Source: Sulfurospirillum multivorans DSM 12446 (lineage in GTDB: Bacteria; Campylobacterota; Campylobacteria; Campylobacterales; Sulfurospirillaceae). From it: a DNA stretch of 64,000 bases. The notes under the pieces were generated by a model. That model worked only from the letters and a program-made list of their open reading frames with translations, was not told where the DNA came from and did no database searches. Made by a program: the position numbers and the translations under genes. Each line of letters begins with the position of its first letter. Within the stretch, counting starts at the first letter, position 1. This document shows positions 1-64,000 of this stretch, piece by piece. The stretch is from assembly GCF_000568815.1 (NCBI RefSeq), contig NZ_CP007201.1, positions 1,116,001-1,180,000 on the forward strand. The letters are read 5' to 3'.

Positions 1-2632
<2,632 letters not shown>

Positions 2633-2635
2633 CCC

Positions 2636-3397
2636 ATGAAAGCGCTTAGGTTTATACTCAGCGGCAAAACGGCATGTTTTAGAAAACCTGATGTGAATGT
2701 ATTTGCCTATTTTACCTACAATAACATTCATAAACCAGCACTTTTGGGAATGCTTGGAGCTATCATCGGACTTGGTGGGCATAATCAACTGTCTAATAAA
2801 AATCGAGGTTTGAAAAAAGCTTCTTCAAGTTATGACGATGGCTTTCCTGAGTTTTATGGAAAACTAAAAGAGCTCAAAATTGCCATAACACCGCTTGCAC
2901 CAAATGGCTATTTTAGCAAGAAAATTCAAACGTTCAATAACAGTGTTGGTTATGCCAGTTTTGAGCAAGGTGGTAATCTCATTGTCCGTGAGCAGTGGCT
3001 TGAAAATCCTGTGTGGCAGATTTTGATACTTGATGATGAAAGTGAAGTCTTTCAAAAAATCAGTGAGTACTTTTTGAACGGCAAGTCAGTTTTTATCCCT
3101 TATCTTGGGAAAAATGACCATCCTGCAAAGATTGATGATGTGAGAATTATTGAGCTTTTACCGTTTATCAAAGAGCAAAAAGTATCTTCACTTTTTGAAG
3201 AAAATAAATTGCAAATAGTCAAATCTCCACCACGTGGTGAGCTATCGTACTATTTTAAAGAAGTTTCACCTATTCGCCTTAACGAACAACATCATTTTTA
3301 TGAGTATGCCAACTTGATATTTACAAATCATAAAATTGAAAATGAAAATGTCGAAGATGTTTTATCTTGTGAGGGCAACAATTATGCTTTTATCTGA
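2636..3397 (+). CDS. cas5: Cas5 (type I-B) Cascade subunit
   Basis: A 253-residue RAMP-family protein. The N-terminus MKALRFILSGKTACFRKPDV and the following NIHKPALLGMLGAIIGLGG segment are characteristic of Cas5 of subtype I-B: the first beta strand of the RRM fold, then the helix with the glycine-rich turn. Cas5 caps the 5' handle of crRNA in the surveillance complex. The start ATG at 2636 lies three bases after the cas7 stop. The 3' end overlaps the chosen cas3 start by 14 bases, so the genes are coupled. Nothing looks broken. Confidence 0.9.
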   Translation: MKALRFILSGKTACFRKPDVNVFAYFTYNNIHKPALLGMLGAIIGLGGHNQLSNKNRGLKKASSSYDDGFPEFYGKLKELKIAITPLAPNGYFSKKIQTFNNSVGYASFEQGGNLIVREQWLENPVWQILILDDESEVFQKISEYFLNGKSVFIPYLGKNDHPAKIDDVRIIELLPFIKEQKVSSLFEENKLQIVKSPPRGELSYYFKEVSPIRLNEQHHFYEYANLIFTNHKIENENVEDVLSCEGNNYAFI

Positions 3398-5789
3398 TTT
3401 TGGCATAGATGAGAGGTTTTTTGCACACACACGAGGAAGCGATAAAGAGATGTTATCGACGCATCTTAATCTTACATGTAACTATTATCAAAAGATCGTT
3501 ACATGTAAGAATCTTGAACCATTAATTGACTCAATTATTCATACAATCGATAGTGCGAATGCTGTATTGATCAAAGAAATGTTTGAAAATGCGATTTTTT
3601 TACATGATTTAGGTAAAAAAAATCCATGTTTTCAGGCAAAAAAGATGTTAAATCCTCTCTTTAAAGAGCATCTAAATTGTGGCGACAGCTCGCATTCACG
3701 TACTGGAGCGCTAGAATATATTAGCTATTACAGACCAACCATCAATCAAATAAAAGATGACACTTCATTTTATCGTTTGACGTATATTCTTTATAATTTT
3801 GCATATCATATTGACAAGCATCATGGCTATTTAGGCAACATTGAGAGCTACTGTTCTAAAACGACTAAAGAGCAAAATGACCATCCTGATTTTAATAATA
3901 TTAAAAACAATATTGACGAATACTTAGATAACAAGTTTGAATTTTACATCCTCAATAAACTTCTTTTTTCACTCCTTGTTTCTAGTGATTATTACGCTAC
4001 AACCGATTATATTGCAGGATTACCAATAGATGATTTTGGAGTGTTCTCAAGCTCTGCTAAACAGAGGCTCAATGAACTTTTTTCTACCTTTACATGTAAA
4101 CTTGAAAACCCTGTGGGAATCAACAAATTACGAATTGAACTGTTCCAGGAAGCAGAGCAAAATCTGCTTAAAAACCTAGATAAAAATATCTTTTACCTTG
4201 AAGCTCCAACAGGTAGCGGCAAGACCATTACTTCTATCAATTTAGCGCTAAAACTTTTAGAGAGCAATGAACATATCAATAAACTTTTTTATATTTTCCC
4301 GTTCAATACATTGGTGGAGCAAACTAAAAATGTGTTTGATGAGATATTTAAAAATAAACTTACAATAGAAGTAATTAATTCCATAACACCTATCTCGACA
4401 AAAGACCAAGAAGAGGAAGAGACGAAGTACGAAAAGTCTTATATTAACCGCCTTTTCTTTCATGCTCCTGCGATTATTACGACGCATGTGGCACTCTTCA
4501 ACATTCTTTTTGGAACATCTAAAGAAGATAATTTTCCTCTGTGGCAGTTGGCAAACAGTGTCATTATTTTAGATGAAATACAAAGTTACAATAACCATTT
4601 ATGGCATTATATGGTGGAGTTTTTCGACCAATACGCTGCATTACTCAATATAAAAATTATCATCATGTCAGCAACTTTGCCTAAACTTGATTACTTCCTA
4701 AAAGAGAAAAATAATTTTGTTGATTTGATTTCAAAAGAAAAGAGAGAATATTTTTTTACGCATACTCTTTTCAAGGATAGAGTGCAGGCTGATTTCACAT
4801 TTTTAAATGAGACGATGACTTTTGAACATTTAGAAGAAATATTAAAGGCTCAGCCAAAAAGCAAAAAGATTCTTTTTGAATTTATCAAAAAAAAGAGCGC
4901 ACGAGAGTTTTATACACGCATCAAAGCGACATATAAAAATGTTTATGAACTTAGTGGCGATGACAATAAGGCATATCGGCAGTTAATTATTAATAAAAGT
5001 AAAGAAGATATGCCTCTTATTATCATTGCAACGCAAGTCATTGAAGCTGGTGTTGACATTGATATGGATATAGGTTTTAAAGACATCTCAACACTCGATA
5101 GTGAAGAGCAGTTTATGGGGCGAATCAATCGAAGTTGTAAGCGTGAAGGGAAAGTCTATTTTTTCAATATGGACGAAGCATCAGAAATTTACTGTAACGA
5201 CCATCGTTTGAACTTTGATCTGACGCATGAAATCTATAGAGATATTTTGGCAAATAAATCGTTTGGAGTTTATTATCAAGAAGTTTTAGCGGAGATTAAA
5301 AAAAGTAGTGATAGGTTTGAGAACGGCTTACTGACAAATTATGATAACTTTACAACATTGTTAAAAAAGCTTAATTATAAAGAAATTGCTAAAACGATGA
5401 CATTAATTAGCTCTAATAATTTTACACTCTATTTTCCTTTTAAAATTGACATTGCTCAATACAAAGGCGTTCAAGAATTTGCCCCGAAGAATTTAGAAGA
5501 ACGATTTTTAAGTGATGGTTATTTAGATGGTCAAAAAGTATGGGATGCTTTTTTAGCCTTAAATGAAATAGATGGCTTTGCAAAAAAAGAGGTAGCAAAA
5601 TCTCGAATAAACGCACTCATGCAGTTTTTTACATTTACCATTTTTAAAAATCATGAAGGGCAAAGACCGAGCATTGGCGATGAAATGTATGGCTATTATT
5701 TTGTACAAGAGTATGGTAATTTTATTACCTCAGAAGGTAAGTTTGACAGGGAGCAATACAATGCAATCAAAAACTCTCATTTTTTATAA
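3384..5789 (+). CDS. cas3: Cas3 HD nuclease-helicase
   Basis: About 801 residues. The N-terminal HD nuclease domain shows FLHDLGKKNPCFQ near residue 75. The superfamily 2 helicase follows: Walker A APTGSGKT near 275, DEIQ box (ILDEIQSYN), motif III MSATLP and motif VI QFMGRINRS. Cas3 is recruited by Cascade and unwinds and degrades target DNA. I choose ATG 3384, preceded by a GAGGG ribosome site and overlapping cas5 by 14 bases; an upstream TTG at 3336 would lie deep inside cas5. Two copies of the TTACATGTAA palindrome sit near the 5' end at 3472 and 3499, and a third at 4090. All key motifs are intact, so interference should be possible. Confidence 0.95.
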   Translation: MLLSDFGIDERFFAHTRGSDKEMLSTHLNLTCNYYQKIVTCKNLEPLIDSIIHTIDSANAVLIKEMFENAIFLHDLGKKNPCFQAKKMLNPLFKEHLNCGDSSHSRTGALEYISYYRPTINQIKDDTSFYRLTYILYNFAYHIDKHHGYLGNIESYCSKTTKEQNDHPDFNNIKNNIDEYLDNKFEFYILNKLLFSLLVSSDYYATTDYIAGLPIDDFGVFSSSAKQRLNELFSTFTCKLENPVGINKLRIELFQEAEQNLLKNLDKNIFYLEAPTGSGKTITSINLALKLLESNEHINKLFYIFPFNTLVEQTKNVFDEIFKNKLTIEVINSITPISTKDQEEEETKYEKSYINRLFFHAPAIITTHVALFNILFGTSKEDNFPLWQLANSVIILDEIQSYNNHLWHYMVEFFDQYAALLNIKIIIMSATLPKLDYFLKEKNNFVDLISKEKREYFFTHTLFKDRVQADFTFLNETMTFEHLEEILKAQPKSKKILFEFIKKKSAREFYTRIKATYKNVYELSGDDNKAYRQLIINKSKEDMPLIIIATQVIEAGVDIDMDIGFKDISTLDSEEQFMGRINRSCKREGKVYFFNMDEASEIYCNDHRLNFDLTHEIYRDILANKSFGVYYQEVLAEIKKSSDRFENGLLTNYDNFTTLLKKLNYKEIAKTMTLISSNNFTLYFPFKIDIAQYKGVQEFAPKNLEERFLSDGYLDGQKVWDAFLALNEIDGFAKKEVAKSRINALMQFFTFTIFKNHEGQRPSIGDEMYGYYFVQEYGNFITSEGKFDREQYNAIKNSHFL

Positions 5790-5803
5790 AAACAAGGAAT
5801 CCC

Positions 5804-6616
5804 ATGGAAAAAATACAACTTTTTGAATCGAAAAAAATACGAAGCCATTGGGATGAAGAGAATGAGCTTTGGTATTTTAGTGTTATAGATGCGATTGAGG
5901 TTTTCACCCAAAGTTCTAATCCTAGAAAATACTGGAGCGTATTGAAAATACGCCTTAAAAACGAAGGAAGTCAACTGGCTACAAATTGTAGCCAGTTGAA
6001 AATGCAAGCAAGTGATGGAAAAATGAGAGCTACAGATGTGGCGACAACTGAACAGCTTTTACGCCTCATTCAGTCCATTCCTTCTCCTCAAGTCGAACCA
6101 TTTAAGCAGTGGCTCGCAAAAATAGGTTATGAGAGAATCGAGTCGATGCAAGACCCTGAAAAGTCCATAGATCAAGCGATGCAGGACTATCTCAAATTGG
6201 GATATACCGAAAAATGGATCAACCAACGACTCAAAAGTATCGAAGTGCGAAAAGAATTGACTGATGAGTGGAAAAAAAGAGGTTTAGAGGAGGGCAAAGA
6301 GTTTGCATTTTTAACTGACATTATTTCACAAGCATGGAGCGGTCACACCACACAAGCGTATAAAAAGTTAAAAAATCTCAAAAAAGAAAACCTTCGAGAC
6401 AATATGACAAATTTGGAGCTGGTGCTCACGATGCTAGCCGAAGCAACCACCGCAGAAATCTCAAAAGAAAAAAAGCCTAAAGGGTTTGATGAGAGTAAAA
6501 AAGTCGCCAAACAAGGCGGTATCATTGCAGGAGATACACGAAAAGCGATTGAGAAAAAGACGGGTAAGAAAGTGGTGACGAAGCAAAATGCTAGAGGATT
6601 ATTGGAAGACAAATGA
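5804..6616 (+). CDS. BRO-N / phage antirepressor-like protein inside the cas operon
   Basis: A 270-residue protein. Residues about 1-100 match the BRO-N type DNA-binding domain of phage antirepressors and DinD-like proteins: W.FSVIDAIEVF near residue 25, NPRKYWSVLKIRL, a SQL...SQLK doublet, then the TDVATTEQLLRLIQSIPS helix. The C-terminal two thirds are helical and charged, ending in a lysine-rich tail. It begins 14 bases after cas3 with a good ribosome site and ends in an ATGA overlap with cas4, so it is co-transcribed and coupled with adaptation genes. This family is not a known Cas protein. Possible roles are regulator of the operon, phage-derived passenger or accessory effector. Function here is unknown. 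Confidence 0.8.
   Translation: MEKIQLFESKKIRSHWDEENELWYFSVIDAIEVFTQSSNPRKYWSVLKIRLKNEGSQLATNCSQLKMQASDGKMRATDVATTEQLLRLIQSIPSPQVEPFKQWLAKIGYERIESMQDPEKSIDQAMQDYLKLGYTEKWINQRLKSIEVRKELTDEWKKRGLEEGKEFAFLTDIISQAWSGHTTQAYKKLKNLKKENLRDNMTNLELVLTMLAEATTAEISKEKKPKGFDESKKVAKQGGIIAGDTRKAIEKKTGKKVVTKQNARGLLEDK
5971..5999. repeat. Perfect 14-bp dyad inside the BRO-N gene
   Basis: Arms of 14 bases (TCAACTGGCTACAA and its exact complement) are separated by one base. It lies in the coding sequence for the SQL...SQLK doublet of the BRO-N domain. It could be a coding coincidence of a repeated peptide, an mRNA hairpin, or an operator for the protein itself. Confidence 0.85.
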
Positions 6617-7101
6617 TCACAGGAACCCTCATCAACTACTATTTTCATTGTCGCACGCAGTGTTGGCTTCACGCCAATCGCATCAACCTTGAAGACAACA
6701 GTGAGGATGTGCGCATCGGGAAAGTGTTGCATGAGATCAGCGAAGAGAAAGCGCAAAAAGCCGAAGTGAAGATAGACAATGTCAAGATCGATAAGATTAC
6801 CAAAGAGTACCTTGTGGAGCTAAAAAAGTCTGACTCTGATCCTGAAGCGGTGAAGTGGCAGGTGTTGCTTTATCTGTACAAACTAAGAGGCAAAGGCATT
6901 GAGCGCAAGGGCAAAGTCGAGTATCACGAAAAAAATCACAACACCAAAAGTGAGATCATTGAGCTAGATGATGCGAATGAAAAAGCACTTTTGTCCGTTT
7001 TGGAAGCTATAACGACGCTGATTACTTCGCCGACACCTCCAGCGCCTAAGTTTGAGAACAAATGCAAAAAATGCGCTTATTTTGATTACTGTTTTATATG
7101 A
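6613..7101 (+). CDS. cas4: Cas4 PD-(D/E)XK exonuclease
   Basis: A 162-residue protein. An N-terminal cysteine in YYFHCRTQCWLH and a C-terminal cluster CKKCAYFDYC form the usual four-cysteine iron-sulphur site. The nuclease core includes RIGKVLHEIS and the KGKVEYHEK strand. Cas4 trims prespacers and selects PAM-proximal ends with Cas1-Cas2. The ATG overlaps the stop of the BRO-N gene (ATGA). Length is short but normal for I-B Cas4. Six bases separate it from cas1. Codon use is less AT-rich than in cas8b, like cas1 and cas2. Confidence 0.92.
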   Translation: MITGTLINYYFHCRTQCWLHANRINLEDNSEDVRIGKVLHEISEEKAQKAEVKIDNVKIDKITKEYLVELKKSDSDPEAVKWQVLLYLYKLRGKGIERKGKVEYHEKNHNTKSEIIELDDANEKALLSVLEAITTLITSPTPPAPKFENKCKKCAYFDYCFI

Positions 7102-7107
7102 GGTAAC

Positions 7108-8420
<1,313 letters not shown>

Positions 8421-8585
8421 TTTTTCCAACCAAAGTTTAGTTTTTTTTAGGCGAAAAGTTGCTAAAATAGGGCGTTAAGTCGCCTTTTTGATCTTTAACA
8501 ATTCATTGTTAATTTTAATTGGAAAAAATGACACAAATGGCTATTTTATGGGATTTTGTATTTTAGAAAGCACCATAATCTAGCC
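8421..8585 (+). promoter_or_regulatory. CRISPR leader
   Basis: A 165-base AT-rich non-coding stretch between cas2 and the first repeat. It contains a short GGCG...CGCC hairpin followed by five T (8471-8488), which may end the cas transcript. It also holds an 8-bp perfect dyad TTAACAAT-TC-ATTGTTAA at 8495-8512. The leader side is fixed by adjacency to cas1-cas2 and by decayed repeats at the other end. The transcription start of the array must lie here but no clear -35/-10 pair stands out. Confidence 0.8.
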
Positions 8586-11500
8586 CTCGAACCGACACAA
8601 AGGTTGTATTGAAACGCAATCCATTCAGACAAATCGCCGTCAAAGTTATTTCTCGAACCGACACAAAGGTTGTATTGAAACAGTCGTAGAATACACCGAA
8701 GAAGATTATAAAGTAGACTCGAACCGACACAAAGGTTGTATTGAAACCTTGTATATTCGCCTCCGTCAGGGTGCGACATTTTGCTCGAACCGACACAAAG
8801 GTTGTATTGAAACTACATATAAGATACCGCCTACCTTACGTCCACGTGCCTCGAACCGACACAAAGGTTGTATTGAAACGCAACTAATAGAATACGTGCC
8901 AATAACTCACCGTCTCGAACCGACACAAAGGTTGTATTGAAACTGCAAAGATGCAATAACAAAAATAATAAAAGATATACTCGAACCGACACAAAGGTTG
9001 TATTGAAACTACATATAAGATACCGCCTACCTTACGTCCACGTGCCTCGAACCGACACAAAGGTTGTATTGAAACCTTAGTAATATTTGCCTAAAACTAT
9101 GTACATGACCGCTCGAACCGACACAAAGGTTGTATTGAAACACTGGTGCAGTTATTGACGGCAATCCATTAAGAGCCTCGAACCGACACAAAGGTTGTAT
9201 TGAAACCGTGTTAACAGAACGTGACTTCTTAGAACAATACAACTCGAACCGACACAAAGGTTGTATTGAAACTTAATTAGAAGCCTCTTTTACATTGCTT
9301 TCGATTGCTCGAACCGACACAAAGGTTGTATTGAAACATAAGATATTGTTTGCAATCACTTTCTCTCATCTTACTCGAACCGACACAAAGGTTGTATTGA
9401 AACAATTGCAGTGTGCAGAGAGTGCCACGATTACTGTCACTCGAACCGACACAAAGGTTGTATTGAAACATGCTTTCCATTCTCCATATCCTCGTTCTCT
9501 GAACGCTCGAACCGACACAAAGGTTGTATTGAAACTTTGTAAACTCCTTGAATAATCGTATTTTTTTGGGACTCGAACCGACACAAAGGTTGTATTGAAA
9601 CTCGCTTCCCGTTTTGTTGTAAAGAATTTCGCTACTCTCGAACCGACACAAAGGTTGTATTGAAACAAAAAGATAATGCGATGAGCATTATCGGAATGAT
9701 TAGCTCGAACCGACACAAAGGTTGTATTGAAACTTGAGGCACGCACATGTCATCAGTAACGCAAAAGGCTCGAACCGACACAAAGGTTGTATTGAAACCG
9801 TAACTTCTTAACCCACGTTTCAGTCTCGGTAATACTCGAACCGACACAAAGGTTGTATTGAAACCATTCCACCTCTGTTAAACTGTTTAGAGGCATCTTG
9901 CTCGAACCGACACAAAGGTTGTATTGAAACAATTATGATGATTACCCAGATTTTGAACTTATTAATCTCGAACCGACACAAAGGTTGTATTGAAACCCGT
10001 AAATGCTTCTTACCTGCGCTAAGCTCTCATAAAACTCGAACCGACACAAAGGTTGTATTGAAACAGACTTTAAAAATAATACTCTTAAATGTTTAATCGG
10101 CTCGAACCGACACAAAGGTTGTATTGAAACACGCCACGCAAACCAACAGATTAACGTTAATACGCAAACTCGAACCGACACAAAGGTTGTATTGAAACTA
10201 TTGTTTTAATGCCCCCTTGGTTATAGGCATACACTCGAACCGACACAAAGGTTGTATTGAAACTCTCTTCTCTTTTGGTAATGAAAGGAGCACGGATAAC
10301 TCGAACCGACACAAAGGTTGTATTGAAACCGCAATTACGCCAGTTTATAAACCAACGTATAACACACTCGAACCGACACAAAGGTTGTATTGAAACAATA
10401 TAAAACCTTTCATTTCCCTACTCCCTTCCCTTCTCGAACCGACACAAAGGTTGTATTGAAACGAATGTAAGGCAGTCATGTTTTTCGCACTCGTTTTCTC
10501 GAACCGACACAAAGGTTGTATTGAAACATGGTAGAAGGTATTGAATTTTATCTTAAAAATTTAACTCGAACCGACACAAAGGTTGTATTGAAACTGGAAC
10601 TTAAGCACGTCCAAAAGTTTATCTGTGTACTCGAACCGACACAAAGGTTGTATTGAAACTTTTTATACAAAAGAACAAGTGGTGGACGGGTTTGACTCGA
10701 ACCGACACAAAGGTTGTATTGAAACTAAATGATGGAGTAGTAGAACGTGCGGGAGCTTCTACTCGAACCGACACAAAGGTTGTATTGAAACCAGCTTTAC
10801 AATTTAGATAGTTTTGATGCGTTTAACTCGAACCGACACAAAGGTTGTATTGAAACAAGTCAAGCATGATCGTATTACATTCTTCCAAAACTCGAACCGA
10901 CACAAAGGTTGTATTGAAACTTGCTTAACGCTTGTTTACGTACGCTTAATTTTGCCTCGAACCGACACAAAGGTTGTATTGAAACAATAAACTACAATAA
11001 AAAGTTTTTGGCATTGCGTCCTCGAACCGACACAAAGGTTGTATTGAAACAGCTAGGCTCGTTTAACTTCCACGTTGACTCTAAATTCTCGAACCGACAC
11101 AAAGGTTGTATTGAAACCAAATTAAAGAAGCTTACGAGAACAAATGCATTTCTGCTCGAACCGACACAAAGGTTGTATTGAAACGACACGTATGCCTTTG
11201 CAAGTGCTTTTTTTGGCACTCTCGAACCGACACAAAGGTTGTATTGAAACTTGATAGCTTAACTGGTGATATTCCTTTAGCTTCCTCGAACCGACACAAA
11301 GGTTGTATTGAAACTTTTTAGGGGCGTTTAGACTGCTTTTTTATGTCTAGCTCGAACCGACACAAAGGTTGTATTGAAACTCGTAAAATCTCCATAAAGT
11401 CGGCGTGCTCTCGTTCCTCGAACCGACACAAAGGTTGTATTGAAACATGGGATTTAATCCGCATTTAAATTTGATTACTTCTCGAACCGACACAAAGGTT

Positions 11501-14500
11501 GTATTGAAACTCGCTCACGGTTTCCGCTTGGCTTTCGCTTGGCTCGCTCGAACCGACACAAAGGTTGTATTGAAACTCGGGGCAACCGCCCCTGATTGGC
11601 TCGAATATGTCGCCTCGAACCGACACAAAGGTTGTATTGAAACCGGGGCAACCGCCCCTGATTGGCTCGAATATGTCGCCTCGAACCGACACAAAGGTTG
11701 TATTGAAACCTGAACGGTTTGTTTTTTTGCGTTCTTGCTAAGCTCGAACCGACACAAAGGTTGTATTGAAACGACTGACGGTGAAGAAGAATGGCAAGTA
11801 GGTACATGCTCGAACCGACACAAAGGTTGTATTGAAACTTTATTTTCCTTATTGATAAATTATACCATTCGCCTCGAACCGACACAAAGGTTGTATTGAA
11901 ACACGGTAGGCATATTCCCTAAAACCTTAACTTTCACTCGAACCGACACAAAGGTTGTATTGAAACAAGAGTGCCAATATTAGAGACGGTGCTGATTTCT
12001 GCTCGAACCGACACAAAGGTTGTATTGAAACGTCTGTGTAGGTTGTGGTATTTAATAGTCCCATCCTCGAACCGACACAAAGGTTGTATTGAAACTGTCG
12101 TAGCTTGTCCCGCTTGTGAGCGGGATTTCGTCTCGAACCGACACAAAGGTTGTATTGAAACTGTCGTAGCTTGTCCCGCTTGTGAGCGGGATTTCGTCTC
12201 GAACCGACACAAAGGTTGTATTGAAACTTTTTAGGGGCGTTTAGACTGCTTTTTTATGTCTAGCTCGAACCGACACAAAGGTTGTATTGAAACCTTTGTC
12301 TTTCCTCTCATCGCAAAGCGGGCGACCATCTCGAACCGACACAAAGGTTGTATTGAAACAGTGTTCCCGCTTGAATTTGAGCCACGAGCATAGCTCTCGA
12401 ACCGACACAAAGGTTGTATTGAAACATTATTGCCTGCTTAAAATCAATCTTCTTTTTTTCTCGAACCGACACAAAGGTTGTATTGAAACATTCGTCATCA
12501 TTGTGGCTTTCGATAAATTGGGTCACTCGAACCGACACAAAGGTTGTATTGAAACCTTTGTCTTTCCTCTCATCGCAAAGCGGGCGACCATCTCGAACCG
12601 ACACAAAGGTTGTATTGAAACCAAAAGAAGATATTTTGCTAATGCAGAACTTCGCCCTCGAACCGACACAAAGGTTGTATTGAAACCAAGCGGGACAAGC
12701 TACGACATGACGAACGCCTCCCTCGAACCGACACAAAGGTTGTATTGAAACGATGAAGCGATGACAATGCGGGCATTTTTTACGACTCGAACCGACACAA
12801 AGGTTGTATTGAAACCGAGCACATCGCCCGCTTTTAGCGAGCCGATGAGGCTCGAACCGACACAAAGGTTGTATTGAAACAAGGAATTGTACTAAGAACA
12901 AAACCACGCAAATATCTCGAACCGACACAAAGGTTGTATTGAAACTGTCGTAGCTTGTCCCGCTTGTGAGCGGGATTTCGCTCGAACCGACACAAAGGTT
13001 GTATTGAAACTGTCGTAGCTTGTCCCGCTTGTGAGCGGGATTTCGTCTCGAACCGACACAAAGGTTGTATTGAAACGTAGTTCGATGGCGTTCGATGATA
13101 TGGAAACTGAAGCTCGAACCGACACAAAGGTTGTATTGAAACTAACAGCAAGTACATGAGAAAGATTGACACTTTAGCTCGAACCGACACAAAGGTTGTA
13201 TTGAAACTCTCTAAATAACATTAGATGTCTCCTTCTTTCCAACTCGAACCGACACAAAGGTTGTATTGAAACGTTATAATTCTCCTAATGACACCCCTAG
13301 CGCATTTGCTCGAACCGACACAAAGGTTGTATTGAAACCTGGTGGTCGCACAGTCGATAAAGATTTTGGCATCTCGAACCGACACAAAGGTTGTATTGAA
13401 ACTTAAATCCACTTACTCTGCTTTTTTCTTTTGCCCCTCGAACCGACACAAAGGTTGTATTGAAACTGCTTCTAAAACTGACGGTAACACTAGGGGTGCT
13501 GGCTCGAACCGACACAAAGGTTGTATTGAAACAAAGTCGTTCATTATTGCACACGCTCTCTTTTCTCGAACCGACACAAAGGTTGTATTGAAACTAAATA
13601 AAAGGAGAATAGTTCATTTCAGTTCTTAGCTCGAACCGACACAAAGGTTGTATTGAAACGCGTGTACGGAGTAACGACAGTAACAGACGTTAAAGCTCGA
13701 ACCGACACAAAGGTTGTATTGAAACAATTTACAAATGTTGGAGCTCAAACTGCACGAATTACTCGAACCGACACAAAGGTTGTATTGAAACTGCTTAGCT
13801 GTGAGGTGGTACGACTAGGTAAATATACTCGAACCGACACAAAGGTTGTATTGAAACTACAGTTATCTATATAGATACTCTCGAGAATCTTCTCGAACCG
13901 ACACAAAGGTTGTATTGAAACTTAAGATAGCACCACAAGATTGGAAGAGTAAGTTAGCTCGAACCGACACAAAGGTTGTATTGAAACCCTCGTGGACATG
14001 AGGACGAACTCGCAGAAATGACACTCGAACCGACACAAAGGTTGTATTGAAACCTTGGCGGTTGTCGAACATGGGAGATGCGGAAGCGCTCGAACCGACA
14101 CAAAGGTTGTATTGAAACCAAAGCGTAGGAGAGATTAGCGTATCTTATGCGCAACTCGAACCGACACAAAGGTTGTATTGAAACATTTATTGAGTATAAA
14201 AGCAAAGATTTTAAAATTATCTCGAACCGACACAAAGGTTGTATTGAAACTAAGCTATCTTTCCGCCCTCTGTGTACTCTATTGGACTCGAACCGACACA
14301 AAGGTTGTATTGAAACTTTGTAGAAAGTACACCCTGCTCGTCTGTCATTACCTCGAACCGACACAAAGGTTGTATTGAAACCTATTACAAGTGATACAAC
14401 TGGCGCAACTTCTGCACCTCGAACCGACACAAAGGTTGTATTGAAACCCACTAAGCCTACAAGCACAAAGAACAATCAAGACGCTCGAACCGACACAAAG

Positions 14501-17500
14501 GTTGTATTGAAACTTCAAAAAGAGGGAACAGCCGCACAAGCAGACAACCCTCGAACCGACACAAAGGTTGTATTGAAACTAAAATTTTGAAAAGTCGTGC
14601 CAATCATCACATACCCTCGAACCGACACAAAGGTTGTATTGAAACGATGCACTTGGTTCTTTTACAAGTAAAACGGTAAACTCGAACCGACACAAAGGTT
14701 GTATTGAAACGATACTAATACTCTGCATTGTGCATTATCCTCATCACTCGAACCGACACAAAGGTTGTATTGAAACTGCAGGTACACTTCGAGGCTCTCA
14801 AAAGGACAGATTCTCGAACCGACACAAAGGTTGTATTGAAACGGGTTACTAAGAGATAGAAAAGGAGCCTTAGCAGTAACTCGAACCGACACAAAGGTTG
14901 TATTGAAACTAAGTCGACTATGATTAAGTTCTTAGACTTTGGTACACTCGAACCGACACAAAGGTTGTATTGAAACTATGCAATGGAGAACAAAGATTTA
15001 TTATTGAGAAATCTCGAACCGACACAAAGGTTGTATTGAAACTCGTTTACATACACGCATTTAGGGGTAAGCGAGCTCTCGAACCGACACAAAGGTTGTA
15101 TTGAAACGAGTTTGAAAATGCATATAAACAAACAATGCTAACTCGAACCGACACAAAGGTTGTATTGAAACTGTATGGCGATCTTAACAACGATAAACAA
15201 TCCTTTCTCGAACCGACACAAAGGTTGTATTGAAACCGTATGTTAAGAAACTCATGCCGGTTTAAGTTTACTCGAACCGACACAAAGGTTGTATTGAAAC
15301 TCCAATTTTAAAAGATTTGGAACAAAAAGAAAATACTCGAACCGACACAAAGGTTGTATTGAAACCGTATGTTAAGAAACTCATGCCGGTTTAAGTTTAA
15401 CTCGAACCGACACAAAGGTTGTATTGAAACGATAAATTAAAAGTTTCATCTGGCTTAAATTCAGCTCGAACCGACACAAAGGTTGTATTGAAACCAATAA
15501 GCAGAGAACAATCCAAACTTACTTATAACTCGAACCGACACAAAGGTTGTATTGAAACTGATTGGTGTCATAAAAATAAAGCGTTGAGCCAGGCTCGAAC
15601 CGACACAAAGGTTGTATTGAAACACTAAATAAAACATACCACCTATTAATGCGCCTACCTCGAACCGACACAAAGGTTGTATTGAAACGTTGGTTAGTCA
15701 TTTTCCACTCCTTGATTTTTTCCTCGAACCGACACAAAGGTTGTATTGAAACCAAATTACACCATGCTCCTGTGGACCGAGATGACCTCTCGAACCGACA
15801 CAAAGGTTGTATTGAAACGACAAATACCTTAACCCCTGGGTCTCCTGCAAGCGCTCGAACCGACACAAAGGTTGTATTGAAACTCCCTGCGGATGAGTGG
15901 GTAAATATGCCTGCTACACTCGAACCGACACAAAGGTTGTATTGAAACTAGGCAAAATACAATACTTCGCCGCATAGGTTTTAACCTCGAACCGACACAA
16001 AGGTTGTATTGAAACATACTTGCGTAAGATAAACACGCCTTTTCACTTTCTCGAACCGACACAAAGGTTGTATTGAAACCTATGGTAAAAAATACTATGG
16101 CATCGCTAGATAAACCTCGAACCGACACAAAGGTTGTATTGAAACAGCTCTTATAGAGAAGTTTAATGATGAAAGTATAGGCTCGAACCGACACAAAGGT
16201 TGTATTGAAACTCGCTTGCAATAGGCTTTACCTTGTCGCCTAGTTCTCGAACCGACACAAAGGTTGTATTGAAACCCTATGTAATAATTTATTACCCAGT
16301 ACAAATATAAGCTCGAACCGACACAAAGGTTGTATTGAAACCAAACCACTGCACGATCACGAACCACTGCATCATCTCGAACCGACACAAAGGTTGTATT
16401 GAAACACGCTTAAGCGTAGTTCACTCAAATACCAATAACCTCGAACCGACACAAAGGTTGTATTGAAACTGGCGTACAGTTTGGGGTGATCCTGAAATAC
16501 AAACTCGAACCGACACAAAGGTTGTATTGAAACGTGACTACTGCAAACTTAGGAAATGGTATAGTAGCTCGAACCGACACAAAGGTTGTATTGAAACGGA
16601 AGTAGATAGCGTTAACGTTCTTAACCAAGATTACTCGAACCGACACAAAGGTTGTATTGAAACTTTTGTCCCAAAATTCTCCTTTAAAAAAGACATACTC
16701 GAACCGACACAAAGGTTGTATTGAAACCATAAGCAAAGAATTATAAACAGTAAGCCTTTACACCTCGAACCGACACAAAGGTTGTATTGAAACCCTATCT
16801 CTGTTTGTGTTAATTTAAACAGTTTCCCTCGAACCGACACAAAGGTTGTATTGAAACTTTACTAAAAAGGATAAACATGTCTAGAGTACTCGCTCGAACC
16901 GACACAAAGGTTGTATTGAAACTTAAACGCCAGGACAAAAACGGTTACAACGGTGCGTTCCTCGAACCGACACAAAGGTTGTATTGAAACCTTGATACAT
17001 GTCCTCATACGTGCTGCTAAACCAAACTCGAACCGACACAAAGGTTGTATTGAAACTCTTCTCCAATGCGATCTCAGGCGCAGACTCATTTCACTCGAAC
17101 CGACACAAAGGTTGTATTGAAACTAGCATTTAAGATCAATCAATGACATGTAATCACCTCGAACCGACACAAAGGTTGTATTGAAACAGGCTGAAGAAAA
17201 AGAGACCATTTACCATAACAACTCGAACCGACACAAAGGTTGTATTGAAACTAAGAAAAGCACTCTGCCAAAAGTTGAAAAAGTCCACTCGAACCGACAC
17301 AAAGGTTGTATTGAAACCGGACTCATCAGGGCTTAAGTGTGTGTCTAAAAACTCTCGAACCGACACAAAGGTTGTATTGAAACAGGTTTTAGTGATGCAG
17401 AAATAGAGGCTATTCAAACTCGAACCGACACAAAGGTTGTATTGAAACTTTACTAAAAAGGATAAACATGTCTAGAGTACTCGCTCGAACCGACACAAAG

Positions 17501-18169
17501 GTTGTATTGAAACTTAAACGCCAGGACAAAAACGGTTACAACGGTGCGTTCCTCGAACCGACACAAAGGTTGTATTGAAACCTTGATACATGTCCTCATA
17601 CGTGCTGCTAAACCAAACTCGAACCGACACAAAGGTTGTATTGAAACTCTTCTCCAATGCGATCTCAGGCGCAGACTCATTTCACTCGAACCGACACAAA
17701 GGTTGTATTGAAACAGGCTGAAGAAAAAGAGACCATTTACCATAACAACTCGAACCGACACAAAGGTTGTATTGAAACTAAGAAAAGCACTCTGCCAAAA
17801 GTTGAAAAAGTCCACTCGAACCGACACAAAGGTTGTATTGAAACCGGACTCATCAGGGCTTAAGTGTGTGTCTAAAAACTCTCGAACCGACACAAAGGTT
17901 GTATTGAAACAGGTTTTAGTGATGCAGAAATAGAGGCTATTCAAACTCGAACCGACACAAAGGTTGTATTGAAAAGTGGAACACAACATAACCAAAGAGC
18001 AGAATTAAACTCGAACCGACACAAGATTTGTATTTAAACACGGACGATGGTACGACATCTATTTGCTAAACTCACTCGAACCGACACAAGATTTGTATTT
18101 AAACTAGTTAGGATCGCTACAATTACGCTCTTTGATTTGCTCGAACCGACACAAATAGTGTTATGACAA
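8586..18169 (+). CRISPR. Type I-B CRISPR array, about 147 repeats
   Basis: The 30-base repeat starts CTCGAACCGACAC and ends GGTTGTATTGAAAC, and is essentially invariant for 143 copies. Copy 144 (17946) has a changed last base. The final three copies (18010, 18075, 18140) are degenerate, and two of these share the same changed 3' half. I counted about 147 copies and 146 spacers by hand; spacers are mostly 34-38 bases and the mean period is about 65.4. The ATTGAAAC end is the usual type I-B 5' handle, so transcription runs rightward from the leader. Several spacers recur (see findings), and a block of eight spacers is duplicated near the distal end. No mobile element interrupts the array. Confidence 0.98.
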
Positions 18170-18250
18170 TGAGTAAAATTATAAGGATTTTTACATGTAA
18201 CGTATTTTGTTCTAAGCTTTTCAAAATAAATTAACATCAAAGGTAAAAAA

Positions 18251-18607
18251 ATGGCTAGAAGTTTAAGTATTGATATTTGGGGGCTTGATTGGTATATTGA
18301 AACAGGCATAAAGGTAGAAAATGAGGCGTCGTATGATTTTCCTATGATTGGAAATTATAATGTTGTGGATGGAAAAATTGTCCATTTACACGATTATATG
18401 CTCTCCGATAAATTGTTTAAAGCGTGTAAGGACTTTGGAGGTGTTTTGTTAGAAAAATGCTCTTTTCTTTACATTCCAAGAGATAAAGAAGGAGAGTTAA
18501 ATCCCAACGATGAGCAAAGTTTTGAAGGAACTTTTCTCGACGCATTGGTTTTTATTAAAAAAGAGCTTGAAAAAGAAGAGAAAAGAAGAAAATATCCTTA
18601 CATGTAA
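18251..18607 (+). CDS. Hypothetical protein next to the CRISPR trailer
   Basis: A 118-residue acidic cytosolic protein starting MARSLSIDIWGLDWYIETG, with no signal peptide or membrane segment. It has a charged C-terminal helix (KKELEKEEKRRK). I do not recognise the family. The ribosome site is weak (aaaggtaaaa). The gene ends exactly inside a TTACATGTAA palindrome, whose TAA is its stop codon, and another copy lies about 50 bases upstream at 18191. It stands alone between the array and a leftward gene, so the context gives no function. Confidence 0.6.
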   Translation: MARSLSIDIWGLDWYIETGIKVENEASYDFPMIGNYNVVDGKIVHLHDYMLSDKLFKACKDFGGVLLEKCSFLYIPRDKEGELNPNDEQSFEGTFLDALVFIKKELEKEEKRRKYPYM

Positions 18608-18619
18608 AGTACTATAGGT

Positions 18620-19234
18620 TCATTTTTCCATCTTTTTATAGCTTGTTTTTACGCCCAAAAGGTTGACTTCGATGGTTTTATCGCCCGTAATGTAAAAGAT
18701 AATCCCTGTGTCTGTTGCCACATCAATGACCTGGATCTTTGTCTCATCGATGTCGTATTTAACCATCGTGGAAATGCCAAGCGCTTGAAATTTATCTTTG
18801 GCAAATTCGATGTCGCCTACGGGTAAGAAAACATTTTTTCCTTGCGGACGCCATTTGCCGATGAGAGGATTGGGTGTTTCATGAAGGATTATGGCTAAAA
18901 TGACGATGCCAAGCACGAGCGTTGCGAGAGCTATCATTATTTTTGGATGGTGTTTTGGATTCCAGTCTCGCTCTTGCATACATTGGCGCATTTTTTTCAA
19001 AACGGATTCTCTTGAAGCGTTGTTCTGAGGTGCTGTTTGCTCTTCTTCTTGGGCATTAAGATGGTCGATAAACTGCTCTTCTTCTTCCATTTGACGAAAA
19101 AATTCATCTTCATCTGCTTGATTTAAAGGATCTTTAAGAACTCTTTTTTTGTTTTTTAACAGTTTGTCTGGATCCATGTAATCCAGTGTATCATCGGGTT
19201 TTATTTCAAAAAATTTCTTAATTTTAGAAAACAT
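18620..19234 (-). CDS. Single-pass membrane protein, paralogue of the gene at 19394
   Basis: 204 residues. There is an acidic cytoplasmic N-terminal half (residues 1-100, glutamate-rich coil around 60-75). One membrane segment follows (about 105-125, IMIALATLVLGIVILAIIL), then a C-terminal domain beginning NPLIGKWRP and ending GVKTSYKKMEK. The C-terminal domain shares the pattern NPL.GKWR...IEF...YDI...VID...G.KT.YKK with the divergent neighbour at 19394, so the two are paralogues. Such small lipocalin-like beta domains anchored by one helix often sit in the periplasm. No enzymatic motif is visible and the function is unknown. Confidence 0.7.
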   Translation of the reverse strand: MFSKIKKFFEIKPDDTLDYMDPDKLLKNKKRVLKDPLNQADEDEFFRQMEEEEQFIDHLNAQEEEQTAPQNNASRESVLKKMRQCMQERDWNPKHHPKIMIALATLVLGIVILAIILHETPNPLIGKWRPQGKNVFLPVGDIEFAKDKFQALGISTMVKYDIDETKIQVIDVATDTGIIFYITGDKTIEVNLLGVKTSYKKMEK

Positions 19235-19393
19235 CGTCTGCCTTATGTATTAATCTTTGTCTTAAAAAGTATAGCACTTGAAACTTTTAATGCTGATGAG
19301 AGGGGCTAAAATGGTTACATGTAAAGCAAAAGCGTAAGTTTTTTTCAAAATGCTATAATGATGCACTTGTAACACACTAACCTAAGGTCCTTA

Positions 19394-19843
19394 ATGCTTC
19401 CAAATGCGGTTAACCCCAAAAAAACGACCAAGTCTTTAAAACCAAAAACAACGGCTAAAAAAGTAGCGTCAAAAGCACGAAAAACAGATGCTCAGAAAGT
19501 TCCAAAACGCCCATCGTTACTTTTAAATCTTTTGGCGAGTTGTGTGGTACTTCTTTTCATAGGGTTTGGCATAAAATACGTGATAGATCATACGATCAAC
19601 TACAACCCACTGCTGGGAAAGTGGCGCGCACAAACGGTTTTGGGCATTATGGAGATAGAGTTTGATCGTAGCAGTATCTCCTCTTTTGGCACTAAAAATC
19701 CTGTGACATACGATATTTTGGAAGATAAAGTCATCGTCATTGACGATACCATCAAAGTCGGCAATACCTATAAAATTGTCGATGAAAACACCATTTCTAC
19801 GGAAGCTGGTGGTTTTAAAACCGTTTATAAAAAAGTAAAGTAA
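19394..19843 (+). CDS. Single-pass membrane protein, paralogue of the gene at 18620
   Basis: 149 residues. The N-terminus is very lysine- and alanine-rich (about 1-45), followed by one membrane helix (about 48-66, LLNLLASCVVLLFIGFGI). The C-terminal beta domain starts NPLLGKWRA and ends GGFKTVYKKVK. The match with the gene at 18620 (GKWR, EIEF, YDI, VID, KT.YKK) supports common descent. The pair is divergently transcribed from an intergenic space holding a TTACATGTAA copy at 19316. Membrane topology suggests the beta domain is outside the cytoplasm. Function unknown. Confidence 0.7.
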   Translation: MLPNAVNPKKTTKSLKPKTTAKKVASKARKTDAQKVPKRPSLLLNLLASCVVLLFIGFGIKYVIDHTINYNPLLGKWRAQTVLGIMEIEFDRSSISSFGTKNPVTYDILEDKVIVIDDTIKVGNTYKIVDENTISTEAGGFKTVYKKVK

Positions 19844-19878
19844 GGCAAAGAATCAGTTGAAAAACGTAAGGTATAACG

Positions 19879-20241
19879 ATGCATCATAAAGAACATAACA
19901 CACTAGATCTCCTCGAACAATTCACCCACAACACACAAACCTCTAGCAACAAGAGCGACGATAATGAAAATAGGATGTTTCAAGAGTTGGGGCAATTTAT
20001 GTCAAAATCTGATAAAAAAGGAAGCAATAGCATCTTTGGAATTCCCAATTTTATCTGGTATATCATCATGCTAGGCATGTTTGGCTATCTCATCAAAGAG
20101 ATATTTTTTCTCAATGAAATCAATGATGTCTCGACCGCTGTCTCTACCATCAATCAAAGTGTCACCAAGGAAATATCAGAAATCCAAAACAGCGCACATA
20201 AAGCTTTGGAAAATGCGAATGCTAAAAAAAAGGAACGATAA
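19879..20241 (+). CDS. Small membrane protein, relative of the gene at 20927
   Basis: 120 residues. The N-terminus HKEHNTLDLLEQF resembles DDTLNLLDKY of the leftward gene at 20927. The segment GIPNFIWYIIMLGMFGYLI matches that gene's GVPHFVWIAVVVFIGYFI in sequence and position and forms the single membrane helix. The C-terminal part is a polar coil with repeated Ser/Thr/Glu. The two appear to be paralogues flanking the BrnTA pair. Function unknown. It lies 35 bases after the gene at 19394 and may share its transcript. Confidence 0.65.
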   Translation: MHHKEHNTLDLLEQFTHNTQTSSNKSDDNENRMFQELGQFMSKSDKKGSNSIFGIPNFIWYIIMLGMFGYLIKEIFFLNEINDVSTAVSTINQSVTKEISEIQNSAHKALENANAKKKER

Positions 20242-20268
20242 AAGTAAGATTTTTGAACACTCCCACTA

Positions 20269-20322
20269 TGACCAAAACGTGGTCCCTTGCCGCTTAGCGA
20301 ATCCCCAAGAAGAACATCATTT
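20269..20322 (-). pseudogene. Decayed tRNA-Gln 5' piece with flanking spacer
   Basis: This stretch matches the anticodon arm and 5' half of the tRNA-Gln genes at 22286 and 36956, plus the bases that follow them toward tRNA-fMet (agaagaacatcattt). It has several substitutions and no 3' half. Similarity stops sharply after that spacer. It is probably the scar of an older integration at the same tRNA pair. Confidence 0.75.
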
Positions 20323-20327
20323 TAAGC

Positions 20328-20357
20328 TTGATTTTATAAACATAATAATAGTATAAT
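20328..20357 (+). promoter_or_regulatory. Probable brnTA promoter
   Basis: TTGATT (20328-20333) and TATAAT (20352-20357) are separated by 18 bases, 27 bases upstream of the brnT start. The -35 box begins just after the tRNA remnant. Confidence 0.55.
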
Positions 20358-20384
20358 TTCTATACCTAATTAAAAAGGTCTTTG

Positions 20385-20639
20385 ATGTTTGAATACGATG
20401 AAACAAAGAGTAAAGCCAACAAAGAAAAACATGGAATAGACTTTGAAGAAGCACAAGCTCTTTGGCAAAATAAACAACATGCCGTTTTTGATAGTGTTTA
20501 TGTGAATAATGAATGGCGACATCTTTTAGTTGGTCTTATTGGTGAGCTTTGTTATGTAGCTATTTTTACCATGCGTGAAGACCATATCCGTATTATCAGC
20601 GTTAGACGATGTCGAAAAAATGAAAAGGAGATATTATGA
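20385..20639 (+). CDS. brnT: BrnT family ribonuclease toxin
   Basis: 84 residues from ATG 20385; a TTG one codon earlier is less likely. The sequence FEYDETKSKANKEKHGIDF, then the DSVY..NEWRHLLVG and IRIISVRRCRKNE segments, is the full BrnT signature. BrnT is a RelE-fold ribonuclease held by its antitoxin BrnA. The four-base ATGA overlap with the next gene and the toxin-first order are typical of brnTA, where BrnA autorepresses. The pair lies between two integration scars, so it likely arrived with a mobile element and may stabilise it. Confidence 0.9.
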   Translation: MFEYDETKSKANKEKHGIDFEEAQALWQNKQHAVFDSVYVNNEWRHLLVGLIGELCYVAIFTMREDHIRIISVRRCRKNEKEIL

Positions 20640-20917
20640 AAACAATATCAGCAGAAGAATTTGATAGAAAATTTGATAATGGTGAAGACATCTTACCTTA
20701 CATTGATCTCTCTTCAAAAAGAACGCTTAAAGAGTTTGAGAAAGAGATGTTAGCTGTAAAAAAAGTAAATGTGGATCTTCCATCTTGGGCTATTGCCTCT
20801 TTAGATCAAGAAGCAAAACGTATGGGTGTTACGCGTCAATCTATCATTAAAATGTGGCTTATTCAGAAGCTTGATGATCTTAGTCTTAACCGTAAGTCTT
20901 TAAAACAAGTGGGATAA
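20636..20917 (+). CDS. brnA: BrnA family antitoxin
   Basis: 93 residues. A central VDLPSWAIASLDQEAKRMGVTRQSIIKMWL stretch (about 52-80) forms the ribbon-helix-helix DNA-binding part usual for BrnA antitoxins. The N-terminal half wraps the toxin in known complexes. Start ATG overlaps the brnT stop by four bases. The gene ends at a strong bidirectional hairpin terminator. Autoregulation of the operon is expected from the family. Confidence 0.87.
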   Translation: MKTISAEEFDRKFDNGEDILPYIDLSSKRTLKEFEKEMLAVKKVNVDLPSWAIASLDQEAKRMGVTRQSIIKMWLIQKLDDLSLNRKSLKQVG

Positions 20918-20927
20918 CTTCCCACTT
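20907..20927. terminator. Bidirectional terminator between brnA and the leftward gene
   Basis: A perfect 8-bp stem AAGTGGGA / TCCCACTT with a five-base loop spans the brnA stop and the stop of the converging gene. The T and A tracts are short, so termination may be moderate. Confidence 0.6.
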
Positions 20928-21439
20928 TATCTATAATACCCAACGTTACTTGATGAACTTCCGGGTTTTATTTCCTCTGTCTCTTCCGTTTTTTGAATCT
21001 GTTTTTGGTTTGATGATTGCTCTGGTGTAAGGGTGATGGTTACATTCTTTTTTGTTTGCTCTACTTTTGGAGTCATTTGAGGTGTAACGGTATTTGGTGT
21101 TATTTGAATCTTAGGCGTTGATTCCATGATTTTTAATGAAGTTCCTGTAATCTCTTTGATGGCTTTTTCTTGTTGTTTGATCTCTTCTTTGACAGCTCTG
21201 CTAAATTGCTCTCCAACAGCTTCCATCTTTCTAGCTATGCGTTGCTCTTCGAGTCTATCCATGAAATTAGTGATGATGAAGTACCCTATAAAAACAACGA
21301 CTGCAATCCACACAAAATGAGGAACACCATTATTATTTTGATAGTTCGTTTTAAATTGACCATTTTCTTTTTCTTGGAATTTGTTTTTTCGGTACTTATC
21401 CAAGAGATTTAATGTATCGTCGTCTTTAAACACTTTCAA
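20927..21439 (-). CDS. Single-pass membrane protein with coiled coil and Thr/Pro-rich tail
   Basis: 170 residues. N-terminus DDTLNLLDKYRKN; membrane helix about 38-57 (VPHFVWIAVVVFIGYFIITNF); a charged coiled-coil region about 60-100; then a low-complexity tail rich in Thr, Pro and Gln ending SSSNVGYYR. The first 60 residues match the protein at 19879. No catalytic motif. It is followed leftward on the strand by brnA in convergent orientation. I cannot assign a function. Confidence 0.65.
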   Translation of the reverse strand: MKVFKDDDTLNLLDKYRKNKFQEKENGQFKTNYQNNNGVPHFVWIAVVVFIGYFIITNFMDRLEEQRIARKMEAVGEQFSRAVKEEIKQQEKAIKEITGTSLKIMESTPKIQITPNTVTPQMTPKVEQTKKNVTITLTPEQSSNQKQIQKTEETEEIKPGSSSSNVGYYR

Positions 21440-21449
21440 GACTCCATTT

Positions 21450-21764
21450 TTATTTGATGGTTTTATAATCCATTGAGCCTATGTAATAATAAGGTTTTTT
21501 GAGATGATCGTCATAGCGTGATTTTAGCATTGTGTAGCTTTGCCCTGGAGAGAGTTGTAGATCGCTAATACTTTTACTTTGTCCATCTAATGTTGCACTT
21601 ATATTTTTTACCAATATATTATCTCTAGAAAGATTGACTATGATGATTTCTGAACTCATAGCACCTTTATACAAATAAGCACATACCATTTGATTAGGTA
21701 ATTCGCAGGGTGGTATTGCATACATACTTGTGAGTAATCCAACAAGGATAAGTATTTTCTTCAT
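21450..21764 (-). CDS. Small secreted protein
   Basis: 104 residues with a clear signal peptide (MKKILILVGLLTSMYA). The mature part begins IPPCELPNQMVCAYLY and contains two cysteines that could form a disulphide. The remainder looks beta-rich (SEIIIVNLSRDNILVKNISA), as in small periplasmic chaperone or pilus-like domains. Ten bases separate it from the next gene leftward and from the one before, suggesting a three-gene leftward unit (21989 to 20927). Function unknown. Confidence 0.6.
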   Translation of the reverse strand: MKKILILVGLLTSMYAIPPCELPNQMVCAYLYKGAMSSEIIIVNLSRDNILVKNISATLDGQSKSISDLQLSPGQSYTMLKSRYDDHLKKPYYYIGSMDYKTIK

Positions 21765-21773
21765 TCTAGCCCC

Positions 21774-21989
21774 CTAGTTTGTTTGTGTAATATTAATATT
21801 ATTTACCTTTAAGTTTTCAAGTTGGTCTATTCCTAGCCCTTTATCTCCACTTGTGTCTCCATAAACACTATGTACAGGATTGTCAAAAATCTTTTCAATC
21901 GGTGCTTTAAGTAGATCGAGCAATTTGTCCTGATCTTGCGTGAAATCTTCGTTCAATCTATTGTAGTTCTTTATAAGTATTTGAGCCAT
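21774..21989 (-). CDS. Small hypothetical protein
   Basis: 71 residues, MAQILIKNYNRLNEDFTQDQ at the start, polar, no signal or membrane segment. It is the first gene of a short leftward unit with the secreted and membrane proteins that follow. A similar size and glycine-aspartate turn (YGDTSGDKGLG) are the only marks. Function unknown. The start is chosen as the first ATG; the ribosome site is weak. Confidence 0.45.
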   Translation of the reverse strand: MAQILIKNYNRLNEDFTQDQDKLLDLLKAPIEKIFDNPVHSVYGDTSGDKGLGIDQLENLKVNNINITQTN

Positions 21990-22140
21990 TATCTTTTTAT
22001 AGTCAAATTCTTCATATAATCTTTTTGTTTTTATGTTTGAATTTTATGACGTTTTGAAAATGTCTAAATAATAGCATTTTTTTCACTTATTTAAGTAATT
22101 TTGCACTAAGTTCTCGTGATTTGAAGAGTTTAATTTTGAA

Positions 22141-22200
22141 GGAGTATATAGGATTCGAACCTATGAATACCACGACCAACGCGTGATGCCTTACCGCATT
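22141..22200 (-). pseudogene. Decayed tRNA-Gln 3' part
   Basis: This matches the T arm and anticodon arm of the tRNA-Gln at 22286 with an extra base near the 3' end, a broken anticodon stem (gcgtgatg) and loss of the D arm. It is followed directly by an integrase remnant, so it marks a deleted older element. Confidence 0.75.
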
Positions 22201-22207
22201 TTGATAT

Positions 22208-22263
22208 GAAACGAGTAAATAAGTCATTGAGAAGATTTTTTGAACATTGAAAGTGTTTGAAAA
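22208..22263 (+). pseudogene. C-terminal remnant of a tyrosine integrase
   Basis: About 55 bases align with the last 18 codons and trailing bases of the intact integrase gene at 36046 (gaaac.agtaaa.aagt.attga.aagatttt). The remnant has in-frame stops. It shows that a related element once ended here, immediately left of the tRNA-Gln copy. Confidence 0.7.
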
Positions 22264-22285
22264 ATTTGATTCGAAGAAAAGAGGG

Positions 22286-22360
22286 TGGATGGGGATATAG
22301 GATTCGAACCTATGAATACCACGACCAAAACGTGGTGCCTTACCGCTTGGCGAATCCCCA
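22286..22360 (-). tRNA. tRNA-Gln (TTG), left copy
   Basis: A full cloverleaf on the minus strand with 5' TGGGGATTCGCC, anticodon loop TTTTGGT (anticodon TTG), T arm and encoded CCA. It differs from the copy at 36956 by a compensated pair in the T stem (ATAGG / CCTAT versus ACAGG / CCTGT), so it still folds. It lies in the left direct repeat of the prophage and may lack a promoter, because the tRNA-fMet upstream of it is cut. Confidence 0.9.
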
Positions 22361-22381
22361 AGAAGAACATCATTTAAAAAC

Positions 22382-22426
22382 TGGTTGCGGGAGCCGGACT
22401 TGAACCAGCGACCTTCGGGTTATGAG
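22382..22426 (-). pseudogene. 3' half of tRNA-fMet; left attachment site of the prophage
   Basis: Bases 22382-22426 are identical to the 3' half of the tRNA-fMet at 37052, including encoded CCA and the T arm, up to the anticodon loop (tatgag). After this the sequences diverge. With the right copy it defines the exact crossover region and a shift of 14,670 bases. The truncated gene cannot make a tRNA. Confidence 0.9.
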
Positions 22427-22564
22427 TAGTAAGTCCTTAGCCTCATTTTTTCGATAAAAAAGTAACTTTGCTTACATTAATGCGCTCTCTTTTTTCAATC
22501 CCGCAACATAGAATGCATGTTTTTGGAGTATAATTTTTTGATAAATTTATTTTAGGAGAATATT

Positions 22565-22816
22565 ATGGCAAATAGAGAAGTTACAGGTCAAAAAGCTGCA
22601 ACAGCTGCATCAAAAACTTTGCAAAGTTCAACTGCAAGCAAATCTTCGAAATCAGCTGCAGGTTCTGCATTATCACAAACAAAATCTCCGAGTAAAGTCA
22701 CTTCTCCACAAACTGCCACTGCAGCATCTAAAACTTTACAAAGCTCCACAGCAAGTAAATCAGCTAAATCAGCGGCGGGATCTGCTTTAACACAAAAGCC
22801 TAATCGCTCAAAGTGA
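22565..22816 (+). CDS. Small Ser/Ala/Lys-rich protein with an internal tandem repeat
   Basis: 83 residues made of two near-identical units of about 29 residues (TAASKTLQSSTASKS then KSAAGSAL) separated by TKSPSKVTSP. Highly basic, no signal peptide. Ribosome site TTTAGGAG lies eight bases before the ATG. Short proteins with this repeated SK..KS..GSAL pattern are widespread hypothetical proteins, to my knowledge without a set function. As the first gene inside the left end of the prophage it may be a passenger. Confidence 0.65.
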   Translation: MANREVTGQKAATAASKTLQSSTASKSSKSAAGSALSQTKSPSKVTSPQTATAASKTLQSSTASKSAKSAAGSALTQKPNRSK

Positions 22817-22863
22817 TGTTGATGATATTTTATTTTTTATAAGGAATAGAATATGCTTTTAAT

Positions 22864-22942
22864 TTGACAATACAATGTCAATTTTATATAATCGTGCTAT
22901 AATCATCCTATGTTTGACACGATTTTTAAAAATGTGTATAAT
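22864..22942 (+). promoter_or_regulatory. Two consensus promoters in series
   Basis: TTGACA (22864) with TATAAT (22887) and TTGACA (22914) with TATAAT (22937) both have 17-base spacers and perfect hexamers. The upstream -35 is part of a short dyad TTGACA...TGTCAA (22864-22881), a likely repressor site. They point at the gene starting at 22974. Confidence 0.75.
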
Positions 22943-22973
22943 CTCCATCCGAAAGTTTATGAAAGGGGTTAAT

Positions 22974-23168
22974 ATGTGCGACAATATTAAATTATTTTTT
23001 ATTGGTATTGCTAATAGTCTCAGTACCGATGGATATCGCGATATTGTAATTGCTCCTAAAAAATTAGGTATGATTGCTAAAGACACAAAAGAGAAGCAGC
23101 AAACAAGTTACAAAGAAATTTTAAAGCGTACTAATGGGCAAATTGAGCAAGCGCAAGCATTATCCTAA
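22974..23168 (+). CDS. Small hypothetical protein behind twin promoters
   Basis: 64 residues from ATG 22974, chosen because GAAAGGGG lies nine bases upstream and the promoter ends before it. The N-terminus MCDNIKLFFIGIANSLSTDG has a short hydrophobic stretch; the rest is basic and polar. It overlaps the next gene by 35 bases. Unknown family. Strong promoters suggest expression in the lysogen. Confidence 0.55.
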   Translation: MCDNIKLFFIGIANSLSTDGYRDIVIAPKKLGMIAKDTKEKQQTSYKEILKRTNGQIEQAQALS

Positions 23169-30216: not shown

Positions 30217-31593
30217 AAAGATAATGGTCTTATTCCTGATTCACTTCCTGTTTCTTCTTGGTTAAGTACTGCTTATGATGCTTATGGAAAACCTATAACG
30301 AATGCTGCAGGACAATTTTTTCAAGCTCTTGGTTGGGTAATTGCTTATGAATCGACGGGTGATGGTTCATTTGTTATTTCACCAACTGGTTTGAATTCTC
30401 TTAATCCTTTTGCTGTTCTTGGTTCAGGTCTTTTCACTTTGGGTTCTGCAATGGTAACTCCTGATGATGTTGTAATTGCTACACCTACAAATACTGATAA
30501 TGGTGTTACTGTTAATGTTTCTAGTAATTCGGGTGTCTCTTTTGATCAACTTTCAACTGTTGCGTCTTCAACGCCTGAAAGTGGTACACCTGTTTTTTCT
30601 AAAAATGGAATATATACTCAAAGACAAATTACGGAAGCAAATTTAAAAACTGTTTGGGATAATTCCGCAGGTGTTGGTAAAATGCCTGCTACTGCTTTAA
30701 TTTTGGGTAGTGATATTATTTTTCCTACAAATAGTCCAAGCACTGCGCTTATTAATTCACCTACACAAGTCGAAATTGTAAAAACAAGTCCTGATAATAC
30801 AGCGCAATCAATCGTAGTTAATAAAGCAGATTTGGCAAATACTGCAAGTAGTGGTACTGATCTTCCTTATACGGTTAAAGATTATAAAGCTCCTGTAATT
30901 AATAATGATGGAACGGTTACACAAGCAACAACTTCAACGCCTTCATCCACATCGCCTTCGAATGGCAATACAACAAGTACAAACCCTACAACAGGTCAAA
31001 CAACAACTACACCTTCTTCTACACTTAGTGGAACTGCTACAACCAGTGATGGCAAAAGTATTGATCTTAATGGTGTTACTGGTCGTTTAGATAGCCTTGG
31101 AAAACAACTCGAAAAGGGTAATGGTCTACTGGAAACTGGTAATGGTCTCTTATCTGGAATAAAGGGCAATACTGATTCTATGAAAGGGAGTTTAAATGGT
31201 ATTGAAAATACTTTAAATATTTTCAAAAATACGAGTGGTTTTTCTGCTGATACAATTGAACATAATATTCCTAATGTTCCTTCTGAAATTGATAGTTGGG
31301 AAACAACGTATAATAATTTAAAAAGTGATTTTGACAATGTTTTATCAACAGTTGATGAATTAAAATCTCTTGTAAATGGTGCACCTTTAACATTAAATCT
31401 TTCTCGTGGTTCTGTAACAACGTGTCTTTATTCACAAGATGTTGATTTTGTGTATTTTAATGTTCCTTTTGAAATGGATTTATGTGCTGTTTTTTCTCCT
31501 TTTTCCTCTGTAATTTATCTTTTTACGTATTTTTCTTTAATGATTTCAATAGTTTTTTTTGCTTTTAAAGTTTTATTGATTATAGGAGTCTGA
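30217..31593 (+). pseudogene. Phage adhesin (pIII-like), C-terminal part
   Basis: 458 codons follow the IS. A Ser/Thr/Pro-rich linker (about 30900-31020; STPSSTSPSNGNTTSTNPTT) is followed by a coil with repeated units GNGLLETGNGLLSG. A C-terminal anchor (VIYLFTYFSLMISIVFFAF) completes the typical layout of a filamentous-phage tip protein. An open frame through the IS end gives a false start at 30154. Reconstructed, the full protein is about 636 residues. The insertion should prevent infection by particles carrying this protein. Confidence 0.8.
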
Positions 31594-31594
31594 C

Positions 31595-32047
31595 ATGCCA
31601 TTTCTAATATCTGTGAGTGCTTTTTTTTCACGTATTTGGGGATTTTTTAGTTCTGGTGGTCCTTTAATGGCTTTTTTTGTTTGGTTAGGTAAGAAACTTG
31701 TTATGAAATTTGGAATGGTTCCAGTTCAGTTTACTATTACGGCTTTGTTTTTTTCTTCTAAAGCTTTTTTCTTTTTAAGCTGTCTTGACTTGATACGACG
31801 TTTATACAACAAATTTAAAGAGCTTTTTGATACTTTGCCTTCTTCTATTTCTTCAACACCTTCTTTAGACATACCTTTTAAAGTACTTCAATCTACACGG
31901 ATTATTGATGCTTTTTTAGATGCTTTTTCATTTTTTGTTTTGGTCTTCTCATCGCTTCTTTTGATTTATATTTCCAAAGTTGCGACTAAGGCATTAGAGC
32001 AAATTAAAAATGATTTTCATAAAATGTCAATGTTAATGATGGCTTAA
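31595..32047 (+). CDS. pVI-like minor virion membrane protein
   Basis: 150 residues, three hydrophobic regions (about 1-30, 40-62 and 108-130) and a short basic linker. It starts one base after the adhesin stop and ends one base before the Zot gene. In filamentous phages the gene between tip adhesin and assembly ATPase encodes pVI, which anchors the adhesin to the particle. The match is by position and topology. Confidence 0.7.
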   Translation: MPFLISVSAFFSRIWGFFSSGGPLMAFFVWLGKKLVMKFGMVPVQFTITALFFSSKAFFFLSCLDLIRRLYNKFKELFDTLPSSISSTPSLDIPFKVLQSTRIIDAFLDAFSFFVLVFSSLLLIYISKVATKALEQIKNDFHKMSMLMMA

Positions 32048-32048
32048 G

Positions 32049-33287
32049 ATGGCAATTACATATTTAACGGGTATTCCTCGAAGTGGAAAAAGCTATTGGG
32101 CTGTTTATAAGCTTTATCATTATTTTGTAGAAAAAAAACGTAAACGTCCTTTTTTGATTGGTTTTTTTTATAAAAATTTTTACAAAAAAGTTAAAAAAGA
32201 AAATCGTAAATCTTTTATTATTGCTCTTTATAACATATTTGGTAAAAAAGAAAAGTTTTTCTTTTATGCCTATACAAATATTAATCAATTTGATTTTTCA
32301 AAATCTTCTCGTATCAAATTTTTTGATTATGATGTTCTTTACTCTCATCTTGAATATTTACATGCCATGTATCTTTCAAAATGTAATGATGCTGAATTGC
32401 TTGATTATGCACGTTTGCATGATTTATATAAAGTTTTTTTTGTAATTGATGAGTGTCAAAACTTTTTTGCTAAAGACAATATAGTCCTTACATGGTGGTT
32501 TAGTTATCATGGACACTTACATCAAGATATTTTCCTTATTACACAAAATCTCGGACTTATCTATAAAGAGTATTTTAAATTAGCAGAATTTTTCTATCGT
32601 GCTATTCCTCCATCAAATCGACTTTATGCTAATAAATTTCGTTATATGCAGTTTAATTCTTATCAGCTTTATAAAACTGATCGTATAGGTGTTTTTAACG
32701 TTCCTATTGTTCAAGATGTATTTAAAATGTATGTGTCTGGCGCTGAAAATAATAGTCCTAGTGTTGTAAGAAAGTATTTTTTATTTGCAATTCTTTTTTT
32801 TGTTTTTTTGTTTAGTGCATTTATTTTATTTTTGGGTTCTTTTTCTACGGACACACCAATATCAGCTACTACTCTTGATAGTAATGTGACTGATCAGCGT
32901 CAAATATCTGTGACACAACAGGATAAAAAACAAACTTCAAAAGATATTATAGAGGCTAAAAAACTCTCAAATAAAGATGACAAAGAAATCAAAAATGAAC
33001 TCTTTGAAATTCGATGTATTGACATGCTTTGTACATACAAAGGTATTGATTTTCCAAAACCTCTTTTAAATAAATTGACCGCTAAGTTAGGGCCTGAATT
33101 CATATGGTTTTTTAATGATGGCTCATACATTCAATACTTTGTCATGCTCCCCTCTGATACGTTTGATTTTCTCCAAAAAGATGAAAAAAAAGAAAAATCC
33201 ACTAAGGAAAATAAAAATGGTGCTAACACTTCAAAAGAGAATAAAATCTCTAATCCTATGCCTACTGCTTTCGCTATTCATAAGTAG
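32049..33287 (+). CDS. zot: Zot-like assembly ATPase (pI-like)
   Basis: 412 residues. Walker A GIPRSGKSYW is at residues 8-17 and Walker B FFVIDECQNFF is near 135, giving a P-loop domain on the cytoplasmic side. One membrane helix (about 240-262, LFAILFFVFLFSAFILFLG) precedes a periplasmic tail with two cysteines (IRCIDMLCTY). This is the Zonular occludens toxin / pI family that drives extrusion of filamentous phages. The TTACATGTAA-like bases at 32356 are only a partial match. The secretin gene begins inside its 3' end. Confidence 0.9.
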   Translation: MAITYLTGIPRSGKSYWAVYKLYHYFVEKKRKRPFLIGFFYKNFYKKVKKENRKSFIIALYNIFGKKEKFFFYAYTNINQFDFSKSSRIKFFDYDVLYSHLEYLHAMYLSKCNDAELLDYARLHDLYKVFFVIDECQNFFAKDNIVLTWWFSYHGHLHQDIFLITQNLGLIYKEYFKLAEFFYRAIPPSNRLYANKFRYMQFNSYQLYKTDRIGVFNVPIVQDVFKMYVSGAENNSPSVVRKYFLFAILFFVFLFSAFILFLGSFSTDTPISATTLDSNVTDQRQISVTQQDKKQTSKDIIEAKKLSNKDDKEIKNELFEIRCIDMLCTYKGIDFPKPLLNKLTAKLGPEFIWFFNDGSYIQYFVMLPSDTFDFLQKDEKKEKSTKENKNGANTSKENKISNPMPTAFAIHK

Positions 33288-34455
33288 TTCTTTTGCTGAG
33301 AGTATTAAGTACTCTGTTCCGCTTCGTGAGTTTGCTCAAAAGGTAGCAACAGATAACAAAGTAAACATTCTTATTCAAGAGTCTGTTGACGATGAACAGG
33401 TAACATTCTTTATAGGCGATAAAGATGCAACGGTGTATCTCCCTGCATTTAAAAAAATGCTTTATCTCAAAGGTCTTGATCTCAAAAAAGATAAAAGCGA
33501 TTTTTACTATATTGAGCCAATACCTGAAAAAAAAGAAGAACCAAAAAAAGAGCCTGAATCGATCAAAGACGTTTTTCATTCTGTAACGCTTAAAAATCCT
33601 GTTTATTCTGATGTCGAAAATCTTTTAAAAATGCATGAAGGTGTTAAATATACCTATATCTCTTCGACAAATTCAGTTTCGTTTTTTTGCAAACCTGAAT
33701 ACTCCGCAGAACTTTTAAAAAGTATCGCTTCACTTGATGTTCCATACAGCCAAATTCAGTTTAAAATAACGGTGCTTGAAACGAGTTTGGAAGATGTCAA
33801 AGATAGAGGCGCAAATCTTAGTGCTTACATGCAATCTGTTCAAAAAACTGATAGCGATGGCAATTCGGTAAATTCGTCTTATAACTATTTTTTAAACCTT
33901 ATTACTATGCCTTATTCTGCAACGACGAATGTACTTGAAAATTCAAAAAGTGGTTTCTATGGGGTTCTTAAATATCTTAATCAAAATGGTTTTACTGAGA
34001 TAAAAAACTCTCCAGTGATTACGGCACGATCTCAAACTGAAGCTTCTTTTTCAAGTGGTCAAAATATTCCTTATTTGATTAATACATCTACATACAGTAG
34101 TGCTTCTACAACGTCCGCTAATTCTTATTCTTATAAAGATGTTGGGCTTAAAATAATAATCAAACCGATCATCATCGGTGACAGTGTAAATTTTGATTTA
34201 ACACTGACGCTTGAAGATTTGTTGAGTAGTTCTGATTCAAGGACCCCTACAACGTCCAAGAAGGAGCTAAAAAGCACTTATCTTTTAAAAAAGGGTGAAT
34301 TGCTCGTTTTAAGCGGTATTAACAAAGAAACGCAACTGGATAGCTCTTATGGCATTCCTGTCCTTCAAAACATTTTTTTACTAGGAGAGCTTTTTAAATA
34401 TGAGTCTAAGACAAAAACGAACTCTATTGTAACGATTACGATTGAGGTGCTGTGA
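33217..34455 (+). CDS. Phage secretin (pIV-like outer-membrane channel)
   Basis: About 412 residues from ATG 33217, chosen because AAGGA lies eight bases upstream and a signal peptide (IKSLILCLLLSLFISSSFA) follows. N-domains are followed by a secretin core with ITARSQTEASFSSGQNIPYL and KDVGLKIIIKPIIIGD. It ends with LLKKGELLVLSGINKETQ..SYGIPVLQNIFLLGELF, the conserved secretin beta-signature. It overlaps the Zot gene by about 70 bases. Secretins form the gate through which the filament leaves; the phage therefore brings its own exit pore. Confidence 0.9.
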   Translation: MVLTLQKRIKSLILCLLLSLFISSSFAESIKYSVPLREFAQKVATDNKVNILIQESVDDEQVTFFIGDKDATVYLPAFKKMLYLKGLDLKKDKSDFYYIEPIPEKKEEPKKEPESIKDVFHSVTLKNPVYSDVENLLKMHEGVKYTYISSTNSVSFFCKPEYSAELLKSIASLDVPYSQIQFKITVLETSLEDVKDRGANLSAYMQSVQKTDSDGNSVNSSYNYFLNLITMPYSATTNVLENSKSGFYGVLKYLNQNGFTEIKNSPVITARSQTEASFSSGQNIPYLINTSTYSSASTTSANSYSYKDVGLKIIIKPIIIGDSVNFDLTLTLEDLLSSSDSRTPTTSKKELKSTYLLKKGELLVLSGINKETQLDSSYGIPVLQNIFLLGELFKYESKTKTNSIVTITIEVL

Positions 34456-34734
34456 TGTTAAAGAGAAATTAGCATCGCAGATAGAAGAGAGCGAGGCATA
34501 GCCTATAAGCGAACGTGAGGACTAGCGCAGCGTAACAGTACATAGTTACAACCTGCAAAACGATGAGAACGTAAGGTGCTGTAAAGGGCGAGAGTGAGTT
34601 TTGAGACTCTATCCTAAGCAGCTGATTTTTTGAGTGAGTGAATGAGAGAGTGAGCCTGCGAACGAACGAATGAGCGAAGCTCTCTTGTCAACTTAACAAA
34701 AGTTTCCCGAACTATTTTAAAAAAGGTGCTTATT
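34456..34734 (+). other. Structured non-coding region before rep
   Basis: 279 bases without a credible gene and with base composition unlike the flanks (rich in GAG, GCGA and GAACG runs). Short stems are visible: AGGC-ATA-GCCT (34496-34506) and GTAAC...GTTAC (34538-34551). A repetitive GAGTGAGTGAATGAGAGAGTGAG stretch, broken here for length, lies near 34632-34655. This is a good place for the plus-strand origin nicked by Rep, or for a structured RNA. Confidence 0.5.
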
Positions 34735-36045
34735 ATGAAATATGGTCTCAACTCTTTCGATGTCGAAAATCAACAGTTAAGAAATGATCGTCAAAAAGAA
34801 TATATGCTCAATTCAACATTCACAACTTCTAACGGTACGGTTAAAACGCTTCTTGATGTTTCCATGAGTGCAAATATCTCAACGCGCTATTACGCACAGC
34901 TTGTTAACAAAGTAAACACACTTCAACAAGCTATGACAAATTTGAATCAAATGCCTATTTTTATGACTATAACCCTTGATGGTTGGTTACATGCTCTTCA
35001 CTATGGAGACTATTCGGATTTTAAAGACGAGTATTTAAAAAAGCTTCCTGAAACTGATAAGTATGGCTATCTCAAAACTAAAGCATCTCTTAGAGAGGCT
35101 TTTGATGTGCATGATCTCTACATGGTCTTACGTTGGCAATGGGATAAATTTATGAAAACAAATACTATTCAAACCATTCGAGAGGATAACCAAGTGGCTT
35201 ATCTCTTTGCGGTAGAACCACATGAGAGTGGTGTACCGCATGCCCATGTTCTGCTTTATGTTCCTTTTGGCTCTATTGAAAAGCTTATAAAAGAGTTCAA
35301 AAAAATCTTTGGCACTTCTCAAAACAAAGGTCAAGATAAAAAACGTCTTTCACCTGAACAGATTGCTAATGGTGAGATGAACGGTTTCCAATGGACGTTA
35401 ACGAATCCCGTTGGCTATATTCTCAAATACGTTACTAAGTCATTTATGGATATTAAAAATCAAGCACAGATAGATGAACTGCAAGCTTGGTACATGAAAT
35501 ATCGTATTACACGTTTTTCCACTTCTCACACACTTGTGCCTCAATGGGTTTACAATAAAGTTTACCCACTTGAAAACGATTGGCTTTACCTCTCTGATCT
35601 TAAAATCAATTCTATGTGTGAATGGTCTGCCGAAGATGATTACTTCAAATTTGAAGATACAAAACTTGGTAAAACGCTTATGTACAACCGAGGTCTTTAT
35701 CAAATGTTTCAAGATGGTTCAATCGTCCATGAGTTTGGTGAGATGAGAGAGCTTGCAGAACCTAATACTATGCGTTATAGAGACAAATTTGTGATTAGAA
35801 AACATAAAAAACCGATCAAAATCGAATTAATCAATCTAAAGGGGCAAAAAATAGACTTTTACCCAAAACCAATAGCACATCGTAAAAATTATGATCTCGT
35901 TCAGTACTACCACAAACTTAATCCTGAACTTTGCAATCTTCAACACTTTGGCTTAGTTCAAAATGAATGTATCAAACGTGGGCTTATTGATGGTCAAATT
36001 CAATCTTTAAATGACTTTAATACAGATTTTGAGATAGGTGCATAA
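34735..36045 (+). CDS. HUH-type replication initiator (Rep)
   Basis: 436 residues from ATG 34735, preceded by AAAAAAGGTG. The HUH motif is VPHAHVLLYVP near residue 165, and the nicking tyrosines lie in GYILKYVTKSF near 235. FAVEPHESG and PIFMTITLDG strands complete the rolling-circle initiator fold. The protein nicks the double-stranded form and primes ssDNA production. It is followed directly by the integrase, with no gap. Length and motifs suggest it is functional. The translation start region is shared with the gene at 26456, hinting at common control. Confidence 0.88.
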   Translation: MKYGLNSFDVENQQLRNDRQKEYMLNSTFTTSNGTVKTLLDVSMSANISTRYYAQLVNKVNTLQQAMTNLNQMPIFMTITLDGWLHALHYGDYSDFKDEYLKKLPETDKYGYLKTKASLREAFDVHDLYMVLRWQWDKFMKTNTIQTIREDNQVAYLFAVEPHESGVPHAHVLLYVPFGSIEKLIKEFKKIFGTSQNKGQDKKRLSPEQIANGEMNGFQWTLTNPVGYILKYVTKSFMDIKNQAQIDELQAWYMKYRITRFSTSHTLVPQWVYNKVYPLENDWLYLSDLKINSMCEWSAEDDYFKFEDTKLGKTLMYNRGLYQMFQDGSIVHEFGEMRELAEPNTMRYRDKFVIRKHKKPIKIELINLKGQKIDFYPKPIAHRKNYDLVQYYHKLNPELCNLQHFGLVQNECIKRGLIDGQIQSLNDFNTDFEIGA

Positions 36046-36930
36046 ATGACACTCCAAAACTTCTATGATGAATTCTTCGAGTTAACTGTGCCTATTCAGT
36101 CCGAAAAGACAGTTTCAACAAAGAGAGCTTTTTTTAAAAATAGAATTCTTCCTGCTCTTGGTGAGATAGAAATGAATGAAATTAAATACAAACACATCCA
36201 AGAATTCGTTAATGCTCTCTTGCTTGAACTCAAACCAAAGACAGTTAAAAATATCATTAGTGGTCTTTCTACCTTATACCGCTATGCACAAAAGCATGAA
36301 ATTGTAGATAGTAACCCTTGCGTTTTTGCAGAACTTCCACAATTCGATAATAAAAGAGATTTTGAATATTCCAAAGAGGTTCAGATCGAATTCGTTAAAT
36401 CTGCATTGACGTATCGTGAACCCATGATGAGAGATATCTTTCTCTTTTTGTTCCATGGTCGAAGAAAAGGGGAGGTATTGAATCTAACGTGGGATATGGT
36501 CGACTTCGATCAAAGGCTCTACCGAATCCCCGCAATGATAAATAAAGCACGTAAAAATATGAGTTATAAAATGACTGATATTCTCTATGATCGTCTTATG
36601 TTCCATTATCTGCATGAATGTATTAATCAAAATACACGCTTCCCACGTGGCTATGTGTTCGTTAATCCTGAAACACGTACGAAATATTCCTATTTGAAAA
36701 AAGCATGGGAGCGATTTTTAGAGTCCAATGATCTTCCAAAAATTAGACTTCATGATATACGCCATCTAATAGGTACGTATTCGATCAATATTTTAGAGTT
36801 ACCGATTGAAAAAATCAGTCATACGCTTGGTCATACGAATGTAGCAACGACAGAAAAATACGTCACGATAAAACCTGAAACAAGTAAACAAGTGATTGAT
36901 AAGATTTTTGCGAGTGTTGAAAGTATTTGA
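36046..36930 (+). CDS. int: Tyrosine integrase of the prophage
   Basis: 294 residues. An N-terminal SAM-like core-binding domain (about 1-90) precedes the catalytic domain. The catalytic Arg is in FLFHGRRKGEVLNLTW, HDIRH gives the His-x-x-Arg box, and HTLGHTNVATTEKYV gives the second His and the nucleophilic Tyr. The last bases of the gene form part of the attachment repeat next to tRNA-Gln, typical of tRNA-targeting integrases. A remnant of a related gene is at 22208. It inserts at the tRNA-fMet anticodon loop, judging by the repeat boundary. Confidence 0.93.
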   Translation: MTLQNFYDEFFELTVPIQSEKTVSTKRAFFKNRILPALGEIEMNEIKYKHIQEFVNALLLELKPKTVKNIISGLSTLYRYAQKHEIVDSNPCVFAELPQFDNKRDFEYSKEVQIEFVKSALTYREPMMRDIFLFLFHGRRKGEVLNLTWDMVDFDQRLYRIPAMINKARKNMSYKMTDILYDRLMFHYLHECINQNTRFPRGYVFVNPETRTKYSYLKKAWERFLESNDLPKIRLHDIRHLIGTYSINILELPIEKISHTLGHTNVATTEKYVTIKPETSKQVIDKIFASVESI

Positions 36931-36955
36931 AAAGTTTGATTCGAAGAAAAGAGGG

Positions 36956-37030
36956 TGGATGGGGATACAGGATTCGAACCTGTGAATACCACGACCAAAA
37001 CGTGGTGCCTTACCGCTTGGCGAATCCCCA
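36956..37030 (-). tRNA. tRNA-Gln (TTG), right copy
   Basis: Complete cloverleaf on the minus strand, 5' TGGGGATTCGCC, anticodon TTG in loop TTTTGGT, CCA encoded. It lies 21 bases downstream of tRNA-fMet and is likely transcribed with it from the promoter at 37226-37254. By the repeat boundaries, this copy came with the prophage. Confidence 0.95.
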
Positions 37031-37051
37031 AGAAGAACATCATTTAAAAAC

Positions 37052-37127
<76 letters not shown>

Positions 37128-37225
37128 ATATTATAAATCAAAGGGAAGTGAACCCTGATAACTGGAGCGAAACCAGCTTATCTCAGCGCTTGGCGATATT
37201 CAACCAAGTCGTTAATTGAGGTGAA

Positions 37226-37254
37226 ATTATAGTCATTTTTAATTTGTTTGTCAA
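37226..37254 (-). promoter_or_regulatory. Promoter of the tRNA-fMet/tRNA-Gln unit
   Basis: Read leftward, TTGACA (37254-37249) and TATAAT (37231-37226) are perfect hexamers with a 17-base spacer. Transcription would start near 37219, about 90 bases ahead of the tRNA-fMet. Confidence 0.8.
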
Positions 37255-37297
37255 GGGTAATTTACTATAATCATTTAAAATTATTTTTGGAGCGAAA

Positions 37298-38320
37298 ATG
37301 CCTATTCAAAGAGTCAAACAAGCGATAGAAGATATCAAGCATGGCAAGATGGTAATGATGGTCGATGATGAGGACCGAGAAAATGAGGGAGACCTTGTTT
37401 ACGCCGCAACGTTCTCTACTCCTGAAAAAGTTAACTTTATGGCTTCGGAAGCCAAAGGTTTGATCTGTGTTTCATTAAACGAAGAGATCGCTAAGCGTCT
37501 TGAGTTGAATCCGATGGTGAAAAACAACGACTCACAGCATGAAACGGCATTTACAGTTTCTGTGGATGCACGTGTCTGTTCTACGGGTATTTCAGCGTAT
37601 GAGCGTGACATTACGATCAAAATCCTTGCCGATGCGCTCAGCCAACCTTCCGAGCTTGTTAAACCAGGGCATATCTTCCCGCTAATAGCCCGTAAAGGTG
37701 GAACGTTGGTTCGCACAGGGCATACAGAGGGTTCGGTTGATCTTTGTCGTTTAGCAGGGCTTCGTGAGGTTTCAGTGATCTGTGAAGTGATGAAAGAAGA
37801 TGGGCACATGGCGCGTCGCGATGATTTGGATATTTTTTGTAAAAAACATGACATCAACATCGTCTACATCTCGGACATCGTTGCGTACCGTATGCAGTCT
37901 GAGTCCTTGGTGCGTGAAGTGTTTTCATCCAATGTCGAATTTTTTGGAGCGCACACACGCAAAATCGACATGGTCGACCATGAAGGGAACCATCACATCG
38001 TTTACGCTTTTGGCGAGATCGGCAAAACCAGTGCGGTGAAGTTTCACCATATTTTGCCAGACAACGAGCTTTTGGCGCATGAGAAAAAATACCAAGGCAT
38101 TTTAAAAGCGATTGAGTATCTCAAAACACACAATGGCGTTTTTATCTTTGTCGACAGTGAATACACCACCAATCCAGAGCTGAGAGAGTTTGGCATTGGT
38201 GCGCAAATTCTTCAAAAACTGGGCATTGAAAATATTGACCTTATTTCGATTACTTCACGCAAAGACTATGTAGGGCTTGCCGGTTTTGGGCTGAATATCA
38301 ACCAAGAAATTATTCTGTAA
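37298..38320 (+). CDS. ribBA: RibBA: DHBP synthase with degenerate GTP cyclohydrolase II domain
   Basis: 340 residues. The N-terminal half (1-200) is 3,4-dihydroxy-2-butanone 4-phosphate synthase: DDEDRENEGDLVYAA, GLICVSL, GISAYERDITIK, GRKGGTLVRTGHTEGSVDL-like HTEG motif. This step supplies the four-carbon unit of riboflavin. The C-terminal half has the length of GTP cyclohydrolase II but lacks the zinc-binding C...C.C cluster and the catalytic GRG region. It is probably inactive, as seen in other Campylobacterota RibBA proteins; a separate RibA would then be needed. The promoter region lies between it and the divergent tRNA unit. Confidence 0.88.
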   Translation: MPIQRVKQAIEDIKHGKMVMMVDDEDRENEGDLVYAATFSTPEKVNFMASEAKGLICVSLNEEIAKRLELNPMVKNNDSQHETAFTVSVDARVCSTGISAYERDITIKILADALSQPSELVKPGHIFPLIARKGGTLVRTGHTEGSVDLCRLAGLREVSVICEVMKEDGHMARRDDLDIFCKKHDINIVYISDIVAYRMQSESLVREVFSSNVEFFGAHTRKIDMVDHEGNHHIVYAFGEIGKTSAVKFHHILPDNELLAHEKKYQGILKAIEYLKTHNGVFIFVDSEYTTNPELREFGIGAQILQKLGIENIDLISITSRKDYVGLAGFGLNINQEIIL

Positions 38321-38344
38321 ATCTTTACATGTAAAGGGGTGTGA

Positions 38345-40039
38345 ATGGACTTTTTTCTTCTTTCGTCACTGGTTCTTCTAGCGGTCACTGCGATTATGGT
38401 GACCATTTCCAAGCATATGGGACTTGGCTCCATCTTGGGATTGCTGATCGCTGGAATTATCGTAGGACCGTATACGCCAGGTCCCATTGTGACGAGCGAA
38501 GTGGAGTCTATGCGCCATTTTACGGAGTTTGGTGTGGTGCTCTTGCTCTTTGTGATTGGGCTAGAGATGCAACCTGCAAAGCTCTGGTCGATGCGCAAAG
38601 AGGTTTTTGGCTTGGGTTCGCTTCAAGTCATTGTCTCCGGTCTTGTGCTTGGATTTTACATGAATTTTTTTGTGGAAAGTTTAGGTGTAGCTATGCTTTT
38701 AGGCTTTACTCTGGCACTCTCTTCGACCGCGTTTGTTATGCAGATTTTGCAAGAAAAAGGTAAGCTCAACACGGAACACGGTAAAAATGCGTTTGCGATT
38801 TTGCTCCTTCAAGACTTAGCGGTTGTTCCTCTTTTAGCCGTACTTCCACTGCTCTCACACCAACCGCAAACCTCGGAAACTTCTTGGCTTGAGTCGTGCA
38901 TCAATGTTGTCGCGATGGTCGCACTATTGATCGCATTTGGGCGTTACATCATTCCTAAAGCACTCGACAAAGTGGCTAAACAACGCAACAAAGATGCTTT
39001 TTTACTGGTAACGATGCTCAGCGTAGTGCTCTCTGCGTACCTCATGGATCATGCGGGGCTTTCGATGGCGTTGGGCGCTTTTTTGATGGGCATGTTTCTC
39101 TCCACATCACGCTATAGCTTTCAGATCGAATCAAGCCTTGAGCCGTTTAAAGGTATCTTGATGAGCCTTTTCTTCATTGCTGTGGGTATGTCGATCGATT
39201 TTAAAGCGATTATGAGCGATCCTTGGGTTTTTAGTGGGCATGTTGTGGTGATTTTAGTGCTGAAAGCTTTGGTTATTTTTGCCTTGATGCTTGCGTTTGG
39301 TGCCACGAAAAGCGGTGCGATTAAACTTGCCTTTTTGCTCAACCAAAGTGGTGAGTTTGGCTTTGTTCTCTTTGGTGCGGCAAAGGCTCTCGGCATCATC
39401 GACGATCAGCTTTTTGTGATAGGTATCGGCGTTATTTCCATCAGTATGCTTCTCACTCCTGCACTCTATTCGTTTGGGTGTTCACTGGCGAATCGTCTGG
39501 CAAAAGTCTCACAGTTTTCCTACTTTAACACTGAAAATGCGAGTATGGAGCAAAAAGTGGTGGTCGCAGGTTTTGGAAGTACCGGAAAAGTCATTGCGCG
39601 GATGCTCAAAAACAGCTCGATTCCTTTTATCGTCTTTGACATCAACACCAACGAAGTAGCCTTGGGGCGCAAAGAGGGCTTGCCCGTCTTTTTTGGTGAT
39701 ATTACCGATCTTAAACTTTTAAGTACCATCAAACTCGATCAAGCATCGATGATCATTGTCTCCATCGACCATAGCCTCAACGCGATCAAAGTCGTGAAGC
39801 ACATCAAAGAGAACTATCCGCACATTAAGATTTTAGCACGCGCCCTTGACATCAAAGCAATGGATAAAATGCTCTCAGCTGGTGCGAGTTGGGTCATCGC
39901 GGAGACGTTGGAGAGTAGCATTCGCACAGGCTCGGAGGCGCTGAGTCAAATGGGCGTGCCAACCGATGAGATCGCTAGCTTACTTGAGGCGTTTCGTAAA
40001 AATGAGTATGAGCTCATTCGTGAGTTGACCAAAGAGTAA
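38345..40039 (+). CDS. KefB-type cation/proton antiporter with RCK domain
   Basis: 564 residues. About twelve membrane helices (residues 1-385) of the CPA2 monovalent cation/proton antiporter family include SMALGAFLMGMFLSTSRY and the LLQDLAVVPLL segment. A TrkA-N nucleotide-binding domain (about 400-520) follows with VVVAGFGSTGKVIARML. Such proteins exchange K+ or Na+ for protons and help adjust internal pH. It begins 25 bases after ribBA across a TTACATGTAA copy (38325). The C-terminal TrkA-C domain appears absent. It is intact and core-like. Confidence 0.9.
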   Translation: MDFFLLSSLVLLAVTAIMVTISKHMGLGSILGLLIAGIIVGPYTPGPIVTSEVESMRHFTEFGVVLLLFVIGLEMQPAKLWSMRKEVFGLGSLQVIVSGLVLGFYMNFFVESLGVAMLLGFTLALSSTAFVMQILQEKGKLNTEHGKNAFAILLLQDLAVVPLLAVLPLLSHQPQTSETSWLESCINVVAMVALLIAFGRYIIPKALDKVAKQRNKDAFLLVTMLSVVLSAYLMDHAGLSMALGAFLMGMFLSTSRYSFQIESSLEPFKGILMSLFFIAVGMSIDFKAIMSDPWVFSGHVVVILVLKALVIFALMLAFGATKSGAIKLAFLLNQSGEFGFVLFGAAKALGIIDDQLFVIGIGVISISMLLTPALYSFGCSLANRLAKVSQFSYFNTENASMEQKVVVAGFGSTGKVIARMLKNSSIPFIVFDINTNEVALGRKEGLPVFFGDITDLKLLSTIKLDQASMIIVSIDHSLNAIKVVKHIKENYPHIKILARALDIKAMDKMLSAGASWVIAETLESSIRTGSEALSQMGVPTDEIASLLEAFRKNEYELIRELTKE

Positions 40040-40043
40040 AGCG

Positions 40044-40649
40044 TTACATGTAAATCGTTTCCATGGTATGGGTTTCTGCTTGAAAAAGGAGCTCTTCAAT
40101 CATTTTTTGAAGAATCATAATCTCCTCCAGTTGGGTCTGCAAAATCGTACGGTATTCGTCATTGGGGCGCTGTTTGCGCAGGGCTATTTCGATCTCTCCT
40201 CGCATGATGGTGAGCGGTGTTCGCAGTTCATGTGAGGCATTCGTGTTAAACTCTTTGACCCCTCGAAACGCTTTTTCAAGGCGGTCTAACATCTCATTAA
40301 ATGCAAGGGCAAGATGGTTTATCTCATCATTAAACGGTCTTTGCTCGATGCGCTTGGAGAGGTCTTTGGGCGTAATCGCTTTGATCTCATGAAGCATGGC
40401 GTGAATGGGTTGAAAGTATTTATGCACCAAAACATACCCTCCCACACTCGAAAAAATCAAAATAAATGGGTTCAGTAACCACAATGTCCCAAGAAAATGC
40501 TCGATGGCTTCATGCGCTTCTAGCGTTACATAGGTTCTTTCATGCAACGTGTGCTCGACATTGATATAGAGGGCATAGTTAAACCCTGCTAAAATCAGTG
40601 TTTGAATCGCTAAAAACCATAAAAGCAATTTCACTTTAATGCTCAGCAT
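40044..40649 (-). CDS. Sensor histidine kinase lacking its ATPase domain
   Basis: 201 residues. Two membrane helices (about 8-30 and 55-75), a HAMP region (about 78-130) and a dimerisation domain with the phospho-acceptor HELRTPLTIMRGEIEIAL are present, but the protein ends about 60 residues later at METIYM. The HATPase domain is missing. The stop codon is formed by a TTACATGTAA copy, and the gene converges with the antiporter gene four bases away. It may be a 3'-truncated pseudogene, or a stand-alone receptor phosphorylated in trans. No response regulator is adjacent. It overlaps the preceding phosphoesterase gene by 14 bases. Confidence 0.8.
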   Translation of the reverse strand: MLSIKVKLLLWFLAIQTLILAGFNYALYINVEHTLHERTYVTLEAHEAIEHFLGTLWLLNPFILIFSSVGGYVLVHKYFQPIHAMLHEIKAITPKDLSKRIEQRPFNDEINHLALAFNEMLDRLEKAFRGVKEFNTNASHELRTPLTIMRGEIEIALRKQRPNDEYRTILQTQLEEIMILQKMIEELLFQAETHTMETIYM

Positions 40650-41403
40650 GTTCTCCCTTTGTCAGTTTTAGGATGACCACTTCACTAGGCGTCCGAAACC
40701 GAAAATCAAAGCCCCAACTGCCATACCCCGTGGTGACAAATATCTGCGTTTTGTTCTTTACATGTAAGCCTTGAAGGTAGGGCTGAAAAAGCCTCACGAT
40801 GTACCCAAACGGATAAATCTGCCCGCCATGCGTATGACCGCTCAGTTGCAAATCGATAGCAAACGTCTGTGTCAAACGAATATCTTTAGGCTGATGGGCG
40901 AGTAAGATGGAAGGAATCTTCGCATCCAGCTCACTAAACAGCTTCTTTGGATCTCGTTTGATGCCAAAATAGCGACTAAACGCATCGCTCAGACCCACGA
41001 GTTGGAGCGCTTCATCACCACGTTTGAGGGTAATGAAACGGTTGTCTAAAAGCGTAAATCCAAGCATCTCAATTTCACGTGCCAACTCTTTACATGTAAA
41101 CAAAAGATCGTGGTTGCCACTGACAAAATAGACAGGATGTTTGATGTGACTTAGGCGCTCAAGTTGGGAACGTATGCGTGCAGGATTGGTATCGAACAGA
41201 TCGCCTGTGAGTGCGACCATGTCGATCTCCAGTTCATTGATTTTATCGACCAACTCTTCAAACGCATGCAAGGGCGTTTTAGCGTTTACATGTAAATCGC
41301 TCAGATGCACGATGGTAAAGTTTTCAAAAGAGGAAGGTAGGTTTTTGATGTCAACCCTCAAACTTTTAAAATTCACCCTCGCATACGCTTTTTCAAACAG
41401 CAT
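40636..41403 (-). CDS. Calcineurin-like metallophosphoesterase
   Basis: About 255 residues from ATG 41403; a longer reading to 41463 would run into yceI. Motifs: FTIVHLSDLHV, ALTGDLFD, FVSGNHDLL and LQLSGHTHGGQ, the complete metal-binding set. It belongs to the YkuE/YaeI-like group that acts on membrane-lipid phosphates such as UDP-diacylglucosamine, although this copy lacks an obvious membrane anchor. TTACATGTAA occurs three times within it (40758, 41090, 41286), the densest run in the window. It starts seven bases after yceI and overlaps the kinase gene. Confidence 0.88.
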   Translation of the reverse strand: MLFEKAYARVNFKSLRVDIKNLPSSFENFTIVHLSDLHVNAKTPLHAFEELVDKINELEIDMVALTGDLFDTNPARIRSQLERLSHIKHPVYFVSGNHDLLFTCKELAREIEMLGFTLLDNRFITLKRGDEALQLVGLSDAFSRYFGIKRDPKKLFSELDAKIPSILLAHQPKDIRLTQTFAIDLQLSGHTHGGQIYPFGYIVRLFQPYLQGLHVKNKTQIFVTTGYGSWGFDFRFRTPSEVVILKLTKGEHAEH

Positions 41404-41410
41404 GGTGTTT

Positions 41411-41950
41411 TTAGTTTTTTGCCAAAGCAAGGTCATAAGAGACAACGACTTCATCACGCACACTTAAAAAAAGAAGGGTTGGAGGCTCGATGCCAAATTC
41501 ACTCATCTTGATACTGAAGTTTCCTTTGAGTTTAACAAGATCGCTTTGATCGGTAATGTCCGCTTTGGTGGTGATCTCTTTGGTCTGTTTATTGAGAGTG
41601 AGTGTGCCTAAAAGATGGTAGCCATCTGCCTCTTTACTGACCTCTTTAAGTTTGAAAACCGTGCTTGGATGTTCTTTTACATGTAAAGCCTCATACATGT
41701 GTTCATCGCGCTTTTCATTCTCACTTTTGAGCGTTAAAAGATCGATGGAGATGTCACCTTTGAGGGATTCTACAGCGTCATCCATGGTAAGTTTTGTAAC
41801 GACATGCGTGCTTTTAGGCGCGATATTGCTATCACCAAATATTTCCGTTTGAGCGCCAATGAAGCCCTCTTTAAAGCTAAGCTCTTTAGCATAAACGGCA
41901 CCACAAAGTAGGGATGCGGTAAGAAGGGAGAGAGCGATTTTACTAAACAT
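41411..41950 (-). CDS. YceI-family periplasmic lipid-binding protein
   Basis: 179 residues from ATG 41950, chosen for the signal peptide FSKIALSLLTASLLCGAVYA; upstream codons belong to the previous gene. The mature part is a lipocalin-like beta barrel with GAQTEIFGDSNIAPKSTHVV, HPSTVFKL and YHLLGTLTLNKQTKEI, all YceI features. YceI proteins bind isoprenoid chains such as ubiquinone precursors in the periplasm. It overlaps the membrane protein gene before it by eight bases, placing it in the run of respiratory-like genes. Confidence 0.88.
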   Translation of the reverse strand: MFSKIALSLLTASLLCGAVYAKELSFKEGFIGAQTEIFGDSNIAPKSTHVVTKLTMDDAVESLKGDISIDLLTLKSENEKRDEHMYEALHVKEHPSTVFKLKEVSKEADGYHLLGTLTLNKQTKEITTKADITDQSDLVKLKGNFSIKMSEFGIEPPTLLFLSVRDEVVVSYDLALAKN

Positions 41951-42941
41951 TGTTAATCCTTTTTTGAGAAGTTTGATAAATAAAACTATAGATTTCCGCG
42001 CACAAAAGGACGCAGATAAAGATAACGCCAACATAGGTGTAGCCGCCAAGCGCGCTAAGGAGCCCACCTCCTCCTGCGATCCAACCGGTAAATACCATGA
42101 TAACACCAAGCAATCTTAAATTGCCAAGCTTTGAGAGTCGTTTGAGAATGACAAAGTTGTAGTACGAGATCACAAACGGATAGATCATACTTAACAGCAC
42201 CGCTTCACGTGCCGCGTAGAGCATGTAACTGAGCGCAAATAAAAGCACGATGATAAACGAGTGATGCTCCCTTAGCGTGTCACGAAGCAGATAGGCTGAG
42301 CCCATTCCTACCAAGTGAAAGACTAAGATGATGTGCCACGTCTCTGCTCTCCAGATGGAGATGTCGCTCGTGCGTGAGAGCGTTTCAAACAGATTGGAAT
42401 CCAAATACGCCCAAATGGACATCGATAAAACCGCGTAAATGCTTAGTCGCTCAAGCGCAATCTCTTGCTCAAGATCTGGCAAACGGTGGATAAAAAAGCT
42501 ACATGTAAACGCAATGAGTGAGAGCGCAATGGCAAGATTGCCCCGTAAAATGGGTTCATACGTAAAGAGTGCCGTCGCAAGTGCGTAGGTTATACCAAGG
42601 GCTATGGCAATTTCAGTGTAGCGACCTTTGGTAAATTTAATCAAAAGCGGTGCGCTCATACCCAAACTGACGCCAAGAGCGCCCAAAACCACAAGGTTTA
42701 ACGAAGGGTAAAAGAGTGAGCAGAGCGCTTGAAGCCCCACAAAAAAGATAATTTTTTTCTGGTCGGTATTGAGCCAGCCAAACGAACGGTACACCAGCAA
42801 ACTTCCCAGAACACCGCCTAATGGAAGGGTAAAGAAGGCTTGGATGTCAGAGTGAAACACTTCAATAATCCCTGTTTGTGCGATGAGCAAGTAGTAGCAA
42901 AACTCACTCGCAACAAAGAGTGTAAAAAGGGCATTAAACAT
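41943..42941 (-). CDS. Polytopic membrane protein of the oxidase-like operon
   Basis: About 332 residues from ATG 42941, selected for the GAAAGGAGA site; upstream codons overlap the oxidase gene. Around ten membrane helices are evident, starting MFNALFTLFVASEFCYYLL. No cofactor-binding motif is obvious; histidines lie in VFHSDIQ and ETWHIILVFHLVG. It is bracketed by overlapping genes for a heme-copper oxidase homologue and YceI, so it may be a partner subunit or assembly factor. Family not recognised. Confidence 0.65.
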   Translation of the reverse strand: MFNALFTLFVASEFCYYLLIAQTGIIEVFHSDIQAFFTLPLGGVLGSLLVYRSFGWLNTDQKKIIFFVGLQALCSLFYPSLNLVVLGALGVSLGMSAPLLIKFTKGRYTEIAIALGITYALATALFTYEPILRGNLAIALSLIAFTCSFFIHRLPDLEQEIALERLSIYAVLSMSIWAYLDSNLFETLSRTSDISIWRAETWHIILVFHLVGMGSAYLLRDTLREHHSFIIVLLFALSYMLYAAREAVLLSMIYPFVISYYNFVILKRLSKLGNLRLLGVIMVFTGWIAGGGGLLSALGGYTYVGVIFICVLLCAEIYSFIYQTSQKRINNV

Positions 42942-44511
42942 AAAGTCTCCTTTCAAATTTTGATGCAAACATAATATATACAGAGGCAAAAACAAGGTCA
43001 TACACAGCGATAAGCATCGCTTCAACACCCAACTGGTGTGAAAGATAAAGCGATAAAAACATAGCAGAGACGACGATGCGATTAAACGCGCTTATTTTGG
43101 CGAGCATAGGCGCATATAAGGGCTGAAGCAAACCAAAAAGATGCAAAATGCCTGTCGTTGTCATAAACGCAAAGGCGATATATTCGTACTTCCCTTCAAA
43201 GCCAAATCCTAAAAGTGGGTAGAGCGTCGCGGCAAAGGCAAACAAAAAGATGCCACCCAGTGCATCAGAGAGAAAACCTGTGAGATGATAGAGTCTAAGA
43301 GAATCCAGTTTCTCAACATTGAGCCCAAGTTGTGGGTAGAAAAAGCCTGTCGTTACGAGGATAATGAAGAGTCCACAGAGCATTCGAATCGTCCATAAAA
43401 GATGAATATCTGCTTGAATAAAGCCCGCTTCCATTAGTCCTGCCATCGAAAGTGCGATAAGCATCAGCGTAAAACCAAGTGTGTAAAAAAAGCTAAATGA
43501 AAGCTGGTTAAGTTTTTTAAGGTAAGGCGAAACGACTGCCATCGCCATAAAAAAGATGCCCACACCCATGGCGATATGTGCGTGTGCAACGATCAGGTCA
43601 TTGCGGTGAAATAACCAGCGAATGGAAGGGATAAACAAGATGTTTCCCTCGATGTCCACAAACAAAAACGAGTAGACCGAGATGGTCAAAAATGGGTTGT
43701 TCTTAAAGGTGATGTTAGCATCTCTCAGCCATTTGATAAGCAAAGGCACAAAACAAAGCGTTAGGTACTGAAAAAACCACTCTTGATTGTAGCTAAGATC
43801 ACCGATAAAAATGCGGTGCGCAACCGAAGCAATGTAGCCAACCAATGGAATGATCCACATTGCGTGATACTTCGCAACAAACGTCTCTTTGGCATGCAGT
43901 TTGATAAGAAGGTAAAAAATAGGAATCAGGGTAAAACTCATCCCCAGCGTATTGTCTCCATGCGGTCCTACGATGGTCTTTTCCACTTGTCCGATGATGG
44001 GATTCATAAGCACCAAAAGTGCTATGGGTGAGGCAATCACAAGGTATAAAGAGACTTTGATCCACAAGGGAATGACTTTGTACGCTTTGATGTAGTCGTA
44101 CAGCGCTAAGATGTAAAAAACACCCGAAAAGGCAAGAATGAAGTTAAGCTCATACGCAAAGTCATAAAATACGAGTCCACGATGCACGCCCAAAAGAAGG
44201 CTGATGGTCATAAAGACCAAAAAGATGCACCAAAGGGTAAAGTAGATCTTGAGTTTTTCAAGCCCTTTTTCACTGTGAACGTTCTCTTTTTCCATCAAAA
44301 CAAACGGCAAAAACGAGAGCATCAACGGCACAAAACCATAGAGCATCAACGAAACATGCGCACTTCGAGCATTGACCGCTGAGAGCGTGGAAGAGGGCAG
44401 AAAGTAGCCCAAAAGGTTGAGCGAATACTCAAAGCCAAAGGCTAAGCCAAGGACTAAAAAAAGTGAGCCTATCGCAAAGGCTTTTTGTATAAAACTAGAG
44501 AATTTTTCCAT
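42934..44511 (-). CDS. Heme-copper oxidase subunit I homologue
   Basis: 525 residues with about twelve to fourteen membrane helices. Histidines in ARSAHVSLMLYG, GPHGDNTLGMSF and IVAHAHIAMGVG lie at positions expected for heme and copper ligands in the subunit I fold, near the cbb3/NorB side of the superfamily. It is divergent, and no cytochrome c subunit gene is next to it, so electron donor and activity (oxidase, NO reductase or sensor) are unknown. It overlaps the ABC ATPase gene by 17 bases and the next gene by eight, so the complex may be coupled to the transporter or assembled with it. Confidence 0.72.
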   Translation of the reverse strand: MEKFSSFIQKAFAIGSLFLVLGLAFGFEYSLNLLGYFLPSSTLSAVNARSAHVSLMLYGFVPLMLSFLPFVLMEKENVHSEKGLEKLKIYFTLWCIFLVFMTISLLLGVHRGLVFYDFAYELNFILAFSGVFYILALYDYIKAYKVIPLWIKVSLYLVIASPIALLVLMNPIIGQVEKTIVGPHGDNTLGMSFTLIPIFYLLIKLHAKETFVAKYHAMWIIPLVGYIASVAHRIFIGDLSYNQEWFFQYLTLCFVPLLIKWLRDANITFKNNPFLTISVYSFLFVDIEGNILFIPSIRWLFHRNDLIVAHAHIAMGVGIFFMAMAVVSPYLKKLNQLSFSFFYTLGFTLMLIALSMAGLMEAGFIQADIHLLWTIRMLCGLFIILVTTGFFYPQLGLNVEKLDSLRLYHLTGFLSDALGGIFLFAFAATLYPLLGFGFEGKYEYIAFAFMTTTGILHLFGLLQPLYAPMLAKISAFNRIVVSAMFLSLYLSHQLGVEAMLIAVYDLVFASVYIMFASKFERRLYV

Positions 44512-45121
44512 CTGTTACCTCGATAATTTTGTCTGTATAGGTCGATACATTGCGGTCGTGCGTCGCGATGATAATGGTCGTGCCATTTTTGGAGAGCGAT
44601 TTGAATAGCTCATAGATAGTGTGCGAATTGTGTGAGTCTAAGTTGCCTGTTGGCTCATCGGCGAAGATGATTTTAGGTGCATTCACGAGTGCCCTCACGA
44701 TGGCGGCACGTTGGCGTTGTCCGCCTGAAATCTCATCGGGGTATTTGTCTTTGATCGCTTCGATGCCACATTGCTCAAAAAGCGTGTCGATGTAGGGGCT
44801 TTTTTTGTCAATGGCGGCAAGCTTGATGTTTTCCAAAACCGTTAAATACCCGATGAGGTAGTGAAACTGGAAGATAAACCCAATCTCTTTTTGACGAAAT
44901 GCGTCTATGTCTTTGATCTGTGCGTAGGCTTTGCCCTCAAAGAAGAGTTCGCCAAGGGTAGGACGAAGCAGTGAGGAGAGAATGGAAAGCAGAGTAGATT
45001 TACCGCCGCCGCTTTCTCCAACAATGGCGATAAACTCACCTTTTTTTGCCGTAAAATCGACGTTGTCTAAGGCAAGATCGTGTTTGTAGTAGTGCGTAAT
45101 GCCACGTGCTTCGAGTATCAT
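44495..45121 (-). CDS. ABC transporter ATP-binding protein (LolD/MacB type)
   Basis: 208 residues. Walker A GESGGGKST, Q-loop FQFHYLIGYLT, signature SGGQRQRAAIVRAL, Walker B IIFADEPTGN and the H-loop IIIATHDRN are all present. The family moves lipoproteins, peptides or macrolides, or acts mechanically from the inner membrane. It overlaps the permease gene by four bases and the oxidase-like gene by 17 bases. Confidence 0.92.
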   Translation of the reverse strand: MILEARGITHYYKHDLALDNVDFTAKKGEFIAIVGESGGGKSTLLSILSSLLRPTLGELFFEGKAYAQIKDIDAFRQKEIGFIFQFHYLIGYLTVLENIKLAAIDKKSPYIDTLFEQCGIEAIKDKYPDEISGGQRQRAAIVRALVNAPKIIFADEPTGNLDSHNSHTIYELFKSLSKNGTTIIIATHDRNVSTYTDKIIEVTDGKIL

Positions 45122-46200
45122 AATGCACCCCTTTGAATGAGGATGATCGGATCGATCTTTGAAGCGCTATACGCTGGAAGCAGTGCACCTAAAAGCGCCA
45201 TGAAAAGGGAGAAACCAAAGACAGTTACAATCGTCTCGAAGCTAAGCTCACCGTTCACATAGCCCTGAAACTTCTCAATGTGCGCGATCATAAACAGAAG
45301 CCCTTTGGAGAAAAGAAGAGCTGAGAGAAAGCCAACGCAGGTGATGACAAACGTCTCACCGACCACCATCGTTATGATGAAATTGGACGACTTACCGATG
45401 GCTCTTAAAATGCCAAATTCACTGCGACGTTCGTTAATCGTAATGCTGATAAGACTTGCAATCCCAAGCAATCCCATCAAAAATGCCACCGCGCTGATGA
45501 CGTTTGAAGAGGTTTCGATGATCTTGAATTGATTGTAATTGTCCACAAACTCATGTGTGGTTTTCGCTTCGATGTCAGAGCTAAGCGCGTTAATATGCTC
45601 TATCATCGCATTTGCTTCATCACCTTTTTCCATGCTCACCAGTAAGATGGACGCCTCTTTGTTGAAAATAGCACTCGCATCTTCACGGTTCAAAACCGCC
45701 CCACCATCTTCAAAGCCAACACCATTTTCAAAGATGCCTGAAACGGCGAACGTTTTATTGGAGATCGAGACGGATTTTGGCGCATGAAGACGTGCGTTGA
45801 TGTTTTTACCAAGGATGACTTCGCCCTTTTTGGGGTAAGCACCTTCGGTGAGTGCATAGGTTTTAAAGCGGTTTTCACTCACCCCATAAATCGCAGCGAT
45901 GGGAAGCTCATTAATCGGACTAGCCCCAAGGATAAGCGCATAAACCTCTTTTACTCCTGCAATCATTTTGATTTTGTCGGCAAGAGACGCGTTCACATCG
46001 CTGAAAAAAGTATCGGCGATTTTGGCTTGCGTGACGATAATGTCGCCCTCGGTTTTCAGCATCGTGGAGTACATGCCGATGATGCCGCGTGAAATCGAGG
46101 TAATCATAAAGATCGCCATGATCGCAACGGTAATGCTCGTGTAAATGAGAAACGTTTTAAAGCGGTTACGATTCAGCGCTTTAAAGAAAAGTGAAATCAA
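45118..46200 (-). CDS. MacB/FtsX-type ABC permease
   Basis: About 360 residues from TTG 46200, chosen for the AAAGGAATT site; the frame upstream contains intergenic DNA with a TTACATGTAA copy. One N-terminal membrane helix (TFLIYTSITVAIMAIFMIT) is followed by a periplasmic MacB core domain (about 45-225). Three C-terminal helices of the FtsX domain (ISAVAFLMGLLGIASLISIT onward) complete the fold. Together with the ATPase it forms a type VII-like ABC exporter or mechanotransmission complex. It is first of a leftward operon of up to seven genes ending with the truncated kinase. Confidence 0.88.
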   Translation of the reverse strand: MISLFFKALNRNRFKTFLIYTSITVAIMAIFMITSISRGIIGMYSTMLKTEGDIIVTQAKIADTFFSDVNASLADKIKMIAGVKEVYALILGASPINELPIAAIYGVSENRFKTYALTEGAYPKKGEVILGKNINARLHAPKSVSISNKTFAVSGIFENGVGFEDGGAVLNREDASAIFNKEASILLVSMEKGDEANAMIEHINALSSDIEAKTTHEFVDNYNQFKIIETSSNVISAVAFLMGLLGIASLISITINERRSEFGILRAIGKSSNFIITMVVGETFVITCVGFLSALLFSKGLLFMIAHIEKFQGYVNGELSFETIVTVFGFSLFMALLGALLPAYSASKIDPIILIQRGAL

Positions 46201-46337
46201 TCGAATTCCTTTTGTGTTATATTTTGATGACAATTTTAAATGATCAAAATGAATGGAGTATGAATTTTCTTTACATGTAAAACATTTAAAAGCTAGTTTG
46301 ACGTACAATGAGGCACAAATGTAGATGAAGGCACGCT

Positions 46338-47222
46338 ATGAAAATTATTGTTTTAGATACCGAAACCACGGGAATGTTTGAGAAAGATCGCATCTGCCAG
46401 CTCAGTTTTTTAGTGCTGAACGAAGAGTTTGAGATCGAAGAGGTTCATAACGACCTCTGCATGCCGCCACTTCCTATCTCTTACGAAGCAATGGCGATTC
46501 ACCACATCACGCCTGAAATGCTTGAAGGCGAGCCAGCATGTGTGCAAACCAAAGCGTATAAAAGGCTGTGTGAGTTGAACACGGTTTCCAACATTCTCGT
46601 CATTCAAAATGCCGCGTTTGATCTTGGAATGCTTACCAAAGAGGGTTTTACCTCGCAGATGAATCTTATCGACACCTTTCGCGTCTTACGCGCTCTTTAC
46701 CCCAACGATGGCTCTTTTAGCTTGCAATTTAAACGCTACCAATGGGGACTCTACAAAGAAGAAGAGGGCATCGCCAAAAAGCTTAACATCACCATCAAAG
46801 CACACGACGCACTAGGCGATGTCATCGTACTCAAACACCTCTTTGAACGACTGTGCGAAGAACACTCCATGCCAAAAATGATCCTGCTCTGCTCCGAGCC
46901 CATCATCCTCAGCCACATTCCCTACGGCAAAAACAGAGGCAAAAAGTTCGTCGATGTCGCAAAAAGCGATCGCCAAGACCTCCACTATATGCTGAGTTCC
47001 AACGGACTCGACGAAGACATGAAAGCCTCCATACTCCACGCGTTAGAGAGCACCAAAGAGAGCGTGACCCTAACCATCGGCTTTGGAAAATACGCAGGAA
47101 AAACACCTCTGGAAGTTTTAGCGCTTGATCGTAACTATCTTGTGTGGATGGTAAATAAGATGGATAATTTGAGTAGCGAACTCAAAGAGGCGATAGAGAA
47201 GGTGTTGGTTTCGTATCCGTAA
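46338..47222 (+). CDS. DnaQ-like 3'-5' exonuclease with two DUF3820-type repeats
   Basis: 294 residues. The exonuclease domain (1-175) has the DEDDh residues in VLDTETTG, IQNAAFDLGML and KAHDALGDV. The C-terminal part has two similar units, HIPYGKNRGKKFVDVAKSDR and IGFGKYAGKTPLEVLALDR, each like the short DUF3820 fold. The family removes 3' ends in repair or RNA/DNA degradation (ExoX-like). It is a single gene with its own start after a TTACATGTAA-containing gap, followed by another copy at 47228. Core-like composition. Confidence 0.85.
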   Translation: MKIIVLDTETTGMFEKDRICQLSFLVLNEEFEIEEVHNDLCMPPLPISYEAMAIHHITPEMLEGEPACVQTKAYKRLCELNTVSNILVIQNAAFDLGMLTKEGFTSQMNLIDTFRVLRALYPNDGSFSLQFKRYQWGLYKEEEGIAKKLNITIKAHDALGDVIVLKHLFERLCEEHSMPKMILLCSEPIILSHIPYGKNRGKKFVDVAKSDRQDLHYMLSSNGLDEDMKASILHALESTKESVTLTIGFGKYAGKTPLEVLALDRNYLVWMVNKMDNLSSELKEAIEKVLVSYP

Positions 47223-47246
47223 GATCTTTACATGTAAAGAAAAATA

Positions 47247-47276
47247 TTGACTTTCCAATCTTTTAAGTATATACTT
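47247..47276 (+). promoter_or_regulatory. vapBC promoter and operator
   Basis: TTGACT (47247) and TATACT (47270) have a 17-base spacer. The -10 box lies in the palindrome AAGTATATACTT (47265-47276), repeated in part at 47281 (ATATATACT). This is a likely VapBC autorepression site. Confidence 0.65.
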
Positions 47277-47300
47277 TAAAATATATACTAAGGAGCTAAA

Positions 47301-55836: not shown

Positions 55837-57105
55837 TTAATTTCCGCGAATAAATTCATTGCGACCCGGTTGGTAGAGTGAGGTGTTATAGACCACTTGG
55901 TTGCCGGTGATGGTCTCTTTGAATGTGCGTTGAATGGTTCCATTGAAAAACTGCTGACACAGATAATCAGCACCAATGGACGTTGAGTAATTGACCCAAT
56001 CATAGACGATGTCATGTCCAAACATCGTGTTGATCTCTTCGAGAGCTGCGGGTGCTTTTTGTATGGAGTTGGCGATGTACATTTGATCACGATCTTCATA
56101 CTGCGTCAGGGTTAAAAGCAGTGGATTGTAATTGACTTGGGTTGAAAGAAGCGTGTAAGGATGAATGTCATTGGCGCGAAGTTGCGATGCAATGAGGCTT
56201 GAAGTTACGAGCTGTGTATTGAGATAAAGCGATGCGTTATTGAGTGAGCCATTGCCTTTAAACATCTGCCTAAAATTCGCTTTGGGGCTCTCTACGCGTT
56301 TTTCATACACTACGCGATTGCTGTTTTTCTTCACTAAAGCATTGAGCTGGTAACTCAGACCACTGCCATCTTCAAAGGTACCGACTCGCTCATTGGCTTT
56401 TCCTGCCAAAAGGGCGATTTGCTGGTCATAATCAATCCCACCAAAGATAATGTTAGCCCCAGAACTTCGCACATTGGAGCTGTGCAGTGTGGGGATAAAA
56501 ACAAGGGTATCTGTGACACGACTGGCGATAATATTGGCGCCTTCGGCAGTGACAGGTGCAATGATGTAGTGGTATCCACCTGCTTGAATGTCAGAAAGCG
56601 CTTTGGCGATCGACTCTTCTTTTTCATCGCCTGAGTTAAAGACGTTCAGATCAAAGTAGTAGTTTTTATACAAAAGATAGGAAATAACGGAGTTTACAGA
56701 GGTAATCGCATATTTTTTAATGGTTTTTTGAGGTACCAAAACAGCGATCTTAATCATCGTGCTATCATCATTAAGTGGTTTTGGCATCGGTGCTGCGATG
56801 ACGGGCTCAAAAGGTTGATCGGATGTCGGCTCAACGCTTGTACTCGGTGTGGGTGTTGCCATGGCAAGTGTCGTGGAGCTAATCGTTGAGTCAATCACAA
56901 TAGGAGCAGAAGGCGGTAAGGTTTCCGATGGGGTTATTTCAGAACCTGGATAGGTTGCGGTGCTTTTTTGATTGATTGCTACGCCTTTTTTGGCGTTGGA
57001 AGAGATATTGTACGTTGTTGGTTTGTAGGGTGCAGGTGCTTGGTTTGTGGCGGTACAACCTGCAAAAAGAAATAAACTGAGGGCGAGGGGCAACCAAAGT
57101 TTCAT
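55837..57105 (-). CDS. Lipoprotein with periplasmic-binding-like domain
   Basis: 422 residues. Lipobox LFLFAGCTA at about 12-20, then a Thr/Ser/Pro-rich linker to about residue 115, then a Rossmann-like domain (IKIAVLVPQKTIKKYAITSV; YHYIIAPVTAEGANII; TLVFIPTLHSS) similar to the LpoA/receptor-ligand-binding fold. It may be an outer-membrane lipoprotein acting on peptidoglycan synthesis or sensing; function unproven. It overlaps the glycosylase gene stop by four bases. Confidence 0.75.
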   Translation of the reverse strand: MKLWLPLALSLFLFAGCTATNQAPAPYKPTTYNISSNAKKGVAINQKSTATYPGSEITPSETLPPSAPIVIDSTISSTTLAMATPTPSTSVEPTSDQPFEPVIAAPMPKPLNDDSTMIKIAVLVPQKTIKKYAITSVNSVISYLLYKNYYFDLNVFNSGDEKEESIAKALSDIQAGGYHYIIAPVTAEGANIIASRVTDTLVFIPTLHSSNVRSSGANIIFGGIDYDQQIALLAGKANERVGTFEDGSGLSYQLNALVKKNSNRVVYEKRVESPKANFRQMFKGNGSLNNASLYLNTQLVTSSLIASQLRANDIHPYTLLSTQVNYNPLLLTLTQYEDRDQMYIANSIQKAPAALEEINTMFGHDIVYDWVNYSTSIGADYLCQQFFNGTIQRTFKETITGNQVVYNTSLYQPGRNEFIRGN

Positions 57106-57764
57106 AACATGCTCCTTATTTTTAACATATCTGCAAAAACCTCTTTTTTGCTACTGGGGTTTCGCAGTAAAAAACTGGGATGGAACGTTGGGATCAATTT
57201 GGCTTCACCAAAATTGAGCACCGATCCTCTTATTTTATCAATAGGTGTATCATATTCTCCTGTGAGATGATGAAAACTGGTCGATCCAAGGGCGACAATA
57301 ATTTTGGGTCGAATGCTTTGGATCTGTTGCATCAGATAAGGTTTGCAACACGCAACTTCTTCGGGTGTTGGAACGCGATTATCGGGTGTTTTGCACTTCA
57401 AAATCGTGGTCACATACACTTCTTCTTTAGGAATCAACAAGACATTTTCAATCATCTTTGCTAGTAGTTCACCACTTTTCCCTGTGAACAGTATGCCTGT
57501 TTCATCTTCACTGACACCAGGGCTATCCCCGATGAACATCACCTTGGCGTGCAGGTTCCCTGCGCCAAAAATAACATTTTTACGACTTTTAGCAAGGGCA
57601 CAGAGATGACACCCTGCAACGCTACTTTTAAGCTCTTCTAAGTTGTTCGAGAGGGTGGGCTGTTTGCTTAAAGAGAGTGGTCTATACTCTTGAAAGAATT
57701 CAAATCCCATGGCTCGGTACTGGTATAAAAGTTTTAAAAGTCGTATTTTTTCAATTTGAGTCAT
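57102..57764 (-). CDS. Family 4 uracil-DNA glycosylase
   Basis: 220 residues. CHLCALAKSRKNVIFGAG shows two of the iron-sulphur cysteines, with others at LKCKTPDNR and VACCKPYL. FIGDSPGVSEDETGILFTG is motif A and FHPSFLLRNPS motif B. It removes uracil from DNA in base excision repair. It begins 35 bases after the LRR gene on the same strand. Intact. Confidence 0.93.
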   Translation of the reverse strand: MTQIEKIRLLKLLYQYRAMGFEFFQEYRPLSLSKQPTLSNNLEELKSSVAGCHLCALAKSRKNVIFGAGNLHAKVMFIGDSPGVSEDETGILFTGKSGELLAKMIENVLLIPKEEVYVTTILKCKTPDNRVPTPEEVACCKPYLMQQIQSIRPKIIVALGSTSFHHLTGEYDTPIDKIRGSVLNFGEAKLIPTFHPSFLLRNPSSKKEVFADMLKIRSML

Positions 57765-57799
57765 TCTTATATGGTAGCCAAGCAGGAGTTAAAATATCC

Positions 57800-58795
57800 T
57801 TATTCAACGTCGCAGTACTCTAAGGAGGGGATACTAGGCTTTTTCAGGTCATGGTTGTTGGCGATAAAAAGCGTTTTAAGGTGGGTGAGGTTTTGGATGG
57901 AGTTTGGAAGGGAACTGAGGAAGTTTTCTTCAACATCAAGCTCATAAAGACTGACCAAATTGCCGATGCACTCTGGAAGCGTGCTAAGGCGGTTGGCACT
58001 CAGGTCTAAGGAGGTAAGTTTTGCAAGTGTGCACAGTGCAGCTGGAACATGTTCCAGCAAATTGTTTTCCAACGAGAGAATTTGCAGATCTTCTAATTTG
58101 GAGAGATCAAAGTCGATGGAGGTGAGATGATTGGAAGCAAGATTGAGTTTGACCAGCATATCGTGCGCTTCGAGGGAAGGAAGATTTTTTAAAAGATTGC
58201 CCTCCAAGATGAGCGTTTCAAGCTCTTTTATCTCACCGAGTGACTCGGGCAAGGTGGTCAGTTTATTGAACGAAAGATCTAAAAAATAGAGCGATTGCAT
58301 CGAACCAAAGACTTCTGGGAGGCGCTCAAAATAGTTGGTATCTAAGCTTACATGTAAAAGTTTTTTGAGGTTTTTAAACGCTAGATCAAGGTGGCTCAGA
58401 CGGTTCACAGCAAGGGTCAGTCGGGTGAGATTTGTGAGATCATAAAAGCTCTGAGGAAGAGCGTTTAGTTGATTGCCATTGAGATTTAAAATTACCAAAG
58501 AACGAAGCGCTCCAAAATTTTCAGGAAGACTTTCCAACAGATTGTTTTCACACTGTAAATTACGAAGATTTTTAAGCGAGCAAATACTTCTTGGAAGCTC
58601 TCTTAAGCGGTTACCTGATATTTTAAGCACACTAAGGTTTTGCAACGCTCCGATGCTCTCAGGCAAATTTTTAAGCTTTTTACGATTCAAATCAAGTGTG
58701 GTTAAATTTTCCAGTTTGGAGAGTTCACGAGGAAGCGTATGTTCCAATCCTTGGGACTTAATCCACTGTGCAAAATCGCGAATCTGCTCATTCAT
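57800..58795 (-). CDS. Leucine-rich-repeat protein
   Basis: About 331 residues from ATG 58795, with GGAGA upstream. It contains about twelve LRR units of 23 residues with the L..LP.....L..L..L.L..N.L pattern (for example LPESIGALQNLSVLKISGNRL), the bacterial 'typical' or Shoc2-like type. No signal peptide or kinase domain, so it is likely a cytosolic protein-binding scaffold. It overlaps the Cys-rich gene by eight bases, so it is translated with the nif genes. Why an LRR protein should sit there is not known to me. Confidence 0.85.
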   Translation of the reverse strand: MNEQIRDFAQWIKSQGLEHTLPRELSKLENLTTLDLNRKKLKNLPESIGALQNLSVLKISGNRLRELPRSICSLKNLRNLQCENNLLESLPENFGALRSLVILNLNGNQLNALPQSFYDLTNLTRLTLAVNRLSHLDLAFKNLKKLLHVSLDTNYFERLPEVFGSMQSLYFLDLSFNKLTTLPESLGEIKELETLILEGNLLKNLPSLEAHDMLVKLNLASNHLTSIDFDLSKLEDLQILSLENNLLEHVPAALCTLAKLTSLDLSANRLSTLPECIGNLVSLYELDVEENFLSSLPNSIQNLTHLKTLFIANNHDLKKPSIPSLEYCDVE

Positions 58796-59045
58796 CACTC
58801 TCTCCTTGCTCAAATCGGCTGTTTTTCTGATCGATCAAAAAGGCAATCTCTTCGTAATCAATTTCACCAAATTCTACCATATTAAACAGTGCCATCAAAG
58901 GACGTCTGCAACACGTCTGGTTACATTCAGTGACCAGTTTTTTAGCTTTTTTGTAGGGTAGGGTGGTGGATTTGAAAATATCAATAGCATCTTGAATGGT
59001 TTTTTGTCCGCATTCACAGATGATTTTTGAGGCATACTCTTGCAT
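58788..59045 (-). CDS. Small Cys-rich protein of the nif operon
   Basis: 85 residues. CECG near residue 11-14 and CNQTCCRRPLMALFN near 41-55 provide five cysteines, possibly an iron-sulphur or metal site. No membrane segment. It is four bases after nifV and overlaps the LRR gene. The cluster suggests a part in nitrogenase cofactor or iron-sulphur assembly; the family is not recognised. Confidence 0.65.
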   Translation of the reverse strand: MQEYASKIICECGQKTIQDAIDIFKSTTLPYKKAKKLVTECNQTCCRRPLMALFNMVEFGEIDYEEIAFLIDQKNSRFEQGESDE

Positions 59046-59049
59046 AAGT

Positions 59050-60162
59050 TTATCCCGCTTTTGAAGCGATATAGAGCGCTTTTAGCTCCTTCTTGTTGAG
59101 CACTTTTTTACGGTTAGTGACCATTTCACGCACTTGGGGAAGCATTTTATTGATGACCTCGTTTTCAGGCTCATAGCCCATGGCGCGTAGATGAAAGAGA
59201 AGCGTTGAACTGCCTGAATGCTTGCCTATCGGATAACTTCGTGTCATCCCCACACTTTGTGGGGCAAAGGCTTCGTAGGCTTTTTCATGCTTAATCATAC
59301 CATTGACATGGATGCCAGATTCATGCGAAAAGATGTTTTTACCCACAATTGGCATCGCCGCAGAGATGCTTTGATTTGAGGCTTTTTCGACCAGTTGAAC
59401 CACATGCTTCAGTGCGTCTGGATTGATGATGCGCTCTTCGCCAAAGAGGTGAGCAAGGCTCATCAACACTTGCTCGAAACTCGCATTACCAGCGCGTTCA
59501 CCCAGTCCAATGACGGTGGTGTTGACGCTCATAGCGCCCGCTTCGAGTCCACTGATGGCATTCGCCGTTGCCATACCAAAGTCATTGTGTGTGTGCATCT
59601 CGATCTCTAAAAGGTTAAGGCTCGTGAGGTAGGAGATGTGCTCATAAATTTGATGCGGACGCATGATGCCCACGGTGTCGCAGTAACGAAAACGGTTGGC
59701 TCCAACACTTTTACCTAGCTCCATCACCTCTTTTAAAAATCCGAGATCGGCTCTGGAACTATCTTCGCCACCAATGCAGGCAAAAATACCCTCTTGGCGG
59801 CTTACATGTAAAACCTCTTCGAGATTTTTTAAGAGCCGTGCTTTGTCACCTCGAAATTTGGCTTCGATGAGAATGTCCGATACGGGAATAGAGAGATCAA
59901 CGGCTTTTAAACCACACGAGAGTGAAGCTTCAAGGTCACACATCGTGGCACGATTCCAACTCATAATGCGAAGAGGCAGATCAAGGGCTAATATCTCTTT
60001 AATATCCGCTTGCTCTTTGGCTCCCATCGCAGGAATACCCACTTCAAGCTCATCCGCACCTGCTAAATAAAGTGCGGAAGCAATGGCGATCTTCTCTTCG
60101 GTATTAAACGCAACATACGGCGCTTGCTCACCATCTCTGAGTGTGGTATCGTTGATAATCAT
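59050..60162 (-). CDS. nifV: Homocitrate synthase
   Basis: 370 residues. IINDTTLRDGEQAPYVAF is the metal-binding N-terminus of the LeuA/NifV family; MHTHNDFGMATANA and GLGERAGNASFEQV follow, and the short C-terminus lacks the leucine regulatory domain. NifV condenses acetyl-CoA and 2-oxoglutarate to homocitrate, the organic ligand of the iron-molybdenum cofactor. It lies 18 bases downstream of nifB, in one operon. TTACATGTAA at 59802 is coding. Confidence 0.93.
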   Translation of the reverse strand: MIINDTTLRDGEQAPYVAFNTEEKIAIASALYLAGADELEVGIPAMGAKEQADIKEILALDLPLRIMSWNRATMCDLEASLSCGLKAVDLSIPVSDILIEAKFRGDKARLLKNLEEVLHVSRQEGIFACIGGEDSSRADLGFLKEVMELGKSVGANRFRYCDTVGIMRPHQIYEHISYLTSLNLLEIEMHTHNDFGMATANAISGLEAGAMSVNTTVIGLGERAGNASFEQVLMSLAHLFGEERIINPDALKHVVQLVEKASNQSISAAMPIVGKNIFSHESGIHVNGMIKHEKAYEAFAPQSVGMTRSYPIGKHSGSSTLLFHLRAMGYEPENEVINKMLPQVREMVTNRKKVLNKKELKALYIASKAG

Positions 60163-60180
60163 CGTGTGTTCCTTTGCTTC

Positions 60181-61611
60181 TTATGAAGCGGTGAAAAAGT
60201 GTTTACGCACACCTTTTAGAACAGAAATCTCAATAGGCTCATCCGCGAAACTCTCATCACACGTGAGGTGAATGCTCTCCAACTCTTTTTGTGGGCAATC
60301 ACCAATTTTTTGGGTCAAGAGAAGATGACAATCGGAGAGGGCATTTTTGATCTCTTCGATAGGATACGTTCCATTGCAGTTCTCTTTGCCCATGCAGTAC
60401 GAGTTTTCCACTTTACGGTGCATGATAAATTTGATCGCTTTATCGCCCGCTTCGTAGATAAGAAACTCTTTAGCACTGCCGAAGTGGTCATTAATCAGTC
60501 CATTTCCCCTCGTTGTCACAGCGACAAGCATTGTGTTTCCATTAGAGCTGAGTTCGTCTTTGTTCGTCGCTTCTTCTTGATTGATTTTGCCGTTTGCCGC
60601 TCGAAGCGCTCTTCTCCATGTTTCGATGTTTTCGTGCGTTTTCATACGTTGGTTCAAGTCGTAGTGGTGCGCAAGTTCTTCAAAGCTTTTGTCGGCAAAA
60701 CTCTCTTTGAAAAATTCATCGCTGCGATCTTCGCCTAAAAGCCCAACTGCATCGGCGCGACATTGGCGACAGTGACGCATCAATTTGACATTGACATCAC
60801 ACGCTTCTTGTGCTTTCATCAACTGTTTATGCGTAGCACTTGGAACGCCATCCAGTCCAAATTTGGTACCGTATTCTGGCTTTGAGATAATCGGCATGAC
60901 GTTTTGAATAAACACACCTAGTTCCTTGACCTTTCGCGCAACAAAAGGAAGATGTTCGTCATTGACGCCTGGGATTAAGACCGAGTTGACTTTAACAAGA
61001 ATACCTCGCTCAACGAGCATTTGAATACCAAGAAGTTGTTTTTCAAGCAATAATTTGGCACCCTCAACTCCACGGTGTTTTTTATGTTCATAAAACACCC
61101 ATGGGTAGATTTTAGAGCCAATTTCGCCTGTTTCATCAACGGAGTTCAGCGTCACTGTGACATGTTCTATGTTGTACTTTGCAATCTCATCAATATGTTT
61201 ATGAATCATCAACCCGTTCGTTGAAAGACAGAGTTTGATGTCAGGAGCATACTTTTTAAGGAGTGAAAAGGTCTCAAAGGTTTGCTTAGGATTGGCAAGT
61301 CCATCGCCTGGTCCTGCGATGCCAACGACGCTGAGTTGTTGGATCAGACCGCCTACATGTAAAACCTTTTTCACCGCCTCTTCGGGGCTTAGTTTATAGC
61401 TCGTAACGCCCGGGCGACTCTCGTTGGAGCAGTCGTACTTGCGGTTGCAGTAGTTGCACTGAATGTTACATGCAGGGGCTACTGCCACATGGATACGCGC
61501 ATAATGTTGGTGGGCATCTTGAGAGTAACACGGGTGGTTGTTAATCTTTTGCATGATGCTGGCATGAAGTTCATTTTGGGTGTTGGTGGATGATGAACAA
61601 GAACAACTCAT
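60181..61611 (-). CDS. nifB: NifB, nitrogenase cofactor radical SAM protein
   Basis: 476 residues. The radical-SAM cluster motif is CNIQCNYCNRKYDCSNESRPGV near residues 49-70, with GPGDGLANP and LCLSTNGLMIHKH. A fused NifX/NafY-like domain occupies the C-terminus (about 355-470, AVTTRGNGLINDHFGSAKEF). NifB makes the NifB-co precursor [8Fe-9S-C]. Length and fusion are as in most bacterial NifB. A sigma-54-type promoter lies upstream and nifV follows. Confidence 0.96.
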   Translation of the reverse strand: MSCSCSSSTNTQNELHASIMQKINNHPCYSQDAHQHYARIHVAVAPACNIQCNYCNRKYDCSNESRPGVTSYKLSPEEAVKKVLHVGGLIQQLSVVGIAGPGDGLANPKQTFETFSLLKKYAPDIKLCLSTNGLMIHKHIDEIAKYNIEHVTVTLNSVDETGEIGSKIYPWVFYEHKKHRGVEGAKLLLEKQLLGIQMLVERGILVKVNSVLIPGVNDEHLPFVARKVKELGVFIQNVMPIISKPEYGTKFGLDGVPSATHKQLMKAQEACDVNVKLMRHCRQCRADAVGLLGEDRSDEFFKESFADKSFEELAHHYDLNQRMKTHENIETWRRALRAANGKINQEEATNKDELSSNGNTMLVAVTTRGNGLINDHFGSAKEFLIYEAGDKAIKFIMHRKVENSYCMGKENCNGTYPIEEIKNALSDCHLLLTQKIGDCPQKELESIHLTCDESFADEPIEISVLKGVRKHFFTAS

Positions 61612-61644
61612 GTGCGATCCTTTAGAATTTCTTTACCCTAAAGT

Positions 61645-61661
61645 TTGCACAAAGTGTTCCT
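61645..61661 (-). promoter_or_regulatory. Sigma-54-type promoter before nifB
   Basis: Read leftward, GGAACACTTTGTGCA contains GG and GC exactly ten bases apart, with AC and CA at the positions of the consensus. Start of transcription would be about 24 bases upstream of the nifB ATG. nif genes commonly use sigma-54. Confidence 0.6.
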
Positions 61662-61674
61662 TAGATTAGATGGA

Positions 61675-62766
61675 CTAGTCTTTGAGTTCCTGATAAATCG
61701 TATAAATTTTGTCGATATTTTTGTCAAAAAGGGCAATGAGCGTAGGGTCGAAATGCGTTCCACTGTGCTGTTGCAAGTGTTGATGTGCCGTTTCAAAACT
61801 CCATGGCACTTTATACGGACGTGTTGAAATGAGTGCATCAAAAACGTCAGCAATCGCAACAATGCGCCCAAAAATAGAGATATCTTCACCTTTTTTACCG
61901 TGAGGATAGCCTGTACCATCCCATTTTTCATGATGTTCCAATGCAATCAGTGCTGCAGCTTTGAGGTACTCGTTCTCCTCATCAAACAACAGATCGTGAC
62001 CCAATTTAGTATGGGTTTTCATGGTTTCAAACTCTTCAGGTGTGAGTTTGTCTTGTTTGAGTAAGATTTTATCGGCAATACCAATTTTTCCTGCATCGTG
62101 CATGGGAGCAGCGAGTTCAATTTTGCTAATCTCATCTCTGCTTAAGCCATACTGCTCCGCTAAAAGCGCACTGTAAAGTCCAACACGTTTGGTATGTTTT
62201 GAAGTCTCTTGGTCTTTAAATTCCGCAGCGGAAGCGAGTTTATTGATGATTTTGGTTTGAGTGTCACGCAATCTATCGTACAAAATGGCATTTTCAATCG
62301 CAGAAGCCGCATAGTTTGAGATCAGCAGTAAAAGCTCTGCATCCACGTTCGTGAAGATACTTACCTTTTTATTGAGGGCTTGGAAAACGCCAATGATCTG
62401 GTCTTGATTATCTAAGAGTGGAACAGAGAGAATCGTATGTGTCAAATAGCCTGTGGCTTTATCAATCTCGGGGTTAAAGCGGTAATCATTGTAAGCATCC
62501 ACAACAATTTGTGTCTCTTTGGACAGCGCTGCATAGCCTGCCACACCTCTTTGCGTGCTAAAGTGAATAGGATGGACTTCATGGGCAACTTTTGACCAGA
62601 GCTCATCCTTTTCTTTATTGTAGACAAAAATGGAGCAACGATCTGCTTGTAAAATCTCTTTCGCAAAATGTGCCATGGACTCTAACACATCATCTAAACT
62701 TTTGGTTTTGTTGATAACTTTACCAAATTCCATTAAAATTGAAAGCTGTTTTTCCGCTGAGTTCAT
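61675..62766 (-). CDS. GAF/HD-GYP signalling phosphodiesterase
   Basis: About 363 residues from ATG 62766; earlier in-frame codons run into the promoter region. A GAF domain (about 20-165) is followed by a coiled linker and an HD-GYP domain. The latter shows HTKRVGLYSALLAEQYG, PMHDAGKIGI and HHEKWDGTGYPHGKKGEDI. HD-GYP proteins degrade cyclic di-GMP. The GAF domain may bind a small ligand or sense redox. Diverges from the response regulator gene at 62888. Confidence 0.92.
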   Translation of the reverse strand: MNSAEKQLSILMEFGKVINKTKSLDDVLESMAHFAKEILQADRCSIFVYNKEKDELWSKVAHEVHPIHFSTQRGVAGYAALSKETQIVVDAYNDYRFNPEIDKATGYLTHTILSVPLLDNQDQIIGVFQALNKKVSIFTNVDAELLLLISNYAASAIENAILYDRLRDTQTKIINKLASAAEFKDQETSKHTKRVGLYSALLAEQYGLSRDEISKIELAAPMHDAGKIGIADKILLKQDKLTPEEFETMKTHTKLGHDLLFDEENEYLKAAALIALEHHEKWDGTGYPHGKKGEDISIFGRIVAIADVFDALISTRPYKVPWSFETAHQHLQQHSGTHFDPTLIALFDKNIDKIYTIYQELKD

Positions 62767-62887
62767 AATTTTCTCTTTGGTCGTAAATGATATGCGCGCA
62801 TTATAACAAAGTTTTAAAATGATATTTGCAAAATCATGTGCTTTATGTATAATACAAAATAATATAATGCTTGGAGTGTTTCTCAAA

Positions 62888-63556
62888 ATGCAAAAGAAAA
62901 TTAAAGTTCTCTTAATAGAAGATGACTACGATGCGGCAGGTCAAGTCGCGCAGTATTTAGAGAGTGTAGGGTTTGAAATTGATATTTCTGAAACTGCCAT
63001 TGATGGGCTTTTAAAGCTTTCTGCACAGCAGTATGATATTTTATTGTTGGACTTAAGCCTTCCTGATTTTAGCGGTTTTGAAGTGATTAAACAGATCAAC
63101 AACCAAAGCAGTATTCCTATCATTGTCTTAAGCTGTCACTCCAATCTAGAAGCAAAAGTTCAAGCCTTTCGTTTTGGTGTGGATGATTATTTGTGTAAGC
63201 CTTTTATGCTTGAAGAGTTGGAAGTTCGCATGTGGGCAATTTTAAAACGCTGTTCGATGATTAAAATGGAATTTAATAAAAACAATCTTGCCATTGATTA
63301 CAACAACCAAACCATTCTACTCAATCAAAAACCCGTTTCGCTCACAGCGATTGAGTACAAAATCCTTTCTTTCCTCATAGAGAACAAAAATAGGGTGGTT
63401 TATCGCAATGTTTTAGCGATTCATCTCTCATCTTTGAGCTCACCGCAATCTTTAAATTACCATATTCAAAATATTCGTAAAAAGCTAGGCGACGACCCAA
63501 AGAAGCCACGTTATATTATGACGGAGTATGGAACAGGGTATCGTTTAGTGTTATAA
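62888..63556 (+). CDS. OmpR-family response regulator
   Basis: 222 residues from ATG 62888. Receiver domain with VLLIEDD, phospho-acceptor Asp in ILLLDLSLPD (about residue 55) and CKPF lysine; C-terminal winged helix with PVSLTAIEYKILSFLIEN and the end TEYGTGYRLVL. It would be a DNA-binding regulator for a kinase not seen here. A promoter with TATAAT-like bases lies upstream. Intact. Confidence 0.92.
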   Translation: MQKKIKVLLIEDDYDAAGQVAQYLESVGFEIDISETAIDGLLKLSAQQYDILLLDLSLPDFSGFEVIKQINNQSSIPIIVLSCHSNLEAKVQAFRFGVDDYLCKPFMLEELEVRMWAILKRCSMIKMEFNKNNLAIDYNNQTILLNQKPVSLTAIEYKILSFLIENKNRVVYRNVLAIHLSSLSSPQSLNYHIQNIRKKLGDDPKKPRYIMTEYGTGYRLVL

Positions 63557-63648
63557 AAGTGTTACATTTCTTAGAATCCTCATAATAAACGAATAATGAA
63601 CCATATTTTTGAGCTATAATCCATCTATTGATCCAAAAAATAAGGCAT

Positions 63649-64000
63649 ATGATGGATACATCAGCGATGGAGCGTCTCAAATCTCGTTGTAAAGAGATAC
63701 GAATTTTATACATTGAAGACGATGAGGTTACGAGAAAATATACGCATTCAATTTTAAGTGAATTTTTTGACTCCATTGATGTTGCCAGTGATGGGCAACA
63801 TGCGTATGATCTCTTTATTGATGCAGAACTTGATATTCCAGCCTTAGGTCTCTCGTGTGAGCCTCAATCGAGGCGTTATAATTTGGTGATTACCGACATT
63901 AAAATGCCCAAATTTGATGGCATTGCCTTGATTGCTAAAATTCGTAAAATTTGCAAAGAGACGGCGATTATTGTCACATCGGCGCACAATGATGTGGAGT
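63649..64000 (+). CDS. Response-regulator receiver protein (3' partial)
   Basis: The frame runs from ATG 63649 off the window edge. At least 117 residues: ILYIEDDEVTRKYTHSILSE, phospho-acceptor in NLVITDIKMPKFDGIAL and IIVTSAHND are the receiver domain. An insertion (LDIPALGLSCEPQSRRY) before the Asp strand is unusual. The output domain lies outside the window. TATAAT at 63615 with GGCATAT before the start suggests its own promoter. Confidence 0.85.
   Translation, partial: MMDTSAMERLKSRCKEIRILYIEDDEVTRKYTHSILSEFFDSIDVASDGQHAYDLFIDAELDIPALGLSCEPQSRRYNLVITDIKMPKFDGIALIAKIRKICKETAIIVTSAHNDVE

What the first reader, a model, noticed from the sequence alone, without database searches (positions are those of the whole stretch)
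12096..13046. Four copies of one spacer plus a spacer from its opposite strand
The spacer starting TGTCGTAGCTTGTCCCGCTT occurs at 12096, 12162, 12946 and 13011. The spacer at 12687 begins with the exact reverse complement of its first 21 bases. Overlapping spacers from both strands of one target are expected from primed adaptation or repeated sampling of a hotspot. The 12946 copy is one base shorter, so at least some are separate acquisitions.
Basis: seen in the sequence. Interest (0 to 1): 0.55.

Follow-up and report, generated by a model that had tools for sequence, protein, structure and literature searches.

The report
CRISPR memory repeatedly sampled one plasmid
A bacterium's CRISPR memory holds 26 fragments that match one small plasmid, one of them stored four times and once more from the opposite strand, so its immune system seems to have returned to the same invader and the same spot on it.

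Summary
Spacers 54, 55, 67 and 68 of a 145-spacer type I-B array are one sequence (67 is 1 nt shorter), and spacer 63 starts with the exact reverse complement of its first 21 nt. The source was found: a 5,849-bp circle (contig filed under Thiospirillum jenense) related to small Campylobacter plasmids. It holds the whole 36-nt protospacer. 26 of 145 spacers map to it with 0-8 mismatches, 16 of them consecutive (54-69); 2,900 shuffled spacers never came below 10. 21 of the 26 have a 5' TCA, including both strands at the focal site. Four draws of one TCA site are unlikely under uniform sampling (P about 0.001), and S. deleyianum's array holds a diverged spacer from exactly the same position. Repeated sampling of one plasmid at a preferred site is therefore supported. 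Primed adaptation in particular is not shown: other protospacers do not crowd the focal site significantly and strands do not split around it. Array recombination is a weaker rival. Side finding: S. deleyianum has 97-98% identical Cas1 and Cas2 but a very different I-B effector, and its spacers from the same plasmid mostly carry CCA (9 of 11) instead of TCA.

The parts
12096..12131 (+). Spacer 54, T copy (36 nt)
   Evidence: exact match to L036 1327-1362, 5' TCA
12162..12197 (+). Spacer 55, T copy (36 nt)
12687..12721 (+). Spacer 63, from the opposite strand of the T site; overlaps T by 21 nt
   Evidence: L036 1313-1347 minus strand, 3 mismatches, 5' TCA
12946..12980 (+). Spacer 67, T copy one base shorter (35 nt)
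13011..13046 (+). Spacer 68, T copy (36 nt)
12096..13112 (+). Run of 16 consecutive spacers (54-69) that all match L036
   Evidence: longest run in 20,000 random placements 8
11315..11742 (+). Spacers 42-48, all matching L036; 42 recurs as 56, 46/47 are one site shifted by one base
9602..9768 (+). Spacers 16-18, three further L036 matches nearer the leader
8586..18104 (+). CRISPR array, 146 repeats of 30 bp (143 identical), 145 spacers
8421..8585 (+). Leader region between cas2 and the first repeat, nearly identical to that of S. deleyianum
   Evidence: about 95-98% per 60-base block
129..5789 (+). I-B interference genes: Cas8b (129-1712), Cas7b (1727-2632), Cas5b (2636-3397), Cas3 (3336-5789)
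6613..8420 (+). Adaptation genes: Cas4 (6613-7101), Cas1b (7108-8112), Cas2 (within ORF 8025-8420)

Best explanation
The repeated spacers are mostly independent, PAM-guided captures from one small circular plasmid lineage by the type I-B Cas4-Cas1-Cas2 machinery encoded next to the array. The plasmid family, represented by the 5,849-bp circle L036, was met over a long stretch of the array's history. The TCA at L036 1324-1326 was used four times with the same PAM-side end, and a TCA on the other strand (1348-1350) once, which gives the overlapping opposite-strand spacer. Shown: one source molecule, TCA on both strands, excess re-use of one site, a long consecutive run. Inferred: that the copies are separate acquisitions, and that attack on an already recognised plasmid supplied the fragments (interference-driven or primed adaptation), which would explain the runs of same-source spacers.
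For: 26 of 145 spacers map to L036 with 0-8 mismatches, 14 of them exactly; 2,900 shuffled spacers gave at best 10 mismatches. 5' TCA in 21 of 26 spacers, 16 of 21 distinct 5' ends. With 21 draws over 181 TCA sites, a site used 4 or more times has P 0.001, and 8 or more same-site pairs P 0.0002. Run of 16 against at most 8 in 20,000 random placements. Three same-site pairs are array neighbours against 0.64 expected, P 0.016; two of the three differ by one base. S. deleyianum spacer 13 starts at exactly the T position and strand with 6 mismatches to L036.
Against: 12 of 26 matches have 1-8 mismatches, so L036 is a relative and not the very plasmid met; five spacers inside the block (49-53) do not match it. 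Two exact matches (17, 62) lack TCA. Several copies have exactly equal length, where 0.30 is expected for random pairs, which leaves room for array recombination. Uniform sampling of TCA sites is only a simple null. The S. deleyianum spacer at the T site is its only one of 11 with TCA on L036, so its true flank is uncertain.
Confidence: 0.8

Rival explanations
1. Primed adaptation proper: an older crRNA (spacer 69 or a T copy) recognised the returning plasmid and Cas3 fragments from around it fed the new spacers, T again included.
For: Older matching spacers existed before the later ones; 16 consecutive same-source spacers; opposite-strand overlapping spacers. Published primed I-F and self-targeting I-B experiments show spacers from both strands near the target (passages of PMC5059440; PMC7521656).
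Against: 19 other distinct sites are not significantly closer to T than random TCA sites (median, P 0.14; within 600 bp, 6 against 4.4 expected, P 0.26); 15 of 21 distinct ends on the plus strand, P 0.13; no left/right strand split around T, P 1.0. On a 5.8-kb circle with several rounds such a pattern could blur.
Confidence: 0.45
2. The extra T copies arose by recombination between repeats inside the array, not by new acquisition.
For: The array has a clear block duplication: spacers 127-130 and 132-135 recur as 136-143. pSulSP also has a three-spacer block copy. Three T copies are identical.
Against: The T copies share no neighbours (53 and 56; 66 and 69). Copy 67 is one base shorter; pairs 46/47 and 102/104 also differ by a base. 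In S. deleyianum two same-site pairs differ by 1 and 2 substitutions (49/53, 51/56), although 24/25 and 70/71 there are identical neighbours.
Confidence: 0.15
3. The T site is favoured because it forms a hairpin, for example in single-stranded plasmid DNA during rolling-circle replication.
For: T contains the inverted repeat TCCCGCT/AGCGGGA and folds at -12.9 kcal/mol with RNA parameters.
Against: The S. deleyianum spacer from the same position has lost the hairpin (-2.8 kcal/mol) and was still captured. The other re-used sites were not folded. Rolling-circle replication of L036 is my guess from motifs; no family match.
Confidence: 0.1

Closest known systems
Interference-driven and primed spacer acquisition in type I systems (I-F of Pectobacterium, PMC5059440; I-B of Haloferax, PMC7521656; passages seen)
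   Same: Many spacers from one plasmid or target region, both strands, PAM slips by one or two bases, variable PAM-distal length.
   Different: Here a natural array with repeated use of one site; the positional and strand gradients reported there were tested and not seen.
Type I-B system of Clostridioides difficile with YCN PAM (PMC8406132; passages seen)
   Same: I-B with Cas4-Cas1-Cas2 and a 5' pyrimidine-C flank; TCA and CCA both belong to YCN.
   Different: In C. difficile CCN was reported as the more effective; here the window's spacers have TCA in 21 of 26 and CCA in none.
Small cryptic Campylobacter plasmids (pSUIS6137, 6,090 bp; pCJDM204S, 5,257 bp)
   Same: Size, a YdjM-like gene 60-63% identical and an AAA protein 32-34% identical to those of L036, a recombinase.
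   Different: No relative of L036's 231-aa putative replication protein was found in the plasmid collection.

Membership tests
Type I-B CRISPR-Cas | Cas3, Cas5b, Cas7b and Cas8b in one operon | tested here: met
Type I-B CRISPR-Cas | Cas4, Cas1b and Cas2 adaptation genes beside the array | tested here: met
Type I-B CRISPR-Cas | PAM on the 5' side of the protospacer | tested here: met
   TCA in 21 of 26
Type I-B CRISPR-Cas | Cas6 processing enzyme | not tested
   Not among the eight ORFs scanned at 129-8420; sequence before the window was not examined
Hotspot re-sampling | Same PAM-side end used more often than uniform sampling of PAM sites gives | tested here: met
   P 0.001 for 4 or more uses
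Hotspot re-sampling | Same position used independently in another host | tested here: met
   S. deleyianum spacer 13, 6 mismatches, same start and strand; one spacer only
Primed adaptation | An older spacer against the same target precedes the new ones | tested here: met
   Spacers 69 and 68 lie furthest from the leader among the 26; array polarity from diverged end repeats and the usual rule (recalled)
Primed adaptation | Position and strand gradient around the priming protospacer | tested here: inconclusive
   Not significant with T as centre; spacer 69 was not tested as centre; about 20 sites give little power
Primed adaptation | Dependence on the interference complex and Cas3 | not testable with these tools
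   Needs an acquisition assay
Array duplication by recombination | Copies carry their neighbours along | tested here: not met
   Neighbours of 54/55 and 67/68 differ; met only for 127-135 and 136-143

The most novel reading that the evidence does not exclude
In Sulfurospirillum a nearly constant Cas4-Cas1-Cas2 module has been joined to different I-B effector modules, and the flank of spacers taken from one plasmid changes with the effector: TCA with the Csh/Hmari-like effector of this window, CCA with the Tneap-like effector of S. deleyianum. The PAM written into these arrays would then be set by interference (coupled acquisition, or selection of working spacers) and not by Cas1-Cas2, a natural swap experiment on who chooses the PAM. 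Cas4, 13% different between the two, could be the cause instead.
Probability: 0.35. Interest if true: 0.6.

Novelty: new member of a known kind. Interest (0 to 1): 0.42.

Why it matters
It turns an odd set of repeated spacers into an ordered record of a long contest between Sulfurospirillum and one small plasmid family, gives the likely PAM of this system, and shows two species holding a spacer from the same position. The effector exchange with a changed flank makes an open question testable: whether the PAMs seen in natural arrays are set by the adaptation proteins or by the interference complex.

Tried and rejected
Own-genome target: rejected. The pattern search finds only the five array places. 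Of 25 matches of L036 in the own genome, 24 lie in the array and one is a 36-base 89% match at 2162381.

Phage, plasmid and viral-contig targets: exact scans of viral contigs with 21 bases of T and with 30 bases of spacer 42 gave none. Phage records gave no match to T nor to 8586-16585 of the array (16586-18104 was not searched). Plasmid records gave for T one 24-base 92% match in a Halolamina tnpB, E about 1, taken as chance, and for the array stretch one Sulfurospirillum plasmid that carries a similar array. Relatives of three L036 proteins in viral contigs: none confirmed. Relatives of the putative Rep among plasmids: none.

Filamentous-phage reading of L036: I thought the 232-aa ATPase Zot-like, but Pfam and PHROGs gave no Zot match at E 0.01 (only weak AAA matches under Pfam's cut-off). 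Its single-sequence model is useless (mean pLDDT 32.9), so no fold search was made. Relatives lie on 53 plasmid records, and YdjM and the ATPase occur together in 5 of 6 loci examined, two of the six from one contig. I call L036 a plasmid-like circle.

Host of L036: the assembly holding it has one rpoB match and no copy of this repeat; an SSU rRNA search gave nothing, but that search also missed 5 of 14 control genomes. Neither contamination by a Sulfurospirillum nor T. jenense as host could be shown.

Other arrays: spacers of pSulSP, G002, G010, G014, G015, G021 and G022 gave no match to L036 at 9 mismatches or fewer; G023 gave one.

Full report
What is there. The window holds a CRISPR array at 8586-18104 with 146 repeats and 145 spacers. 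Before it lie cas genes: Cas8b, Cas7b, Cas5b, Cas3, a Bro-N gene, Cas4, Cas1b, Cas2, a type I-B set; Cas6 was not among the ORFs scanned. G003, of the same genus, has exactly the 2,306,351 bp reported for S. deleyianum (passages of PMC3035281), and 3.18 Mbp is listed for both S. multivorans strains (passage of PMC7755780). So the genus is Sulfurospirillum and the species probably S. multivorans; both names rest on sizes.

The observation. The four copies and the opposite-strand spacer are as described. Spacers are numbered from the leader side: T copies are 54, 55, 67 and 68; the opposite-strand spacer is 63. The far end holds the diverged repeats, so by the usual rule (recalled) low numbers are recent.

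PAM from the array alone. Because 63 and T overlap on opposite strands, each shows the other's 5' flank in the array sequence itself, and both flanks read TCA. L036 bears this out.

The target. A 24-base probe from spacer 63, scanned over the species-genome collection, found one contig of 5,849 bp, NZ_JABVCQ010000055.1, filed under Thiospirillum jenense DSM 216 (L036). Read across its ends, one gene becomes a 176-aa YdjM-like protein in frame with no base missing, so I take the contig for a closed circle. It encodes a resolvase, a staphylococcal-nuclease-like protein, a methyltransferase-like protein, a weakly AAA-like ATPase and a 231-aa protein that I take for a replication protein from its motifs (recalled; no family match). 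Campylobacter plasmids of 5-6 kb share the YdjM gene (60-63% identity) and the ATPase family (32-34%).

Other spacers from the same molecule. Of all 145 spacers, 26 map with 0-8 mismatches: 16-18, 42-48 and 54-69. 14 match exactly; the weakest are 59 (8 mismatches) and 18, 46 and 47 (6 each). 2,900 shuffled spacers never gave fewer than 10. Spacers 49-53 did not map. The longest run is 16 consecutive spacers; 20,000 random placements gave at most 8. 21 of 26 have 5' TCA, 16 of 21 distinct 5' ends. The exceptions are 17 (TTA), 47 (TCA shifted by one), 48 (TCA shifted by two), 62 (TAA) and 64 (TCT, with mismatches at its start).

Is it more than chance re-use? With 21 TCA-flanked draws spread evenly over 181 TCA sites, some site used four or more times has P 0.001, and the observed 8 same-site pairs or more P 0.0002. 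Three same-site pairs are neighbours in the array against 0.64 expected (P 0.016). Two of the three, 46/47 and 67/68, differ by one base, which plain tandem copying would not give. In S. deleyianum 11 of 109 spacers map to L036, and spacer 13 starts at exactly the T position on the same strand, from a variant with six changes. That array also has same-site pairs that differ by one or two substitutions (49/53, 51/56), an opposite-strand overlapping pair (2/46) and two identical neighbouring pairs (24/25, 70/71).

Primed or not. With T as centre, the 19 other distinct sites (T copies and 47 left out) are not significantly closer than random TCA sites (P 0.14; within 600 bp P 0.26), the plus-strand excess is 15 of 21 (P 0.13), and strands do not split left and right of T (P 1.0). 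Published I-B and I-F work reports such gradients (passages of PMC7521656, and PMC5059440). The runs of same-source spacers fit interference-coupled acquisition, but its signature is not seen, with little power.

Recombination. A block duplication exists elsewhere: 127-130 and 132-135 recur as 136-143. The T copies do not share neighbours. Equal length of several copies, where 0.30 is expected for random pairs, leaves room for some copied units.

A side result. S. deleyianum Cas1 is 98% and Cas2 97% identical to the window's, Cas4 87%, and the leader is nearly identical. Cas8 shows no significant similarity, Cas7 and Cas5 barely any, Cas3 26% over 354 aligned columns. PADLOC profiles place the two effectors in different I-B kinds. 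In the genus, 8 of 23 other genomes have a Cas1 93-98% identical to the window's, beside several different effector sets. Flanks on the same plasmid are TCA in 21 of 26 and CCA in 0 of 26 here, against TCA in 1 of 11 and CCA in 9 of 11 in S. deleyianum (Fisher P 5e-7). On a prophage of another species S. deleyianum spacer 72 has CCA and 73 a CCA shifted by one base, with 7 mismatches each. G023 has Cas7, Cas5 and Cas3 like the window's, a Cas8 only 33% identical, and a Cas4 slightly closer to that of S. deleyianum (94 against 91%). Its four mapped spacers have, at their best places, TCA, TCA, TCG and ACT, each with 4-5 mismatches. This hints that the effector, or selection, sets the flank. Cas4 is not excluded, and only two systems have real counts.

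Literature. No paper of the held library holds Sulfurospirillum, spacers and protospacer together. Of 11 papers listed for S. multivorans and CRISPR, three were seen, as passages; the CRISPR passages shown there report numbers of arrays, repeats or spacers. PAM slips and targeted acquisition are known from assays, and C. difficile I-B uses YCN (passages of PMC8406132). Hence a new member of a known kind.

Noticed in passing
window 30154-36930: Filamentous-phage-like prophage: Zot-like (32049-33287), pIV-like secretin (33115-34455), a weak replication-nicking match (34726-36045) and an integrase (36046-36930). A spacer of another Sulfurospirillum (G023) matches 31668 with 5 mismatches and 5' TCA; no spacer of this array comes within 8 mismatches of 18201-64000.
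   Followed up: partly
window 5804-6616: A Bro-N gene (PADLOC candidate PDC-S13, E 1.7e-132) sits between cas3 and cas4. It is also beside cas4 in G022 and, between cas4 and cas1, in G010, but there is no room for it between cas3 and cas4 in S. deleyianum or pSulSP.
   Followed up: partly
window 18010-18104: The last two repeats of the array are exactly the S. deleyianum repeat type (four differences from the other repeats), as if an older array type survives at the far end.
   Followed up: no
window 16858-17945: Block duplication: spacers 127-130 and 132-135 recur in order as 136-143, with 131 missing.
   Followed up: no
L059, L081-L087: Nearly constant Cas4-Cas1-Cas2 modules are joined to several different I-B effector sets across the genus.
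   Followed up: partly
window 8814-9045 and 15237-15400: Two further re-used spacers with unknown target: 4/7 identical, 102/104 one base different in length.
   Followed up: no
L036 1-5849: A plasmid-like circle targeted by three Sulfurospirillum genomes is filed in the assembly of a purple sulfur bacterium; its true host is unknown.
   Followed up: partly
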